From Ruegeria sp. SCSIO 43209 (GTDB lineage Bacteria > Pseudomonadota > Alphaproteobacteria > Rhodobacterales > Rhodobacteraceae), in contig NZ_CP065359.1 of NCBI RefSeq assembly GCF_019904295.1, forward strand, positions 3,093,501 to 3,157,500: DNA of 64,000 nucleotides, given 5' to 3'. Numbering within the stretch: position 1 is the stretch's first letter; each line of letters starts with the position of its first letter. Made by a program: the position numbers and the translations under genes. The notes under the pieces were generated by a model. It had not been told where the DNA came from. It saw nothing but the letters and a program-made list of their open reading frames with translations, and searched no databases. This document shows positions 1 to 64,000 of the stretch, piece by piece.

Positions 1-351
1 ATACCGATCGAGGTGATTGGTTGCCCCACGGTGCGTGAACCTTCGGGCCTCGCAATGTCTTCGCGCAATCAAAGGCTATCCGAGGATGGTCTGGCCATCG
101 CAGCCGAAAAACATCGTATCATGCGTGCAGTTGTTCAGGCGCTGGAAAGCGGCGAAGAATTCGAAGCTTTGGCTTCTCAGGCACAGGCCGATCTTTTGGC
201 CGCCGGCTTCAACGAAGTGGAGTATCTGCAACTACGCTGCGCTGAAAAGCTGGAGCCTATGACCCATGCCAAACGACCCGCACGACTGTTTGCGGCAGCC
301 TTGGTCGACGGCGTGCGGCTGATCGACAATCTACCGGTGTCTCCGGTCTGA
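1..351 (+). CDS. panC: Pantoate--beta-alanine ligase, C-terminal part (partial)
   Basis: Pantothenate synthetase joins pantoate and beta-alanine using ATP in the cytoplasm, the last step of pantothenate (vitamin B5) synthesis. Only the C-terminal 116 codons are in the window; the reading frame is already open at base 1, so the start lies upstream. The segment [13 protein letters not shown] matches the conserved PanC stretch near the ATP and pantoate site ([12 protein letters not shown] in most members), and the remainder is the helical C-terminal dimer domain ending in a typical short tail. It stops with TGA at 349-351. The next gene (glpK) is on the same strand 70 bases later and unrelated in pathway. 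Confidence 0.93.
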
Positions 352-421
352 TTTCCCCTCTGGCACGTTTGGTTGTGTTTGCGCTAAAGTCCTGCAAAAC
401 CAAAGCGGGAGGGGCGCAGGA

Positions 422-1900
422 ATGACCTATATTCTGGCAATCGATCAGGGCACCACATCGTCTCGTGCAATCCTGTTCGACGCGCAAATGCAGCGCGTCG
501 GCACTGCGCAGCACGAGTTTACACAGCATTTCCCACAGGAAGGCTGGGTTGAGCATGATGCCGAGGAGATATGGGACAGCGTTCTGACGGTTTGCCGTGA
601 AGTGATGCAAACGACAGGTGTATCCGCGGCACAGATCGCTGGTATCGGGATTACCAACCAACGCGAAACCACTGTCATCTGGGATCGCGCCACTGGGGCC
701 CCCATTCACAACGCAATCGTCTGGCAGGACCGTCGCACCGCTGAGATTTGCGAGCGTCTTCGCAAAGCGGGATGCGAGGATGACGTAACTGCCCAGACCG
801 GTCTGCTGCTAGATCCTTATTTTTCGGGCACCAAGGTTAAATGGTTGCTGGATACCGTCCCCGGCGCACGCGACCGTGCTGCCGCCGGAGAGCTGCTGTT
901 CGGCACAATCGATACCTTCCTGATCTGGCGACTGACAGAAGGGCGCGTGCACGCCACCGACGCCACCAATGCGGCCCGCACATTGCTATTCGATATTCAC
1001 AAAGGGGAATGGAGTACCGAGATCTGCGACTTGCTGGACATCCCCCAAGCTTTGTTGCCCGACGTGCGCGATTGCGCCGCAGACTTCGGATCGACCTCGC
1101 TGTTTAGCGGTAATATTCCAATTCTCGGCGTGGCGGGGGATCAGCAAGCTGCCACCATCGGACAGGCCTGTTTCCAGCCGGGCATGATGAAATCCACCTA
1201 TGGCACGGGCTGTTTCGCACTACTCAACACCGGTACGCAGCCAGTTGAGTCGAAAAACCGGCTGCTAACGACAATTGCCTATCAGTTGGACGGGCAGAAA
1301 ACCTATGCGCTTGAAGGCTCGATTTTCATTGCCGGTGCGGCGGTGCAATGGCTGCGCGATGCGTTGCAAATCATCGAAACCGCACCGCAAAGCGGTGAAC
1401 TGGCCGCCAAAGCGGATCCAAACCAGCACGTTGTTCTCGTCCCTGCCTTTACTGGGCTGGGCGCGCCTTATTGGAAACCCGATTGCCGGGGCGCAATCTT
1501 TGGCCTGACTCGCAATTCAGGCCGCGCCGAAATCACGCGCGCCACGCTGGAAAGCATCGCGTTCCAGACCCGCGACCTGTGGCACGCCATGCAGGGCGAT
1601 TGGGGCGCAGAGACTGACGTGATCCTGCGCGTCGACGGCGGAATGAGCGCCTCGGACTGGGCCATGCAGGGGCTTTCCGACATTCTGGGCGCCCCGGTCG
1701 ACCGCCCGGTGATGCAGGAAACCACCGCGCTTGGTGCCGCATGGCTGGCGGGCATGAAAGCGGGTGTCTACCCGGATCAGGCCGGATTCGCCGAAACCTG
1801 GGATCTGGACCGGCGGTTTGAGCCTGCAAAACCCGTAGCTGACCGAGACGCGGCCTATGCACGCTGGCAACGCGCGGTTCAGGCGGCCATGGCGTTCTAA
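422..1900 (+). CDS. glpK: Glycerol kinase
   Basis: Phosphorylates glycerol to sn-glycerol 3-phosphate with ATP in the cytoplasm. The 492-residue length is normal for bacterial GlpK. The N-terminal phosphate loop DQGTTSSRA (residues 8-16), the [12 protein letters not shown] segment and the STYGTGCF motif of the FGGY carbohydrate kinase fold are present. A strong purine-rich ribosome site (GGGAGGGG, then GCAGGA) precedes the ATG. The gene stands without glpD, glpF or a DeoR-type regulator beside it, so its regulation cannot be read from context. Its last 4 bases overlap the convergent smpB gene. Confidence 0.96.
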
Positions 1901-2379
1901 CTGTGGTCCTTCATCAAGCGCTGTTTCTGCCGTGACCAGTCGCGCTTGGCCTGCGTTTCGCGCTTGTCGTGCAGCTTCTTACCTTTGGCGATGCCGATCT
2001 TCAGCTTCGCCCGACCCTTGTGATTAAAATAAAGCACCAGCGGCACCAGCGTCATGCCTTTGCGTTGGGTCGCGTTCCACAGGTTCGACAGTTCCTTGCG
2101 TGACACCAGCAGTTTACGGCGGCGGCGTTCTTCATGTTTGAAGACCTTGGCCTGCTCATAGGGCGCGATATAGCTGTTGATCAGCCATAGCTCTCCGTCA
2201 TCAACCGACGCATAGCTTTCAGCAATGTTCGACCCACCGGCACGCAGGGATTTGACCTCGGACCCTTCCAGGACAATACCGCATTCGAGATCGTCTTCGA
2301 TCGCATAATCGAAGCGCGCACGCCGGTTTTCGGCGATCACTTTGTAATTCGGGTCAGTGTTCTGCTTCTGCTTGGCCAT
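1897..2379 (-). CDS. smpB: SsrA-binding protein SmpB
   Basis: SmpB binds tmRNA and brings it to stalled ribosomes for trans-translation. The 160-residue protein has the family layout: an N-terminal beta-barrel containing [15 protein letters not shown] (residues about 34-48), the SYIAPYEQA stretch, and a basic C-terminal tail ([16 protein letters not shown]) that enters the ribosome. The start has no close alternative. It is convergent with glpK (4-base overlap) and lies 44 bases downstream of idi on the same strand, so co-transcription with idi is possible. The tmRNA gene itself is not in the window. Confidence 0.97.
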
Positions 2380-2423
2380 GGCGCGTTGATGTATGCCGCT
2401 TGCGTCCGCCTTGCAAGGCAGGG

Positions 2424-2966
2424 TTATGAATTGGCCGAGATTATCAGGTCAGGTCCAAATATCGTGTCAGCGTGATTGTGCAGATAAATCTTGAGCCACG
2501 GGGTAAAACGGTCGGGATGCCGTTTCACCTCGGCCAGCAGATCGTGGTAATCGACCCAGCGGATATCCATCACTTCTTCCGGGTTAGGCTCGATTTTCAA
2601 GGCTCCACGCACATGGGCCAGAAAGACATCGACCACCTCGTTCTCGACCATTCCGTTGCCGACATCGGCATGATACTCTAATCGATGCCGGTATTCGGGA
2701 TAGAGCCCGGTGATGCCCAATTCTTCGCGTAGGCGCCGGACGGCACAATGCGAAGCGCTTTCGTCCCAATCCGGATGCGTACAACAGGTATTCGCCCATA
2801 GACCCGGCGTGTGGTATTTGCCCATCGCCCGGCGTTGCAGCAATATCTCGGTCCCGCGCACGGCAAACACGGACACAGCCTTGTGTCGCAGCCCCTTTTC
2901 ATGCGCCTCCAGCTTGTCGACGGGTGTCAGTTCGCCCTCAACCCAAGCCGGGATCAAGATTCCCAT
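2424..2966 (-). CDS. idi: Isopentenyl-diphosphate delta-isomerase (type I)
   Basis: Interconverts isopentenyl and dimethylallyl diphosphate for isoprenoid synthesis. The 180-residue protein has the type I Idi architecture: the N-terminal [19 protein letters not shown] segment, the catalytic-cysteine motif NTCCTHP near residue 61, and a Nudix-like core with RRLREELGI near residue 78. The N-terminus ([13 protein letters not shown]) resembles the form found in phototrophic and marine Rhodobacteraceae. No carotenoid or bacteriochlorophyll genes flank it here. It is upstream of smpB on the same strand. Confidence 0.93.
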
Positions 2967-3110
2967 CTGTCGTCTCCTGTTGGCGATCTCCGGTGCACAT
3001 GGCCTTACCGGTTTTCCCCAAAGTGGCGCTGATTACAATGTCAATCAATCGCACGAAAGGCCGCAGGGGCTGCGGCATTTCGAAGTTCGTCTGTAAACCT
3101 GTTGGCGGAG

Positions 3111-3524
3111 TTACTCTCCCGAAACGCTCACGATATAGGCGTAAACGTCTTCGGCGCCTTTCTTCAGCTTGAAGGTCATTTTCGACTTTGCCGAGGTTTC
3201 CCCCAAATAGTCTTTCAAGAATGCTTTGGGGTCTTGGGCGTAGGCCACGAAAGTCTCTTCATCCCAGACCAGCCCATTTTCGCCCGCGGCCACGATGCTG
3301 TCGCCGTATCTGAAGCCTTCTTCAGTGCCGGCGGTGCGGCCTGCGATTCCGTACAGGTTCGGACCCGTCTTACCGCCCTTAACGATAACTTCACCCGCAG
3401 GGTCAGCAATCATGTGACAGGATTTACATTTATTGAAGGTCTTCTTACCCGCTTCGGCATCACCTTCTGCATAGACAGGAAGGGCCAGCAGACCGGCAAT
3501 TGCGGTGGCAAGGATACGATTCAT
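3111..3524 (-). CDS. Periplasmic class I cytochrome c
   Basis: A small soluble electron carrier. The chosen ATG at 3524 gives 137 residues beginning with a hydrophobic signal peptide (MNRILATAIAGLLALPVYA) that probably ends after the AYA-like site, so the mature protein is periplasmic. A single haem-binding motif CKSCH follows about 15 residues into the mature part. The downstream KTGPNLYGIAGR stretch is the conserved region of the cytochrome c2/c550 family, and a methionine in the KSKMTF segment is the likely sixth haem ligand. An upstream start exists but would bury the signal peptide. Its redox partner cannot be told from the neighbours. Confidence 0.9.
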   Translation of the reverse strand: MNRILATAIAGLLALPVYAEGDAEAGKKTFNKCKSCHMIADPAGEVIVKGGKTGPNLYGIAGRTAGTEEGFRYGDSIVAAGENGLVWDEETFVAYAQDPKAFLKDYLGETSAKSKMTFKLKKGAEDVYAYIVSVSGE

Positions 3525-3636
3525 AGCTTTTGCTCCGATATGAATTGGCTGCACCGAATGGATCGCTGGCACAGCAGAGAGTCAACGCGCAGATTGCCGC
3601 GCGACGGCACTGTGTCACAGGCGATCGGTGTCGTAC

Positions 3637-4650
3637 TTAACCGAAGTCATGTAACTGCGACCAGCAGGGCAGCAGGTCGCCAGTGCGGGGGGAAGCCAGA
3701 TAGATAGCCCGTGCAATCGCGCGCGCAAGACAGATCGAGGCCGCATGGCCGATCATCGCCATAGCCTCGGGGCCAACCGTGCGCGCGCAGGTGCTGAGAC
3801 CGAATACCAGATCCCCATCGCCAGGCGTGTGCGCAGGCACGATGGCGCGGGCGATGCCATCATGGGCTGCTACCGCCAGACGCTGGCATTGCGGTTTGGT
3901 CAGCGCTGCATCAGTTGCAACTATAGCAATCGTGGTGTTTGCGCGATCTGGCGGAGCAGAATGCATCATTTGCGCCTTGCGGCTGACAAGAGAGGAACCA
4001 AGGCCCGAGGCCGGGTCTGGCCCCAATCCACCGAACTCGTCATCGATCTCAAACGGCGCAGCCCAAAAATGCCGATCACCCGGTGTGGTTACGCTGCCAA
4101 GCGGATTGGCCGCCACCAGCGCGCCGACGGTTACGCCACCCTCAAGCTTTAACGAAGCCGAGCCTAAGCCACCCTTGTGCATCGCGGCCAATGCGCCGGT
4201 ACCAGCCCCCACCGAGCCCAGTTCAAATTCTGGTGAGGCGGTCAAATACGCAGACTTCCCCAGATCGCGATAAGGATTTTCGGTCCAGTTCTTATCTCCA
4301 CCATTGAGTAGATCGAACAGAATCGCGCCCGGCACGATGGGCACGACGGCCGAACCGACCTGAAATCCGCGCCCCTGAGCGCGCAATGCGTCTGAAACGC
4401 CCGAGCACGCATCCAGTCCAAAGGCCGAGCCGCCGGACAAAGCAATCGCGTCGACCCGATCAACAGTTTTGTCGACCGCCAGTAGGTCGGTCTCACGCGT
4501 GCCGGGGGCGCCGCCCATCACATGAACCGAAGCTGTGAACGGGTCGTCCGCCGTCAGGACAGTTGTGCCTGATTTAAGCGTCTCATCCTGCGCGTGACCG
4601 ACTTTCAGGCCAGGGACATCAGTGATCAGGTTTCTGGGTCCAGGGTTCAT
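3637..4650 (-). CDS. P1 family peptidase (S58; DmpA/NylC-like N-terminal nucleophile hydrolase)
   Basis: Members of this family are self-cleaving hydrolases that act as beta-aminopeptidases, L-aminopeptidases or nylon-oligomer hydrolases. The 337-residue protein has the ALSGGSAFGLDA signature (residues 70-81) and the glycine-rich VGAGTGALA region (148-155). The segment ANTTIAIVATDA contains the expected autoprocessing site, with Asn238 before Thr239; cleavage would expose Thr239 as the nucleophile of the beta chain. No signal peptide is visible, so it is probably cytoplasmic. The physiological substrate is not predictable. It sits alone, 82 bases downstream of an SDR gene on the same strand. 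Confidence 0.85.
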   Translation of the reverse strand: MNPGPRNLITDVPGLKVGHAQDETLKSGTTVLTADDPFTASVHVMGGAPGTRETDLLAVDKTVDRVDAIALSGGSAFGLDACSGVSDALRAQGRGFQVGSAVVPIVPGAILFDLLNGGDKNWTENPYRDLGKSAYLTASPEFELGSVGAGTGALAAMHKGGLGSASLKLEGGVTVGALVAANPLGSVTTPGDRHFWAAPFEIDDEFGGLGPDPASGLGSSLVSRKAQMMHSAPPDRANTTIAIVATDAALTKPQCQRLAVAAHDGIARAIVPAHTPGDGDLVFGLSTCARTVGPEAMAMIGHAASICLARAIARAIYLASPRTGDLLPCWSQLHDFG

Positions 4651-4732
4651 CTTCGTCTCGAATGTTGAGCCGGAAAGTGCGCTGGCGCGCGCTGTCTCCG
4701 GCGGAGATATTTATGACCAGATGAAGGGCGGA

Positions 4733-5479
4733 TCAGATGCATCGGCCTCCGTCCACTTCGAGGGCTGTGCCGGTGATCATGCTGGCCTCGTCCGAGCAGA
4801 GGAAACAGGCGGCGTTTGCCATGTCTTCGGGCGTTGAGAAGCGACCAAGCGGGATCGTTGACAGGAATTTGGCGCGGATTTCCGGAGTGTCTTCGCCCAT
4901 GAAGGATTTCAGCAGCGGTGTTTCGCCCGCCACCGGGCAGATCGCGTTGACGCGCACGCCCGAGGGGGCGAGTTCAACGGCCATCGTCTTGGTCGCGGTG
5001 ATCATCCAGCCTTTGGAGGCGTTGTACCAGTTCAGATTGGGGCGCGGTGACAGACCCGCGGTCGAGGCCACGTTCAGGATCGCCCCCGCGCCGTGTGTCT
5101 TCATCTGCGGAACAAAGGCGCGCGCGGTCAGGTAGACGGATTTCATGTTCACGGCGAAAACGCGGTCGAAATCATCTTCGCTGACGTCCTCCAATGGGGT
5201 CGGCAGGTGCGTTACGCCCGCATTATTCACCAGAATATCCAGTCGTCCAAATTCTTCCGACACCGCATGTGCCATGGCCTGAACCGATGCCGCATCCGAG
5301 ACGTCAACGTGCTGTGCGATGGCATTCGTGCCGACCGCAGACGCCATGTCGGAAGCCGCTTCGCCATTGATATCTGCGATCATCACGCGGGCGCCTTCGG
5401 TCAGGAACTTTTGCGCAATCCCAGCGCCGAACCCGGATGCGCCGCCGGTTACGATGGCGGTTTTTCCCTCAAGCCTCAT
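4733..5479 (-). CDS. SDR family NAD(P)-dependent oxidoreductase
   Basis: A classical short-chain dehydrogenase of 248 residues. It has the Rossmann cofactor motif TGGASGFGAG (residues 11-20), an acidic residue after the second strand (MIADINGEA) that suggests NAD(H), the NNAG motif near residue 86, and the catalytic Ser plus YNASK near residue 153. The GRFSTPEDMANAACFLCSDEAS stretch is typical of 3-oxoacyl-reductase-like and sugar or steroid dehydrogenase members. The substrate is unknown. It lies upstream of the P1 peptidase on the same strand, which may be coincidental. Confidence 0.88.
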   Translation of the reverse strand: MRLEGKTAIVTGGASGFGAGIAQKFLTEGARVMIADINGEAASDMASAVGTNAIAQHVDVSDAASVQAMAHAVSEEFGRLDILVNNAGVTHLPTPLEDVSEDDFDRVFAVNMKSVYLTARAFVPQMKTHGAGAILNVASTAGLSPRPNLNWYNASKGWMITATKTMAVELAPSGVRVNAICPVAGETPLLKSFMGEDTPEIRAKFLSTIPLGRFSTPEDMANAACFLCSDEASMITGTALEVDGGRCI

Positions 5480-5539
5480 GGCTTTACCTCCCCTGCGTCT
5501 TGCACCGGCAGAGTAGCAACGTGCAGCGAAACTGCCAGA

Positions 5540-5959
5540 TCAATCTTCGGACACTTTGCCTCGCAGGGCTTTGACATCCGCGCGGGCTTTCTTAGCAGCA
5601 AGCCTTCGCTTGACCGAACCATAAGTGGGTTTGGTCGCGATCCTGCGCTTGGGATTGACCAAAGCCCGCGTGATCAGTTCAGCCAACCGGGCGCGCGCGA
5701 TGTCGCGGTTGCGGGCCTGAGACCGTGTTTCTTCACATTGAATGATGATGGCGCCGTCCTTGGTCCAGCGACGTCCGGCCAGCCGTTTCAAACGTGTCTT
5801 GACCGGATCAGGCAAGGAGGGTGAGCGCGCGGCCTCGAACCGCAGCTCAACGGCGGTGGAGACCTTGTTGACGTTCTGCCCACCCGGACCAGAGGACCGC
5901 ACGAAGCTTTCGGTCATTTCCCAGTCTTGCAGGGCGATATCGTCGGTGATGCGCAACAT
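5540..5959 (-). CDS. arfB: Peptidyl-tRNA hydrolase ArfB (YaeJ), ribosome rescue factor
   Basis: ArfB hydrolyses peptidyl-tRNA on ribosomes stalled without a stop codon, a back-up to tmRNA. The catalytic GGQ motif is in SSGPGGQNVNK near residue 20, followed by the release-factor domain and a basic, lysine/arginine-rich C-terminal tail (KRRLAAKKARADVKALRG) that enters the empty mRNA channel. The ATG at 5959 gives MLRITDDIAL and the normal 139-residue length; an upstream in-frame ATG at 5992 would add 11 unconserved residues and run into a terminator stem. With smpB 3.6 kb away, two rescue systems lie close together. Confidence 0.92.
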   Translation of the reverse strand: MLRITDDIALQDWEMTESFVRSSGPGGQNVNKVSTAVELRFEAARSPSLPDPVKTRLKRLAGRRWTKDGAIIIQCEETRSQARNRDIARARLAELITRALVNPKRRIATKPTYGSVKRRLAAKKARADVKALRGKVSED

Positions 5960-5990
5960 GGATCGGACCTTACAGGGCGCAGTTGAAAAC

Positions 5991-6020
5991 AAAAAGGGCC
6001 GCCCCGGCGGGACGGCCCTT
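5991..6020 (-). terminator. Rho-independent terminator after the yhhQ-type gene and small ORF
   Basis: Read on the minus strand, a GC-rich hairpin (11 base pairs with one mismatch and a three-base loop) pairs 6009-6020 with 5994-6005 and is followed directly by a run of five T residues. It would end a transcript coming from the queuosine-precursor transporter gene and the small ORF at 6091-6147, just ahead of arfB. Confidence 0.85.
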
Positions 6021-6090
6021 CGAAAGTTCAGGAGGTTGGGTCGGTTAGATCAATCGACCAGCCGGAGCGAGCGCTCCGCCAAGGGCTGCC

Positions 6091-6147
6091 TTAACAGGCG
6101 ATCCCCCCGGTTGTTCCAACACCTCTCTCCAATCTCTTTCTCGACAC
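6091..6147 (-). CDS. Possible 18-residue peptide ORF with an exceptional Shine-Dalgarno
   Basis: On the minus strand a GTG at 6147 opens an 18-codon frame (MSRKRLERGVGTTGGIAC) ending in TAA at 6093-6091. The sequence before it (plus strand 6148-6163) gives AAAGGAGGTGATCCAG, a perfect complement of the usual 16S rRNA 3' end over 16 bases, at ideal spacing. After the stop, a GGAGCG/CGCTCC hairpin (6064-6077) and then the terminator at 5991-6020 follow. The element is in the 3' region of the transporter transcript. I do not recognise the peptide. It may be a true small protein, a leader-like regulatory ORF or part of a 3'-derived small RNA. Confidence 0.45.
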   Translation of the reverse strand: MSRKRLERGVGTTGGIAC

Positions 6148-6222
6148 TGGATCACCTCCTTTTCTATCTGTTGCGGTTAACAAGGAGCGTGACACAAGTT
6201 GTGCCAATCTCAAAGAACTTTT

Positions 6223-6870
6223 TTACGCAGGCTGTGCAGCGGTCAGACGGGCGACGATCACCTTGAACGGAATCAGGGCGATTAGTGCCAGCGACAGTTT
6301 CACCAGCCAGTCAGCGAAGGCCAGCGTCACCCACAGCGGGGCCATCGGGCCGGACAGCATGAAGGGCACAGGCTCCCACGCCCAGTTGATCGCAGCGTCT
6401 GCATTGGCACCAAAGACGGTAACCGAGGCCGAGAACGCCAGCGTAAAGAAGATCGCGGTGTCCAGCGCTGAACCGACCAGTGTCGACACCAGCGGCGCGC
6501 GCCACCAGCGGCCACCACGCAGTGAGTTGAACACAGTGACGTCGGTCAATTGCGCGATCAGGAAGGCGGTGCCCGAAGCGACTGCGATGCGCAGCGGCAC
6601 GGCGGCATAGGTGAAGCCGTCACCCTGCAGCATGATCTGGCTGCCGATCAGCGAGCAGATGATACCGGTGACAAATCCGGCGAATACGACCTTGCGGGCC
6701 GGACCCACGCCGTAGACGCGGTTCATGATGTCGGTGACCAGAAAGGCCAACGGATAGGTGAAGGCACCCCAGGTCAACAGGCCGTCAAGGATCAGGAACT
6801 GGACCAGGATGTTTGAGGCCACGACGATCGAGGCCATGGCAAGGATGCCGGGAATAAAGCTGCGTTGCAT
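6223..6870 (-). CDS. Queuosine precursor transporter (YhhQ/VUT family)
   Basis: YhhQ-family proteins are inner-membrane carriers that import queuosine precursors such as preQ0 or preQ1 for tRNA modification. The 215-residue protein has about six hydrophobic segments. It carries the family stretch TWGAFTYPLAFLVTDIMNRVYG (interrupted here for brevity around residue 40), the acidic FLIAQLTDVTVFNSLR segment near residue 110 and the LVGSALDTAIFF motif near residue 138. I looked for a preQ1 riboswitch in the 91 bases upstream and saw none. The downstream 230 bases hold the small ORF and terminator described separately. Confidence 0.85.
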   Translation of the reverse strand: MQRSFIPGILAMASIVVASNILVQFLILDGLLTWGAFTYPLAFLVTDIMNRVYGVGPARKVVFAGFVTGIICSLIGSQIMLQGDGFTYAAVPLRIAVASGTAFLIAQLTDVTVFNSLRGGRWWRAPLVSTLVGSALDTAIFFTLAFSASVTVFGANADAAINWAWEPVPFMLSGPMAPLWVTLAFADWLVKLSLALIALIPFKVIVARLTAAQPA

Positions 6871-6961
6871 TTTCAGATGCCCGTTTTGACAAGGTAGCGG
6901 CGACTTGGCCCCAGGCTCATCCCGAGGCAGGCCGTGCGTTTAGACCTTTGTCTGCCGCCTG

Positions 6962-7846
6962 TCAATCAGGCAGCAAGTATTCGACCAATTCAGTGCGTTG
7001 CAGAAAGAAGAAGTTGTCGTCGGAAATCATCGTTGCGCGCAGCCGCCCCTGCACATCGCGCCAGACAGAAAGGCCCTCGAGATTGTCATGCGTCCCGGTG
7101 CTGGTTTCGAACAGAATCTCTTGTGACACGGGTGCATCATCTGCGATCACCCAGCGCCGCAGTCGCGAGCGGAAGCCGAAAAATGACACCGCGCGCTCTA
7201 ACACATACAAACGCCCATCGGGCCCAAAATCTGCCGCAACCGGCAGGAACCTTCCACTCGGCGGCAAAACAAACGGCCTTGTCCAGTGGTGGCCATCCCA
7301 CCGATAGACGAGGATTTTACCGTCTGCGGTGCGGGATTTCTCGGTCAGGGTGTAAAGCCTGCCCCGATCATCGATCGCCAATGCTTCGAACGAGCCATTG
7401 CGCTCTAAATCATGAAAAGCCTCCGGGCGGGGCAATACCTTGGCTTTGGCCCCCGGTGTGGAATAATGGACCACTCGGTGCACACCTTCGAACGAGATAT
7501 ATAGGCTCCCATCCGGAGCGACAGCGATCCCTTCGGAATCCCCTGCCCGACCGCTCAGGCTGCGCCCTTTGCTCGAGAAGATGGGTCCGTATCTCAGTAT
7601 CTGGATATTCCTGATTTGGTCTCCATCCCGGTTGATCCGCGCGGTCACAAGCCTCGACCGGTCGCCGAGCACGATCATTTGCCGGCCGTTTTCCGACAAA
7701 TGAAGGGCCGAGAACCCGCCAAACCAACCGGCACTGTTGTTCCAGTCAAATCGGGCTAGAAGCGTTGCCGGGCTGGTACCAACTGCCGAAACGGCACTGG
7801 CCAACAGCGTTGCAACAATCAGTTGGATTGCAAGACTGCGGCGCAT
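6962..7846 (-). CDS. Esterase-like activity of phytase family protein, exported
   Basis: A 294-residue protein that begins with a signal peptide (MRRSLAIQLIVATLLASAVSA) and continues with a beta-propeller-like sequence: repeated segments such as DSEGIAVAPDGSLYISFEG, SFEALAIDDRGRLYTLTE and VAADFGPDGRLYVLER, then DNLEGLSVW near the C-terminus. This pattern is typical of the PF13449 phytase/esterase-like family. The enzymatic role of bacterial members is poorly established, and periplasmic location is inferred from the signal. Its start overlaps the end of mepA by 28 bases on the same strand, so it is probably in one operon with mepA and the MFS gene upstream. Confidence 0.78.
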   Translation of the reverse strand: MRRSLAIQLIVATLLASAVSAVGTSPATLLARFDWNNSAGWFGGFSALHLSENGRQMIVLGDRSRLVTARINRDGDQIRNIQILRYGPIFSSKGRSLSGRAGDSEGIAVAPDGSLYISFEGVHRVVHYSTPGAKAKVLPRPEAFHDLERNGSFEALAIDDRGRLYTLTEKSRTADGKILVYRWDGHHWTRPFVLPPSGRFLPVAADFGPDGRLYVLERAVSFFGFRSRLRRWVIADDAPVSQEILFETSTGTHDNLEGLSVWRDVQGRLRATMISDDNFFFLQRTELVEYLLPD

Positions 7847-8682
7847 TGCTGGGGAAGGTCCGCCATTCGATATTCACGACGTTTCTTGGGCGGCGGCGCA
7901 TTTGGATCAGGTGGCGGTGGGTTCAGAATATTGCGCACCCATTGCTGCGCCTCGGCGCAACCATCACCCTTGGGTGGCGGGTCCTGATTTACACAGCCTT
8001 TCGATCCTTTCGGGCATTTCAGCCGCACGTGGAAATGATAGTGATGTCCCCACCATGGCCGGATCTTGCGCAGATAGGCTTTGTTGCCCTTCTCGTCATT
8101 GCACATCTGCACCTTTGCACCCGGGAATACGAAGATCCGGGCAACGCGCTTGTCCTTGGCGGCTTCGCGCAATACCGCATGGTGCTGCTTGGTCCAGTTG
8201 CCGTTTACATACGCGCCGTTCGCGCGGCGCAAGGATATAGACGAGATATTCTCGCGTGCTTTGCGGCTTAGGCGCATGTTATCGCCCGGCAGCATCCAGA
8301 TATCGATATCCAAACCCAACTGGTGCGAACGATGGCCCGAGGTCATCGGCCCACCCCGCGGTTGGCTGATATCCCCGATATAGAGACCATTCCACCCCGG
8401 TTGTTTCGCGGCAAACCGGCTGAGATCCTGCACATAGTCGATCGCCTGAGGATGCCCCCAATTGCGATTGCGCGACAGGCGCATGGCTTGCCAAGTTGGC
8501 CCGGTTTCAGGGAGTTGCACCGACCCGGCGGCGCACCCGCGCGAATAACTGCCGAATGCGGCAGATTTTTGCTGCGACCCAACCTTCTGGGCTCCGAATA
8601 ACTGTTTGGCCAAGGGCTGTGCGGTAGCCACGCCTGCCAGTGCTATTGCGGCCAGAACGGCCAAAAAACGTAGTAAAATCAT
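7819..8682 (-). CDS. mepA: Penicillin-insensitive murein endopeptidase MepA
   Basis: MepA is a periplasmic zinc LAS-type endopeptidase that cuts D-Ala-meso-DAP cross-links in peptidoglycan. The 287-residue protein has an N-terminal signal peptide, the SGHRSHQLGLDIDIWM zinc motif near residue 115 (His and Asp ligands) and the second ligand motif GHHYHFHVRL near residue 212. The proline-rich C-terminal end (NPPPPDPNAPPPKKRRE) is usual in alphaproteobacterial members. It overlaps the upstream MFS gene by 4 bases (translational coupling) and the downstream phytase-like gene by 28. Confidence 0.93.
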   Translation of the reverse strand: MILLRFLAVLAAIALAGVATAQPLAKQLFGAQKVGSQQKSAAFGSYSRGCAAGSVQLPETGPTWQAMRLSRNRNWGHPQAIDYVQDLSRFAAKQPGWNGLYIGDISQPRGGPMTSGHRSHQLGLDIDIWMLPGDNMRLSRKARENISSISLRRANGAYVNGNWTKQHHAVLREAAKDKRVARIFVFPGAKVQMCNDEKGNKAYLRKIRPWWGHHYHFHVRLKCPKGSKGCVNQDPPPKGDGCAEAQQWVRNILNPPPPDPNAPPPKKRREYRMADLPQQCAAVLQSN

Positions 8683-10046
8683 CTGCTCTGATCCCCTTCC
8701 GGTTTCACCCAGCGCATCAGGACTAGGCCCAGAATAAACAACAGAATGATCGGTGACACCCCCAGTCTTGCACTACCGGTTGCTGCTGTTGCTATTCCGA
8801 TCAATAGCGGCGCTGCAAAGGCGGTCGCCCGACCCGAAAGCCCGTACAGCCCAAAACTCTCGACCGGGGTGGCGGGATCAGTATGGCGTACCATCATTGA
8901 ACGGCTGGCGGATTGCAGAATACCTCCCATGCCGCCGATCAGAACTCCGCACCCGAAGAACGCCATGTCCGGCAGGCCCGAGCCTACGGGTAATGAAATT
9001 CCGTAGATCTGTGTTCGATCCATCGACACAACCGTTACGCAGACAAAGATCAGAACCCAAATCGCAACCAATATCACCGGTTTAGGGCCGTACTTGCGAT
9101 CCATCTTGCCCCCGATCCACGCAAAGATGGCCGAGGCCAGAACGCTGACGATTCCAAATACGCCGATTTTTATCAGGTCCCATTCAAGCACCAACCGCGC
9201 GTAGACGCCTCCGAAACTGTATAGCCCGTTCAACGCGTCGCGATAGAACATCGACGACCCCAGATAGGTCGCCAGACTGACCCGGTGACGCAAAGCCGCC
9301 ACGGACTTGCCCAGCAAGCGCAGCGCCTCACCCACGCTACCCTGTTTGTTGGTCTCAGGATCATCCCGAACCCACAGGAAATACGGCACCATGAACAACA
9401 CGAACCATCCAGCGGTGAAGGGGCCGACAAACCGCGTCCCTTCACGCGTTGCCGCATCCAGCCCGAACAACGGATCCATACCAATCAAGGTCTTGCCGTT
9501 GGGCTGTTCAACAAACAGCGCCAGCATGATGGCCAGCGACAGCAGGCCTCCGAAATAGCCGAAGGCGAAGCCCGAACCTGAAATCTCGCCCACTTCTCTA
9601 TCGTCACCCAGATCGGGCAGCTGAGAGTTGATGAAGATCAGTGCATATTCTGCGCCCACAAAGCCCAGACCAAAAGCCGACAGCATCAACCACATGTTCG
9701 AGCCATCGGGCATCGTGTACCACAACGCGGCAGACCCCACCGCGTACATCACCGAAAACCCGAGAATCCACGGGATGCGCCGACCCGAAACATCCGCCAT
9801 CGCGCCCAACAGGGGCGCTCCGAACGCGATGATCAGCCCAGTTATGGTCAGGCAATTCGCCCAGACGGTCTGCGCCTGCGCCGCCGCAGCATCGGTGTCT
9901 AATCCGGTATTCGCATAGTATTGAGCCGCCACCCCGGCGAAATAGGGGCCAAAGACAAAGGTCACCAGCAGTGTATGGAACGGCTGGCTGGCCCAGTCGA
10001 AAAACCACCAGCCCCAGATGCGCTTACGCTTGGAAATCTCCGCCAT
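8679..10046 (-). CDS. MFS transporter, UMF1/Atg22-like
   Basis: A 455-residue inner-membrane protein with 11-12 hydrophobic segments. The N-terminus (RKRIWGWWFFDWASQPFHTLL) is the hallmark of the UMF1 (Atg22-like) branch of the major facilitator superfamily, and the LLGAMADVSGRRIPW segment is the MFS loop 2-3 motif. The yeast relative exports amino acids from vacuoles; the bacterial substrate is unknown. Because it is translationally coupled to the murein endopeptidase MepA, a role with cell-wall breakdown products is possible, but this is inference from neighbourhood only. Confidence 0.85.
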   Translation of the reverse strand: MAEISKRKRIWGWWFFDWASQPFHTLLVTFVFGPYFAGVAAQYYANTGLDTDAAAAQAQTVWANCLTITGLIIAFGAPLLGAMADVSGRRIPWILGFSVMYAVGSAALWYTMPDGSNMWLMLSAFGLGFVGAEYALIFINSQLPDLGDDREVGEISGSGFAFGYFGGLLSLAIMLALFVEQPNGKTLIGMDPLFGLDAATREGTRFVGPFTAGWFVLFMVPYFLWVRDDPETNKQGSVGEALRLLGKSVAALRHRVSLATYLGSSMFYRDALNGLYSFGGVYARLVLEWDLIKIGVFGIVSVLASAIFAWIGGKMDRKYGPKPVILVAIWVLIFVCVTVVSMDRTQIYGISLPVGSGLPDMAFFGCGVLIGGMGGILQSASRSMMVRHTDPATPVESFGLYGLSGRATAFAAPLLIGIATAATGSARLGVSPIILLFILGLVLMRWVKPEGDQSR

Positions 10047-10179
10047 CTCTGCCCCATATTATTATTGTTGCGATCATAAGACGGGGCTTTGGGTCAATTC
10101 GCAAGCGTTCTGTTGGGGCGCACTTGCTCTTTGCGGCTGTGACGCTTAGGTCTCAGGACAATTGACGAACGGAGTGCCC

Positions 10180-10467
10180 ATGCTGTCGCTGATCCAAATC
10201 CTTCTGCTGATCCTGGACATTGTCTGGTTCATCATCCTTGCCCATGTGATCATGAGCTGGCTGATCAACTTCCAGGTGCTGAACCTGCACCAGCAACTGG
10301 TGGCGCAAATCTGGTACGGACTGAACCGTTTGTTAGAGCCGATCTACGGCCCCATTCGCCGCATTCTGCCCGCCATGGGCGGTCTGGATCTGACCCCTCT
10401 GGTGGTGCTGATCGGAGTCTATGCGTTGCGGATCATCCTGATCAACAACGCGGTCTATTTCTACTGA
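10180..10467 (+). CDS. YggT family membrane protein
   Basis: A 95-residue integral membrane protein with two or more hydrophobic segments (LSLIQILLLILDIVWFIILA and LTPLVVLIGVYALRIILI) and the conserved inter-helix stretch NRLLEPIYGPIRRILPAMGGLDLTP (central part RLLEPIYGPIRR). YggT proteins are widespread and linked to osmotic tolerance and cell division or membrane organisation, but the mechanism is unclear. The ATG at 10180 is chosen because GGAG precedes it at good spacing; an in-frame TTG 18 bases earlier has no such site. Confidence 0.88.
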   Translation: MLSLIQILLLILDIVWFIILAHVIMSWLINFQVLNLHQQLVAQIWYGLNRLLEPIYGPIRRILPAMGGLDLTPLVVLIGVYALRIILINNAVYFY

Positions 10468-10497
10468 CCTCTTGTTCACCGAATCTTAGTATGTGAT

Positions 10498-10536
10498 GGT
10501 CCTGTCTTAAGAGCAGATAAACCATAAAACAGGACC
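10498..10536 (+). repeat. 8-bp inverted repeat in the recQ leader
   Basis: GGTCCTGT (10498-10505) is perfectly inverted as ACAGGACC (10529-10536), with a 23-base AT-rich loop, and ends 9 bases before the recQ ATG. The right arm contains the AGGA that is the best candidate ribosome site, so folding could reduce recQ translation, or the repeat could bind a repressor. No regulator is known to me for this motif. Confidence 0.5.
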
Positions 10537-10545
10537 CTCCGTCGC

Positions 10546-12585
10546 ATGTTCGACTCCGCACCCTTGTTGCGAGACGTTTTCGGATTCGACGACTTCCGCC
10601 CCGGTCAGGAAGAGATCGTCGACGCCGTGACCGCAGGTGAAAACGTGCTGGCGATCATGCCCACTGGTGGGGGCAAGTCCTTATGTTTCCAATTACCTGC
10701 GTTGCTGCGAGACGGCGTGACTGTTGTGATCTCTCCGCTGATCGCCTTGATGCGCGATCAGGTGCGTGGGCTGCAGGAAGCCGGTGTCGAGGCGGGCGCG
10801 CTCACCTCGGGCAACACCCCCGAAGAAACTGATGCGGTGTGGGACGCATTAGAGGCTGGGCGGCTCAAGCTTCTGTATATGGCGCCCGAGCGTCTGGCCG
10901 CCGGGTCGGCGCTGGGGATGCTGCGCAGGATCAACGTCAATCTGATCGCGGTGGATGAGGCCCATTGTGTCAGCCAATGGGGCCACGATTTCCGCCCTGA
11001 TTATCTGCGGATCGGAAAGCTGCGGCGCGCTTTGAATGTTCCCCTCGCCGCGTTCACCGCGACAGCGGATGCGGAAACGCAGGACGAGATCGTCGAAAAA
11101 CTGTTCGACGGTGTTGAGCCGCGCAAGTTCCTGCGGGGGTTCGACAGGCCCAATATCCATCTGGCTTTTGCCGCCAAGGATGGACCGCGCAAACAGATCC
11201 TCGATTTCGCTGCCGCGCGTAAAACCCAATCCGGCATCGTCTATTGCGGGACCCGCAACAAGACCGAGGTGCTGGCGCAAGCCCTGCGCGCCGAAGGTCA
11301 CACGGCCTGCCACTATCACGGCGGGATGGAGGCCGAGGATCGCCGCATCGTGGAAGCTCGCTTTGCGCGCGAGGACGGGCTGATTGTCGTCGCTACGGTC
11401 GCCTTTGGCATGGGTATCGACAAGCCGGACATCCGCTGGGTCGCCCATGCGGATTTGCCGAAATCGATCGAGGCCTATTATCAAGAAATCGGTCGCGCCG
11501 GACGCGATGGTGGACCAGCCGAGACCCTGACCCTGTTCGGGCCTGACGATATCCGACTACGACGCTCACAGATCGACGAAGGACTGGCCCCACCTGAACG
11601 GCGCATGGCGGATCATGCGCGTCTTAACGCGCTGCTGGGATTGGCCGAAGCACTGAAATGCCGCCGCCAGACCTTGCTGGGGTATTTTGGGGAACAGGCT
11701 GAACCCTGCGGCAAGTGCGATCTCTGCGACAACCCGCCCGAAGTCTTCGACGGCACAACGCCCGTCCGCATGGCTCTGTCCGCCATGCTACGCACCGAGG
11801 AATGGTTCGGCGCAGGTCATCTGATCGACATTCTGCTTGCCAACGAGACCGATAAAATTCGCGCACGGCGACACGACAATCTGTCCACCTACGGCATCGG
11901 CAAGGACTGGTCGCGCCCGCAATGGCAAGCGATCTTCAGGCAGATGATGGGCCATGATTTGGTGCGCCCCGACCCTGAACGCCACGGCGCGCTGCGTATG
12001 ACAGAAACCGCCAAACCCATCCTGAAAGGTGAGGCGTTGATCGATCTGCGCAAGGATACCATCCGCAAAGCCACCCGACGACCCGCTGTCAAAGCGATGG
12101 TGTCCGAGGAAGACGCGCCGCTGCTCTCGGCGCTCAAGGCCAAGCGGCGCGCACTGGCCGAGGCCGCTCGGGTCCCGGCTTATGTTATTTTTCCTGATCG
12201 CACCCTAATTGAGATGGCAGAAACCCGACCTGCAAATCTGGACGACATGGCGCGGATCAGCGGTATTGGGTCAAAGAAACTGGAGCGCTATGGTTCCACT
12301 TTCCTTGAGGTGCTGACCGGCGCGGTAGAAGAATTGCACCCGGCGCGGCGCAAGCTTGCCGGCCGCAATCAGGGCGACATTTACGATCAGTTGCTTGAGG
12401 TTCAATCGCAATTGTCGCGTGGCCCCGACGGGATCGACAAACCGCTAAGCTGCACGGCCTCGCAATTGGCGAAAGTGGCACAACTGCACCCGGATGATCC
12501 ACGAGCGATGGAGCAGGTTCTGGGTGACCGTCGTCACGAAAGGTTTGGCGCGGCGTTTCTGGACGTGCTGCAACAGGCGGGCTAG
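10546..12585 (+). CDS. recQ: ATP-dependent DNA helicase RecQ
   Basis: A 3'-5' superfamily 2 helicase that works in recombination and replication-fork repair. Domains in order: helicase core with Walker A PTGGGKSLC (residues 39-47) and the DEAH box VDEAHCVSQWGHDFRPDYL near residue 138; the second RecA-like lobe with GRAGRDG near residue 316; the zinc-binding region with CGKCDLCD near residue 392; a winged helix; and a C-terminal HRDC domain (YVIFPDRTLIEMAETRP, then ISGIGSKKLERYG). A further C-terminal stretch resembles a second degenerate HRDC-like repeat. Length (679) is slightly longer than the E. coli enzyme. An inverted repeat lies in the leader. Confidence 0.95.
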   Translation: MFDSAPLLRDVFGFDDFRPGQEEIVDAVTAGENVLAIMPTGGGKSLCFQLPALLRDGVTVVISPLIALMRDQVRGLQEAGVEAGALTSGNTPEETDAVWDALEAGRLKLLYMAPERLAAGSALGMLRRINVNLIAVDEAHCVSQWGHDFRPDYLRIGKLRRALNVPLAAFTATADAETQDEIVEKLFDGVEPRKFLRGFDRPNIHLAFAAKDGPRKQILDFAAARKTQSGIVYCGTRNKTEVLAQALRAEGHTACHYHGGMEAEDRRIVEARFAREDGLIVVATVAFGMGIDKPDIRWVAHADLPKSIEAYYQEIGRAGRDGGPAETLTLFGPDDIRLRRSQIDEGLAPPERRMADHARLNALLGLAEALKCRRQTLLGYFGEQAEPCGKCDLCDNPPEVFDGTTPVRMALSAMLRTEEWFGAGHLIDILLANETDKIRARRHDNLSTYGIGKDWSRPQWQAIFRQMMGHDLVRPDPERHGALRMTETAKPILKGEALIDLRKDTIRKATRRPAVKAMVSEEDAPLLSALKAKRRALAEAARVPAYVIFPDRTLIEMAETRPANLDDMARISGIGSKKLERYGSTFLEVLTGAVEELHPARRKLAGRNQGDIYDQLLEVQSQLSRGPDGIDKPLSCTASQLAKVAQLHPDDPRAMEQVLGDRRHERFGAAFLDVLQQAG

Positions 12586-12618
12586 ATACGCCTGAGCAGG
12601 CGAGAAACGAGGGCGGAT

Positions 12619-13389
12619 ATGCTGGTAGTGATTTCCCCGGCCAAGCGGCTGGATTGGGCAGAACGAAACGTCGAATTAACCCAACCCGATTTTCAGGATG
12701 ACGCGATCCGCTTGTCGAAGACAGCACGCAATCTGACATTGGGCAATCTGAAAAAACTGATGGACCTGAGCGACGACTTGGCCCGCCTGAACCGCGACCG
12801 GTATCGTATGTTCTCGGACGCGCCCGATGCGGAGACGACGCGCCCTGCCGCACTGGCGTTTGCGGGCGATACCTATCAAGGGCTTGAAGCCGCATCGCTG
12901 GATGCCGACGAAATGGCCTGGGCACAGGATCACCTGCGCATTCTGTCCGGGCTTTATGGCGTATTGCGCCCGCTGGATGCCATACAGGCCTACCGGCTTG
13001 AGATGGGTAGTAAACTGAAAACCAGACGCGGAAAAAACCTGTACGAATATTGGCGCGATCAGCTAAGCAAGGTGCTGAACGCGCAGGCCGCCGAAACTGA
13101 CAGCAAGGTTCTGGTGAACTGCGCCAGTCAGGAATACTTCGGCGCGGTCGACCTGAAGGCACTGAAGCTGCCCGTTGTGACCCCGATCTTCATGGAGGAC
13201 AAGGGCGGCACCCCCAAGATCGTCAGCTTCTTCGCCAAGAAAGCGCGCGGTGCGATGGCACGCTACATCATCCAGCACCGCCTGACCGATCCCATTGGCC
13301 TGTTGGATTTCGACAGCGGTGGTTATGAATACAGGGCAGATCTGTCTGACGACTACAAACCTGTGTTTGTTCGCCCCTATCAGGCCTGA
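12619..13389 (+). CDS. yaaA: Peroxide stress protein YaaA
   Basis: YaaA (DUF328) lowers intracellular free iron and limits DNA and protein damage under hydrogen peroxide stress in E. coli; it is a DNA-binding cytoplasmic protein. The 256-residue length and the conserved segments LVVISPAKRLDW (residues 2-13), the ALAFAGDTYQGL stretch, YGVLRPLDAIQAYRLEMG, the LVNCASQEYF motif and FFAKKARGAMARY are all present. It follows recQ by 33 bases on the same strand, so the two genome-maintenance genes may be co-expressed. Its end overlaps the convergent VOC gene by 10 bases. Confidence 0.94.
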   Translation: MLVVISPAKRLDWAERNVELTQPDFQDDAIRLSKTARNLTLGNLKKLMDLSDDLARLNRDRYRMFSDAPDAETTRPAALAFAGDTYQGLEAASLDADEMAWAQDHLRILSGLYGVLRPLDAIQAYRLEMGSKLKTRRGKNLYEYWRDQLSKVLNAQAAETDSKVLVNCASQEYFGAVDLKALKLPVVTPIFMEDKGGTPKIVSFFAKKARGAMARYIIQHRLTDPIGLLDFDSGGYEYRADLSDDYKPVFVRPYQA

Positions 13390-13841
13390 TCGAGCAGTGA
13401 AGAGTCGTAGGCTACAAGCTCAACGGTGTTCCCTTCGGGGTCTTGGGTGAAGATACCGCGCCAGCCGATCCAGCCAAAATGCTCGACCCGATAAGGCTGG
13501 TCGATCTGGTCGTACCAGCGCATGACAGCATCCTGTTCGACAAAGGGCAGCGACAGCGCGATATGGTGCAGGGCCGAGGCGCCCCCTGTTACTGGCACTG
13601 CCGCGCCAGTCTGGCCCGATCCACGCTCAGAGCCAACAGACTGGTGAAACAGGGCCAGCACCTGTGTATGTCCACCAAACCCTTCGGCAATCCGAAAAAA
13701 GGTGATGGCGCTGTTATGGTCGCCTTGCAATCGCTGCAACCCTATCACCTTCTCATAGAAATACACCATTGCCGCCATATCGGCGCAGCGAATTGCAATC
13801 TCACCCAATCCCCGGGGGCGAAAACCGCGCTCATCTGACAT
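13380..13841 (-). CDS. VOC (glyoxalase/dioxygenase superfamily) protein
   Basis: A 153-residue protein with the vicinal-oxygen-chelate fold pattern: GLGEIAIRCADMAAMVYFYEKVIGL at the N-terminus (paired beta-alpha-beta modules), SALHHIALSLPF in the middle, and a terminal FTQDPEGNTVELVAYD strand. One His and one Glu in usual metal-ligand positions are visible. The substrate is unknown; the family includes glyoxalase I, extradiol dioxygenases and resistance proteins. It lies 9 bases downstream of the hybrid histidine kinase gene on the same strand and may share its transcript. Confidence 0.8.
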   Translation of the reverse strand: MSDERGFRPRGLGEIAIRCADMAAMVYFYEKVIGLQRLQGDHNSAITFFRIAEGFGGHTQVLALFHQSVGSERGSGQTGAAVPVTGGASALHHIALSLPFVEQDAVMRWYDQIDQPYRVEHFGWIGWRGIFTQDPEGNTVELVAYDSSLLDQA

Positions 13842-13850
13842 AAATCGATC

Positions 13851-16064
13851 CTATTCCGTACTTTCACCTTCTGCACCGACCAATTGGGCATCGGCTGGAC
13901 GATGTTCCAGTATCATCTTGTGGATCAGTTTCTTGTGCAACGGTTTGGTCAGATAATGATCAAGCCCGGCTGCCAGTATGCCCTCATCATCCCCTGTCAT
14001 GGCATGGGCCGTCAGGGCCACTATGGGAACATGTCGATCCGTTCCGATCTCGCGCCGCCGGATTTCACCCGTCGCCTCTTTCCCATCCATCTTGGGCATC
14101 GAGATATCCATGAAAATCAGGTCCGGGTCGAAACTGGCGAAGGTTTCGATCGCCTCCAACCCATTGGAGACGAATTTCAAATCGATCTTCAGATCTTTGG
14201 TCATCTTTTGAAGGATCAGTTGATTGGTTCGATTGTCCTCGGCTGCCAGAACCCGCATCAGCCTCTGATTCTGCGGAACTTGCGCATGAGTCTCGGGATC
14301 AGCGACGCAGTCGTCACTGCGATCCGACTTGAATACAGGAGCACCCAGCGCCATCAGCCGTGAATACAGCTCGGCGCGAGGAATGGGCTTTTGCAACACG
14401 CCGTCAATCAGGCGATGGGCCGGGTCGGCATGAATCACACCCGGATTGGCCGACATCACCACAATTGGCAGATCACCCCATCCTTTGTCGCGCAGTGTTG
14501 TGGCGAGTTCCAGACCGTCCATGTCCGGCAGATCGTGATCGCACAGCACCAGATCAATAGTTTTGTCCATTGCAGAAAGCGCTTCAGCCCCTGTTGAACG
14601 GGTGAGCGCCTGAGACCCAAGGCGGCTCAGTTGTTTGGTCAGAATGGCGCGGTTGACGGCCATATCCTCGACCACCAGAACCTGGCCCAACTGCCCCGCC
14701 AGATCGGGCGGAACGGGCTGCGGACCTTCGGCCGTGGGCAGTGTGATACGGAAACCAAAGCAAGATCCTTTGCCCGCGTCGCTTTCGACCCAGACGGCAC
14801 CGCCCATCATCGAGATCAGCCGCTTGGTGATTGCCAGCCCCAAACCCGTGCCTTCGAATTGGCGGTTCTGGGCATCCTCAACCTGATTGAATTCACCAAA
14901 GATGTGCGGGACCTTGTCGGCTTTGATTCCGATACCCGTATCCTCGATGGCCACGTGGATGTCGCAGGTTTCAGTTGTCGCGTCAGGAACACCGGTCACC
15001 CGGATAAGGACATGGCCCTGCGCGGTAAACTTCACTGCATTGCCGACAAGGTTGGTCAGAATCTGCCGAATCCGCCCCGGATCACCCACAAAAAGCGTCG
15101 GCAGGAACAGGTCATAGTCCACCAGCAAGGTCAGGCCCTTGTCGCGTACGCTGGGTTGCAACAGCATCGCGACCTCAAGGATACAGCGCTCCAAATCGAA
15201 CTGTTCGGGGTGCAGCGTCAACTTGTCGGCCTCGATCTTGGAATAGTCGAGAACATCGTTGATGATGACCAGCAAAGCCTCGCCCGAATTGCGAATTGTG
15301 CTTACATAGAGCCTTTGTTCTTCGTTCATCGGGGTTTCGGTCAGCAGTTCGGTCATACCGACGATCCCGTTCATCGGCGTGCGAATCTCATGGCTCATAT
15401 TGGCCAGAAAGGCGGATTTGGCGCGGTTTGCGGCCTCGGCCCGTTCACGTGCAGCGTTTAGCTCGGCCTCATGCCGGACCGAGGCTGTGATGTTCAACGC
15501 CAGGCTCAGCACGTCACCGCCGTGGCCCCGCTGATCAATCAGCCGGATATATTGGCTGTTCCACAACTGGATCACCTCGGGTTCGGGGTGCGGTTGCGCC
15601 CAGCGTGCAAGCATACGCGCCTGCCAGTCCGCGATATTTTCCGCGCCGATGTCCACGATCCCTTCATGGGTCAGAATTTCGAGAATACGCGTGTAGCTGA
15701 TCCCCGGCGCGACCTCTTCCAGCCCATCGAAAACGCTTAGGTAAGCGGCGTTGGCACCGATCAGTGTGTTGTTGCCGTCGAAAAAGGCAAACCCGTCAGG
15801 GATGGTCTGGATCGAATGCCACAGGCGGCGTTCAGCCACTTCGATCTTGGCATTGGCTACGGTCAGATCGGATTTGACCTTTTCGTTTTCATCGCGAACC
15901 GTCGCAACCTCGGCCTGAGTCTCATCGATCTGACGTGTCAATGCGATAGCATGGCGTCCCAATTTGCGGTTGGCAGCAGACAACTCGGCCTGTTTCAGAT
16001 GCAACAACCGCTCGGCCGCCAGTCGTGCGCGCCGTTCCTGCGCCAGTTTCTCAGCAAGACTCAT
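13851..16064 (-). CDS. Hybrid sensor histidine kinase with two receiver domains
   Basis: A 737-residue cytoplasmic signalling kinase with no membrane segment. Order of parts: an N-terminal coiled coil (residues about 5-80, rich in Ala, Glu, Arg), a PAS-like sensor (about 85-190, containing PDGFAFFDGNNTLIGAN), a HisKA dimerisation helix with the phosphorylated His in FLANMSHEIRTPMNG near residue 225, an HATPase domain with the GTGLGLAITKRL box near residue 408, a first receiver (Asp in VLCDHDLPDMDG near residue 520) and a second receiver (Asp in IFMDISMPKMDG near residue 655). The input signal is unknown. No partner phosphotransfer protein or response regulator is adjacent. Confidence 0.9.
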   Translation of the reverse strand: MSLAEKLAQERRARLAAERLLHLKQAELSAANRKLGRHAIALTRQIDETQAEVATVRDENEKVKSDLTVANAKIEVAERRLWHSIQTIPDGFAFFDGNNTLIGANAAYLSVFDGLEEVAPGISYTRILEILTHEGIVDIGAENIADWQARMLARWAQPHPEPEVIQLWNSQYIRLIDQRGHGGDVLSLALNITASVRHEAELNAARERAEAANRAKSAFLANMSHEIRTPMNGIVGMTELLTETPMNEEQRLYVSTIRNSGEALLVIINDVLDYSKIEADKLTLHPEQFDLERCILEVAMLLQPSVRDKGLTLLVDYDLFLPTLFVGDPGRIRQILTNLVGNAVKFTAQGHVLIRVTGVPDATTETCDIHVAIEDTGIGIKADKVPHIFGEFNQVEDAQNRQFEGTGLGLAITKRLISMMGGAVWVESDAGKGSCFGFRITLPTAEGPQPVPPDLAGQLGQVLVVEDMAVNRAILTKQLSRLGSQALTRSTGAEALSAMDKTIDLVLCDHDLPDMDGLELATTLRDKGWGDLPIVVMSANPGVIHADPAHRLIDGVLQKPIPRAELYSRLMALGAPVFKSDRSDDCVADPETHAQVPQNQRLMRVLAAEDNRTNQLILQKMTKDLKIDLKFVSNGLEAIETFASFDPDLIFMDISMPKMDGKEATGEIRRREIGTDRHVPIVALTAHAMTGDDEGILAAGLDHYLTKPLHKKLIHKMILEHRPADAQLVGAEGESTE

Positions 16065-16131
16065 GTAAAGTTTTCCCGCGATAATCTGCTCAGAGCATCG
16101 CGGTAGAGCATGAAAAAGTGCTTAAGCAGCG

Positions 16132-18174
16132 TTAGCGGCGTCCCTCACGCAACCAACCGGCCAAGAGGAACCCACCGGCAAGCAACAGCACCAGCCAGGG
16201 TGGAAGCAACCCGGCCTGTGTAACATCGCGGGTTTCATAGGCGTCGCGCGGGGTCAGACCGATCCAGCCCCGACCTGCTGCCGGTCGGCCCGCACGGACA
16301 TTCCGGATTGAGGGCAGACCCTCTTCCAACCGGATCGTTCCCCCGCGCAGGCTGGCCAGAACGGGGCTTAGAATCTCATCGGTCGCGATCGTGCGCTCGA
16401 ATTCCTTTGGTGCAGCAGGACCAAGACCGATCACGGCAGAATGCGCACCCTCTTCCAGACGGTACAGGCCAATTTCAGGGCCGAAGTACTGCGCCTCGAA
16501 CCGACCGGGCGAGACTTCGTTTAGCGTAATCTCCAAGGTGTCGCCGTTGGGGAGGGTGACGGTGACTGGGCCAACTTCATCCTCCAGCGTTTGACGGATA
16601 ATGCGCATGGACTGGCCGTTCGCCTCGGCCCACAGCGCCTCTTCCTCAAGCTCGGGTTCTTTCATCATCCAATGGGCCAGCCTGCGGAGTAGTTCCAACT
16701 GCGGGCCACCGCCCTCAAAGCCGCGGCTCCATAGCCAGGCGTGGTCTGATGCCATCAGCGCTACACGGCCTTCACCCACGCGATCCAACAGCAGCAACGG
16801 ACGATCATCCACGCCGGTCATGAGCATATTGCCGGATAGCTGGCTGACATCGATCTGGCGCAGCCAAGCACCCCAAGTCTCAGCATCGCCCAGATCAGCA
16901 GTAACCGGATGACGCTGGCCCAGATCGGTGACCATGGGCACGTACCGTTCCTCGTAAACCCGCGCACTGGGTTTTGCGGGCAGGACCGGCCCAAGAGGGG
17001 ATCGGTACAGGCTGTCCGCCGTGGCAAAATCAGGGCCAGCAGCGACCAGCACCGCGCCACCATTGACGATATAGTCGCCAACATTATCCAGATAGATCGC
17101 AGGCAGGATGCCGCGCCGTTTGTAGCGGTCAAAGATGATCAGGTCGAAATCATTGATCTTCTCCAGAAACAACTCTCGCGTTGGGAAGGCAATCAGTGAG
17201 AGCTCATCCACCGGTACGCCATCCTGTTTTTCCGGCGGCCGGAGGATGGTAAAATGGACCAAATCAACCGAGCTGTCAGATTTCAGCAGGTTGCGCCAAG
17301 TACGCCCGCCCGGATGCGGCTCGCCCGATACCAGCAGAACACGCAGGCGATCCCGCACACCGTTCATCTGGATCAGAGCCGTGTTGTTGCGGTCGGTCAG
17401 TTCGCCCTCGGCCTGCGGGACCGTGAACTGGATGACGTTCCTACCACCATGCGGCAGCGTGATCGGGAGCTCGACGTCCAGACCGATTGGAATGGTGAAC
17501 TGCTCGGGTTCACCTCCATCGACGGAAATCTCAAGCGGAGCGTTTGCAACTCCGGCAGGCGCAGCCCCAGTGTCTTCGACGCGCAGGGTCAGGGTCACGG
17601 GTTCACCGATAATGGCGAAGGCTGGGGCGTTACGCACGATCAGGCGCCGATCCCAATCGCCTTCGCGCCCAGTCTGTAACAGATGCATTGGAGCAGGCAG
17701 GTCGGGTGCCAGGTCTGCATCATGAACGATGCCGTCTGACACCACGATAATGCCCGCAATCCGCGCACGGGGTTCTTCGGCCAGTGCCGCGTTCAGCGCA
17801 GCCATGACCTGCGTGCCCTCGTCACCATCGCCGTCACCAACCTGGATGCGGCGCAGCTCGGTATTGTCTCGCGCTTCGATCTCGGTCACGAGGTCGTTGG
17901 CAGCCTGAGCAGTCTGTTCGGCACGATCCGATAGGGTTTGACTGGCGCTTTCATCTTCGATCATCAACACGATGTCGGTAAGCGGCGCGCGATCTTCGAC
18001 CTGATAAACAGGACCGCTAAGCGCCCCGAGGATGACCAGGGCCGCCAAGCCGCGCAGGGCCCAGCCCGACAGACCGCGCCAATGCGCCAGAACCACACCT
18101 GACATGGCAATCAATGCCACGGCTGCCAGAAACGGCAACGGGATTAGCGGGTCAAAGATGACGGTTCCGGTCAT
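16132..18174 (-). CDS. Membrane protein of the MoxR/DUF58/DUF4159 operon
   Basis: A 680-residue protein anchored by hydrophobic segments at the N-terminus (residues about 10-60) and near the C-terminus (LPPWLVLLLAGGFLLAGWL). The middle has von Willebrand-like and class I glutamine-amidotransferase-like character (VLVAAGPDFA, DDRPLLLLDRVGEGRVALMASDHAWLW) without an evident catalytic triad. It is the last gene of a four-gene chain and its ATG overlaps the stop of the DUF4159 gene (ATGA). Family knowledge: such clusters pair a MoxR chaperone-like ATPase with vWA or Bat-like membrane proteins, probably for assembly or quality control at the membrane. The exact function is not known. Confidence 0.75.
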   Translation of the reverse strand: MTGTVIFDPLIPLPFLAAVALIAMSGVVLAHWRGLSGWALRGLAALVILGALSGPVYQVEDRAPLTDIVLMIEDESASQTLSDRAEQTAQAANDLVTEIEARDNTELRRIQVGDGDGDEGTQVMAALNAALAEEPRARIAGIIVVSDGIVHDADLAPDLPAPMHLLQTGREGDWDRRLIVRNAPAFAIIGEPVTLTLRVEDTGAAPAGVANAPLEISVDGGEPEQFTIPIGLDVELPITLPHGGRNVIQFTVPQAEGELTDRNNTALIQMNGVRDRLRVLLVSGEPHPGGRTWRNLLKSDSSVDLVHFTILRPPEKQDGVPVDELSLIAFPTRELFLEKINDFDLIIFDRYKRRGILPAIYLDNVGDYIVNGGAVLVAAGPDFATADSLYRSPLGPVLPAKPSARVYEERYVPMVTDLGQRHPVTADLGDAETWGAWLRQIDVSQLSGNMLMTGVDDRPLLLLDRVGEGRVALMASDHAWLWSRGFEGGGPQLELLRRLAHWMMKEPELEEEALWAEANGQSMRIIRQTLEDEVGPVTVTLPNGDTLEITLNEVSPGRFEAQYFGPEIGLYRLEEGAHSAVIGLGPAAPKEFERTIATDEILSPVLASLRGGTIRLEEGLPSIRNVRAGRPAAGRGWIGLTPRDAYETRDVTQAGLLPPWLVLLLAGGFLLAGWLREGRR

Positions 18175-20933
18175 TGTCCCAACCTGTCTAAAAGCGCGGG
18201 CACGTGAACCTGATCGGATTTGTAATTCCCGGTCAGCACATGCATTACCAGATTAACCCCAAACCGATTGGCCAACTCGCGCTGTCGTTCTCCGGCATAA
18301 CCGCGACCCACGGGCAATAGGGACTGACCGTTGCGATCCACCGCCCAGGCCCCGGCCCAGTCATTACCGCCGATCACCACCGGGGTCACGTTATCGTTGA
18401 GGTTTCGGAAGGGCATTCCTTCGATCTGCTCGGCATCGGGTGGCGCGGCCTCGACCCAGACCTCGGTGCCAGAATATCGTCCGGGGAAATCCTGCAGCAG
18501 ATAAAAGGCGCGGGTCAGGACATGATCACGCGGGACAGGCTCTAATGAGGGGATATTCAACGGGGCGGCCAGTTGTTGCAGCTTGCGCCCATTGGGGCTG
18601 GACGCCCCGAAACCGGCGATATCGGCGTCGCGCGTATCAAATAAAATCATCCCGCCCGAACGCAGATAGGCGTTCAGCTTTGCATAGGCTTCAACCGAGG
18701 GCTGTGGCTGGTCCGGAGTAACAGGCCAATAGAGCAGCGGAAAGAATGCAAGCTCATCACGTTCAAGGTCGATGCCAATCGGATCGGCGGGTTCGACCGA
18801 AGTGCGAAAATGCAGCGTCTGCACCAACCCGCGCAGCCCGGCCAGCGCGATATCGTCGACCTGAGCATTCCCGGTAAGTACATGCGCCAGCACAAGCTCA
18901 TGCGTCGCGTTCAATGCAAAATCGGTGTCTTCAGGGGTCTGTGCCCGCACCTCAGGGGCAAGGAACAGGGCAGCAAGCGCAAATGCAACAGGGGTTGCCT
19001 TGGCCAAGCGCCCCGACAACGCCAAAGACGCAATCACATCGATTGTCAGCAACAACAGTGCAAGGCCAAGCAACAGCCCTTCCAACGGAGTCTCATTGCT
19101 GATCTCCTGACCCCGGATTGGGACGTCAGACGGCCAGATCACCGGGGATAGTACAGCATCCTCGGCAAGAACATTCCGCGCCAGTTTCTGCTTGCCGTTT
19201 TCATAAAGCCCCGGGCGCAGGTCCGGCCCGATTTGCCCAGAAACCAGTTCGACTCCATCGACACCGGGCAGCGTTCCTGCGTCAGTCAAAACACCGAAGC
19301 CATCCATTATTTGAATCGGCTCCCATACGGTGCCCTGCATCTGAGCCTCTTGACGCGATTTGGCAGCAGAAGCAACGGCAAGCCGGTCGAGCATTTCGAC
19401 AAACAGCCCGGACAGCGGAAGGCTGGACCATTCCGCATCAGCCGTGACATGGAACAGAACCACCTGCCCCAGCCCCAGCGGTTTTCGGGTCACCAATGGT
19501 GTGCCATCCGACAGTGATGCAATGACCCGGTCCGCCAAATTAGGATCTGGTTGTGCCATGACCTGAGTGGTCACAGAGACGTCCGCAGGAATCTCCAACC
19601 CATAGAACGGCGAGTTTTCAGTGAACGGAGCAAGCCCCTTCGCTTCACCCCAGCTCATGGCGCCGCCGACCGAGCGGCCACCGCTACGAAGTCGAACCGG
19701 CAACAGTGCATCCTCAGTATCGCGCCCCAGATCGCTGGCGGCCATGCGTGGGCCGGCAAAGCGCAGCAGCAGGCCGCCCTGTTCAACCCATTCGACGACT
19801 TCAGCCTGTTCCGACTCGGACAGCTTGGCCACATCCGCCAATACGATCACATCCGGGTTCGCGGGGAGAACCTCGGCCAGGCCGCCTTCGACAAAATCAG
19901 CGGTCGGAATCAGTACCTGTGTCAGGTAGTGAAGCGGCGACAGTAACTCTAACCCTTCGCGGTTCAGGGTACCTGCGATCAATGCCACTTCGCGCCGACG
20001 CAGGCTGTCATCTGTCAGTGTAATGGCACCGGCAGAGCGCTGGCCTTGAATCTCGAACCGTGTAATGCGTGCGCGCAGTTCCGATGGAAGCGCAAGATCA
20101 ATTTCCGCCTGCGTAGAGCCGTTTTCGAACTCAAGATTGGTCGATTGCAGCACCCGCATTGCTCCTGCCGGGTCGCGCCCTTGCGCCAGAACGGTGACTC
20201 TTTCCTCTGGTCCTGGATTAGCGCGCTGTACGCTGAGTCGGATTGCGCCGTCCTGATAGGTGGCGGGCAAGATCGCGGTAACGGGTGCAGTGGATTGGTA
20301 GACAATCACGTCCCCACGCGCCTGAAGGGCAGAAGTCAAACGATCATGGCCGACATAGGACAGACGGTCGCTGAACCAATGGGTGTCGAAGCCACCTTCA
20401 ACCTGTCCCAACGCGATCAGAGTTTGGTCAATCTGCGCTTGGGTTGGTTGCCACGGCATCGGTGTAAGGCCCGGCAGACGCCCACGCCACGCCTCGGCGG
20501 CCTGAAACACAGGTGCCTCAGGCTCAGTCAGACGCAAGATCGACACAGGACGACCCGCCCGCCCGGCTTCCGTCAATTGCGCATCAATCTGATCAAGTGT
20601 CGAGGACCAACGTGTCGCGCCCCCCCAGCTTGCATCCAGCACCAGCAGAAGCGGCCCGGATCCGGTCTCATCGCGTGAGGGGTTCAACACCGGCCCTGCC
20701 AGCCCGATGATGATCGCTGCGGCTGCCAGCATCCGCAGTAGCAGCAACCACCATGGTGTACGGTCCGAAACGCTTTCATCATCCTTAAGGCCCAGCAACA
20801 AGGTAACCGCAGGGAACAGTCGGCGGATCGGCGCAGGCGGAACAGCGCGCAGGATCAGCCACAGGATCGGCAGGGTCAAAAGGCCCAGCAGCACCCATGG
20901 CGCGGTAAAGCCGATGCCTGCAAGAACCGTCAT
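18171..20933 (-). CDS. DUF4159 domain protein with BatA-like N-terminus
   Basis: A 920-residue membrane protein. The N-terminus (FTAPWVLLGLLTLPILWLIL, then a second hydrophobic hairpin around residue 60) is the BatA/aerotolerance-regulator membrane anchor. A vWA-like region follows, then another membrane segment near residue 640, and a C-terminal DUF4159 domain containing FFPLLYWPVTPDQPQPS and GGMILFDTRDAD. The ATG at 20933 is preferred over one 33 bases upstream because it overlaps the DUF58 stop codon as ATGA, the same coupling seen at the other joints of this operon. Its function is probably structural, with the MoxR ATPase as remodelling factor. Confidence 0.8.
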   Translation of the reverse strand: MTVLAGIGFTAPWVLLGLLTLPILWLILRAVPPAPIRRLFPAVTLLLGLKDDESVSDRTPWWLLLLRMLAAAAIIIGLAGPVLNPSRDETGSGPLLLVLDASWGGATRWSSTLDQIDAQLTEAGRAGRPVSILRLTEPEAPVFQAAEAWRGRLPGLTPMPWQPTQAQIDQTLIALGQVEGGFDTHWFSDRLSYVGHDRLTSALQARGDVIVYQSTAPVTAILPATYQDGAIRLSVQRANPGPEERVTVLAQGRDPAGAMRVLQSTNLEFENGSTQAEIDLALPSELRARITRFEIQGQRSAGAITLTDDSLRRREVALIAGTLNREGLELLSPLHYLTQVLIPTADFVEGGLAEVLPANPDVIVLADVAKLSESEQAEVVEWVEQGGLLLRFAGPRMAASDLGRDTEDALLPVRLRSGGRSVGGAMSWGEAKGLAPFTENSPFYGLEIPADVSVTTQVMAQPDPNLADRVIASLSDGTPLVTRKPLGLGQVVLFHVTADAEWSSLPLSGLFVEMLDRLAVASAAKSRQEAQMQGTVWEPIQIMDGFGVLTDAGTLPGVDGVELVSGQIGPDLRPGLYENGKQKLARNVLAEDAVLSPVIWPSDVPIRGQEISNETPLEGLLLGLALLLLTIDVIASLALSGRLAKATPVAFALAALFLAPEVRAQTPEDTDFALNATHELVLAHVLTGNAQVDDIALAGLRGLVQTLHFRTSVEPADPIGIDLERDELAFFPLLYWPVTPDQPQPSVEAYAKLNAYLRSGGMILFDTRDADIAGFGASSPNGRKLQQLAAPLNIPSLEPVPRDHVLTRAFYLLQDFPGRYSGTEVWVEAAPPDAEQIEGMPFRNLNDNVTPVVIGGNDWAGAWAVDRNGQSLLPVGRGYAGERQRELANRFGVNLVMHVLTGNYKSDQVHVPALLDRLGQ

Positions 20934-21801
20934 TGCGCACCCCCATCTAAGGCGCGATAAAGCCACAACAGAGCCGATTGAGCACTGTCACCGGTGTGAT
21001 GGAGCCCCATCTGCCATCCGGTCGCACGACAAAGCTGCGTCAGCGCGTCCTTACGCTGCGCAAGGCGATCCAGATAACGATCACGCAGGTCTGCGGCCTT
21101 CAAGGTTTCATGTCGAGCGGTGCCACCAACACTTTCAAAAATGGTACGTCCCGAATAGGGAAAGGACTCCTCGCTGGGGTCCAGAACCTGCAGCAACACG
21201 CCGCGCACGCCCCGGTCAGCGGCTTTGGTAAGGGCCAGCTCGACCTCGTCCAGCGGCCCAAGAAAATCCGAGATAAACACCGCACGCGCATGCGGGATCA
21301 TGGCGCGGTGTTCGGGTGGCGCGTAATCGGTTTGCGCATCTTCAGACCAGGCTTGGGCCAGCCGAATGATCTGAGCATTCCCCCTGCGCGGGGGCAGCGT
21401 CGTGCCAGTCAGACCAACGCGCTCGCCACCACGCACAAGCAGGATAGCGGTCGACAGCCCCAGCAGGCGCGCACGATCGGCCTTGGTCGGCAAGTTCTTG
21501 TCCGAAGCAAACCGCATCGACGCGCCCTGATCGACCCAAAGCATGATCGACTGTGCAATCTGCCATTCGCGCTCACGTACAAACTGCTGATCACCACGGG
21601 CCGAACGGCGATGGTCGATCAACCGGCGACTGTCGCCAATCTGCGCAGGGCGGTACTGCCAGAAATCATCCCCCAGACCCGAGCGTCTCCGCCCGTGATC
21701 GCCCAATAACACGGTTCCGGCCAGATGCTCGGCACGCGCCAATAACGGCGGCAACCGGGACGCTTCGGCCTCGGAGCGTTCGCGAAGGGTCTGGGCGGCG
21801 C

Positions 21802-21805
<4 letters not shown>
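20930..21805 (-). CDS. DUF58 domain-containing protein
   Basis: A 291-residue cytoplasmic protein of the DUF58 family that usually accompanies MoxR ATPases. The family motif GRRRSGLGDDFWQYRPAQIGD (short core RRSGLGDDFWQYR) near residue 40 and the VFISDFLGPLDE segment of the degenerate vWA fold near residue 180 are visible. It begins with GTG at 21805 that overlaps the MoxR stop codon, and its own stop overlaps the next start, indicating tight translational coupling. The biochemical role is not established in the family. Confidence 0.88.
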
Positions 21806-22809
<1,004 letters not shown>

Positions 22810-22861
22810 GAGGTTCCCTTCCGTGGACTGTTATGATTGAAGTGTATCGCGCTGAGAGGAA

Positions 22862-23452
22862 ATGGCAAAAGCAATGAGCGGACAAAAACCCGTGACCCCT
22901 TCACCTGACGGTCTGGCGGCTTCGGTCAAAGCGGCCAAAACGCGGGGTTTGCCGCCCGTTCACCTATGGAATCCTCCGTTTTGTGGCGATCTGGACATTC
23001 GGATCGCCAAAGATGGCACTTGGAGTTATCTAGGGTCACCGATCAACAGGGTCGAGCTTGTTAAGCTATTTTCCTCAATTCTTAAGAAAGAAGAGGGTAG
23101 GTACTTTCTCGTCACTCCCGCTGAAAAGGTGGGAATCACCGTCGAGGATGCGCCGTTTGTTGCCGTTGATTTTGAGCATGAGGGACAAGGCGAAGCCCAA
23201 CGTCTGACTTTTACGACGCAAGTGGGCGATACAGCCATCGCCGGGCCCGATCACCCGATCCGCATTGTCCTAAATACGGAAACTGATGAGCCCTCACCCT
23301 ACATATTGGTGCGCGCGAATCTTGAGGCGCGCATTGATCGCAAGAGCTTTTACCGGTTGGTCGAGATCGCCAGACATCACGACGGTTGGTTTGGTGTCTG
23401 GTCGGACGGCCAGTTTTTCCCACTGATCGCATCTGATGTGCTAGAGGATTGA
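22862..23452 (+). CDS. DUF1285 domain-containing protein
   Basis: A 196-residue conserved protein of unknown function. The segment WNPPFCGDLDIRIAKDGTWSYLGSPI (core PPFCGDLDIRI, residues 38-48) and the C-terminal NLEARIDRKSFYRLVEIA and WFGVWSDGQFF are the recognisable DUF1285 features. It is divergent from the MoxR operon, a gene order common in alphaproteobacteria, which hints at a linked role. The start may be the ATG at 22862 or the one at 22877; neither has a strong ribosome site. The last 76 bases overlap the convergent transporter gene. Confidence 0.85.
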   Translation: MAKAMSGQKPVTPSPDGLAASVKAAKTRGLPPVHLWNPPFCGDLDIRIAKDGTWSYLGSPINRVELVKLFSSILKKEEGRYFLVTPAEKVGITVEDAPFVAVDFEHEGQGEAQRLTFTTQVGDTAIAGPDHPIRIVLNTETDEPSPYILVRANLEARIDRKSFYRLVEIARHHDGWFGVWSDGQFFPLIASDVLED

Positions 23453-24390
23453 ACCGGTCGCGGTTTGCGGTCCTGCGCCAGCACGACCGCAAGCGCCACC
23501 AGCGACGCGCCCAGCGCGCGGGTCCAGTTCCAGTCCTCGCCCAGCGCCATCATGATCACCATCACATAAAATGGCGCGATATTGATGTGGAATGACGCCA
23601 GGGCGACCCCCAGTTTTCCCACTGATGCTATGAAGAAAAATTGGCTCAGGCCCAGTGAGAACAGTGCGTAGAACACCAACATACCCATCTGCGCCACATC
23701 TACGGGGCGTGTAGGCATGACCTCTAGCCCCAGCAATCCGGCTAACGGTACTAGAATGGCTGCGGTCGACAATCCTCCGACCAATGTAATGGTGCTACGG
23801 CCCAACTGGCTAAGCTCGGGGAAGTCGCGCGCAGTGGCCATGCTGGCCCAACAGAACAGCGCGGTAGACACCACTGCGCACATCGCGCCCAGTCCTAATT
23901 GTGCCGGTGCCACCGCGCTGGTGGCAATCAGGCCGCCAATGATTGAAATCACCAATCCCAGCGCAAAGCTCCAGCGCAATCGCCGCGTTCCCGCCACAAG
24001 CTCCATGATCGTAGCAATCAAAGGCGCACACGAGGCGATAATGGCAACGGTAACTGGGTCGGTCAGCTTCTGCGCCACAAGGATCAGGAACATCCCCGAC
24101 CCTAGCCCCAAACCGCCGACCATGAGGGCATGGCCCCAACGGGCGCGCAATACCTGAGCCGGTCCGTCCAGAATCAGCCAGATTGGTACCATGACCAACA
24201 CCGCAAGAGACATCCGTGCTGCGAACAGGGCGATAGGTGGCCAGCTTTGCAATAGGATCTCAGCCGCCGGGAAACCCGCCGCCCACGTCAGCATCGAAGC
24301 CACCGCCAGCGTATTTCCGGTGAACGCGGTCTGTCGACCGTCAGATACAGCTATAGCGGTCCCGCGCGCGGGTTCAGGGCTCATGGCCAT
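23377..24390 (-). CDS. EamA/DMT family transporter
   Basis: A 337-residue drug/metabolite-type transporter with about ten hydrophobic segments arranged as two EamA repeats (first from about residue 25, second from about residue 170). The polar C-terminal extension (QDRKPRPVQSSSTSDAISGK...) is the part that overlaps the end of the DUF1285 gene by 76 bases. Substrate unknown; family members export amino acids, nucleosides or small metabolites. It is divergent from the hydroxypyruvate-isomerase-like gene. Confidence 0.85.
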   Translation of the reverse strand: MAMSPEPARGTAIAVSDGRQTAFTGNTLAVASMLTWAAGFPAAEILLQSWPPIALFAARMSLAVLVMVPIWLILDGPAQVLRARWGHALMVGGLGLGSGMFLILVAQKLTDPVTVAIIASCAPLIATIMELVAGTRRLRWSFALGLVISIIGGLIATSAVAPAQLGLGAMCAVVSTALFCWASMATARDFPELSQLGRSTITLVGGLSTAAILVPLAGLLGLEVMPTRPVDVAQMGMLVFYALFSLGLSQFFFIASVGKLGVALASFHINIAPFYVMVIMMALGEDWNWTRALGASLVALAVVLAQDRKPRPVQSSSTSDAISGKNWPSDQTPNQPS

Positions 24391-24563
24391 CGTGATCAGA
24401 CCTTATTGTTGGCGCGGCCCTCGCAACGGGATACCGCTCGAGCCTGATGGTCCCTGATTCGAAAGCCTTTATCTGGCCGATTTTCGACAATCTGTCGTTT
24501 TCAGTCTCTTTCACGTGGCCGTCGTGATCGCTAGGCTCTGCAAAGTTCGACACCGGATGCCCG

Positions 24564-25319
24564 ATGCCCAGATTTGCCGCCAATCTTTCACTGCTGTTTG
24601 CAGAACTGCCCTATCTCGACCGGTTTCAAGCCGCCGCGCAGGCCGGGTTTACGGCTGTTGAAATTCTCTTCCCCTACGACCTCGCGGCCAAAGAGACCCG
24701 CCGCGCGCTGCTGTCCAGCGGGCTTGATCTGGTGCTGATCAACGCCCCGCCCCCGAATTATACCGGCGGTGAACCGGGTTACGCCGCCATGCCCGGCAGC
24801 TCTGACAGGTTTAAGTCCGATATCCGGCGCGTTCTGCGCTACGCGGATGTGCTGCGGCCAGAGATGATTCACGTTATGGCCGGATACGCTTCCGGCCCCG
24901 AGGCCCTGCGTTGTTTTGTCGAGAACCTGCAATGGGCGGCAGATCTTGCGCCGGCACAGCGGTTTACAATCGAACCGCTCAACCCCGTATCGCAACCCGG
25001 TTACTTCCTGAACAATTATGATCTGGCCGCCGAAGTGCTGGACCGCGTCGACCGCGCAAATGTCGGCCTACAATATGACAGTTTTCATGCGCAGATGATC
25101 CACGGCGACGCGCTGGCGATTTGGCACCGTTTTCAGCCCCGTATTGTCCATGCACAGATCGGGGCTGCGCCGGATCGCTCGGAACCCGGGCTGGGTACAA
25201 TGGACTTTGCCGCGTTGTTTGCTGCGATGGACCAGTCGGATTACAGCGGCTGGGTCAGCGCCGAATACAACTCCTCAACTCGGCGGACTGAGGACTCACT
25301 GGCTTGGCTACAGTATTAA
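24564..25319 (+). CDS. Hydroxypyruvate isomerase family TIM-barrel protein
   Basis: A 251-residue xylose-isomerase-like barrel. The N-terminus (RFAANLSLLFAELPYLDRF) and the segments FTIEPLNP, QYDSFHAQMIHGD and SAEYNSS carry the metal-binding Glu, Asp and Glu residues of the Hyi/OtnI group, which isomerises hydroxypyruvate or 2-oxo-tetronates with tartronate semialdehyde-type products. No glyoxylate or tetronate pathway genes are adjacent, so the exact substrate is open. The protein is cytoplasmic. Confidence 0.82.
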   Translation: MPRFAANLSLLFAELPYLDRFQAAAQAGFTAVEILFPYDLAAKETRRALLSSGLDLVLINAPPPNYTGGEPGYAAMPGSSDRFKSDIRRVLRYADVLRPEMIHVMAGYASGPEALRCFVENLQWAADLAPAQRFTIEPLNPVSQPGYFLNNYDLAAEVLDRVDRANVGLQYDSFHAQMIHGDALAIWHRFQPRIVHAQIGAAPDRSEPGLGTMDFAALFAAMDQSDYSGWVSAEYNSSTRRTEDSLAWLQY

Positions 25320-25383
25320 ACCCTGCATGAACGCTGGATTTTCAGACTGAAATGGCGCAATTGAGGGCATCGACACGCCAAGG

Positions 25384-25623
25384 ATGCCTCGCATGATATC
25401 TGCCCGCTATGCCAATGCCCTGTTCGCCTTGATCATGTCCGGCCTGATGTCCTGCGTCGTCACCGGCATAGCCACGCTCAAAGCTATCGGCTTCAGCCCT
25501 TCAACACTCGGAGACTGGATGGCCTCTTGGGCCTTTTGCTGGCCTATCGCCTTTACCGTCATCCTGACGCTGGGCCCTTTCGTAAAACGCCTGATCGCCC
25601 GCCTGGTCAGGCCAGAAGCCTGA
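25384..25623 (+). CDS. DUF2798 small membrane protein
   Basis: A 79-residue protein with two predicted transmembrane helices (YANALFALIMSGLMSCVVTGIA, written here only to its core FALIMSGLMSCVV, and WPIAFTVILTLGPFV) followed by a basic end (KRLIARLVRPEA). This matches DUF2798, a family of short inner-membrane proteins of unknown role. It follows the isomerase gene by 64 bases on the same strand and is convergent with polA, 45 bases apart. Confidence 0.8.
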   Translation: MPRMISARYANALFALIMSGLMSCVVTGIATLKAIGFSPSTLGDWMASWAFCWPIAFTVILTLGPFVKRLIARLVRPEA

Positions 25624-25668
25624 CCCGCTGCAAAGAGGGCCCGCAGGGCTTGATGAGCAGCGCCGCCC

Positions 25669-28470
25669 CTAATGGGCCTCGGCCCAGTTCGCGCCTTGTC
25701 CGGCATCCGCGACCAGCTTAATATCCAGCTTCACTGCCGGATCTGCTGCCCCTTCCATCACCGCGCGCGCGACCGAAATGGTTTGATCCACAGCCTCTTC
25801 AGCCACTTCGAACAGCAACTCGTCATGCACCTGCAACAGCATCTTGGCGGGCAAGCCGTTGATCGCATCCGGCATCCTCACCATCGCGCGCCGGATCACA
25901 TCTGCTGCCGTCCCTTGGATCGGAGCATTGATCGCAGCACGACGCGAGAACCCGGCATGCGGCCCCTTGGCATTGATCTCGGGTGTATGGATTTTCCGGC
26001 CGAACAGGGTCTGGACATAGCCATTCTCTTTGGCAAACGCGATCGTGTCGTCCATATAGCGCCGGATGCCGGGGAAACGTTCGAAATAGCGATCGATGAA
26101 ACCCTGCGCATCCGCCCGGGGAATGCGCAGATTGCGCGCCAGCCCAAAGCCCGAAATGCCGTAGATCACACCAAAGTTGATCGCCTTGGCCTGACGACGG
26201 ATATCCGGCGTCATCTCGTCCAACGGTACATCAAACATCTCGGACGCCGTCATTGCGTGAATGTCCAAACCATCCGCAAACGCCTGTTTCAGGGTCGGAA
26301 TATCGGCGATATGGGCCAGAATCCGTAGCTCAATCTGGCTGTAATCAAGGCTGACCAGCACATTGCCCGGCTCGGCAATGAACGCCTCACGTATGCGCCG
26401 ACCTTCCTCAGTCCGCACCGGAATGTTTTGCAGGTTCGGATCGGTCGAGGCCAAACGGCCCGTATTCGCCCCCGTAATCGAATATGACGTATGCACCCGG
26501 CCCGTATCAGGATTGATATGGGTCTGCAGCGCGTCCGTATAGGTCGATTTCAGCTTGGAGAGTTGCCGCCAGTCCAGCACCCGGCGCGGCAGTTCATGTT
26601 CCGTTGCAAGGTCCTCAAGAATGTCCGCTCCGGTCGAGTACTTACCGGTCTTGCCCTTCTTGCCGCCCTCAAGCCCCATTTTGTCGAACAGGATTTCACC
26701 CAGTTGTGCTGGCGAACCGACGTTAAAGTTCTCACCCGCCAATTCGTGGATTTCAGCCTCTAATCCGGCCATTTTCTGCGCAAATGCATTTGACATTCGG
26801 CTGAGAACATCGCGATCGACCTTGATGCCATGCATCTCCATTTCTTTGAGGACCGGCACCAATGGACGTTCAAGTGTTTCATACACCGTCGTCACCTGCA
26901 CCTGATGCAACTGCGGCTTGAACAATTTCCACAGGCGAAGGGTGATGTCCGCATCCTCGGCAGCGTAGGCCGTGGCCTCGTCAATCGGCACCTTGTCGAA
27001 AGTGATTGCAGACTTGCCCGAGCCAAGCAGAGGTTTGATGGGAATCGGCGTATGGCTCAGATAGCGTTCAGATAGCGTATCCATGCCATGCCCATGCTCA
27101 CCGCCATGCATGGCGTAGGACATCAGCATCGTGTCGTCGATGGGGGCAACGTCGACGCCATATCGATTAAAGATCTTGGCATCGTATTTCATGTTCTGTC
27201 CGATCTTCAGGATCGACGGATCCTCAAACATCGGTTTCAGCAAGTTTAGAGCCTCATCCAGCGGCATCTGTCCATCGGCCAGCGCATCCGATCCGAACAG
27301 ATCATCGGTCGCGCTTTCACGGTGAGTCAACGGGATGTAACAAGCCTCACCCGCCTCGACACATAGCGAAATCCCGACCAAATCGGCGATCATCTCATTC
27401 AGGCCAGTGGTCTCGGTATCCACCGCAACCCAGCCGCGCTCGTATGCCTGATCGATCCTTTTCTGCAATGCCGCAGCATCGCGCACGCATTCGTATTTCG
27501 ATGCATCAAATGGGACGTCTTCGGCCTGTGACTCCGCCTCAGGCGTGGATATCTCGGGGATGACGGGGGACTCAACGCCCAGCTTGTCAGCAATGCGTTT
27601 GGTGAGCGTCCGAAATTCCATCTCTGCTAGAAACTTCATCAAAGTCTCAGCATCGGGATCCTTCACCTCAAGGTCATCCAGAGTGAAATCCAACGGTGTG
27701 TTTTCATCCAATTGCACAAGTTTCTTCGAAAGCTCGATCTGGTCGCGCTTTTCGATCAGAGTCTGGCGGCGCTTGGGCTGTTTGATCTCTTCAGCGCGAT
27801 CCAGCAGGGTTTCCAGATCGCCATATTCATTGATCAACAGCGCCGCCGTCTTCACACCAATGCCCGGAGCGCCCGGTACGTTATCCACCGAATCCCCGGC
27901 CAAAGCCTGCACATCGACAACCCGCTCGGGCCCGACGCCGAACTTCTCAACCACCCCGTCGCGATCGACGCGCTTGTTCTTCATCGCATCCAGCATCTCG
28001 ACACCGCCGCCCACAAGCTGCATCAGGTCTTTGTCAGAACTGACAATGGTCACCCGCCCACCGGCCTCACGTGCCTGAACGGCGAGGGTCGCGATGATGT
28101 CGTCGGCTTCATAGCCTTCAAGTTCTTTGCAGGCGATGTTGAACGCCTTGGTGGCTTCGCGAGTCAGCGGCATTTGCGGGCGCAAATCCTCGGGCATCGC
28201 TTCACGGTTGGCCTTGTAGAGATCATACAGGTCATTACGGAACGTATGCGAGCCCTTGTCGAAGATCACCGCAACATGGGTCGGCGCATCCGGCCCGGCG
28301 TTCCCTTCGACATATTTCTGCAGCATGTTGCAAAAGCCCGACACGGCCCCAATTGGTAGCCCATCCGATTTCCGCGTCAACGGCGGTAAAGCGTGATAGG
28401 CGCGGAAGATAAAGGCTGATCCATCAATCAGATGCAGATGGCAGCCTTTTCCGAATTGGGTGGTGGTCAT
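25669..28470 (-). CDS. polA: DNA polymerase I
   Basis: Repair and Okazaki-fragment polymerase. The ATG at 28470 is preferred (933 residues) because AGGAG lies 7 bases before it; an upstream start at 28533 would add 21 unconserved residues. Domains: 5'-3' exonuclease (residues about 10-290, with ALAGDSVDNVPGAPGIG), an intact 3'-5' exonuclease (AVDTETTGLNE near residue 350 keeps the catalytic Asp and Glu), and the polymerase with motif A DYSQIELRILAH, motif B RRQAKAINFGVIYGISGFG and motif C QVHDELLFEV. Full length and all active sites are present. Confidence 0.96.
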   Translation of the reverse strand: MTTTQFGKGCHLHLIDGSAFIFRAYHALPPLTRKSDGLPIGAVSGFCNMLQKYVEGNAGPDAPTHVAVIFDKGSHTFRNDLYDLYKANREAMPEDLRPQMPLTREATKAFNIACKELEGYEADDIIATLAVQAREAGGRVTIVSSDKDLMQLVGGGVEMLDAMKNKRVDRDGVVEKFGVGPERVVDVQALAGDSVDNVPGAPGIGVKTAALLINEYGDLETLLDRAEEIKQPKRRQTLIEKRDQIELSKKLVQLDENTPLDFTLDDLEVKDPDAETLMKFLAEMEFRTLTKRIADKLGVESPVIPEISTPEAESQAEDVPFDASKYECVRDAAALQKRIDQAYERGWVAVDTETTGLNEMIADLVGISLCVEAGEACYIPLTHRESATDDLFGSDALADGQMPLDEALNLLKPMFEDPSILKIGQNMKYDAKIFNRYGVDVAPIDDTMLMSYAMHGGEHGHGMDTLSERYLSHTPIPIKPLLGSGKSAITFDKVPIDEATAYAAEDADITLRLWKLFKPQLHQVQVTTVYETLERPLVPVLKEMEMHGIKVDRDVLSRMSNAFAQKMAGLEAEIHELAGENFNVGSPAQLGEILFDKMGLEGGKKGKTGKYSTGADILEDLATEHELPRRVLDWRQLSKLKSTYTDALQTHINPDTGRVHTSYSITGANTGRLASTDPNLQNIPVRTEEGRRIREAFIAEPGNVLVSLDYSQIELRILAHIADIPTLKQAFADGLDIHAMTASEMFDVPLDEMTPDIRRQAKAINFGVIYGISGFGLARNLRIPRADAQGFIDRYFERFPGIRRYMDDTIAFAKENGYVQTLFGRKIHTPEINAKGPHAGFSRRAAINAPIQGTAADVIRRAMVRMPDAINGLPAKMLLQVHDELLFEVAEEAVDQTISVARAVMEGAADPAVKLDIKLVADAGQGANWAEAH

Positions 28471-28574
28471 ATGAGGCTCCTGCGCTGGGTTGCGCCAAGT
28501 TGTACAGAAGGGCTGCACGAAAGACGAGGCCACCTGGCCAATTCGTTGCGACCTAATTTGCCCGTGGTCTGGCC

Positions 28575-29237
28575 TTAGCTATTCGAAAAAGTGCGCTTAT
28601 CCGCATTCCAAGCCAAGCCTGCTTTTTGCGCGATCAACGAGAACTGTTTGTTCAGCGAGCGATCATTCAGACGTTGGGACAGGCTGCGCAGTGGGATGAG
28701 GTTCCGCTCACCATATCCATCGATCAGGAAACAGGCTGGGCCCGCCCCCCGCGTTCCATAGACGATGTTCGAGCTTTTGACGTCGCGCGCGACGATGTGA
28801 AGGTCAAACATCTGCGCAACGAATGCATTCAACGCTTCCAAAACCGGGGCGTCCAATCCACTGCGGCAGACTTCATAAAGCTTGGGTGCAAGCCCGCCAT
28901 CAAGGCCAGAAATGCGCTCAACCACAACCCCCGCCCCATGCGTCGTCTGAACCACGCCCAACATCCTGGACAGGGGTGAACGCTCAATTTCCGTCCCGAG
29001 TTTCAGCGATACCCGCAGCTCGCATTCCAGCTCTTTTAGCGTGCTGCGATACTGCGCCTCGGGGAACAGTTTCCATGCCAGTCGCTTGCCAAGCCTGTGC
29101 GAGACACGATCTTGGGACCGGGTAAAAACTTTGATCAGAAGGTCAGGATGACCGGGAAAGTCATAGACACTGCGCACAGTCCCGTTCGCGATTGGCTGGC
29201 TGTCGGAAAGGTCAATCGTTTTGGCTGTGAACAGCAT
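28575..29237 (-). CDS. YrbL family protein
   Basis: A 220-residue protein of the YrbL (PhoP regulatory network) family, which has a divergent protein-kinase-like fold. Visible kinase-like features: a glycine-poor nucleotide region with LLIKVF near residue 33, the catalytic-loop-like IVARDVKSSNIVYG near residue 145 and the metal-binding-like FLIDGYGERNLIPLRSLS near residue 168. Function in alphaproteobacteria is unknown. It stands alone between polA and the small zinc protein, all on the minus strand. Confidence 0.75.
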   Translation of the reverse strand: MLFTAKTIDLSDSQPIANGTVRSVYDFPGHPDLLIKVFTRSQDRVSHRLGKRLAWKLFPEAQYRSTLKELECELRVSLKLGTEIERSPLSRMLGVVQTTHGAGVVVERISGLDGGLAPKLYEVCRSGLDAPVLEALNAFVAQMFDLHIVARDVKSSNIVYGTRGAGPACFLIDGYGERNLIPLRSLSQRLNDRSLNKQFSLIAQKAGLAWNADKRTFSNS

Positions 29238-29281
29238 TATCCATCCTCGCCAGTTACGACCGCCTGCCGTCCTGATCGCCC

Positions 29282-29467
29282 TTACGCGTCCTGACCAGAG
29301 TCCTCACCACGCAGCACGTATTTGCAATCGCAATAGGGGCACTCGACCCAACCAGTGTCTTCGGGAATCTGCAGCCAGACGCGCGGATGACCCAGCGCAC
29401 CCTCGCCACCATCGCAGGCGACGCGGGTATTTTCGACAATCTTGGTTTCCGGCGCTTCGATGGTCAC
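29282..29467 (-). CDS. zf-CHCC zinc-finger protein
   Basis: A short protein (61 residues from GTG at 29467) homologous to the NDUFS6 accessory subunit of complex I. The zinc ligands are visible: Cys in VACDGG, His in LGHPRVW, and the CPYC pair in WVECPYCDCKYVL. The GTG start follows GAAGGA at good spacing and gives MTIEAPETK, the usual family N-terminus; an ATG at 29506 would add 13 residues and lacks a ribosome site. It is probably a complex I assembly or stability factor, although nuo genes are not nearby. Confidence 0.85.
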   Translation of the reverse strand: MTIEAPETKIVENTRVACDGGEGALGHPRVWLQIPEDTGWVECPYCDCKYVLRGEDSGQDA

Positions 29468-29554
29468 GGCTGGCGATCCTTCTTTGGTTGTCGGCCTCGC
29501 GGGCATGTATTAGGTGCGTTTATGGGCGATGAGCAAACCGGGGGCAAGGGCCAC

Positions 29555-30547
29555 ATGTCCGATGCGGCAATCACAATCAGATCACTGCGCAAGACCTATC
29601 GCGGCGGCAAGGGCCAGCCCGAGAAACAGGCTTTGAAAGGGATCGACCTGACGGTACCGCAGGGGTCCGTTTTCGGTCTGCTTGGCCCGAATGGAGCCGG
29701 CAAATCCACCCTGATCAACATTCTGGCGGGGCTGGTGGTCAAAACGTCTGGCAGCGTCTCGATCTGGGGCTTCGACCAGGATCAAAACCCGCGCCAATCC
29801 CGCGCCGCCATCGGCGTGATGCCTCAGGAATTGAACCTTGATCCGTTCTTTACACCTCGAGGCGCATTAGAAGTTCAGGCCGGGCTGTACGGTGTTCCCA
29901 AGTCTGATCGGCGAAGCGATGAGATCCTCGACCTCGTTGGCCTTGCCGACAAGGCCGAGGCCTATGCGCGCACGCTCTCGGGCGGAATGCGGCGGCGTCT
30001 GCTGCTGGCCAAAGCGCTGGTGCACCATCCCAAGATTCTGGTGCTCGACGAACCCACGGCGGGTGTGGATATTGAACTGCGACAGATGCTTTGGGCCAAT
30101 GTGCGCAAGCTGAACGAACAGGGCATGACCATCATCCTGACCACGCACTATCTGGAAGAAGCGCAAGAGATGTGTGACGAGATCGCCATTATCAATCACG
30201 GCGAAAAGATCGCACAAGACAGCACGGCCAATCTGCTGGGCCGCATGGACAGCCGAACCATGGTGATCGTGCCGGATAGCCCCATACAGACTCTGCCTGT
30301 AGCGGATAACGTGATTGCAGCGCAACGTGAGAACGGCGACCTTGTGCTGCAATACCACAGCAACCTAACTACAGCCGAGCAGGTGCTGGAATCTGTACGT
30401 CAGGCCGATATTCGCATCCAGGACGTCCGCACTGAAGAAGCTGATCTTGAGGATGTGTTCCTTGCGTTGACCTCCAGTCGGGTCGACGACGCAACTGTCA
30501 ACGACCCGAACCAACCACATCGGGGGATGCACCGCGTCAAGCTTTAG
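29555..30547 (+). CDS. ABC transporter ATP-binding protein (ABC-2 type)
   Basis: A 330-residue nucleotide-binding subunit, cytoplasmic side of the inner membrane. Walker A GPNGAGKST, the signature LSGGMRRRLLLAKAL, Walker B ILVLDEPTAGVD and the H-loop TTHYLEEAQ are all intact. The C-terminal 90 residues match the extension of YadG/CcmA-like ABC-2 exporters. The ATG at 29555 (AAGGG upstream) starts at MSDAAITIRSL; longer in-frame starts overlap the divergent zinc-finger gene. The expected ABC-2 permease does not follow: the next gene is DUF1203 on the other strand, so the partner must be elsewhere. Confidence 0.9.
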   Translation: MSDAAITIRSLRKTYRGGKGQPEKQALKGIDLTVPQGSVFGLLGPNGAGKSTLINILAGLVVKTSGSVSIWGFDQDQNPRQSRAAIGVMPQELNLDPFFTPRGALEVQAGLYGVPKSDRRSDEILDLVGLADKAEAYARTLSGGMRRRLLLAKALVHHPKILVLDEPTAGVDIELRQMLWANVRKLNEQGMTIILTTHYLEEAQEMCDEIAIINHGEKIAQDSTANLLGRMDSRTMVIVPDSPIQTLPVADNVIAAQRENGDLVLQYHSNLTTAEQVLESVRQADIRIQDVRTEEADLEDVFLALTSSRVDDATVNDPNQPHRGMHRVKL

Positions 30548-31011
30548 ACACGATCGATCCGTGCGTGATAACAGTTGTTCAGAGCAGATCGGATGTGGAT
30601 GTAAGCGACATCAGCGCGGGAGAAGATTTTTTCAGCCGCCTCATGCAACTGCGCCTGTGGGGTGATGATCCCGGTTCCATAGACAATTCGGTCGTCCGGA
30701 CCATACCCTTTGATCAGGTAGTTGGGCGAGTCGGTCAACGCCTCGGGCAGCACATCCTCACTTTCATAGCGTGCGCAGGGGTCGGCACAAAGGAAGATCG
30801 GTCCAGTCTCTGCATAAGGCTGCGTTTCCGGGAAGGGTCGGTGCGCCAACACCAGCATCTCTTTGCCTTCCGGTATGTATTTCAAACAATGACGGCATGG
30901 GTTGCCCGCCCCATTGGAAATCGCACGCTCTGGTGGGTTTCCATATCCATCCGGCGCACCGGCGCGATATGCCTGAACCTGCTGTGTTGGTAGGGCTGAA
31001 ATTCCGTGCAT
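30544..31011 (-). CDS. DUF1203 domain-containing protein
   Basis: A 155-residue cytoplasmic protein of unknown function. The conserved stretches PCRHCLKYIPEGKEMLVLAHRPF (core CRHCLKYIPEG) with two Cys, FLCADPCARYE with two more Cys, and AYIHIRSALNNCYHARID are characteristic of DUF1203. The Cys pattern suggests metal binding, which is inference. It overlaps the convergent ABC ATPase gene by 4 bases. Confidence 0.85.
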   Translation of the reverse strand: MHGISALPTQQVQAYRAGAPDGYGNPPERAISNGAGNPCRHCLKYIPEGKEMLVLAHRPFPETQPYAETGPIFLCADPCARYESEDVLPEALTDSPNYLIKGYGPDDRIVYGTGIITPQAQLHEAAEKIFSRADVAYIHIRSALNNCYHARIDRV

Positions 31012-31207
31012 GATGTTTCTCCTTGATTTGAGATGATCATGGCAATCGCTTGTTTTGGACTCGACCCGTTTCCTGCGTATTGCAAAATCTGCAACCCTGC
31101 CTGCAAAAGAATGTTAGCGGTAAAATAAGGGCTACCCGTCAGACCAATTTGGGTCTAAGCAAACATCAAACACCCCAAACGATCCATCTATGATTGAGGC
31201 TTTTGTC

Positions 31208-32146
31208 ATGAGCGCTCAGAACTCCACCCTTCGTGGGCTTGCCTTTGCGTTCTTAGGCTTTGCCGTCTTCGCGACGCATGACGTGCTGATCAAGGTGCTG
31301 GGTGGCACCTATTCGGTTTTGCAGATCATCTTCTTTGCGACGCTGTTTTCCTTTGTCCCTATGGCAGTAACAATTCTAGCCGATCGGACCACTGGGAATT
31401 TCCTGCCGCGGCATCCGTGGTTGGTGCTGTTGCGATCAGCGACGATGATCATGGCCATGTCTTGTGCCTTCTACGCTTTTTCGGTGCTGCCGCTGGCCGA
31501 AGTCTATTCCCTGCTATTTTCCTTTCCGCTGATCGTAACTGTTCTGTCGATTCCGATTCTGGGTGAGGTGGTCCGTGCCCAAAGGTGGGCGGCCGTGGGC
31601 GTCGGCCTGATCGGCGTCCTGATCGTCCTGCGCCCTGGCGCGACCGAAATCACCCTGGGCCATTTAGCGGCCTTGGCAGCAGCCTTCTGCAGCGCATTTG
31701 CTTCGGTTCTTGTCCGCAAAATCGGGAATGAAGAACGCTCTGCCGTCCTGATCCTTTATCCTATGCTGCTGGCCATCGCCGTCATGAGCGTCGCCCAACC
31801 GGCAGTTTATCAACCACCAACATTGCTGCATCTGGCGATGATGGCGTTTGTCGGGGTGTTCTCGGTAATCGCACAGCACCTGATCATCCTTGCTTATCGC
31901 GCCGCCCCCGCCGGCGTCATTGCCCCTAGTCAATACAGCCAGATCATCTGGGCCACGATCTTCGGCGTGATTTTCTTTGGCGAGCACCCGGATATCTGGG
32001 TCGCCGTTGGCGCAAGTATCATCATCGCATCAGGTGTTTTCGTGGTTTGGCGAGAGAGCCGATCAAACACTACCTCTGCTAATACGCCTGTGCTGCGCGT
32101 CAGGTCGCCCCGGTCAGATACTGGAGCGACGAGGCCCGGAGAATAA
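31208..32146 (+). CDS. EamA/DMT family transporter
   Basis: A 312-residue inner-membrane transporter with about ten transmembrane helices in two EamA repeats (residues about 5-135 and 145-285). TGAGG lies 7 bases before the ATG at 31208, which is why it is preferred to the ATG at 31190. The sequence LAFAFLGFAVFATHDVLIKVLGG (core FATHDVLIKVLG) resembles the RhaT/RarD-like subgroup with S-adenosylmethionine or riboflavin-type substrates among its members; the actual substrate is unknown. It is convergent with the formaldehyde dehydrogenase gene. Confidence 0.85.
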   Translation: MSAQNSTLRGLAFAFLGFAVFATHDVLIKVLGGTYSVLQIIFFATLFSFVPMAVTILADRTTGNFLPRHPWLVLLRSATMIMAMSCAFYAFSVLPLAEVYSLLFSFPLIVTVLSIPILGEVVRAQRWAAVGVGLIGVLIVLRPGATEITLGHLAALAAAFCSAFASVLVRKIGNEERSAVLILYPMLLAIAVMSVAQPAVYQPPTLLHLAMMAFVGVFSVIAQHLIILAYRAAPAGVIAPSQYSQIIWATIFGVIFFGEHPDIWVAVGASIIIASGVFVVWRESRSNTTSANTPVLRVRSPRSDTGATRPGE

Positions 32147-32173
32147 GAAACGGCGCGCATTGCAGCGCGCCGT
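32141..32173 (-). terminator. Terminator after the formaldehyde dehydrogenase gene
   Basis: A perfect 9-bp stem (ACGGCGCGC at 32150-32158 pairing with 32165-32173) with a 6-base loop is followed on the minus strand by the T-rich stretch TTTCTTATTC. It lies 28 bases beyond the minus-strand dehydrogenase stop and just past the plus-strand transporter stop, so it may serve both. Confidence 0.75.
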
Positions 32174-32200
32174 GCAATCCATTTCAGCCCTTATTGAGCC

Positions 32201-33313
32201 TTAGTAGACGACCACTGATCGGATACTCTCGCCCTTATGCATCAGGTCGAAACCGTGGTTGATGTCATCCAGGCCCATGGTGTGGGTAATCATGGGGTCG
32301 ATCTCGATCTTCCCGTCCATGTACCAATCCACGATTTTCGGGACGTCGGTGCGTCCACGCGCTCCGCCAAACGCGGTGCCACGCCATGAGCGGCCAGTAA
32401 CCAGTTGGAACGGTCGAGTCGAGATTTCAGCGCCCGCAGGTGCCACACCGATGATGATCGATTCACCCCAGCCCTTGTGAGCCGATTCCAGTGCCGCTCG
32501 CATTACGCCGACATTGCCTGTGGCGTCAAAGGTATAATCCGCGCCGCCCTTGGTCAGGTTGACCAGATACGGCACCAGATCACCTTCGACCTCAGAGGGG
32601 TTCACGAAATCGGTCATGCCGAACTTGGTCGCCATTTCCACCTTGGCTGGATTCAAATCAACGCCCACGATCTGATCCGCGCCAGCCAGACGCAGGCCCT
32701 GAATCACGTTCAGGCCGATACCGCCCAAGCCGAACACGATGGCACGGCTGCCAATTTCTACCTTGGCAGTGTTGATCACCGCGCCAATTCCGGTGGTCAC
32801 GCCGCAGCCGATATAGCAGATCTTGTCAAAGGGCGCGTCCTCACGCACTTTGGCGAGCGCGATTTCAGGCAGAACCGTATGGTTCGAGAAGGTCGAGCAG
32901 CCCATGTAGTGCAGGATCGGATCGCCATCCAACGTAGAAAAACGCGAGGTGCCATCCGGCATGAGGCCCTGGCCTTGGGTTTCGCGAATTGCCTGGCACA
33001 GGTTGGTCTTGGGATGCAGGCAGTATTCGCACTCACGGCACTCGGGCGTATAGAGCGGGATGACGTGATCGCCGGGTTTCAGGCTGGTTACACCCGGGCC
33101 GACCTCAAGCACGACACCTGCGCCTTCATGGCCCAGAATGGCGGGAAACAAGCCTTCAGGGTCGGCGCCCGACAGGGTGAATTCATCGGTATGGCAAATG
33201 CCTGTCGCCTTGATCTCGACCAGAACCTCGCCCGCTTTGGGGCCTTCAAGGTTTACGTCCATCACTTCCAAAGGTTTGCCTGCCTGAACGGCGACGGCGG
33301 CACGGGTACGCAT
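32201..33313 (-). CDS. S-(hydroxymethyl)glutathione dehydrogenase / class III alcohol dehydrogenase
   Basis: Glutathione-dependent formaldehyde dehydrogenase: oxidises S-hydroxymethylglutathione to S-formylglutathione with NAD, and reduces S-nitrosoglutathione. The 370-residue length is exact for the class. Catalytic-zinc ligands are in GICHTDEF (Cys) and GHEGAGVV (His, Glu); four structural-zinc cysteines are in [15 protein letters not shown] near residues 93-107; the Rossmann motif is [13 protein letters not shown] near residue 195. In roseobacters this enzyme serves C1 and methylated-compound oxidation. No S-formylglutathione hydrolase gene is adjacent here. Confidence 0.95.
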
Positions 33314-33442
33314 GGTGCTTGTCTCCCTGTCTGTTTTGCCCGACCCTGCGTCAAATACAGGGTTTTTTCAACTGCGCTTTCATGACAGGTTGGCTAAATC
33401 TTTGATATTTCAGAAACGACATCACCAGAAAGCCCTGCGCCA

Positions 33443-33730
33443 ATGTACCGTTTATTTCCGATCCTAATTCTTCTGACCGCATGTTCTGAGACCTCTGCAC
33501 CGCAGGACGCGGCGCTTGAACTAGAGGAGGCACCGGTTGATCTTGCATTTTGCAAGGGAGAACCGTTTGCGAACACCATTGGTGAGCCGGTTTCAACCAT
33601 ACAAGCCCAACTGCCTGAACGGTCGCGCGTTCTGGGCCCGGATGATATTGCCACGCAGGATTATCGCATCGACCGGCTGAACGTTTATGTGAACGGCGCA
33701 GGCACAATTCAGAGGCTTACTTGCGGATAG
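33443..33730 (+). CDS. Lipoprotein with I78-type peptidase inhibitor domain
   Basis: A 95-residue putative lipoprotein. The N-terminus has a short hydrophobic signal ending in the lipobox LLTAC at residues 10-14, and the C-terminal segment DRLNVYVNGAGTIQRLTCG is the signature of the peptidase inhibitor I78 family (PF11720), which inhibits serine proteases in characterised fungal and bacterial members. Location is therefore the outer or inner membrane facing the periplasm. It stands alone between two minus-strand genes; its stop is 2 bases before the end of the convergent SDR gene. Confidence 0.75.
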   Translation: MYRLFPILILLTACSETSAPQDAALELEEAPVDLAFCKGEPFANTIGEPVSTIQAQLPERSRVLGPDDIATQDYRIDRLNVYVNGAGTIQRLTCG

Positions 33731-33732
33731 CG

Positions 33733-34458
33733 TCACTTTCCCCGGTACACCAGAATATCGGGCAAATAATCGATCAGGCGCACAACCCATGAGAACGGTG
33801 CCGGGAAATCGGTTCGAAACCGGCGACGGGACATGGCGCGCAATACGCGATCGGCCGCATCTTCGGGTGTCATCAGCATCGGCATTTTGAAACTGTTCTT
33901 GTCGGTCAGACGGGTCTTGATGAACCCCGGATTGACAATGCGCACCGTCACGCCTGACCCTGCCAGATCGTGCCGCATGGTCTCAGCCAGCGAGATCAGC
34001 GCAGCCTTGCTGGCCCCGTACGAGATCGCATTGGGAAGCCCATGATACCCGGCAAGCGACCCGATCAGCGTGATATCACCACTGCCTGAGCCCACAAATC
34101 CTGGGACGGTTTCACCCAACACCCGAAGCGCACCGGAATAGTTCACATCGCTTATCGCCAAAGCGGCATCGGTGTCCCAATCTGACGTACTGATCGGCTC
34201 ATAGGCGCCTGCGTTGTAGACAAGCGCGTCAATTGAGCCAGCCTCCACCACAGCGCGGCGCACAGTGTCGAGATCAGTCACATCCATCGGTACAGCACGT
34301 GCATTAGGCAAGGTGCCACAGATTTCATCCAATCGCTCGGCATTGCGAGCAGAAAGGATCAAATGCGCGCCTTCGCGGCTCAGCTTTTCGGCCAAGCAAC
34401 GGCCCAGCCCTTCGCTGGCGCCAATGATCCAATAGGTTTTTCCGTCAAAACTGCTCAT
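33733..34458 (-). CDS. SDR family oxidoreductase of the oxidative-stress type cluster
   Basis: A 241-residue short-chain dehydrogenase with the cofactor motif IGASEGLGRCLA near residue 12, VYNAG near residue 80 and catalytic YGASK near residue 142. The start at 34458 (MSSFDGKTY) is fixed by a promoter-like TGATCC-N18-TATTCG whose -10 element lies at 34487-34492, downstream of the only longer start (34509). An SDR is also part of the singlet-oxygen RpoE/ChrR regulon operon in Rhodobacter sphaeroides, alongside relatives of the genes divergent from it here. The substrate is unknown. Confidence 0.85.
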   Translation of the reverse strand: MSSFDGKTYWIIGASEGLGRCLAEKLSREGAHLILSARNAERLDEICGTLPNARAVPMDVTDLDTVRRAVVEAGSIDALVYNAGAYEPISTSDWDTDAALAISDVNYSGALRVLGETVPGFVGSGSGDITLIGSLAGYHGLPNAISYGASKAALISLAETMRHDLAGSGVTVRIVNPGFIKTRLTDKNSFKMPMLMTPEDAADRVLRAMSRRRFRTDFPAPFSWVVRLIDYLPDILVYRGK

Positions 34459-34486
34459 GCGTAAGTCTTTTTTCGTACTACTAGGT

Positions 34487-34516
34487 CGAATACGTTCTGA
34501 CAGCAGCAATGGATCA
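34487..34516 (-). promoter_or_regulatory. RpoE/ChrR-like ECF promoter for the SDR gene
   Basis: On the minus strand TGATCC (34516-34511) is followed after exactly 18 bases by TATTCG (34492-34487). This spacing and -35 hexamer match the group of promoters read by the singlet-oxygen ECF sigma factor RpoE of Rhodobacteraceae. The implied 5' leader before the ATG at 34458 is about 20 bases. Confidence 0.6.
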
Positions 34517-34585
34517 CGCCCAGCGCTCGTAGCATTCGGCCAGATAACACTACATAGCGCGTCGGAAAAAAACTTCTAATGCGGT

Positions 34586-34615
34586 TGATCCAAAGGCTCA
34601 TTCCCTGCGTATCTT
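34586..34615 (+). promoter_or_regulatory. RpoE/ChrR-like ECF promoter for the amine oxidase operon
   Basis: TGATCC (34586-34591), 18 bases, then TATCTT (34610-34615), giving a leader of about 20 bases before the ATG at 34644. It mirrors the element on the opposite strand 70 bases away, with identical -35 hexamer and spacing. The recurrence on both sides makes chance unlikely. Confidence 0.6.
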
Positions 34616-34643
34616 GTTGTAAATACCGAATAACGAGGATGGA

Positions 34644-35972
34644 ATGTTCGACGAAACCCGGGGCGTACGCAAGAAAATCGCAGTCATAGGCGCAGGCATT
34701 TCAGGTCTCTCCGCAGCTTATTACCTTTCCGAAGACAACGATATAACCTTGTTCGAGGCTGAGCCCCGACTGGGCGGCCACGCCCGCACGGTGATGGCCG
34801 GAAAGAACGGAGATCAGCCGGTAGATACCGGTTTCATCGTCTTCAACTATGTCACATACCCCTATTTGACCCGGCTGTTTGATGAGCTGAACGTGCCGGT
34901 CACCAAAAGTGAGATGAGCTTTGGTGCAACTATCGACAATGGCCGCATCGAATATGGGTTGAACAATCTGCGCACTTTGACCGCGCAGAAACGCAACCTC
35001 GCGCGTCCAGCCTATTACAAGATGATCGCCGATATCCTGCGGTTTGGCAAAGAGGCCCCCGAAGCCGCGCAGGACGACGACACCACGATCGGTGAGCTTG
35101 TGGATCAACTGCGTCTCGGCCACTGGTTCCGGCACAATTATCTGATGCCGATGTGCGGCGCGATCTGGTCAACTCCGGTCGAGTTCGTCGATCAGTTCCC
35201 AGCCCGCTCGCTGGTGCAGTTCTTCCGCAATCACGCGTTACTGGCCTCGGGCCGTGCCAATCAGCACCAGTGGTACACCGTGAAAGGCGGCAGCATCGAA
35301 TATGTCCGCCGGATCGAGGCCGCTCTGCGTACGCGGGGGGCCGACATTCGTGTGGCCTCGCTCGTTCAGCGGATCGAACGGCACGATCTGGGTGTCACGG
35401 TGCATGCCGGCGGCGACGCTGATCTGTTTGATGAGATCATCCTGGCCACCCACTCCGATCAGTCCCTCGCCATTCTGGGTGATGCAGCGACCGAAGCGGA
35501 AAAAGCGGCGCTCGGCGCGATTAGATATCAACCGAACAAAGCTATCCTGCACTGTGATCCCCGCCAAATGCCCAGGCGGCGTGCTTGCTGGTCCAGTTGG
35601 ACCTATCGATCGCAAAAGGGCAATGTTGGGGTCACATATTGGATGAATCGGCTTCAGAATATCCCCGACAGTGACCCGCTGTTTGTGACCCTGAACGCCG
35701 CCTCAGAGATTCCCGCGGACAAAATCTATGACGAGGTCGAGTTCGCCCATCCGGTGTTCGACAAAGCCGCCCTGCGCGCGCAAGGGCAAATCCGCGAGAT
35801 GCAGGGACAGAACCGAACCTGGTTTGCCGGGGCGTATAACCGGCATGGTTTCCACGAAGACGGGATTGCTAGCGCAATGCATGTTGTCGAGCGCCTCACC
35901 GCCATCCCGCAGAGCATCGGAGCTGACAATGGTATCCCTGAAACGGACCTCGCTGTTTCGGCCAGCGTATAG
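34644..35972 (+). CDS. FAD-dependent amine oxidase family protein
   Basis: A 442-residue flavoprotein with an N-terminal dinucleotide motif VIGAGISGLSAAYYLS (near residues 14-29) and the second FAD contact EAEPRLGGHARTV near residue 39. Relatives sit in the RpoE/ChrR singlet-oxygen regulon of Rhodobacter beside cyclopropane fatty-acid synthase and DUF1365 genes and are thought to act in lipid modification. Here neither a cyclopropane synthase nor DUF1365 follows; the next gene is a chalcone-isomerase-like protein that overlaps this gene by 44 bases. The reaction is unproven. Confidence 0.85.
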   Translation: MFDETRGVRKKIAVIGAGISGLSAAYYLSEDNDITLFEAEPRLGGHARTVMAGKNGDQPVDTGFIVFNYVTYPYLTRLFDELNVPVTKSEMSFGATIDNGRIEYGLNNLRTLTAQKRNLARPAYYKMIADILRFGKEAPEAAQDDDTTIGELVDQLRLGHWFRHNYLMPMCGAIWSTPVEFVDQFPARSLVQFFRNHALLASGRANQHQWYTVKGGSIEYVRRIEAALRTRGADIRVASLVQRIERHDLGVTVHAGGDADLFDEIILATHSDQSLAILGDAATEAEKAALGAIRYQPNKAILHCDPRQMPRRRACWSSWTYRSQKGNVGVTYWMNRLQNIPDSDPLFVTLNAASEIPADKIYDEVEFAHPVFDKAALRAQGQIREMQGQNRTWFAGAYNRHGFHEDGIASAMHVVERLTAIPQSIGADNGIPETDLAVSASV

Positions 35973-36468
35973 AACCTGTTGCGCTGCGTTGCTGTCACTG
36001 GCGCTGATGGTCCCCGGCGGATTGGCGGCTTCGCCTTTGTCGGATGCAATCAAAGACCCTAAGCTGCGCGGCACCGGGACATTCCGTTTTCTGGGGCTGC
36101 CGCTCTATGACGCCAAGCTTTACACGCCCGGCGGTGCCGCATTCAGCTGGAACGAGAATTTCGGCCTACAATTGACCTATCGAAAAAACCTGAAACAAAA
36201 AGCGCTGGTCGAGTCGACACTGGAAGAGATGGCCCGACAAGGCAATTCTGCGCCGACGGAAGCCCAATTGCAGGGCTGTTTTCAGGCGGTCAGCAAAGGC
36301 GATAGCTATCTGGCCATCGCGCAAGGCCCCAACAGCGTCAGCTTCTGGCGCAACGGAAGCAAAACCTGCACCCTGACATATCCGGGTATTACACGCAGCT
36401 TCATGTCAATTTTTCTGGGTAACAATACACGATCCGCCTCGTTCACACAGCAGTTGAAGGGGCAGTGA
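35929..36468 (+). CDS. Chalcone-isomerase-like exported protein
   Basis: A 179-residue protein beginning at ATG 35929 (GGAG upstream), with a signal-like hydrophobic segment (CCAALLSLALMVPGGLAAS) after a basic start. The body has the chalcone isomerase-like fold pattern: GTGTFRFLGLPLYDAKLYTPGG near residue 45 (core FRFLGLPLYDAKLY), then AIAQGPNSVSFWRNG and ITRSFMSIFLG. Bacterial members bind fatty acids and lack clear isomerase evidence. It overlaps the amine oxidase gene by 44 bases and the symporter gene by 4, so all are co-translated. Confidence 0.75.
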   Translation: MVSLKRTSLFRPAYRTCCAALLSLALMVPGGLAASPLSDAIKDPKLRGTGTFRFLGLPLYDAKLYTPGGAAFSWNENFGLQLTYRKNLKQKALVESTLEEMARQGNSAPTEAQLQGCFQAVSKGDSYLAIAQGPNSVSFWRNGSKTCTLTYPGITRSFMSIFLGNNTRSASFTQQLKGQ

Positions 36469-37691
36469 TGCTGTACCCGCGTGTCAGCCTCTATGCGCTG
36501 ATGCTTGCTGCAGCAGGTATCCCGCTTTACATCCACCTGCCCCGCTTTGCCGCCGTGAATCTCGGTATCGGGCTGGGGGTGATTGGCACCATTCTGCTGG
36601 TCATCCGGCTGGTCGACCTGGTGCAAGATCCACTGATTGGCTGGGCCATTGATCGCTGGCCCGGTGGGCAGATGTTATTTGCCGCCGCCGCTGCGCTGGG
36701 TCTAGCAATTGGATTTCCATTGCTGTTTGGTTTGCCAGAAGCGGTAAGTATCGCCGCATTAGTGTCTATTCTGATCCTGTTATTCTCGGCCTACAGCCTT
36801 GGGACCATCTTGCTTTACGGCCGCAGCGCCACGCTGGCGAAACATGCTAGCGCGAAGGAACTGATGACACTGGCCGCCTTCCGCGAAGGTGGACAACTGA
36901 CCGGAGTTATCATAGCAGCCGCAGCACCCGCTGTGTTCGTGGCGCTTGGCGCAGCCGCGCAAGGGTATCCGGCCTTTGGAATGTTTCTCGGGCTTCTGAG
37001 CGTTGTGACTCTGGCTGTTACGCTGCCAATGTGGCGACGCACGCCGATCACCGGTCAAGGGCTGTCCTTTGCAGGCCTAGGACAGGCTGGGGCTTTACGT
37101 CTGCTTGCCCTTGCGTTGGTCAACAGCCTGCCCGTCGCCATCACCTCGACCCTGTTTCTGTTCTTTGTTGAAGATCGGCTGCAACTGCCAGGCAAAGCGG
37201 GGCCATTGCTGATCCTGTTCTTCCTCAGCGCCGGGCTCAGCGTTCCGTTCTGGGCCAGGCTCAGCAATCGGATTGGCCCGAAACAGACTCTGATGATCGC
37301 CATGCCGCTGGCCATTCTCGGCTTTGTCGGGGCCGCTCTTCTAGCCCCTGGGAATCTCATTGGTTTCGCCATCATATGCCTCGCATCCGGCGCGGCGCTT
37401 GGGGCGGACATGGTTGTCCTGCCTGCAATGTTCTCGGTCGTTCTGACCCGGGCCGGGCTGAACGCATCTGCTGCGTTCGGCATCTGGTCATTCGCAGGTA
37501 AGCTGGGTCTAGCTCTGGCCGCCTTTTTCACACTGCCGCTACTGGAACGCAGCGGCTTTACACCTGGACAGGCCAATTCTGCCGAGGCTTTGAATACACT
37601 CACCCTCGCCTATGCGGTGCTGCCCTGCATCTTGAAACTCGGAGCGTTTGGCATGGTCCTGACCCTCCCGACAGAGGTCTCTGCCAAATGA
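36465..37691 (+). CDS. MFS/GPH family cation symporter
   Basis: A 408-residue transporter with about twelve hydrophobic segments. The segment RLVDLVQDPLIGWAIDRWPG (loop after the second helix) is the GPH (glycoside-pentoside-hexuronide:cation symporter) signature. Relatives are part of the same stress operon in Rhodobacter, where the substrate is unknown; a lipid or lipid precursor is plausible from the operon. ATGA overlaps with both neighbours show translational coupling. Confidence 0.85.
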   Translation: MMLYPRVSLYALMLAAAGIPLYIHLPRFAAVNLGIGLGVIGTILLVIRLVDLVQDPLIGWAIDRWPGGQMLFAAAAALGLAIGFPLLFGLPEAVSIAALVSILILLFSAYSLGTILLYGRSATLAKHASAKELMTLAAFREGGQLTGVIIAAAAPAVFVALGAAAQGYPAFGMFLGLLSVVTLAVTLPMWRRTPITGQGLSFAGLGQAGALRLLALALVNSLPVAITSTLFLFFVEDRLQLPGKAGPLLILFFLSAGLSVPFWARLSNRIGPKQTLMIAMPLAILGFVGAALLAPGNLIGFAIICLASGAALGADMVVLPAMFSVVLTRAGLNASAAFGIWSFAGKLGLALAAFFTLPLLERSGFTPGQANSAEALNTLTLAYAVLPCILKLGAFGMVLTLPTEVSAK

Positions 37692-38305
37692 AAACGCTCC
37701 TGATCTGTCTGCTTGCGATTTTTGCGCTGTTTGCTGTGAAGAACCGGTTCCTCAGTTTCCGCTCGCAATCACCCTCCGACTACAGCGGAACCGGACCTGA
37801 GTTTTCACTCAAAAAGAACCTGAATGGCGAAATCCTGTCCGAAGGATTGATCTATGGCCCGAATGGCAAGATGTCGAACAGCTTTGTCGCGCGTATGGTG
37901 GGCGAATGGGACGGCAACACCGGTACGCTGTCCGAGTATTTCACCTATTCCAACGGCAAACAGATGACCCGCAAATGGCATCTGACGTTGGGCACGGGCA
38001 ACACTTTCACCGCAACAGCGGACGATATTGTCGGCGAGGGAAAAGGCGTGATTTCGGGCTCAACCGTCAAGCTGACCTATCGCATCATCCTGCCCGAGGA
38101 CGCGGGCGGGCATACACTGGATGTGACCGACTGGATGTATCTGACGGAGAACGGTGTAATCATGAACCGGTCCGAGATGCGAAAATTCGGGATCAAGGTG
38201 GCCGAGCTGGTCGCCACGATGCGCCCTGCGCCTGAAGTGAAATCCGCCCATCTGCATGGCGCAAACGGCCACGATACAGACTCTGAGCTGAGGGTTTTGC
38301 AATGA
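37688..38305 (+). CDS. DUF3833 family protein (first copy)
   Basis: A 205-residue protein with an N-terminal membrane anchor (LLICLLAIFALFAV) and a lipocalin-like body. The GEWDGNTGTLSEYFTYSNGK and DVTDWMYLTENGVIMNRSEM segments match DUF3833. It shares this plan with the next gene, so the two are probably tandem paralogues. Function unknown. The start ATG overlaps the symporter stop by 4 bases. Confidence 0.78.
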   Translation: MKTLLICLLAIFALFAVKNRFLSFRSQSPSDYSGTGPEFSLKKNLNGEILSEGLIYGPNGKMSNSFVARMVGEWDGNTGTLSEYFTYSNGKQMTRKWHLTLGTGNTFTATADDIVGEGKGVISGSTVKLTYRIILPEDAGGHTLDVTDWMYLTENGVIMNRSEMRKFGIKVAELVATMRPAPEVKSAHLHGANGHDTDSELRVLQ

Positions 38306-38844
38306 TCGCCCGCCGTACCCTTATTGCAGGTATCGCGATCGCGGGGTTGGCCATCCTCGCCGCATGCTCGGCCAAACCGCGTATACCAAAATCGTTTCTG
38401 TCAGATCGTCAGCTGAACCTTGAAGAGTTCTTCGAAGGTAAGACTGTCGCTTATGGTCAGTTTCAGGATGTACTAGGTAATGTCCCGCGTCGCTTCCAGG
38501 TCGATATTGACGGCACATGGGACGGAGAGACTCTGACGCTTGTCGAAGATTTCGTCTATGACGATGGTGCGACCGAACAACGGATCTGGACCCTGACCAA
38601 GACCGGCGATGACACCTGGACCGGCACCGCTCCCGGTGTGCTGGGCACAGCCAGTGGGGTCGAAAGGGGCGATACGTTTAACTGGAAGTACAAAATCGAC
38701 CTGCCCGTCAAAGACGGCACCATGCGTGTCAATTTTGATGACTGGATGTGGTTGTTGTCGGATGACCGGTTATTGAACCGAGCCTATGTTTCGCGTTTTG
38801 GCGTAAGGCTGGGTGAAGTCATATTGTACTTCGAGAAGAAGTAG
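38302..38844 (+). CDS. DUF3833 lipoprotein (second copy)
   Basis: A 180-residue putative lipoprotein: hydrophobic signal (TLIAGIAIAGLAILAAC) ending in a lipobox cysteine at residue 22, then the DUF3833 body with DGTWDGETLTLVEDFVYDDG near residue 72 and FDDWMWLLSDDRLLNRAYVSRFG near residue 145 (core DDWMWLLSDDRLLNRA). It is the last gene of the operon and overlaps the first copy by 4 bases. A lipocalin-like lipid carrier role fits the operon but is inference. Confidence 0.82.
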   Translation: MIARRTLIAGIAIAGLAILAACSAKPRIPKSFLSDRQLNLEEFFEGKTVAYGQFQDVLGNVPRRFQVDIDGTWDGETLTLVEDFVYDDGATEQRIWTLTKTGDDTWTGTAPGVLGTASGVERGDTFNWKYKIDLPVKDGTMRVNFDDWMWLLSDDRLLNRAYVSRFGVRLGEVILYFEKK

Positions 38845-38847
38845 TCA

Positions 38848-38870
38848 CCCCGCCAGCACAGCCAGCGGGG
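38848..38870. terminator. Convergent-intergenic hairpin
   Basis: CCCCGC (38848-38853) pairs with GCGGGG (38865-38870) around an 11-base loop in the 36-base gap between two convergent operons. There is no T-run after the stem on either strand, so it is a weak candidate and may instead protect 3' ends. Confidence 0.4.
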
Positions 38871-38880
38871 CAAAAAAGTA

Positions 38881-39669
38881 TCAGACGGTTCCGCCCAGAC
38901 TGCCTTCAAGCTCGACCATCTCCTGACCACCGGCCATCAGGTCCTGCAGCTCTTCAGGGGTGATCTGGCCACGCTGCGCCGTACCCAGCGTTTGACCGCG
39001 GTTGAGTACCGTGAACCGGTCCCCCACTGCCAACGCATGGCGGACGTTATGAGTAATAAAGACCACCGCGATCCCCTGCTTGCGCACCTTGTCGATGGTC
39101 GCCAGAACGTTGGCTGTTTGGCGCACCCCAAGGGCCGAGGTCGGTTCATCCAAGATCAGAACCTTCGCCCCGAAATGCACCGCCCGCGCGATGGCGACGG
39201 TCTGGCGTTCACCACCTGACAGCGTGCCCACCGCCTGATCAGGGCCGCGCAGGTTGATCCCCATTTTCTTCATCTCTTCCATCGTGACCTTGTTGGCATA
39301 GTCATGATCAAAGAAGTGAAGAGGTCCGACCTTCTTTACCGGCTCATTGCCCATGAAGAAGTTGCGCGAGACCGACATCAACGGGATCATGGCCAGATGC
39401 TGGTGCACGGTTGCGATCCCGGCCTCGATGGCATCACGCGGGTCGGCGAAATGCATGGGGTGGCCTTCGAACAGGATTTCTCCGTGGGTGGGCTGGTGCA
39501 CGCCCGACATGGTTTTGATGAAGGTCGACTTGCCCGCACCGTTGTCGCCGAGAAGGCAGTGACATTCACCGGGAAACACGTCCACCGAGACACCCGCCAG
39601 CGCGATCACGCTGCCGAAGTGCTTTTCGATGTTTTTCATCTGGATGATGGGTTCATGTTCGGGATTCAT
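38881..39669 (-). CDS. Sugar/inositol ABC transporter ATP-binding protein
   Basis: A 262-residue single ABC domain: Walker A GDNGAGKST (residues 41-49), signature TLSGGERQTVAIARA near residue 148, Walker B VLILDEPTSALG and the H-loop in FITHNVRHA. Carbohydrate importers of this type often carry two fused ABC domains; this has one and probably acts as a homodimer. It is last in a three-gene importer operon (binding protein, permease, ATPase), within the inositol locus, so the likely substrate is an inositol. Its start is 1 base after the permease stop. Confidence 0.9.
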   Translation of the reverse strand: MNPEHEPIIQMKNIEKHFGSVIALAGVSVDVFPGECHCLLGDNGAGKSTFIKTMSGVHQPTHGEILFEGHPMHFADPRDAIEAGIATVHQHLAMIPLMSVSRNFFMGNEPVKKVGPLHFFDHDYANKVTMEEMKKMGINLRGPDQAVGTLSGGERQTVAIARAVHFGAKVLILDEPTSALGVRQTANVLATIDKVRKQGIAVVFITHNVRHALAVGDRFTVLNRGQTLGTAQRGQITPEELQDLMAGGQEMVELEGSLGGTV

Positions 39670-39670
39670 A

Positions 39671-40795
39671 TCAACGCTCTCCCGTGATGATGCGGCGAAT
39701 ATAGGTGTTGAGGATCACAGCCCCCAGCAGGATCACCCCAAGGAAGACCCGGAACAGCGAGCTTTCGACACCGGCAAAGAACAACCCCTGTTGCACCACC
39801 CCAAAGATCAGCGCGCCCAGCGCCGCGCCCAGTACCGAGCCGTATCCTCCGGTCAGAAGCGCGCCGCCGATGACCACGGCGATGATCGCCTCGAACTCTT
39901 TCAGCAAACCCCGGTCAGCACCAGCCGATCCGAACTCCATCACCTGACAGACGGCAAAGACGGTGGCGCAGAAGGCCGTGAACATAAACATCAGAATCTT
40001 GACCCGGTTCACAGGCACACCCGAGTTGCGCGCCGCCTCAGCATCCCCGCCCGAGGCGAAGATCCAGTTGCCGAACCGCGTTTTGGTCAGCAGCACGTGT
40101 CCAAAGATGATCAGTGCGATCGCCCAGACGATCAGCATTGGAATACCATCCACAACTGGCTGACCGGCGCGGGTGCCACGCTCGAATACGGCGATAATCC
40201 CGGCATCCCCGAGCCATTGGAACAATCCCTGCAAAATTTTACCACCAAAGATCGGCGCCAGCCAATCGCCTTCGGCTGCGTCTTTCACACCGCCGATAAT
40301 AGTTTTGCGCTCGATCACCTGCGGCAGGAAGATGGTAAAGCCGCGCAAGATGAACAGAAAGGCCAGCGTTACGATAAAGCTTGGCAAACCAGTCCGGATC
40401 ACGATCCAACCATTCAGCGCGCCGATTGCCACCGCCATTGCAAACGTGACGAGAATTGCCATCCAGACCGGCCACGCGAGCGTGACCGAAAAAATTGCGA
40501 TCATCATGCCCGAAAAGCCGATCATCGACCCGACTGACAGGTCAAACTCACCCGCGATCATCAGAAGGCAGGCACCCACGGCGATGATCATGAACTGCGC
40601 CGAGACAACCGACCAGTTCATCATGCCCTGTGCGTTGAACATGCCGCTGTCAAAAGCGAACAAAAGAAAGAAGGTGAAGACGGCAACGGTGCCAACCATC
40701 CCGCCAAGTTCAGGCCGGATCAAGGCTTTGCGCAGCGGCGATATTTCTTTAATCCGTTCGTCGGTTACAGCCGTGTTTTGAGCAGACTCGCTCAT
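39671..40795 (-). CDS. Sugar/inositol ABC transporter permease
   Basis: A 374-residue inner-membrane permease of the ribose/inositol (BPD_transp_2) family with about ten hydrophobic segments. The GEFDLSVGSMIGFSGMMIA region (residues about 102-120) and the ALNGWIVIRTGLPSFIVTLA coupling segment (core NGWIVIRTGLPSFIVTL) are the conserved features. It works with the ATPase immediately downstream and the binding protein upstream. A strong hairpin in the 87-base gap upstream probably sets lower permease than binding-protein levels. Confidence 0.92.
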   Translation of the reverse strand: MSESAQNTAVTDERIKEISPLRKALIRPELGGMVGTVAVFTFFLLFAFDSGMFNAQGMMNWSVVSAQFMIIAVGACLLMIAGEFDLSVGSMIGFSGMMIAIFSVTLAWPVWMAILVTFAMAVAIGALNGWIVIRTGLPSFIVTLAFLFILRGFTIFLPQVIERKTIIGGVKDAAEGDWLAPIFGGKILQGLFQWLGDAGIIAVFERGTRAGQPVVDGIPMLIVWAIALIIFGHVLLTKTRFGNWIFASGGDAEAARNSGVPVNRVKILMFMFTAFCATVFAVCQVMEFGSAGADRGLLKEFEAIIAVVIGGALLTGGYGSVLGAALGALIFGVVQQGLFFAGVESSLFRVFLGVILLGAVILNTYIRRIITGER

Positions 40796-40844
40796 TAGAA
40801 CGCCCCTCCGAGTTAAGCAGTGATTTTGCGTCAGATAGTTGTTG

Positions 40845-40872
40845 GCGGGCGCCGCTTTGGCGGGGCGCCCGC
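40845..40872 (-). other. GC-rich hairpin between binding-protein and permease genes
   Basis: A stem of 11 pairs with a 2-base bulge (40845-40855 with 40860-40872) forms on the transcript between the binding-protein stop and the permease start. No T-run follows, so it looks like a 3'-stabilising or processing hairpin, which commonly keeps periplasmic binding proteins in excess over the membrane subunits. Confidence 0.6.
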
Positions 40873-40882
40873 GCTGTAAGAA

Positions 40883-41833
40883 TCAGCGGTACTCGCCAGC
40901 AAATTCTTCGATCTTGGTCAGACCATCAGCAGTTACGAAGCCGGGACCCGAATTGATGTTGTTGCCCGGCAAAACGCCATAGCGGTGGTAGTTGGTCATC
41001 ACAACAACCGGCAGGTAAGCCTGCAGGAAGGGCTGCTGATCAATTCCCCACTGGATCACGCCAGACTTGATGCCTTTGACAATCTCACCACCCAGATCGA
41101 AGGTGCCGAAATAGATGTCACCGGCCATACCATTTTCTTCCAGCGCCAGAATTGTCGGATCAGCCGAGGTTGGACCCAGTGTCAGAACCGCATCAGTATC
41201 CGGGTTCGCCGACAGATAGGCCAGCACGCGGTTCTTGATCTCGGCTGGGTCCTGGCCGGCGTCGATCATCTGATCCCCCAGTTCAATGCCCAAGCCGTCT
41301 GCAAAGCCCTGACAACGTTCCTGGCTTGAGGGCTGAACGATATAGTGGTTCACACAAAGGAACGAGCCGATGCCGTCACCCTTGGCGCGCTGGCCTGCAG
41401 CAAATCCGGCATCATATTCGGGCTGACCCACATACATCAGGGCACCAACTTCCCGGGCCTGATCCGGCGTACCAGTGTTCATGATGATCACATCAACGCC
41501 CGCATCGACCGCCGATTTGATCGGTCCGCTCAGCACATCATAATCCGCCAACGTGGTAATGATCCCGTTCGGACCCGAAGCAGCCGCCTGATCGATAATC
41601 CGCGCCATATCGGCAAGGTCGCCAGTGGGCGGATTGCGGTATTCGACTTCGACACCCATCTGGTCGCCTGCCAGCGCGATGCCGTTCTTGATCGTGTTCC
41701 ACCAGCTATCGCTGTCTGGCGCGTGGCTGACCAGAATGTATTTCTCACCTTCCGCCGCAGCGCCCGTGGCTGCGATCAGAGGCGTCGCAGCTACCGCCGC
41801 CGCCAGCGCCAACTTCTTCGTCAGTGAAGTCAT
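40883..41833 (-). CDS. Periplasmic sugar/inositol-binding protein of ABC transporter
   Basis: A 316-residue exported solute-binding protein of the LacI-like periplasmic (cluster B) family. The signal peptide (KKLALAAAVAATPLIAATGAAA) precedes a mature body with SHAPDSDSWWNTIKNGIALAGDQMG (core DSDSWWNTIKNG), the DQAAASGPNGIITTLAD ligand region, and GDIYFGTFDLGGEIVKGIKSG (core FGTFDLGGEIVKGIKSG). The context of inositol genes points to an inositol ligand. It is the first gene of its operon; an 18-bp operator is 86 bases upstream of its start. Confidence 0.9.
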   Translation of the reverse strand: MTSLTKKLALAAAVAATPLIAATGAAAEGEKYILVSHAPDSDSWWNTIKNGIALAGDQMGVEVEYRNPPTGDLADMARIIDQAAASGPNGIITTLADYDVLSGPIKSAVDAGVDVIIMNTGTPDQAREVGALMYVGQPEYDAGFAAGQRAKGDGIGSFLCVNHYIVQPSSQERCQGFADGLGIELGDQMIDAGQDPAEIKNRVLAYLSANPDTDAVLTLGPTSADPTILALEENGMAGDIYFGTFDLGGEIVKGIKSGVIQWGIDQQPFLQAYLPVVVMTNYHRYGVLPGNNINSGPGFVTADGLTKIEEFAGEYR

Positions 41834-41918
41834 GATGTCCTCCCAAAACTCATGTTATCGCGGATTGAGGCAGTCCTTCGCACCTCTCCGACTCGAGTTA
41901 GAGCATATCTGTCAAAAT

Positions 41919-41936
41919 TTTGCAACCGGTTGCAAA
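41919..41936. promoter_or_regulatory. LacI-type operator (left copy)
   Basis: A perfect 18-bp palindrome TTTGCAACCGGTTGCAAA with the central CCGG typical of LacI-family sites. It lies in the shared region between the divergent binding-protein gene and the lacI-type regulator, so the regulator probably represses both the importer and itself. The identical sequence recurs at 46220-46237. Confidence 0.85.
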
Positions 41937-42020
41937 CGGTGTCAGATGTGTTTCATACTGTATCTGCCAAAGAATACAGGTAAAAGGACTGCCACTAAAC
42001 GCAGGAAGGTCAGACGGATC

Positions 42021-43025
42021 ATGGCTGTCACATTGAAAGAGGTTGCAGAACGCGCCGGCGTTTCACGCTCGGCGGTGTCGCGCACTTTCACCGATGGGGC
42101 CTCGGTTTCCGACAAGATGCGCCGAAAAGTCGAGAAGGCCGCGCGTGAGCTGGGATACAGCCCAAATGCACTGGCTTCATCTCTGACCACAGGCCGAACT
42201 AAGCTGATCGGGCTGGTCTCGAACAACTTCCACAACCCGATATTTCTTGAAGTTTTTGACCTCTTTACCCGGGGGCTGCAGGACCGAGGCCTGCGCCCGT
42301 TGCTGGTGAATCTGACCGACGAAGTTGAACCCGAAAATTCGGTACGAATGCTGCGCCAATATTCGGTCGATGGCGTTGTCGTAGCGTCGTCGACCTTGCC
42401 GCCCGGCTTCGCAAAAGCGTTTCGGGATGCTGGCGTACCAGTGGTGCACAGCTTTGGCCGGTCATCCTCTTCACCGCAGGTTCATGTGGTCGGGATCGAC
42501 AATGTGGAATGCGGACGCATGGCGGCCCGCGAGCTGGTCGCGCGTGGTTATACGAAAGTAGCCTTTCTAGGCGGGCCCGAGGCGGCGACCTCGACCCAGG
42601 ATCGCCATGCGGGCTTCATGTCAGAGATGGCCCGGCATCCTAGCATTGATGTGACCTGCTCGTTTGCTGAGGCTTACTCATTCGATGCAGGTCGTCAGGA
42701 AATGCTACGCTTGCTCCAATCTGAGCGGGCTGATGCATATTTCTGCGGCGATGACGTGTTGTCCATCGGGGTGTTGTCCGCGATTCTGGATAGTGGCCTA
42801 AAGGTGCCCGAAGACATCGGCATCATCGGCCTGAACGACATGGAAATGGCACGGTGGGAGAATATTGATCTCACCACCATCCATCAGCCGATCCGGCAAA
42901 TCGTGAGTTCTTCGATCGAGCTGATGGTGGCAACCCTGAACGAACCCGACCGATATCCGGAGGCACGGATATTCCCATGCTCGGTGGTGGAACGGGGCAC
43001 ATTGCGCCCCGTATCTGAGAGTTAA
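42021..43025 (+). CDS. LacI family transcriptional regulator of the inositol locus
   Basis: A 334-residue repressor. The ATG at 42021 (AGGAAGG upstream) starts at MAVTLKEVAERAGVSRSAVS, the LacI helix-turn-helix; the hinge helix is NALASSLTTGRTKLIGLV near residue 50. The rest is a periplasmic-binding-like ligand domain ending in the standard TTIHQPIRQIVSSS segment. It is divergent from the importer, with the operator between them, and should respond to an inositol derivative. Longer in-frame starts lie inside the binding-protein gene and are rejected. Confidence 0.92.
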   Translation: MAVTLKEVAERAGVSRSAVSRTFTDGASVSDKMRRKVEKAARELGYSPNALASSLTTGRTKLIGLVSNNFHNPIFLEVFDLFTRGLQDRGLRPLLVNLTDEVEPENSVRMLRQYSVDGVVVASSTLPPGFAKAFRDAGVPVVHSFGRSSSSPQVHVVGIDNVECGRMAARELVARGYTKVAFLGGPEAATSTQDRHAGFMSEMARHPSIDVTCSFAEAYSFDAGRQEMLRLLQSERADAYFCGDDVLSIGVLSAILDSGLKVPEDIGIIGLNDMEMARWENIDLTTIHQPIRQIVSSSIELMVATLNEPDRYPEARIFPCSVVERGTLRPVSES

Positions 43026-44155
43026 CGAAACATTGGTGGCCGGGCATCCATCCACGCGCTGCCCTGTTTCGCCGACTCGACCGCTGTATGCACAGCCGCC
43101 ATCGACCGCACGCCGTCTGCCGCATTGGGCAAGCCGTCGCGGGTTTCCCCGGCAATAGCATCTGCGAGATCGCAATAGATATTCGCAACCGCCAACGGGA
43201 ACCCTTCGGGATGCGCAATCGCCACCCGGCTGAGTCGTTGCGCGTCTTCATGCAGCCCGCCTTCGCCTTTTTCTATGATCTGCAGGCGACCACCAACAGG
43301 CGTGTAGATAAGCTGGTTCGGCTGCTCCGACGCCCATCGAAGACCGCCGGTTTCTCCGAACACCTGAATGTCGAACCCGTGCTGCCGACCGATGGCGACC
43401 GAAGAGGTCCACAACCGGCCAACAGCGCCTTTTGTCGTGCGGAAGTTGACCATGGCATCATCTTCAAGTTCACGGCTGCCAATGGTTGAAGCAAAATCTG
43501 CAGACAGGGTCTCAACCTCATCATCCGCAATGAATCCGGCCATGTGCATCGCGTGGATACCGCAATCAGCGAACTGCCCGGAAACACCCGCCATCGCAGG
43601 ATCATAGCGCCAGCGCACGCGTGGATTGTCAGCATCGGTGGCGTCTCCGTGATGGCCGTGACTGAAATTGGTAACGACCAGACGGACTTTGCCGATCTCA
43701 CCTGCGCGCACCATCGCGCGAGCCTGACGCACCATCGGATAAGCCGAGTAACAGTAGTTTACCGCGCAAATCTTTCCTGATTTCTCGGCGACTTTGACAA
43801 TCTCTTCGCCCTCTTCCACCGTCATGGTCATGGGCTTTTCGCATAGCACGTTGAACCCGGCCTCAAGATACGCTTTGGTGATCTCGAAATGCGTAGCATT
43901 TGGAGTGGCTACAGTGACCAGATCAATCCGATCCTCGCGCCCGCGCTCACCTTCCAGCATCTCGGTCCAGTCGCCGTAGGCTCGGTCTGCCGCGATACCC
44001 AATCGTTGGGCGTATTCGCGACCAATGTCAGGCCTGTGATCCAGCGCTCCGGCGGTGAATTGGAAATGCCCGTCCGCCAGCGCCCCCAACCGGTGCGCCG
44101 GTCCGATCTGGCTACCTTCGCCGCCTCCGATCATGCCCCATTTCAGCTTGGTCAT
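43022..44155 (-). CDS. Gfo/Idh/MocA family dehydrogenase
   Basis: A 377-residue NAD(P)-dependent oxidoreductase. ATG 44155 is preferred because AAGGAGG lies just upstream. The Rossmann motif is GMIGGGEGSQIG (residues 7-18), the EKP motif is LCEKPMTM near residue 103, and the C-terminal domain has CGIHAMHMAGF with the catalytic Asp/His pair. It is the third gene after an IolG-like dehydrogenase and IolE-like protein in one minus-strand unit, so it probably oxidises or epimerises an inositol stereoisomer. It overlaps the convergent lacI gene by 4 bases. Confidence 0.87.
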   Translation of the reverse strand: MTKLKWGMIGGGEGSQIGPAHRLGALADGHFQFTAGALDHRPDIGREYAQRLGIAADRAYGDWTEMLEGERGREDRIDLVTVATPNATHFEITKAYLEAGFNVLCEKPMTMTVEEGEEIVKVAEKSGKICAVNYCYSAYPMVRQARAMVRAGEIGKVRLVVTNFSHGHHGDATDADNPRVRWRYDPAMAGVSGQFADCGIHAMHMAGFIADDEVETLSADFASTIGSRELEDDAMVNFRTTKGAVGRLWTSSVAIGRQHGFDIQVFGETGGLRWASEQPNQLIYTPVGGRLQIIEKGEGGLHEDAQRLSRVAIAHPEGFPLAVANIYCDLADAIAGETRDGLPNAADGVRSMAAVHTAVESAKQGSAWMDARPPMFR

Positions 44156-44168
44156 GGTCTGGACCTCC

Positions 44169-45062
44169 TTAACTGAAACCAATTGATTCAAGGTATTCAC
44201 GATTCTTCCGCGCGTCCCCTACAGGATCAGGGTCGAGCGTTGGGTCGCAATCCTGCTCGACCGTGCACCATCCTGTGAAACCTGCGTCCAGCAGCACCTG
44301 GCGAACGGTTGGAAAGTCTACGTCGCCTTCACCCAGATTGCAGAAAATCCCCTGCCCGCAAGCATCATAGAAGCCCGTCCGATTGGCAATTACATCCGCT
44401 TTCACTGTCGGAGAGATATCCTTGAAGTGCATGTACGAGATCCGATCAACGTAGCGCTTCATGAAGCCGACCGGATCGAACCCGGCATAAGAGTGATGCC
44501 CCGTATCGAAGCAAATTTTAAGAAGGCTTTCATCGACCTCGTCCAGCAAACGGATAAGTTCAGGTTCAAAGTCCATGAAGCCCGCAGCATGAGCGTGCAT
44601 CCCAACGGTCAGCCCGTATTCCTCGGACCCGATCCGCGCGCTTTCAGAAATCCGATCCCGGAACGCCGTCCACTCGGCCTTGTCCATCTGCTCAGCCTCA
44701 TCGGCGCGACCAGCGGTTGGCGCGCGGCGGGGTGAGATCGCATCGATCAGCACCATGTGCTGCGCCCCATGCGCTTTCAATGCGCGAGCGGTGCGGTGGG
44801 TGGCGTCCAGCACGTCTTCCCACGCGTCGGGGTCGTGATAGTTGCGGAACACAACGCCGCCGATCAGTTCAAGATCATGCTCGGCCAGCGCATCGGCCAG
44901 CACCGCAGGGTCTTCGGGCATGAAACCCACCGGGCCGAGTTCGATACCCTTATACCCGGCCACAGCGCATTCGCTGAGAACTGTTTTCCAATGCGGATTG
45001 CGCGGGTCCTGCGCAAATTCCACGCCCCAGGAACAGGGCGCATTGCCAATTCTGATGCTCAT
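44169..45062 (-). CDS. iolE: IolE-like sugar phosphate isomerase/epimerase (inosose dehydratase)
   Basis: A 297-residue TIM barrel. The N-terminus IRIGNAPCSWGVEF (residues 3-16) is the IolE hallmark, and metal-binding residues are visible in MHAHAAGFMDFEPE, CFDTGHHSYAG and YMHFKDI. IolE dehydrates scyllo-inosose to diketo-inositol in the second step of myo-inositol breakdown; an IolI-type inosose isomerase is the alternative. The ATG at 45062 has GGAG about 10 bases upstream; longer frames run into the neighbouring dehydrogenase. It lies between two Gfo/Idh genes. Confidence 0.82.
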   Translation of the reverse strand: MSIRIGNAPCSWGVEFAQDPRNPHWKTVLSECAVAGYKGIELGPVGFMPEDPAVLADALAEHDLELIGGVVFRNYHDPDAWEDVLDATHRTARALKAHGAQHMVLIDAISPRRAPTAGRADEAEQMDKAEWTAFRDRISESARIGSEEYGLTVGMHAHAAGFMDFEPELIRLLDEVDESLLKICFDTGHHSYAGFDPVGFMKRYVDRISYMHFKDISPTVKADVIANRTGFYDACGQGIFCNLGEGDVDFPTVRQVLLDAGFTGWCTVEQDCDPTLDPDPVGDARKNREYLESIGFS

Positions 45063-45081
45063 CTTGTCTTGTCTCCGATGC

Positions 45082-46185
45082 TCAGAAATCTTCGATATTT
45101 TTCCAGCTTTCATCCGCTGACGATGCCAATGCCGCAGCGACGACCCGGTTGACCTCATGCCCGTCGTGGAAGGTCGGCCAAACCGGTTTACCTGTCTCGA
45201 TTGCACGCAAAAAATCGCGTGCTTCGATGATTATCTGGTCCTGATAGCCCGTGCCATGGCCAGGGCCCTGACAGAACGGCTCATAGTCCGGGTGTGCGGG
45301 GCCGGTCAGGATCTTACGAAAGCCACGCTCAGCTTCGGGACCCTCCATACGGTAGAGCCACAAAACGTTCTGGTCTTCCTGATCAAAGCGGATCGCACCC
45401 TTGGTGCCACTGATCTCATAGGCATAGCCCATCTTGCGCCCCGTCGCGATTCGACTGATATAGATCGATCCCATTGCTCCGTTCGCGAACCGCACCATCA
45501 TCTGAGCATGGTCGTCATTGTCAACTTCGCCACCCGGGCGGCTATTGTGCACGGTTTCGACCTCGGCCATCACGCGTGAAATCGGGCCGATCAAAGCCAG
45601 TGCGGCATTGATCATATGAGGCGCAAGATCACCCATCGTTCCGTTCGACATTCCTGTTGTACGCCAGGTTGCCGGGGCTTGAGGGTGCGCGTAGAAATCT
45701 TCGGTATGCTCACCCCGAAACCATGTGATGTCGCCGATCTCTCCTTCGGCTATCAGAGCGCGAGCGTATTGGCTGGCCGGGGTGCGGATATAGTTGAAAC
45801 CAACCATGTTGGCCAAGCCCGAGGCCTCGGCCGCTGCTGACATCGCTGCACCATCTTCCAGAGACGCGCCCAAAGGCTTTTCACACAGCACCGGTTTGCC
45901 CAGCGCAAACGCTGCCTGAGCGATCTCGCGATGTGTTTCGGGAGGCGTGGCGATCACGACGGCCTCGACCTTCGGGTCGTTCACCAGCACACGCCAGTCA
46001 TCCGTCGAGCGCGCGAATCCATAGGCCTGACGATACCGCTCAGCGCTTTCCGGTGACGAGGCGCACACCATCTCTAACCGTGGTCGCAAGGCCGTGTTGA
46101 ACACTGCCCCAACCGAGGACATGGCGACCGCATGAGCCTTGCCCATATATCCGCCGCCTAGAATGCCAATGCCGATCTCTGCCAT
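45082..46185 (-). CDS. Gfo/Idh/MocA family dehydrogenase (first gene of the iolE unit)
   Basis: A 367-residue oxidoreductase with ATG at 46185 after GGGAGG. The cofactor motif is GILGGGYMGKAHAVAM (residues 7-22), the EKP motif is LCEKPLGA near residue 95, and the middle holds the AEVETVHNSRPGGEVDNDDHAQMMVRF stretch (core VDNDDHAQMMVRF). It is likely an inositol or scyllo-inositol dehydrogenase from the context. An 18-bp LacI operator is 35 bases upstream of the start, between this unit and iolD. Confidence 0.88.
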   Translation of the reverse strand: MAEIGIGILGGGYMGKAHAVAMSSVGAVFNTALRPRLEMVCASSPESAERYRQAYGFARSTDDWRVLVNDPKVEAVVIATPPETHREIAQAAFALGKPVLCEKPLGASLEDGAAMSAAAEASGLANMVGFNYIRTPASQYARALIAEGEIGDITWFRGEHTEDFYAHPQAPATWRTTGMSNGTMGDLAPHMINAALALIGPISRVMAEVETVHNSRPGGEVDNDDHAQMMVRFANGAMGSIYISRIATGRKMGYAYEISGTKGAIRFDQEDQNVLWLYRMEGPEAERGFRKILTGPAHPDYEPFCQGPGHGTGYQDQIIIEARDFLRAIETGKPVWPTFHDGHEVNRVVAAALASSADESWKNIEDF

Positions 46186-46219
46186 TCCGACGTCCTCCCT
46201 CGCTTTTTCTTGAAAACCA

Positions 46220-46237
46220 TTTGCAACCGGTTGCAAA
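46220..46237. promoter_or_regulatory. LacI-type operator (right copy)
   Basis: The same perfect palindrome TTTGCAACCGGTTGCAAA as at 41919-41936. It lies in the 129-base region between the divergent Gfo/Idh-iolE unit and the iolD operon, so one repressor can control both catabolic units together with the importer. Confidence 0.85.
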
Positions 46238-46314
46238 ACTTGTATCGTGAGAATAGGACTCTCGCAAGCTGCATTCGGCACTGCATCATAATTTTCCTAA
46301 AGGAGCCCGCAGAC

Positions 46315-48183
46315 ATGTCCGCGCAACACGACACTGTTTACCTGACAACAGCGCAGGCGATCATTCGCTGGCTGTCGAACCAGTTCATCGAGATCGACGG
46401 GCAAGAATATCGCTTATGTGGTGGTGGTTTCGGGATTTTTGGCCATGGCAACGTGACCTGCCTGGGTGAAGCCCTGAACACAGTGCGGGATGAGCTGCCG
46501 CTGTATCGTGGGCAGAACGAACAAAGCATGGGATTCGCCGCTTCGGGCTATGCCAAGCAATGGCTGCGTCAGCGATTCATGTTCTGCACTGCCAGCGCGG
46601 GACCGGGAACAGCGAATCTGCTGACAGCCGCCGGTCTGGCCCATGCCAACCGCCTGCCGATGCTGATGCTGTGCGGGGACACCTTCATCACCCGCTTGCC
46701 GGATCCGGTTTTACAGCAGATGGAGAATTTCAACGATCCAACCTTTGGCCTGAATGACGCGTTCAAGCCGGTCAGTCGGTATTGGGACCGCATCACCCAT
46801 CCGGCGCAGGTGATCCAATCGCTGCCCGCTGCCATTGCGACGATGCTGGATCCCGGCGATTGCGGCCCTGCGTTCCTCGGGTTGCCACAGGATGTTCAGG
46901 GCTGGACCTATGACTATCCGGTCAAGTTCTTCGAGAAGAAGGTGCATCGCATTCGCCGTCAAACACCCGATGCAGATGAGATTGCCGATGCGGCCGCTGC
47001 GCTGACCAGAGCGAAGCGTCCAATCATCATAGCGGGCGGTGGTGTGCAGTATTCGCAAGCCGTGGCTGAACTGACCGAATTCGCAGAGAGTCACCAGATT
47101 CCGGTGGTCGAAACCATCGCTGGCCGCGCCAATATGCTTGCGACTCATCCGCTGAATATCGGCCCGATTGGCGTGACCGGATCAGACAGCGCCAACGCGA
47201 TTGCGGAACAGGCCGATGTGATAGTTGCCATTGGAACCCGGCTGCAGGATTTCACGACAGGATCATGGACAGCCTTTTCCAAGGACGCCCAGTTCATCTC
47301 GATTAACGCCGCGCGACATGATGCGGGCAAGCATATGTCATTGCCGGTTGTCGGGGATGCTAAACTGTCAATTCAGGCTCTAACACAGGCGATTGATTAC
47401 TCTGCGCCATCCGATTGGGTATCTCTGGCGCAGGACGAACGGCGTAAATGGGATGCCTATGTGGCCGAGAATGTCGCGTACGGGAACCGTCCTAGTTCTT
47501 ACGCGCAAGCCATCGGCGTTGTGAACGAGCTTTGCGACCCGCGCGACCGTCTGATCGCCGCTGCCGGAGGTTTGCCCGCCGAGGTCACTGCCAATTGGCG
47601 CACCCTGGATATCGGCACAGTCGATGTCGAGTTTGGCTTTTCCTGCATGGGCTATGAGATCGCAGGCGCTTGGGGCGCGCGCATTGCCCAATCTGAGCGT
47701 GAGCCGGATAAGGACACGATTACCTTCTGCGGTGATGGCTCATATCTGATGCTGAACTCGGACATCTATTCCTCGGTTCTGAGCCGTAAGAAGATGATTG
47801 TTCTGGTGCTGGACAATGGCGGTTTTGCAGTCATCAACAAGCTGCAGAACAACACAGGCAACGAAAGCTTCAACAACCTGCTGGAAGACTGCCCCACCAT
47901 CCCCGAAGCCTTTGGCGTTGATTTCGCGGCCCACGCGGCCTCGATGGGGGCCACCAGCGAAAAGGTCGCGAACCCGGCAGAACTGGCCGAAGCGTTCAAG
48001 CGCGCCAAGGCCAGTGACAAGACTTATGTGATTGTGATGGACGTGGACGCCTATGAAGGCTGGACCACTGAAGGCCATGCATGGTGGGAGGTTGGAACAC
48101 CCCACACTTCGGCTGACGAGAAGGTTCGTGATGCCCATGTCGAATGGGAATCGACCCGCGAAAAACAACGCAAGGGCATCTGA
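46315..48183 (+). CDS. iolD: 3D-(3,5/4)-trihydroxycyclohexane-1,2-dione acylhydrolase IolD
   Basis: Thiamine-diphosphate enzyme that opens the cyclohexanedione ring to 5-deoxyglucuronate. The 622-residue protein starts at an ATG after AAAGGAG. The essential Glu is in GQNEQSMGFAASGYAK near residue 70, the central domain has the FAD/NAD-like region near 260, and the thiamine motif is FCGDGSYLMLN near residue 475 with LVLDNGGFAVINKL. It is the first gene of a six-gene operon with the dioxygenase, iolC-like, iolB, aldolase and iolG genes. Its stop overlaps the next start as TGATG. Confidence 0.93.
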   Translation: MSAQHDTVYLTTAQAIIRWLSNQFIEIDGQEYRLCGGGFGIFGHGNVTCLGEALNTVRDELPLYRGQNEQSMGFAASGYAKQWLRQRFMFCTASAGPGTANLLTAAGLAHANRLPMLMLCGDTFITRLPDPVLQQMENFNDPTFGLNDAFKPVSRYWDRITHPAQVIQSLPAAIATMLDPGDCGPAFLGLPQDVQGWTYDYPVKFFEKKVHRIRRQTPDADEIADAAAALTRAKRPIIIAGGGVQYSQAVAELTEFAESHQIPVVETIAGRANMLATHPLNIGPIGVTGSDSANAIAEQADVIVAIGTRLQDFTTGSWTAFSKDAQFISINAARHDAGKHMSLPVVGDAKLSIQALTQAIDYSAPSDWVSLAQDERRKWDAYVAENVAYGNRPSSYAQAIGVVNELCDPRDRLIAAAGGLPAEVTANWRTLDIGTVDVEFGFSCMGYEIAGAWGARIAQSEREPDKDTITFCGDGSYLMLNSDIYSSVLSRKKMIVLVLDNGGFAVINKLQNNTGNESFNNLLEDCPTIPEAFGVDFAAHAASMGATSEKVANPAELAEAFKRAKASDKTYVIVMDVDAYEGWTTEGHAWWEVGTPHTSADEKVRDAHVEWESTREKQRKGI

Positions 48184-49022
48184 TGAAACGGTTCAAGGCA
48201 GAAACGGCTGACCCAGACGTCATTGTGGATGAATTGCTGAACGGTGATGGAGTCGTCGCAATCTCGGGCCTTTTCACCCCTGAAGAGATCGCCGAGGCAC
48301 GTGCCATCGTCATGGCCGAATCCGAAACAGCGGCCGAGAAAGTGACCCATTTCCAAGGCGCTGCGGAAGAGGATGGCAAACTGAACCTGCAGCGGCGGGT
48401 CTGGAATCTGTTGGCTAAGGGCGACGTGTTTTCACGCATGGCTGCGCATCCGGTTCTGATGAAGATCCTCCGCAAGTTTCTGGGGACCGAGTTCATCATG
48501 GGCTCGATCGCTGCTAATCGCATCCTGCCGGGCGGGCCGGGGCAGGAGCCGCATGTCGACTATCCCTATTGGGACTTTCACAACCCCGAAACGCATCCCG
48601 TGGGTCTCAATGGATCGTTTCCGATGAACGCGCAGGTCTCGATTTTGCTGGACCCATTCACCAAGGAAAGCGGCGCGACCGGATATGTACCCGGATCGCA
48701 GAAAGAGCTGCGTTATCCCACGCCCGAAGACAAGTTCTATGACAAATTCGAGCAGATGACCGGTGAGCCTGGTGATGTTGCTCTGTTCTATGGCGTGACA
48801 TGGCATTGCGCGATGCCCAACAAAGCGGATCACGACCGCAGCGCGATCCTGATCCAGTACCTGCCCAAATGGGTTAAACCAATGGAAGATATGCCTGCTG
48901 CTCTGACGCAGGATTTCCTTGATCAGGCAAGTCCCGATCTGCGGCAGTTGCTGGGCCTGAACTATCCCTACCCCGAGGTGCTGGATGCCGCGCGGGCAGG
49001 CAATACCGAGGGGCGCACGTGA
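48183..49022 (+). CDS. Phytanoyl-CoA dioxygenase family (Fe(II)/2-oxoglutarate) protein
   Basis: A 279-residue oxygenase of the PhyH family inside the inositol operon. The iron facial triad is visible: His124 and Asp126 in QEPHVDYPYW and His208 in YGVTWHCAM, with Arg219 (DHDRSAI) for 2-oxoglutarate. It is translationally coupled to iolD and to the kinase gene (GTGA overlap). It is not part of the classical myo-inositol pathway, so it may hydroxylate or demethylate a modified inositol; that is inference from neighbourhood. Confidence 0.85.
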   Translation: MKRFKAETADPDVIVDELLNGDGVVAISGLFTPEEIAEARAIVMAESETAAEKVTHFQGAAEEDGKLNLQRRVWNLLAKGDVFSRMAAHPVLMKILRKFLGTEFIMGSIAANRILPGGPGQEPHVDYPYWDFHNPETHPVGLNGSFPMNAQVSILLDPFTKESGATGYVPGSQKELRYPTPEDKFYDKFEQMTGEPGDVALFYGVTWHCAMPNKADHDRSAILIQYLPKWVKPMEDMPAALTQDFLDQASPDLRQLLGLNYPYPEVLDAARAGNTEGRT

Positions 49023-49996
49023 CTCTGATCGAAGGTATAAAAGGTAACCGCTTTGCCGTGTTCGGCAGGGCCGGAATGGACATGTTTGCGGATCCGGTCG
49101 GAACCAAAAGCGAAGACGCACAAGTGTTTCGCGCCGATCTGGGCGGATCAAGCGCCAATATCTGCGCCGGACTGGTGAAGCTGGGATCGCAAGCGGCGCT
49201 GGTCACCTCGGTCTCGGATGATGCCGTGGGGCGGTTCTGTGTGAACCGGCTGCGGGACTATGGCGTTGAAACGAGATATGTCCGAGCTGTGGGTGGCGAG
49301 GCGCGTACGTCCTTGGCTGTCTACGAAAGTTGCATTGAAGACTTTCAGAATGTCATCTACCGCAACGGCGCCGCTGATTTCCAGGTAACCGAGGCGGATA
49401 TGGATGAGGTCGACTACAGCGCCTTCTCAGCCCTGATCACGGCGGGCACGGTGTTTGCTGCGGAACCCTCACGCTCGGCCACCTTCCGCGCGTTTGAAAA
49501 TGCGCGCGCCTCAGGCCTGCCGGTGATTTTCGACATCGATTACCGCCCCTATAGTTGGCCATCACCCGAAGTCGCCTCAGAGGTTCTGACCCGCGCAGGG
49601 AATGAAAGCGATCTGATCGTAGGCAATGATGAAGAGTTCGGCTTTATGGCGGGCGGCATCGAAAAAGGTTTAGACAAGGCCCGCGAATTGGCGGCCAACG
49701 GCAAGATGGTGATCTACAAGATGGGCCATGAGGGGGCCATTACGCTGGCAGACGGGCAAGAGGTCCGCACCGGCATCTACCCGGTTACCGCCGTGAAGCC
49801 CAACGGCGCAGGCGACAGTTTTCTGGCCGGTCTGCTGGCCTCGATCGCTGCGGGGCATGACCTGCGCGATGCGGTGCTGCGCGGTTCGGCCTGCGCGTCG
49901 ATCGTCGTGTCGAAACCCGGCTGCGCCGGGGCCATGCCGACGACGCCCGAACTTGACGAATTTCTGGCCCAACACCCGGGCTCCACGGATACCTGA
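49019..49996 (+). CDS. iolC: PfkB family kinase, 5-dehydro-2-deoxygluconokinase-like (IolC)
   Basis: A 325-residue ribokinase-fold kinase. The N-terminal GGSSANICAGLVKLG (residues 42-56) and the catalytic-base/anion-hole motif NGAGDSFLAG near residue 262 are intact. In the inositol pathway IolC phosphorylates 2-deoxy-5-keto-gluconate. Many proteobacterial IolC proteins are fused to a DUF2090 aldolase-like domain; this one is not, and a separate class II aldolase gene lies two genes downstream. It begins with GTG overlapping the oxygenase stop. Confidence 0.85.
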   Translation: MTLIEGIKGNRFAVFGRAGMDMFADPVGTKSEDAQVFRADLGGSSANICAGLVKLGSQAALVTSVSDDAVGRFCVNRLRDYGVETRYVRAVGGEARTSLAVYESCIEDFQNVIYRNGAADFQVTEADMDEVDYSAFSALITAGTVFAAEPSRSATFRAFENARASGLPVIFDIDYRPYSWPSPEVASEVLTRAGNESDLIVGNDEEFGFMAGGIEKGLDKARELAANGKMVIYKMGHEGAITLADGQEVRTGIYPVTAVKPNGAGDSFLAGLLASIAAGHDLRDAVLRGSACASIVVSKPGCAGAMPTTPELDEFLAQHPGSTDT

Positions 49997-50008
49997 AAGG
50001 AGACGCAG

Positions 50009-50866
50009 ATGCATATTGCGCCCCATGACAACCAGAACAAACCTATCGTCGATGCCGACCATGATCTGGTGCCGCTAAACTATTTCAACATCGTCAAACT
50101 GAAAAAGGGCGAGGTGTTCGAATATGCCGTACCGGGCTATGAGACCTGCATCGTGCCCGCTACCGGTACCGTGGATGTCGATGTGGACGGCGCGATCTAT
50201 ACCAACCTTGGCAACCGCACCATCGACGTCTGGGATGGCGAGCCCGAGGGCGTATACGTTCCCGTCGGCGCCAAGGTTCGAATAACCTGCATGACGGATG
50301 AAACCGAAACCTTCATCGCGGGCGCAAAATTCGACCGTGTGCTTGAACCCTTTGATGTCCGCGTACCCGAGCTGGATCTGGTGCAGTATGGATCGGACGA
50401 CACCAAAACCCATCGAAAGATCAAACACATTCTGGGCGCGAACCATCACGACAAGGTCGGCCGCTTGCTGGTGTCTGAACTTTATACCGTGGGTCAGGGC
50501 GGCTGGTCCGGCTTTCCCAGCCACAAACATGACACCGACCGCAAAAGCGACGATGGCGAAATGATCGAAACCCGCCATGACGAAACCTATAATTTCCGCT
50601 TCCGGCCCAACTATGGTTCTGGCGTCCAGATGCTGCAGCGCGAAGACAACAAGCCGGGTGATGCCTATCACATCATGGATGGCTCGACGATCCTGCTGGA
50701 CAAGGGCTATCACCCCTGCGCAGTTTTGCCGGGTTATGAAATGTACTATTTCACCATCCTCGGCGGGCTCAGTCAGCGCTCGCTGAAGCAGTATTTCCAA
50801 CCGACCCATGCAGCCCAGCTGCATACGATCCCGGGCATTATGGACATGGTGGCCAAGTTCAAATGA
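50009..50866 (+). CDS. iolB: 5-deoxy-glucuronate isomerase IolB
   Basis: Converts 5-deoxyglucuronate to 2-deoxy-5-keto-gluconate. The 285-residue protein is a bicupin: metal-binding segments GFPSHKHDTD near residue 171 and ETYNFRF, and the C-terminal DKGYHPCAVLPGYEMYYFTILGG (core GYHPCAVLPGYEMYYF) are diagnostic. The start follows AAAGGAG by a good distance, 12 bases after the kinase stop. It overlaps the aldolase gene by 4 bases (ATGA). Confidence 0.94.
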   Translation: MHIAPHDNQNKPIVDADHDLVPLNYFNIVKLKKGEVFEYAVPGYETCIVPATGTVDVDVDGAIYTNLGNRTIDVWDGEPEGVYVPVGAKVRITCMTDETETFIAGAKFDRVLEPFDVRVPELDLVQYGSDDTKTHRKIKHILGANHHDKVGRLLVSELYTVGQGGWSGFPSHKHDTDRKSDDGEMIETRHDETYNFRFRPNYGSGVQMLQREDNKPGDAYHIMDGSTILLDKGYHPCAVLPGYEMYYFTILGGLSQRSLKQYFQPTHAAQLHTIPGIMDMVAKFK

Positions 50867-51693
50867 GCCTTGTGACATTATCGGACGTGCTGCAACCCGC
50901 GCTGCGCGACGGCTATGCCCTGGCCGGGTTGGTGACGCTGGGCTGGGAGGAAATGCGTGCCTACGTGGCCGCTGCCGAAGCCGAAGGCGTACCGATCATC
51001 CTGCAAGCCGGCCCATCATGCCGCGAACACACGCCGCTGCCGGTTCTGGGCAAGATGTTCCGCCATCTGGCCGAATGTGCCAGCGTGCCCGTCGTGGCGC
51101 ATCTGGACCATGGCTACACCCATGACGAATGCCACATCGCCATCGACAGCGGCTTTACCTCGGTCATGTTTGACGGATCGCGCAAGCCTTTGGAACAGAA
51201 TATCGCCGAGACCGCTGCAATTGCCGAGATGGCCCATGCCGCTGGTGTCTCCTGCGAGGGGGAAATCGGTTTTGTCGGCTATTCGGGTGGTGAAGGTTCG
51301 GACGGAACCGACCCGGCGGAAGCCGCGCAATTCGCCCGAGAGACCGGCGTGGATGCAATGGCGATCTCGGTCGGCAACGTCCACTTGCAGCAGAACAAAG
51401 AGGGCGGTCTGGACGAGACCCGTATCCGCGCCATCGAAGCCGTGACCGAGATACCTCTGGTGATCCATGGCGGCTCGGGCGTGCCGGTTGCGCAACGTGC
51501 TGCGCTGGCGCGCGGATCGAAAATCTGCAAATTTAACATCGGGACCGAGCTGCGAATGGCCTTTGGGAATGCCCTGCGAACGGCCGTGAATGCCGATCCG
51601 GACAGGTTCGACCGCGTTCAAATACTGAAAGATACACATGAACCGGTGGTCGAGGCGACGCGCCGAGTACTGAAAGCGTTCAAAGGGGCATGA
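50863..51693 (+). CDS. iolJ: Class II aldolase, IolJ-like (6-phospho-5-dehydro-2-deoxygluconate aldolase)
   Basis: A 276-residue class II fructose-bisphosphate aldolase family protein. The zinc-binding HLDHGYT segment near residue 84, the SVMFDGSRKPLEQNI phosphate region, the CEGEIGFVG motif with Glu near residue 132, and VIHGGSGVP near residue 202 are present. From the operon it most likely splits the phosphorylated keto-deoxygluconate to malonate semialdehyde and dihydroxyacetone phosphate. Malonate semialdehyde would then need IolA, which is not in the window. Confidence 0.88.
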   Translation: MSLVTLSDVLQPALRDGYALAGLVTLGWEEMRAYVAAAEAEGVPIILQAGPSCREHTPLPVLGKMFRHLAECASVPVVAHLDHGYTHDECHIAIDSGFTSVMFDGSRKPLEQNIAETAAIAEMAHAAGVSCEGEIGFVGYSGGEGSDGTDPAEAAQFARETGVDAMAISVGNVHLQQNKEGGLDETRIRAIEAVTEIPLVIHGGSGVPVAQRAALARGSKICKFNIGTELRMAFGNALRTAVNADPDRFDRVQILKDTHEPVVEATRRVLKAFKGA

Positions 51694-51694
51694 C

Positions 51695-52684
51695 ATGCTG
51701 AATATTGGGCTATTGGGATGCGGGCGGATCGGTCAGGTTCATGCGCGCTCGATCGGGCAGATTGATGGCGCACGGGTGAGCGCAGTGGCGGACGCATTCA
51801 CAGAACCGGCTCAGATGCTGGCCGACAAAACTGGCGCACAGATCCTGTCGGCGGACGAACTGATCGAAAGCAAAGATGTCGATGCTGTCGTCATCGGTAC
51901 TCCGACCGACACCCACTACGATCTGATCCATAAAGCGGCGAATGCCGGCAAAGCGATCTTCTGCGAAAAGCCGGTGGACATGTCCGCTGACCGCATCCGC
52001 GACTGCATCAAGGTGGTCGAAGCCACCGGCGTGCCCTTCATGACGGCCTTCAACCGCCGCTTTGATCCGAGCTTTGCCAATATTCAATCCCGCATCGCCG
52101 AAGGTGAGATCGGCGCGGTCGAAATTGTCACCATTCTGTCCCGCGACCCCTCGCCGCCACCGATCAGCTATATCGAAAGCTCGGGTGGGTTGTTCCGCGA
52201 TATGATGATCCATGACTTGGATATGGCACGTTTCTTGCTGGGCGAAGAACCTATCAGCGTTTACGCTGTTGGATCATCGCTCGTCGATCCCGAGATCGGC
52301 AAAGCCGGAGACGTCGACACCGCAGCCGTAACCCTGACGACGGCCAGTGGCAAGATTTGCCAGATCTCCAACTCGCGCCGCGCCAGCTATGGCTATGATC
52401 AGCGCATTGAAGTGCATGGCGAGAAGGGCATGTTGCGGGCTGAAAACATGTTGGAGAATGCGGTTGAGGTCGCGACTCCGTCGGGTTTCCGCAAAGCCCC
52501 CGCCCAGCATTTCTTTCTTGAACGCTACGAAGGCGCCTATCAAGCTGAGATGGCCCATTTCACTGCCGCTGTGTCCGGATCAGGACAACTTGCACCAGGT
52601 ATCATCGATGGGCTGCGGGCTCAGTTGCTGGCCGATGCGGCGGACGCGTCCTTGAAGCAGGGCACCGTTATCAGCCTCGTTTGA
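51695..52684 (+). CDS. iolG: Inositol 2-dehydrogenase IolG
   Basis: Oxidises myo-inositol to scyllo-inosose with NAD. The 329-residue protein has the Rossmann motif GLLGCGRIGQVHA (residues 5-17), the EKP motif FCEKPVDM near residue 91, and the substrate-domain stretch FMTAFNRRFDPSF with GLFRDMMIHDLDMA (catalytic Asp and His, near residues 166-178). It closes the operon, 1 base after the aldolase stop. A 7-bp hairpin (52712-52735) lies 28 bases after its stop. Confidence 0.94.
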   Translation: MLNIGLLGCGRIGQVHARSIGQIDGARVSAVADAFTEPAQMLADKTGAQILSADELIESKDVDAVVIGTPTDTHYDLIHKAANAGKAIFCEKPVDMSADRIRDCIKVVEATGVPFMTAFNRRFDPSFANIQSRIAEGEIGAVEIVTILSRDPSPPPISYIESSGGLFRDMMIHDLDMARFLLGEEPISVYAVGSSLVDPEIGKAGDVDTAAVTLTTASGKICQISNSRRASYGYDQRIEVHGEKGMLRAENMLENAVEVATPSGFRKAPAQHFFLERYEGAYQAEMAHFTAAVSGSGQLAPGIIDGLRAQLLADAADASLKQGTVISLV

Positions 52685-52711
52685 GGTTTTTGGGAAATCA
52701 TCGAGGTTCAA

Positions 52712-52735
52712 GGTACGACGCGCCAAACTCGTACC
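52712..52735 (+). terminator. Hairpin after the inositol operon
   Basis: GGTACGA pairs perfectly with TCGTACC around a 10-base loop, 28 bases after iolG. It lacks a T-run, so it may mark a factor-dependent end or only a stabilising stem. Confidence 0.4.
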
Positions 52736-52918
52736 CCCTCAAGAAATCATCAGACATCTTCTAGGCGCGCCGTATCGTTTTGGTATCTGGGCGAGATGTC
52801 CGGAATGTGTCTGAAAGATTAATTTTCCCAACTACGGGGAACCCCCAATATACGGGCCTACACGCATCGCATAACCTGAGCTCAACGGACCACTTTCACT
52901 GTTCCGTGTATCCCCTTC

Positions 52919-52953
52919 AGAGGGGTTGGCTCGACCCCCTCGCCAACCCCTCT
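52919..52953. repeat. Perfect 12-bp-stem hairpin in gene-poor DNA
   Basis: AGAGGGGTTGGC (52919-52930) pairs without mismatch with GCCAACCCCTCT (52942-52953) around an 11-base loop. It has no T-run on either side. It could be a terminator-like remnant, the tip of a miniature mobile element, or a recombination site; no second copy was found in the window. Confidence 0.5.
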
Positions 52954-53211
52954 GCTAGGTGGAATGAGAGGCGACGCTTTCAATCTAATACCGCCACCGC
53001 AAGATTTGGACGAAGCGGGCTTGTTTTCGGGCCCTAGACCTTTTCCTTTTGGGTGACGACGGCGTCAACGATGAACGAAAAAGAAGTGCATGGTGTTTCT
53101 TTAATTGTTTAGTTTCAATGTCTTACTACAAAACCACCGACACCCCGAGAGAACAGTTGTCACGAGCGCGACAACATGCGCTTAAAGGCCCTACAGCTTT
53201 GCGGTGCTACA

Positions 53212-53313
53212 TTAGATCGCTGAAACAAGCGCATTCACGGCTCCGGCAAAACCAGCCACTGCCACAACACTTGCCAAAATGACGCAAAGGATTTCCAACG
53301 CACTGAGTTTCAT
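53212..53313 (-). CDS. Possible 33-residue hydrophobic peptide
   Basis: From ATG at 53313 the frame gives a peptide with one strongly hydrophobic stretch (ILCVILASVVAVAGFAGAV) flanked by a Lys near the start, the look of a single-pass small membrane protein. A G-run (GGTGGGGG) stands upstream but the ribosome site is poor. Not recognised; it could be a chance frame. Confidence 0.25.
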   Translation of the reverse strand: MKLSALEILCVILASVVAVAGFAGAVNALVSAI

Positions 53314-54321
53314 ATCGGCCCCCACCGGAATGCTGCACACGGCATAGAGCAAGTCTTGAAAGGCGAAAAGTGAGCTTATGTTTACGTTGCGGAAACTTGC
53401 TATCCAGGCAGCGCTTACTTGCTCAGATACCGCTCTCAGGACGTTAGTTGGGGTCGTTCTGATGGCATTTCTATCTTGACCTGTTGCACCTCTGCATCGC
53501 CGATTGCACATCATTCGGCGCGCAACGATCAATGGAAAGATACCTGAAACTGCGCCCATAGAATCTAATGGCGCTGTCGAGGTGCGCCATAACTACACCC
53601 AGATGCGCGATACAAAAGGTTTGAACGCGCATTGTATCAACGCCACCGAAAATGCGCTTCGGTCATTGGGCTATCAGAAGACTGCTCGTGGGGCGGCATA
53701 TCGAACTAGGTAACCCCCTCAAATCCAGTTGGAAAAACTAGAAAGTGCTAAAATAAAGACATGCCGCCCTCTGTGCCAAGATGGCATTATGGCAAAAATG
53801 TGTCCACGGCTAAATTCGAAACTCTTAGTTCGTGAATTGGAAACAAGATGTTTCGGAAAGATTCTCGGGACCACTGAGAACCCTGCACTTCGAAGGTGCT
53901 CAGTGATGAGAGTTTGAATTCGAAAGATAACACTGTGACGTCACTCTCTCCACCTATGAAGAAGGCTCGATAAGCGGACCATCGCTGCTTGGTGTCCTTC
54001 TCAGCAGAAACTACAATACCTCTCATTGGATGAGGGATAGCCTCATCAAGCTTCAACCGAATTGAACGGCCAACACTGGATGGGCACTTCCCGAGCTACT
54101 GAACTGACACTTTAAACTGGAATGCATCTTGCTTCCCCATCTGTGCCCATCGCGCATCCTTCGTTCCAGAGAACGGGTCAAGTCATCAAACCTTGGGAGC
54201 AAAATTTGTTGTAAACAAAAACGAGGGAGTTCTAGGTTAGTTCAATATACTTCAACTGATGAGCATCCATTTTGACGAAATATAGTACAATGCTTCAATT
54301 GGTAGAAATCCAAAGATCTAA

Positions 54322-54492
54322 TTCAATTATAACACGACCCTTGGGTTTTACCGTTGTGTTGTCATAGAGAAAGATGAATTAGCAGCGCTTGAAGTCTTGG
54401 TACGTGTTGATGCAAAAATTGAAGCCAATGACAAGATGTCAAGAAACGCCTTTTGTCGATATTCAAGTGGCATTCACTCTTTGACCTCTTAA
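54322..54492 (+). pseudogene. Coding-like scrap without start codon
   Basis: A 56-codon open frame follows a TAA at 54319 and ends in TAA at 54490. The core (VVIEKDELAALEVLVRVDAK) looks like genuine protein, but the frame has no ATG or GTG. This suggests the remnant of a longer gene. The family was not recognised. Confidence 0.25.
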
Positions 54493-54819
54493 TGTGCATC
54501 CTTATCTCGCGCTGCGACGGTGCGTTTCATTCTTATTCACCGGAATCAAGCACTTATGAAGTAATGCGGAAGCTTTCCCTCTTTAACATCTACCAATGAC
54601 CGGAAAGTATCAGTTCATATCACCCACCACTAAATTTATTTATTTATATCTGGAACTTAACAAATACCTGCGTTCTCAATTGCAAATGTCGAGCGCGTTT
54701 AATGTCGACGAGTTACTGAGATTAGTGTACTACTGACCCTAACTGTGGGGTTATTTTTATTTAAAACAATCGATCAGGGTGTCGAATTTTAGGCATTAGA
54801 AACGTTTAATCTATTTACT

Positions 54820-57072
54820 TTGAGGTCAAGATATGGGGTAGACCAGACAAAGTTTTCCAAGACTAAAACTCCCGAAGCCCGCCTAATGGCCATCGTGTTC
54901 ATTGATGCATGTGGGTACTCGTTAGCGGTTCGCGAAACTGAAATGCGAACCCTATCCACTATTCGCGCGGATCTGAATTTAGCCAGTGAAGTAGTGGTCG
55001 CTCTTGGAGGTGAAGTCACGGGTATTGCTGGTGATGGTTTTTGCGCGACATTCAGAAGTGTTTCAGTCGCGGTAGAAGCCTCGTTGAGGGTACAGGAAAC
55101 TCTTTCTGAACAAGTCGGAAACTATGATCGCGGGTTCAGGATCGGTGTACATGTTGGTGATACATTTGAAATAGACCGCCAAATCATAGGGAATACCGTA
55201 AACACCGCGGCCCGTATCGAAAGTGCTGGATCGGCCGGTGATGTCCTGGTCTCCAGTGCGGTCCGAAATTCGCTTCAGGGTGGAAACGACTTTCGGTTTG
55301 TCTCCATCGGCTACCCAACACTAAAAAATCTGGGAAACTCTCTCGAGTTATTCAAGGTGATCAGAGTTTCGGACCAAGGGTCGCTGACAAAGGCCCGTCT
55401 CGAATTGATTGGGTATCCGAAGTATTGGGGCTCCCAAAACACTTTGCTGGACCTAAGCAACGAGCAGACAATGCTTCTCTCGCTCTTAGCTTGCTCTCAA
55501 GGTGTTTTTTCAGCGCATCGGGCTGGCGAAATTATTTGGGAGGACCAGTCTACTTCTGAAAGGTCTGCTTTATTGGAGCGGCTCGTCGACGCCACCAATG
55601 AACACACCGGTTTGGCAACCCTAATCAGTCTAGTTCGCGACAAAGATCTCATTTACCTCAATCAACAAGAGTTGGAAATAGACGTAACAGAGCCAACAGC
55701 AGAACCATCAAACAATAGGCTGTTGGAGGGTTTCAAATGCCGCAGTGCTGCTTTCATGGATTGGCTCCAGCATCAACGGTCTGCGGTTCGATGCATCAAC
55801 CAAGATGGTGCTAGTCTAGTAAGTAAAACCGATCTCACAACTCAGCCAACGCCTAATGCATCATGGGTAGAAACTACGAGAACAAATTTCGTAATTGGCC
55901 TTCTAGCCTCAGATGTGGGAGCGGGATCGGAAAAAGCCTCTTTCGTAGCAAATATCGTCGCAGAGCAGCTATCAAAATCTCTTTCGGAAACCGAGGCCCT
56001 GATTGTTCAGGACTATCGCACCCCGAACGTGCCCGGGCCATACAACTCCAGCCCCAGCCACGGTGTTGGTCCCGACTTGTTTCTTCAGTGCAGAGCGTCA
56101 GCCTGCGAAAGCATGCTTCAAGTTTCTGTCACTGCAATGCGCCCCGAGGACCGGAAAGTTATTTGGAATCAGAATGTGGTGGCTGATCAGGGCGACTTTC
56201 TTGGGCTCTCGACCTCCAGCGTTGCAGCTTTTGTAAGCTACGCTACCGATGCGCTCCTCACGGCATTGGTGAATGGGCGTCATATGCGAGACCCCGCTGC
56301 CCATCATGCTGCAAAGACGGCGATCTCAGCAGTCCATCACTTGCTAACAATGTCCGGACCCGGTTTGGACCATTTGCAGGCAGACATATTGGCGGCCTAC
56401 GAAATCGACCCCAAGCCTGTTTACTTGGCCTGGCTAGCATATTTTACGACGTTCCAAATCGGCGAACGTTACGGAACGTGGGACATTGAGCTTGAAGAAA
56501 GAGCACGAGAGCTAGCGAGGCGAGCAGTCGAAGCTGACGCAGATAACGGGACCGTTTTAGGGCTTGTCGCTCACGTCTATTCCTACGTGTTCCGCGAGTT
56601 TTCGATTGCTCAGGACCTTTCTGACAGAGCCCTGGAGCTGAGCCCATATCGTGCAATGTGTTGGGATTCTGCTGCGATGCTCTATTGCTATACCGATCGT
56701 CCGAGGCTTGCAGTGGAGGCCGCGAACAAAGCTAGGGTTATCGGACGGCACAGCCCTTATCGTCATCTATTCGACGGCGCAAGCTGCGTAGCTTCGTTGG
56801 TAAATGGCGACTTCGAACAAGCCGTCAAATTTGGCGAAAACGTAATGGCGGTACAACCACAGTTTAAAGCAGTTATGCGCTATCTGGCGGCATCTTACGG
56901 TCACTTGGGCGATCACACCAAAGGTGAGAAAGCGTTACATCGACTTGTCGAATTGGAGCCAGACATGTCTCTCACAAGTATTCGAGAAGACTGGTTTCCG
57001 GTTCCAACCCGCTTCAGCGCAAAACTTATGGAGGATGGTCTGAGCCGTATCGGGCTGCCAAAACAAATTTAG
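54820..57072 (+). CDS. Class III nucleotide cyclase with winged-helix and TPR regions
   Basis: A cytoplasmic protein of up to 750 residues. Parts in order: a class III cyclase domain (about 23-185) with both metal Asp (D29 in VFIDACGYS, D72 in IAGDGF) and the catalytic Asn128/Arg132 pair (NTVNTAAR); a SARP/OmpR-like winged helix (about 200-290, TMLLSLLACSQGVFS and LIYLNQQELEIDV); a FlgO/TolB-amino-like region (about 355-480); and TPR-type helices to the end. The residues that normally select adenine (Lys before GDG, and Asp before the VN motif) are Gly68 and Gln121, so the substrate may not be ATP. The start is uncertain: TTG at 54820 or ATG at 54886. First gene of an AT-rich three-gene operon. 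Confidence 0.85.
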   Translation: MRSRYGVDQTKFSKTKTPEARLMAIVFIDACGYSLAVRETEMRTLSTIRADLNLASEVVVALGGEVTGIAGDGFCATFRSVSVAVEASLRVQETLSEQVGNYDRGFRIGVHVGDTFEIDRQIIGNTVNTAARIESAGSAGDVLVSSAVRNSLQGGNDFRFVSIGYPTLKNLGNSLELFKVIRVSDQGSLTKARLELIGYPKYWGSQNTLLDLSNEQTMLLSLLACSQGVFSAHRAGEIIWEDQSTSERSALLERLVDATNEHTGLATLISLVRDKDLIYLNQQELEIDVTEPTAEPSNNRLLEGFKCRSAAFMDWLQHQRSAVRCINQDGASLVSKTDLTTQPTPNASWVETTRTNFVIGLLASDVGAGSEKASFVANIVAEQLSKSLSETEALIVQDYRTPNVPGPYNSSPSHGVGPDLFLQCRASACESMLQVSVTAMRPEDRKVIWNQNVVADQGDFLGLSTSSVAAFVSYATDALLTALVNGRHMRDPAAHHAAKTAISAVHHLLTMSGPGLDHLQADILAAYEIDPKPVYLAWLAYFTTFQIGERYGTWDIELEERARELARRAVEADADNGTVLGLVAHVYSYVFREFSIAQDLSDRALELSPYRAMCWDSAAMLYCYTDRPRLAVEAANKARVIGRHSPYRHLFDGASCVASLVNGDFEQAVKFGENVMAVQPQFKAVMRYLAASYGHLGDHTKGEKALHRLVELEPDMSLTSIREDWFPVPTRFSAKLMEDGLSRIGLPKQI

Positions 57073-57098
57073 TATTTCGATCAAGGGAGGGGGATTCA

Positions 57099-58250
57099 TT
57101 GAATTACGTTAGTTTTCTCAACAACTTCGGTATGCTCGTTCGGCGTGGGGAATTGATTTCGTGTAAAGTTTTAAAGCTGGCGAACTTGGGCGCAGAGGAC
57201 AATCCTGAGCGAAATAGGGATGAACTTGTATCGCTAATCTATGACGAACAGCAGCAAACATTCTGGGCGTACATCAATGCGATTCGTGAGATCAAGGACG
57301 ACATAATTGATGATCCAACACTTGAAAAATTGAATTTGTTTTTTGATGAGATGACTCTGGTAGATCGTCTTCAGCGGAACGAACAAGTAGCTAATTCGGT
57401 TGCCACAGAAATTGGAAGCCGGTCTGCACTCGGAGCCGCTGTAATCGCGATGGGTCAGTCTTCATCCTTTGCCCTGAACCGCAACAGAAATAGAAACCGC
57501 AATAGAAACAGGAATCGAAATAGAAACAGAAATAGGAATCGAAATAGAAACAGAAACCGCACTGAGTTCGATTTCGGTGGGAGCGATGCCTCATTTGGGT
57601 GGCGCGAAATGCGTGATCTCTGTAAAATTGGCATTCCTATTGATACAAGTATTCTCGGGAAAATCTGGGAGAATATTGATCTTCTACCACCTCCAGGACC
57701 CGATGAAAGCCTGAACGAAACCACTCATCTGCTGGAACTTCAGGAGCAACTGAAACAGCCAGATCAAGTGCGCCGTCGCGACGAAATTGTTGCGCAAGCG
57801 CAGTTCGGAATTGACGATTACCTGACCCCTTTAGGGATTGACGAGCAGGGCGGATTTGATGCGACGAAGGCCTTGATGGTCATCCTGCTGGAAATCACCA
57901 ACGAGATCGGCCTTACTTACAAGAATAGGTTCAGCCGACCTCGACCAAACATCGTGCAGCCGCTTATCCGTCCTTACATCCCCGTACCCTATCACGCTGC
58001 ATATCCATCCAACCATTCTTATCAATCATTCGCGATTGCAGAGCTGTTCTCTCGGCTGGTTCCAGAGCATCCGGGAACGATAGCGCTTTTCCATCGCGCC
58101 CAGCGTATTGCCGAGAACCGAGAATGGGCAGGTCTACACTACCCAAGTGATACAGCTGCAGGACGCAGTCTCGCAAAGAAAACAGTGGTTTATCTAACAG
58201 AAGCTCTCGATGAACTGATGGATGAAGCCCAGGACGAATGGCTGGGATAG
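57099..58250 (+). CDS. PAP2 / vanadium-haloperoxidase-fold protein with Asn-Arg repeat
   Basis: A 383-residue protein starting at TTG 57099 (GGGAGG upstream), 26 bases after the cyclase. The C-terminal part (about 250-365) has the full PAP2 signature: Lys275 with RP in KNRFSRPRP, PSNH with His306, and NR(x5)H(x3)D with Arg341, His347 and Asp351. Such residues bind phosphate or vanadate. The N-terminal part (1-126) is not recognised. Between them lie 14 consecutive Asn-Arg pairs (residues 127-154). No signal peptide or membrane segment is evident, so it appears cytoplasmic. It could be a phosphatase or a haloperoxidase; acid phosphatase activity on a nucleotide signal is speculative. Confidence 0.82.
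   Translation: MNYVSFLNNFGMLVRRGELISCKVLKLANLGAEDNPERNRDELVSLIYDEQQQTFWAYINAIREIKDDIIDDPTLEKLNLFFDEMTLVDRLQRNEQVANSVATEIGSRSALGAAVIAMGQSSSFALNRNRNRNRNRNRNRNRNRNRNRNRNRNRTEFDFGGSDASFGWREMRDLCKIGIPIDTSILGKIWENIDLLPPPGPDESLNETTHLLELQEQLKQPDQVRRRDEIVAQAQFGIDDYLTPLGIDEQGGFDATKALMVILLEITNEIGLTYKNRFSRPRPNIVQPLIRPYIPVPYHAAYPSNHSYQSFAIAELFSRLVPEHPGTIALFHRAQRIAENREWAGLHYPSDTAAGRSLAKKTVVYLTEALDELMDEAQDEWLG
57477..57560 (+). repeat. Tandem Asn-Arg coding repeat (14 units)
   Basis: 84 bases encode 14 Asn-Arg pairs in the PAP2-like gene. Asn uses AAC and AAT; Arg uses CGC, CGA, AGA and AGG, so the units are not identical. An 18-base block (AATCGAAATAGAAACAGA) occurs twice, 24 bases apart, showing a longer repeat layer. 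Length change would be in steps of 6 bases and would keep the frame. Confidence 0.95.
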
Positions 58251-58271
58251 CTACAAAGGGGAGGTGAGCCA

Positions 58272-59819
58272 ATGCCTGTTGGCGATGAGTTATATAAACG
58301 TTACTACTATCTTTGGCATCTGGTGGCGATCAATGCGATTTCCGTACCAACTGGCACCTCATCTGGTGAGGTTTGCCCGACGATAACTGGTGTCGAATGG
58401 GATTTTGCAGGACGGGATGTAAAAATTGGCCTCATTGATATGGGGGTGGCCCGGCATCATCCAAACTTAGAAGCGCCAGAGGCCCCCCTTCCCCCTCCAG
58501 ATCAAGTTATTTGGAATGACGCAATTGATCTAGCGAGCCACCCGTATGGAGCAAAGTACGAGGAGTTATCGGCATATCCTGCAGCAAACAGACACCGCGA
58601 GCTACCAGAACAACATTTGACCGGAATCAGCGCTTTGGTCATACCTGGTCTCGACCCCGAAGAAACCGAGATAATTAACAGAATTAGTAACGGTTTTGGC
58701 GTCAAGCGTTACGTCGATGCCTATGATGATCGGTATGCCGCTCACGGGACTGGATGCGCTGGCCTGACGAGCGGTACCAGTTATGAATTGGATCAGTTCG
58801 GCAATGCGGGTAATGTTGCCCCTTACTTTGGCGTAGACCCGCTAAGCAAAGTAGTTCCTATCACAACTTCAATATCTCCTAGCCCTGAAGAACTGATAGC
58901 GGCCTTTCTTTATGCAGAAGCGAAAGGTGTGGATGTCATTCTATTTCCGCGCGATGCCGCTGACCCTTCGTATTGGCCCGGCTATCCAACCTCTTTTGAC
59001 GATGATGAAGAGACCCGCCTTCATAAAAGCAAGGCGGGAGAAGTTCATGAAGATATTTTGGACATCCAAAAATCCTGGGCTCTACTTGAGAAAGTCATAG
59101 AATGGGTAAGCAAGCAGACGCCTGTTGTATGCGCCGCAGGTAATGAGGGCAGGAGTGAACTGATTTACCCGGCTAGTTTGTCATCCAATCCCGCAAACGG
59201 TGTCATTTCAGTAGGCGCCGTCAATTACAACGGCTACCGATCGGGTTATTCCAACTACTCGGGTGATCTGACCGTAGTCGCACCTTCAGATGACGGAGAA
59301 GTATATAACAGATACCAAATCCGATTGGACCGTCGCGCTGCTTCAGCAGGCGACTTCTGGGTAGAGAACGTGCACAAAAAGCGCGAACCACCTTATGATG
59401 ATATCCCTGAAATTTCATTTGCCTCACAACGGTTACTTTCCTTGGATGTTCCAGGACCGAGGGGCTACGTGGAAGGAACATTCGCTGGCCCTGTGAAGAA
59501 ACGAGAAAGTGCGCGCGACGATCCTTCGGGATTATATGCTGAATTTGGAGGCACATCGGGTGCTGCTGCCTTGGTCGCCGGAGCAATCGCGATGATGCAG
59601 CGCAAGTCGACTTCAAAGGTGTCAGGTGTTGACGTCAAGAACATTTTCGAAGGTTTTTCGGCTGATACCAATAAACTAAATCTAGACCACTGGTATTGGT
59701 TAGATGCAGGGTCATCTTTGCAGCCAGATGCCATGAACTCATATACAACACCGAGCACAGATGAGCTTTTTGGGCAAGCAGGACTATTGGACGTCGCAAA
59801 ACTACTTTTACAGGTTTGA
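58272..59819 (+). CDS. S8 family (subtilisin-like) serine peptidase, cytoplasmic
   Basis: A 515-residue subtilase with no signal peptide. Catalytic residues are in place: Asp56 (IGLIDMGVA, Thr replaced by Met), His158 (AAHGTGCAG), oxyanion Asn291 (AAGNEG) and Ser429 (GGTSGAAALVAG, the usual Pro replaced). About 100 residues separate Asp and His and about 125 lie between Asn and Ser, longer than in simple subtilisins, so two insertions are present. It follows the PAP2-like gene by 21 bases with a GGGGAGG ribosome site and appears co-transcribed with the cyclase and PAP2 genes. The substrate is unknown. Confidence 0.87.
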   Translation: MPVGDELYKRYYYLWHLVAINAISVPTGTSSGEVCPTITGVEWDFAGRDVKIGLIDMGVARHHPNLEAPEAPLPPPDQVIWNDAIDLASHPYGAKYEELSAYPAANRHRELPEQHLTGISALVIPGLDPEETEIINRISNGFGVKRYVDAYDDRYAAHGTGCAGLTSGTSYELDQFGNAGNVAPYFGVDPLSKVVPITTSISPSPEELIAAFLYAEAKGVDVILFPRDAADPSYWPGYPTSFDDDEETRLHKSKAGEVHEDILDIQKSWALLEKVIEWVSKQTPVVCAAGNEGRSELIYPASLSSNPANGVISVGAVNYNGYRSGYSNYSGDLTVVAPSDDGEVYNRYQIRLDRRAASAGDFWVENVHKKREPPYDDIPEISFASQRLLSLDVPGPRGYVEGTFAGPVKKRESARDDPSGLYAEFGGTSGAAALVAGAIAMMQRKSTSKVSGVDVKNIFEGFSADTNKLNLDHWYWLDAGSSLQPDAMNSYTTPSTDELFGQAGLLDVAKLLLQV

Positions 59820-60207
59820 ACAAACTAGGACGTGTGATTGGTTGATACCGCTCCTTTCAAGGCATTTTGCCGCAAAGGAGATTGAATATGGGAATGAAGC
59901 GCACGGATTGATTCGTCTCTGCTGCGAGACGGATCAAGCTGATCATTGGGCTTTCATGCAAACAAACTGCGTTTGAACGCGGCATTGGCATTAAGCGATC
60001 GGAACGCTTGGCGCAGAATACCAATATCGCGCCATTAATGGGTTGAGATCAGAAGCACGTAGAGCGATAGATTCAGGGTCATCCCTATTCTCCCATTCTT
60101 CCTCACGCGTCGATTTTGGAGCGTGGCGCGATGAGGTGAAGACGTTAAGCAATTGCTCCGGGTGATCAATTGTAGTCTGCGCGGGCTGCTCTGGGATTTT
60201 CTAAAGT
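59820..60207. other. Interval between the protease gene and tRNA-fMet
   Basis: No complete gene is seen in these 388 bases. A plus-strand frame ending at 60041 reads as protein-like (FERGIGIKRSERLAQNTNIA) and a second frame ending at 59976 also looks coding-like (IEYGNEAHGLIRLCCETDQA), which suggests a small decayed gene with a frameshift. No clear terminator was found for either the protease operon or the rrn operon. Confidence 0.4.
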
Positions 60208-60284
<77 letters not shown>

Positions 60285-60295
60285 ACACTTTAAGT

Positions 60296-60322
60296 GACCT
60301 ATCGCTTACGCTACTTGAGGTC
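60296..60322 (-). repeat. rrn spacer hairpin repeat, copy B
   Basis: GACCT and AGGTC flank the core ATCGCTTACGCTACTTG (plus-strand reading). It is the shortest copy of the hairpin family, with the same ATCGC and CTACTTG ends as the other copies but a smaller loop. It lies just upstream of tRNA-fMet in the transcript, directly beside copy A. Confidence 0.75.
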
Positions 60323-60329
60323 TTGTGTT

Positions 60330-60359
60330 GGTCTATCGCCTATTCGGCTACTTGAGACC
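60330..60359 (-). repeat. rrn spacer hairpin repeat, copy A
   Basis: GGTCT and AGACC (5-bp outer stem) flank the core ATCGCC-TATTC-GGCTACTTG. The core equals that of the copy at 63601-63632 except for one base, while the outer stem is different in sequence but still self-complementary. Located between 5S and tRNA-fMet. Confidence 0.85.
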
Positions 60360-60405
60360 GGGTAGTGTTCTTTTCATCGTGTTAGAGAGATGTGGGCTTT
60401 TTCTA

Positions 60406-60523
60406 GGTTTGGCGGTGACCTACTCTCCCGGGGCTTAAGCCCAAGTACCATTGGCGCGGCAGTGCTTAACTTCCGGGTTCGGGATGGGACCGGGTGTTTC
60501 ACTTGCGCTATGACCACCAAACC
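60406..60523 (-). rRNA. 5S ribosomal RNA
   Basis: On the minus strand the sequence runs from GGTTTGGTGGTCATAGCGC to GTCACCGCCAAACC, with the two ends complementary (helix I) and the conserved internal stretch CCCATCCCGAACCCGGAAGT. Length is about 118 bases; the exact mature ends were not determined. Confidence 0.95.
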
Positions 60524-60542
60524 GAGGAAAAGCCCATGTCGA

Positions 60543-60641
60543 CTTTCCTGCGTTGCAGGAAAGCGACGAGGTGGCAGGCAGCGTCTTTTGCTTGCAAAAG
60601 GCGCGTTGCCACTCGGTTATATAATCAACCAACATCGCGGC
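60543..60641 (-). other. Processing stems in the 23S-5S spacer
   Basis: The spacer contains a perfect 9-bp stem (60543-60551 with 60555-60563) and a long GTGGCA...TGCCAC stem that encloses CTTTTGC/GCAAAAG. Such stems are typical RNase III or RNase E processing sites between 23S and 5S. No gene is present. Confidence 0.5.
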
Positions 60642-61131
60642 TTGACGCTGCGACGTTATCCAACTCAAGGTGTGTATGCTTTGGTCTTGTCTTTCCATTA
60701 CTGGATCAAATCAAGCCTATCGGGCGATTAGTACCGGTCAACTGAACGCATTACTGCGCTTACATCTCCGGCCTATTGACGTGGTGGTCTTCCACGGCCC
60801 TCAGGGAGACCTTGTTTTGAGGGGGGCTTCCCGCTTAGATGCCTTCAGCGGTTATCCTGTCCGATCATAGCTACCCAGCACTGCCGTTGGCACGACAACT
60901 GGTCCACCAGTGGATCGTTCACCCGGTCCTCTCGTACTAGGGGCAACTCCTCTCAAGTCTCCTACACCCACGGCAGATAGGGACCGAACTGTCTCACGAC
61001 GTTCTAAACCCAGCTCACGTACCTCTTTAAACGGCGAACAGCCGTACCCTTGGGACCTGCTCCAGCCCCAGGATGAGATGAGCCGACATCGAGGTGCCAA
61101 ACACTGCCGTCGATATGGACTCTTGGGCAGT

Positions 61132-61185
<54 letters not shown>

Positions 61186-61323
61186 TCGGGACCACCGGAT
61201 CACTATGGCCGTCTTTCGACTCTGCTCGACTTGTCAGTCTTGCAGTCAGGCTGGCTTCTGCCATTGCACTCAACGAGCGATTTCCGACCGCTCTGAGCCA
61301 ACCTTCGCGCGCCTCCGTTACGC

Positions 61324-61358
<35 letters not shown>

Positions 61359-61613
61359 ACGCAGGGTCCCGGATCCGGATAACGGACCGCGGTTAGACAT
61401 CAAGAGTGCGAAGGGTGGTATCTCAAGGGAGGCTCCACGGATACTTGCGTTTCCGCTTCAAAGCCTACCACCTATCCTGCACATCACAATCCTGATGCCA
61501 GTGCGAAGCTGTAGTAAAGGTGCACGGGGTCTTTCCGTCTAACCGCGGGAAGCCTGCATCTTGACAGGCAATTCAATTTCGCTGAGTCGATGTTGGAGAC
61601 AGCGGGGAAGTCG

Positions 61614-61696
<83 letters not shown>

Positions 61697-62249
61697 TGGG
61701 CTTCAATTCAAGGCTCTCACCTCTCCTTTTAACCTTCAGGCACCGGGCAGGCGTCAGACCCTATACGTCGTCTTGCGACTTCGCAGAGCCCTGTGTTTTT
61801 AATAAACAGTCGCCACCCCCTGGTTTGTGCCCCCAGCCCCTAGTTGCCTAGGAACCGGGCCTCCTTCTCGCGAACTTACGGAGGTATTTTGCCGAGTTCC
61901 TTCAACATCGTTCTCTCAAGCGCCTTGGTATGCTCTACCAGTCCACCTGTGTCGGTTTAGGGTACGGTCTGATGGAGGGCTATTTCCAGGAACCACTCAG
62001 CAGCCCAATCAATCCGATAAGATTGAACTACACCTGTGATCCGTCACATCCTCCTGGCCTAGGAATATTAACCTAGTTCCCATCGCCTACGCCTTTCGGC
62101 CTCGGCTTAGGGGCCGGCTTACCCTGCTCAGATTAGCTTTAAGCAGGAACCCTTGGACTTTCGGCGAGAGTGTCTCTCACACTCTTTGTCGCTACTCATG
62201 TCATCATTCTCACTAGTGATCTCTCCACGGGATCGCTCACGCGCCCGCT

Positions 62250-62345
62250 TCATCGAAAGAACCTATGTCTGCGCTACCGCCATTGTGGCTACTTGAGCGC
62301 GATTACTCGCGCCGCATAACCGGCGGCAATATAGACAAGGTTCTA
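62250..62345 (-). other. Expansion (putative intervening sequence) in 23S rRNA near helix 45/46
   Basis: Between the matched arms ACATAGAACC and GGTTC (minus strand; the arm near 62342 and the arm near 62259) the rRNA contains about 80 extra bases compared with the short loop of E. coli. The insert folds into three stems: GCCGC/GCGGC, GCGCGA/TCGCGC and the repeat hairpin at 62271-62300. Intervening sequences excised by RNase III occur near helix 45 in other bacteria, so fragmentation of the rRNA here is possible. Confidence 0.55.
62271..62300 (-). repeat. rrn hairpin repeat, copy D (inside 23S rRNA)
   Basis: GCGCT and AGCGC flank the core ACCGCC-ATTGT-GGCTACTTG. Only the loop differs clearly from the spacer copies. 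It lies within the 23S expansion, showing the element can sit inside a functional rRNA gene. Confidence 0.85.
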
Positions 62346-62468
62346 TGTCACACTACGCTCTGCTACCGATGCTTACGCATCCCTAGACTTCGGCTCATGG
62401 CTTGAGCCCCGTTACATCTTCGCCGCAGGACAACTTATTTAGACCAGTGAGCTGTTACGCTATCTTTA

Positions 62469-62499
<31 letters not shown>

Positions 62500-63391
62500 T
62501 TGTTTTGGTCGTCCCACCTGCTTTCCCACTTAGCCATGAATTGGGGGCCTTAGTCGTAGGTCAGGGTTGTTTCCCTCTCCACTACGGACGTTAGCATCCG
62601 CAGTGTGTCTGCCATCTAGTACTCCCGGGTATTCGGAGTTTGGTTAGGATCAGTAAGCCTGTGGGGCCCCATTACCCATCCAGTGCTCTACCCCCCGGGG
62701 TATTCGGATGACGCTCTACCTAAATAGATTTCGCAGAGAACCAGCTATCTCCGAGTTTGATTGGCCTTTCACCCCTAGGCACAGCTCATCCCGATCCTTT
62801 TCAACGGATGTGGGTTCGGTCCTCCAGTAAGTGTTACCTTACCTTCAACCTGGCCATGCCTAGATCACTCGGTTTCGGGTCTGATCCCACGAACTCATTC
62901 GCCCTATTAAGACTCGCTTTCGCTACGCCTACACCTAACGGCTTAAGCTTGCTCGTAAGACCAAGTCGATGACCCATTATACAAAAGGTACGCCGTCAGA
63001 TCTCGAGGATCCTCCGACTGATTGTAGGCGTTCGGTTTCAGGTACTGTTTCACTCCCCTCGTCGGGGTGCTTTTCACCTTTCCCTCACGGTACTGGTTCG
63101 CTATCGGTCAGCAAGGAGTACTTAGCCTTCGAAGGTGGTCCTCCGATCTTCAGACAGAATTTCACGTGTTCCGCCCTACTTAATACGTCCATCAAAGCTT
63201 CCTATACGGGGCTGTCACCCGCTATGGCCACGCTTCCCAACGTGTTCTAGTCACTTATCTGGCTCGGCTGGTCCCCGTTCGCTCGCCGCTACTAGGGGAG
63301 TATCAATTGATTTCCTTTCCTCCGGGTACTTAGATGTTTCAGTTCCCCGGGTTTGCTCTTAAAACCCTATGTATTCAGGTCTTAAGTACCT

Positions 63392-63433
63392 GTTCATGCT
63401 CATTATTGATTAGCAGAGCTAACAATAACAAAC
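63392..63433 (-). other. Helix 9 extension of 23S rRNA (putative intervening sequence)
   Basis: About 160 bases from the 5' end, the minus strand carries GTTTGTTATTGTTAGC and its near-complement GCTAATCAATAATGAGC around a three-base loop. This AU-rich stem is foreign to the otherwise GC-rich rRNA and matches the position (helix 9) where many alphaproteobacteria, including Rhodobacter, carry an RNase III-excised intervening sequence. Confidence 0.7.
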
Positions 63434-63577
63434 ATTCAGGTGGGTTGCCCCATTCAGAGATCCATGGATCAAAGCTTATTCTCAGCTCCCCATGGCTTAT
63501 CGCAGAGTATCACGTCTTTCATCGCCTCTTGCTGCCAAGGCATTCACCAAACGCCCTTCTCGCGCTTGATTTGATCC

Positions 63578-64000
63578 AGAAAGAGAAAGACACAACTTAG
63601 TGCGCTACCGCCTATTCGGCTACTTGAGCGCAGTCAGGTCAATCGCGATCGCCCAGCTGGTAACTAAAGGCGATCTTTCTTCTGAACCAAAAGCATACTT
63701 TCCCGCCTTCTATCCTGGAACCCATGCTGCCGATGTCGGTCGGCCCCACATGGAGAATAGAAGACATGCATGATCGTCAGATCATGCGGGTTAGTGTACT
63801 TGACTTGGACAACTCTGTTCGTTTCAGCCGGGATATTCAAAGAGGGACGAGGAAACATCCCTAATCAAACCTCCCCCGAAGAGGACCAACTGAGATCAAC
63901 GCCACACTCGGCGCGATCAAACAGTGTTGATTGATTTCTCTCTATACGATGTCAATTGACGTCCAATCGGACGGTTAAGAACCCAAAGGTGCTTAACGAT
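63578..64000 (-). other. 16S-23S internal transcribed spacer (partial)
   Basis: This stretch is upstream of 23S on the transcript and contains hairpin copy C but no tRNA within the window; tRNA-Ala and tRNA-Ile would be expected further upstream, toward 16S. No protein-coding frame is credible. Confidence 0.75.
63601..63632 (-). repeat. rrn spacer hairpin repeat, copy C
   Basis: TGCGCT and AGCGCA (6-bp outer stem) flank the core ACCGCC-TATTC-GGCTACTTG. It lies at the 23S-proximal end of the 16S-23S spacer, about 25 bases from the 23S 5' end. Confidence 0.85.

Follow-up and report, generated by a model that had tools for sequence, protein, structure and literature searches.

A three-gene bacterial module in which the repeat tail of a PAP2-fold enzyme covaries modestly with its linked TPR regulator

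Introduction

The RRNPP(A) quorum-sensing receptors are cytosolic TPR proteins with an N-terminal output domain, and the variable cognate peptide of each receptor is encoded adjacent to it. Regulators of the SARP/winged-helix-TolB-TPR type are a general type in Alphaproteobacteria. Among helical-repeat proteins at large, designed examples are able to read tripeptide repeats unit by unit (Wu et al. 2023, PMC10115654).

Here we describe a locus in a 64,000-nucleotide stretch of the Ruegeria sp. SCSIO 43209 genome (hereafter called “the window”), consisting of genes for a regulator (REG), a PAP2 protein, and an S8 subtilase. Like the RRNPP(A) receptors, REG is a TPR protein with a putative N-terminal output part, and a candidate variable peptide is encoded alongside it. 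However, while the RRNPP(A) ligand is a secreted short pro-peptide, the putative ligand here is a tandem-repeat tail on an enzyme, and the locus further differs in the SARP-like or cyclase N-terminus of REG, the Pseudomonadota host, and the linked peptidase. The domain order of REG is that of the SARP/winged-helix-TolB-TPR type, but the REG branch is tied to a tailed PAP2 protein and a peptidase. The PAP2 protein shares its fold and catalytic motifs with the vanadium haloperoxidases and the class A non-specific acid phosphatases (PhoN/PhoC; 7f17), and carries the signature of the latter (K-x6-RP / PSxH / R-x5-H-x3-D); unlike PhoN/PhoC, it has no evident leader, carries a repeat tail, and is genetically tied to a TPR regulator. 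REG resembles Pycsar in having a class III cyclase domain, whereas no cyclic-nucleotide effector or sensor domain (PycTIR/PycTM) was found in the PAP2 protein or the subtilase; in contrast to Pycsar and other cyclic-nucleotide defence systems, the cyclase is dispensable family-wide, and no defence neighbourhood was seen. As in natural armadillo–NLS binding and the superhelical-matching binders (PMC10115654), a repeat protein would read a repeating peptide unit by unit; unlike those de novo binders, the present case is natural and probably TPR-based, and spans some 64 units among 121 loci, with the binding itself predicted. The trio in the window is one copy of a widespread bacterial module that seems not to have been described: a literature search on the gene set or on TPR–tripeptide recognition, with many subscription journals outside its reach, gave no relevant title among those listed.

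Results

The three genes lie on the + strand, in the order REG (54820–57072, 750 aa, TTG start), PAP2 protein (57099–58250, 383 aa, TTG start), and S8 subtilase (58272–59819, 515 aa, ATG start). These exact ORFs confirm the one-strand arrangement, with gaps of 26 and 21 bases, reported in the first-pass annotation of this DNA, and Pfam bears out its naming of a cyclase, a PAP2 protein, and a subtilase (Guanylate_cyc, 1.3e-6; PAP2, 1.2e-8; Peptidase_S8, 1.4e-17). The DNA is AT-richer, as had been noticed: its GC content is 0.497 over 54820–59819, as compared to 0.582 over 44000–52684, and the GC3 of the trio genes is 0.445–0.501, as compared to 0.678–0.699 in three adjoining genes. The rrn operon named as a neighbour lies on the right (tRNA-Met, 5S, and 23S, all on the − strand). 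The left neighbour is kept at 82–84% identity in three same-genus genomes, with the similarity ending at about 52539–52826, and blastn did not find the trio in the ~11 kb fetched from each of these genomes. The copy in the window looks patchy and foreign.

In the family alignment A4, REG is composed of a class III cyclase domain, a SARP-like winged helix, a TolB-like middle, for which the TolB_N model matched only the relative L163, and a TPR superhelix. The cyclase domain (aa 18–184; 54871–55371, + strand; PF00211) is related in sequence and fold to the PDB entries 3mr7, Ma1120, and Rv1900c. Read by eye, it keeps both metal Asp residues and the Asn/Arg pair and is devoid of the usual base-selecting Lys and Asp, so that its base-specificity residues are atypical; we presume the metal-binding, transition-state, and base-selecting roles of these residues. 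The SARP-like winged-helix segment (~aa 192–290; 55393–55689, + strand) is assigned from the AF2 secondary structure and from the RefSeq names of the homologues (SARP family or winged helix), while Pfam gave no match to this segment. The TPR superhelix (~aa 466–743; 56215–57048, + strand) is delineated by the AF2 helices, the matching PDB folds (consensus TPR and OGT), and the covariation described below, with the Pfam TPR models under their cut-offs.

The PAP2 protein consists of a class-A-acid-phosphatase-like domain and a tandem-repeat tail, which form one chain. Its best PDB match is 7f17 (31% identity; TM 0.77 by target length). The catalytic motifs K275-x6-R282-P283, P303-S-N-H306, and R341-x5-H347-x3-D351 (57921–58151, + strand) are invariant or almost so in the family alignments A1 and A3; 183 of the 188 family members satisfy the three-motif pattern, and 80 of the 188 have PSNH instead of PSGH. 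Judged by reading rather than by a predictor, the N-terminus has no evident hydrophobic leader. The tail is (Asn-Arg)14 (aa 127–154; 57477–57560, + strand); it is encoded by mixed synonymous codons and sits inside a stretch with pLDDT <50. This repeat, the key feature of the locus, went unmentioned in the first-pass reasoning.

The subtilase, read in the same manner, has no evident signal peptide. Its Asp56, His158, and Ser429 are invariant in the family alignment A2, and their roles as the triad were assigned by motif. Across the family, 185 of 188 loci have a typed peptidase (all except L012 and L196, at contig edges, and L150), with the types defined from these same loci, and the peptidases are of non-homologous kinds: S8, glutamic-type (Peptidase_A4/G1), and an HExxH protein. 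The peptidase family may therefore be interchangeable within the module.

The trio occurs in identical order and on one strand at 77 of 80 homologous loci, and the remaining three end at contig edges. Because of this recurrence, the neighbourhood is beyond chance, and the earlier proposal that the three genes form a system holds, since they are regularly adjacent elsewhere. Among 207 PAP2-profile matches, drawn against a baseline of 2609 ORFs that includes spurious ones, 192 are linked and tailed, 3 are linked without a tail at the threshold, 2 are tailed and unlinked (both at contig edges), and 10 are neither; three of these ten (second matches in L220, L244, and L249) are weak and their ORFs are also typed as S8long. 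In 30 of 121 dereplicated loci, REG adjoins PAP2 on the opposite strand. At the search threshold, the module is present in at most 131 of 341 sampled Rhodobacterales genomes, an upper bound because untailed relatives may be counted. The TPR regulator, the PAP2 enzyme, and the peptidase are the core of a conserved system.

The locus set numbers 204, excluding overlapping short loci (L083–L102, L111–L140) as well as L109; part of the family regions were hand-picked, mostly from the strongest matches. Entry into the 188-row set required a repeat score of ≥8 together with a regulator of >430 aa; L006 and L074, with their short NK runs, and L165, a remote protein, are thereby left out. For some loci one record was reached twice (L002/L236, L039/L141), and dereplication removed the duplicates.

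The tail is hypervariable in its unit. A script counted 64 units among the 121 dereplicated loci, a few of which differ only in the assigned period (AGG/AGGAGG and the GL/GM family), and the units are rich in Gly, Ala, Asn, and Ser. In 2967 codon comparisons between adjacent units of the 121 tails, 1931 differences are synonymous and 60 are non-synonymous, the latter count being biased low since amino-acid matching set the limits of the tails. The codon difference between units is 0.662, as compared to 0.602 in a within-tail shuffle (p=4e-9). Protein-level selection is thus shown to maintain the exact repeat, and the codon scrambling rules out an origin of the tails by recent DNA slippage. In related loci, a change of unit affects all copies together (GGL–SGL–GGF, SGV–TGV, NAL–DAL, and NAQ–NAR). 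One genome carries two systems, with NAE and GGF units (L155 and L174). The regulators are the most diverged proteins of the NAQ/NAR pair (identity 0.47, whereas PAP2 and S8 each stand at 0.69), in line with co-evolution; those of the SGV/TGV pair are not (0.89), which does not fit.

How is the tail unit related to the other proteins? In partial Mantel tests, the unit is associated with REG when S8 and PAP2 are controlled for (r=0.186, p=0.0005), and not with S8 when REG and PAP2 are (r=−0.057, p=0.91). Within REG, the association is with the TPR half (r=0.086, p=0.001, 121 loci; r=0.137, p=0.002, 65 S8long loci) and not with the N-terminal half (p=0.18 and 0.69, respectively). The PAP2 domain also keeps a partial association with the tail, at r=0.148 vs 0.137 for the TPR half in the S8long loci and 0.486 vs 0.086 in the 121 loci. 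The Mantel permutations take no account of phylogeny; comparing registers gives the safer control.

The peptide-contact positions of a TPR are 2, 5, 6, 9, 12, and 13 (PMC1261162). At these positions the mean z is 1.44, as compared to 0.05 at the remaining TPR positions, and this register ranks first among 34 (p=0.0002 relative to columns matched for variability); the contact set is first in all six analysis variants (p=0.0002 to 0.0028). In a separate register test, the contact set with four TPRs ranked second of 34 and an alternative hypervariable set fourth (p=0.049). Of the 12 regulator columns at z ~4 or above, 5 are TPR contact positions, and the others include columns outside the TPRs. 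When the pairs are limited to those sharing <50% identity in the PAP2 domain, prediction of the unit from the nearest neighbours in the contact residues (0.431) is no better than from random TPR sets of equal size (0.412, sd 0.026) or from the non-contact positions together (0.454). The covariation is therefore modest, and it weakens in pairs that have diverged furthest. The tandem-helix groove of the regulator nevertheless seems, from these alignments, to have co-evolved with the tail.

Two other relationships were rejected. Tail and regulator charges are complementary overall (rho −0.50), but the NR/NK clade drives the signal (in S8long, −0.24, p=0.053; with S8A removed, −0.16, p=0.13). If the tail were an array of P1 cleavage sites for its linked S8, the two should covary, and at the protein level they do not; 4 of 524 S8 columns have z>4, the best being 4.55, slightly above the 95% null maximum of 4.43.

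Discussion

We propose that the TPR superhelix reads the repeat tail and docks its own PAP2 enzyme, and that the peptidase acts on the complex, a scheme to which we give an even chance. The three proteins would probably be cytosolic, with the enzyme bearing a disordered tail that is an exact short tandem repeat. The C-terminal superhelix would recognise this tail at about one unit per TPR, and the regulator would thereby bind its own enzyme rather than that of a relative. The N-terminus, which is exchangeable (a winged helix, a cyclase, or the two together), may then translate a filled groove into an output, and the swappable peptidase would switch the state by cutting the enzyme or the complex. 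More tentatively, with confidence short of even, we suggest a natural modular peptide code, in which the superhelix reads hypervariable di-, tri-, or tetrapeptide tails with specificity at positions 2/5/6/9/12/13; because these positions would set the specificity, paralogous and horizontally acquired circuits in one cell would be kept insulated.

A TPR receptor, a peptidase, and a hypervariable repeated peptide sharing one locus could instead point to peptide signalling of the RRNPP kind known from Gram-positives, with the tail as a multi-copy precursor from which the peptidase frees short peptides for the TPR regulator to sense. This would predict the covariation of the tail with the TPR contacts equally well. 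We consider it unlikely: on reading, the three window proteins seem cytosolic, the tail is carried by an enzyme whose catalytic motifs are intact in 183/188 members, and the covariation with the unit that a maturing peptidase should show is absent from S8.

Similarly improbable is a proteolytically armed effector, in which the TPR sensor frees the peptidase to cut and activate a toxic PAP2 hydrolase, in the manner of protease-activated immune effectors. The near-constant presence of a peptidase of non-homologous kinds is the pattern expected of an exchangeable activating protease, and the window copy is patchy and foreign-looking. On the other hand, the tail and S8 do not covary, PADLOC matched neither the PAP2 protein nor the S8 of the window, and the flanking genes appear ordinary, as do the 25 commonest of their 93 Pfam families. 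The PADLOC match of the window cyclase to PycC is weak (1.5e-5) and reflects domain-level similarity alone. Among the flanking genes, 120 of the 229 eligible ones were run through PADLOC, giving 11 families of 1–2 members each (including TIR, PycC, mad3/mad8, and subtilase), without a comparison baseline. The window PAP2 protein had no match in 50,697 phage records, and the 6 IMG/VR matches are PAP2 proteins with a regulator beside none of them, so that a phage-borne module is rejected. Thus, of the expectation that the genes would co-occur, and do so near defence genes, the co-occurrence stands, whereas no clear defence neighbourhood was seen; neither PADLOC nor the phage and IMG/VR records support the suggested defence role. 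We consider a phosphatase response regulated inside the cell more probable than defence.

The tail could also be a low-complexity spacer or multimeriser that is not read sequence-specifically, with the TPR covariation arising from shared ancestry. Its position in a low-pLDDT stretch, its Gly/Ala/Asn/Ser-rich units, the covariation of the PAP2 domain with the tail, and the loss of power of the covariation tests at low identity are all compatible with this. We nonetheless hold it to be unlikely, as the units are exact despite scrambled codons, and the signal is confined to the contact positions within these TPRs, being best in the true register.

The first-pass model, in which the cyclase makes a cyclic nucleotide and the PAP2 protein and protease respond to or limit the signal, is very improbable and is excluded as a general mechanism because the cyclase, although it keeps its presumed metal-binding and transition-state residues in the window and recurs in 46/188 regulators, was not found in the other 142, is degenerate by eye in several, and occurs in 1/78 fetched homologous regulators (with the cyclase sequence of the window as the sole reference, and with L005, L014, and L033 truncated there). 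In addition, regulators with a named N-terminus have a winged helix or SARP-like part in that place, and neither the PAP2 nor the S8 protein yielded a domain for binding cyclic nucleotides. We accordingly reject the cyclase as part of the core and, on comparison of the regulator sequences, regard it as an optional N-terminal module.

If docking through the tail is correct, the module would be a new three-part bacterial control circuit, and proteins of rhizobia and roseobacters annotated separately as SARP regulators, PAP2 phosphatases, and S8 peptidases would unite as one system. The concerted change of all repeat copies, with their codons still scrambled, would be a testable puzzle. Moreover, the family would provide a large natural data set on the reading of repeating peptides by repeat proteins, which is otherwise tackled through protein design.

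The trio and its genomic setting

The three open reading frames of the first-pass annotation were borne out, with intergenic gaps of 26 and 21 bases. On the forward strand, the regulator (54820-57072; Pfam Guanylate_cyc, plus TPR models below the cut-off) is followed by the PAP2 protein (57099-58250; Pfam PAP2) and the subtilase (58272-59819; Pfam Peptidase_S8). This copy looks acquired, because its GC content (0.497 vs. 0.582 in comparison DNA) and GC3 (0.445-0.501 vs. 0.678-0.699 in three neighbouring genes) are offset, because a close PAP2 homologue (E<1e-100) occurs in 3 of 37 same-genus genomes, its own genome included, and because the similarity to three relatives retaining the left neighbour ends just beyond that gene. 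The 11 kb fetched from each of these relatives contained no match to the trio.

The trio is a system. A PAP2-family profile scan of genome contigs yielded 153 confirmed relatives, and 77 of the best 80 of these loci preserve the order regulator-PAP2-S8 with all three genes on the same strand, the remaining three being interrupted by contig ends. The trio is also kept in more distant relatives on Phaeobacter and Paracoccus plasmids, with one or two genes inverted in Paracoccus albus and Paracoccus sp. AK26, and two loci outside the class (L238 and L239) have the regulator, the S8 peptidase and the exact short tandem repeat of the PAP2 protein, hereafter called the “tail”. In whole-genome searches with a broad alignment, relatives were found in at most 131/341 Rhodobacterales genomes, 38/347 genomes of a second order of the same class and 34/398 genomes across the phylum; these counts are maxima, since PAP2 relatives without a tail can also score as hits.

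Several loci have further features. In Rhizobiaceae, a HEXXH-motif putative peptide-modification protein and a ThiF-type adenylyltransferase (protein clusters with members in 22 and 20 of the 80 loci, respectively) lie 3′ of the trio, as at 11547-13933 of L103 (Rhizobium johnstonii pRL12) and likewise at other Rhizobiaceae loci; this arrangement suggests that peptide modification is tied to some copies. An extra gene set lies upstream at 4372-7547 of L018 and in similar Rhodobacterales loci, with a small protein whose N-terminal half is acidic (6 loci), a LuxR-type regulator (8 loci) and a second S8 protein (10 loci), whose active-site serine motif, by eye, looks lost in L008 and L013. Within the annotated plasmid regions, the sole defence-like neighbour noticed is a SIR2 family protein at 10841-12025 of L107 (Paracoccus sp. 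AK26 pAK3), two genes downstream of the peptidase. In L110 (5537-7514; Neorhizobium galegae pNgVX), the regulator consists of two overlapping reading frames, perhaps reflecting a frameshift or a pseudogene. Large PAP2-domain proteins occur without the regulator on viral contigs from IMG/VR (L261-L266), and five of the six share an N-terminal PDTAFTS motif.

Variable and constant parts

In the window regulator, a cyclase is combined with a winged-helix-like segment. The structural model of this protein comprises the cyclase fold, this segment and a series of helical hairpins (residues 466-743), and in the PDB it resembles, among others, cyclases, consensus TPR superhelices and the OGT TPR domain. 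The cyclase domain is optional; what stays constant is the TPR half. When homologous regulators were compared with the window domain, a cyclase was detected in one of 78 (L002; three of the 78 sequences are incomplete), and an iterated profile detected it in 46 of the 188 regulators of the wider set, several of these domains being degenerate by eye. By the type of the associated peptidase, the cyclase is present with G1 in 5/5, HExxH in 10/10, divergent S8 in 8/8, long S8 in 19/80 and the window type in 4/82, including the window itself. In the regulators lacking it, the N-terminus, where named, is a winged helix or a SARP-like part.

The peptidase is exchangeable. A typed peptidase lies within 5 kb in 185 of the 188 loci (82 of the window type, S8A; 80 long S8; 10 HExxH; 8 divergent S8; 5 G1), and the exceptions are two contig edges and L150; because the types were defined from the same loci, this typing describes them and cannot serve as independent evidence. 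Among ten example peptidases, Pfam assigned S8 to five (L161 below the cut-off), Peptidase_A4, which we take to be the glutamic peptidase G1, to three, and no family to the two HExxH proteins scanned. The HExxH proteins, termed peptidases by motif only, are possibly an undescribed metallopeptidase family. They are large (941-983 residues in the four measured), as at L163 (489-3326) and L164 (7902-10727), and the type is also present at L173, L175, L214, L221, L243, L245, L251 and L253.

The tail

In the window PAP2 protein, the tail (NR)14 spans residues 127-154, within a stretch (106-163) of pLDDT <50; pLDDT is about 60 in the part N-terminal to it and mostly >95 in the PAP2 domain that follows. 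This domain is structurally closest to acid phosphatase 7f17, then to PhoC/PhoN, and more weakly to vanadium peroxidases. The tail and the regulator go together: among 207 PAP2-profile matches, 192 are tailed and regulator-linked and ten are neither, while three are linked but under the repeat threshold (two with a short NK run, and the remote protein of L165) and two are tailed without a linked regulator, both at contig edges. Repeats of this strength occur in 0/197 regulators, 1/204 peptidases and 32/2609 other long reading frames, spurious ones included.

The repeated unit is NK, NR or a variant in close relatives, and NSF, NGK, NAE, NAD, NAY, NAQ, NAR, GGA, GGF, GGV, GGH, SGV, SAY, TAM, DAL, DAR, GNT, TGPG, GGGH, GL/GM and more in distant ones; a script counted 64 of them across the 121 loci left after dereplication, a few of which are distinguished by the assigned period alone. 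No period-3 tail is shorter than 15 residues (median 27; 69 loci); from inferred geometry, such lengths would suit at least five TPRs at one unit each.

The exact amino acids of the tail matter. Codon changes between neighbouring units are synonymous in 1931 cases and non-synonymous in 60 (2967 comparisons, 121 tails), the latter count being biased low because the amino-acid match set the tail limits. Neighbouring codons differ more than in within-tail shuffles (0.662 vs. 0.602; Wilcoxon p=4e-9), reaching the locus's own shuffle 95th percentile or more in 42/121 loci, and repetition at the DNA level thus seems to be avoided. Above-chance alternation of neighbouring-unit codons is visible, for example, in L228, L144 and L159 of the 121 loci. 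Between related loci, the unit differs in every copy together.

Covariation of the unit with the regulator

Which protein does the unit follow? Its style broadly tracks the peptidase type (NR/NK with S8A, GNT-like with G1, GL/GM with HExxH, DAR-like with divergent S8), but the long S8 group alone has 49 units in 80 loci, so the unit is not dictated by the peptidase family. In 58 dereplicated long S8 loci with period-3 tails, unit similarity is partially associated with sequence identity between regulators (r=0.186, p=0.0005) and not with the S8 peptidase (r=-0.057, p=0.91), the PAP2 domain being borderline (r=0.085, p=0.058). When the regulator is split, the association persists for the TPR half, both across 121 loci (r=0.086, p=0.001) and across 65 (r=0.137, p=0.002), and not for the N-terminal half (p=0.18 and 0.69, respectively). 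The PAP2 domain shares its chain with the tail; its association is as strong as that of the TPR half in the 65 loci (r=0.148) and far above it in the 121 (r=0.486).

At the residue level, z is about 4 or higher in 12 of 499 regulator columns (highest value 6.76; 95% null maximum 4.22). Five of these are TPR contact positions repeated in consecutive TPRs, and the others include columns outside the TPRs. According to PMC1261162, TPR positions 2, 5, 6, 9, 12 and 13 touch peptides in TPR co-crystals. With the register set by the Pfam match to L105 and advanced in steps of 34, these positions have a mean z of 1.44; the mean is 0.05 at the remaining TPR positions, 0.07 for regulator columns outside the TPRs, -0.10 for S8 and 0.02 for PAP2. 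Each of six variants of the test placed the true register first among 34 rotations, and the contact positions exceeded columns of equal variability (p 0.0002 to 0.0028). In an earlier form of the test, the contact set ranked 1, 2, 1 and 1, and an alternative set of hypervariable positions came fourth (p=0.049).

Shared ancestry hardly explains this signal, because it should act on all columns. Other findings weigh against reading of the tail by the TPRs. In pairs below 50% identity, contact residues predict the unit no better than other residues do, though below 60% they do better (0.540 vs. 0.438, sd 0.032). Charge complementarity between tail and regulator proved to be clade-driven, and examples such as the position numbered 613 in L105, with Arg for NAE and NAQ and Glu for NAR, are anecdotal.

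A proposed mechanism

Literature searches found no paper on the regulator-PAP2-peptidase trio or on TPR recognition of such tails, and we know of no description of either. The components belong to known kinds; neither the module nor the tail-TPR relation does.

In each of ten genomes with two fetched systems (G013, G022, G158, G174, G416, G685, G942, G1013, G1235 and G1270; one of the two in G685 is the doubtful L150), the unit differs between the two, as is expected anyway, given so many units.

Most likely, the groove of each regulator would accommodate the tail of the PAP2 enzyme from the same system. The state of the groove, occupied or empty, would then set transcription, or cyclase activity in some branches, and the peptidase would reset or trigger that state. 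The diversity of the units would insulate parallel circuits from one another.
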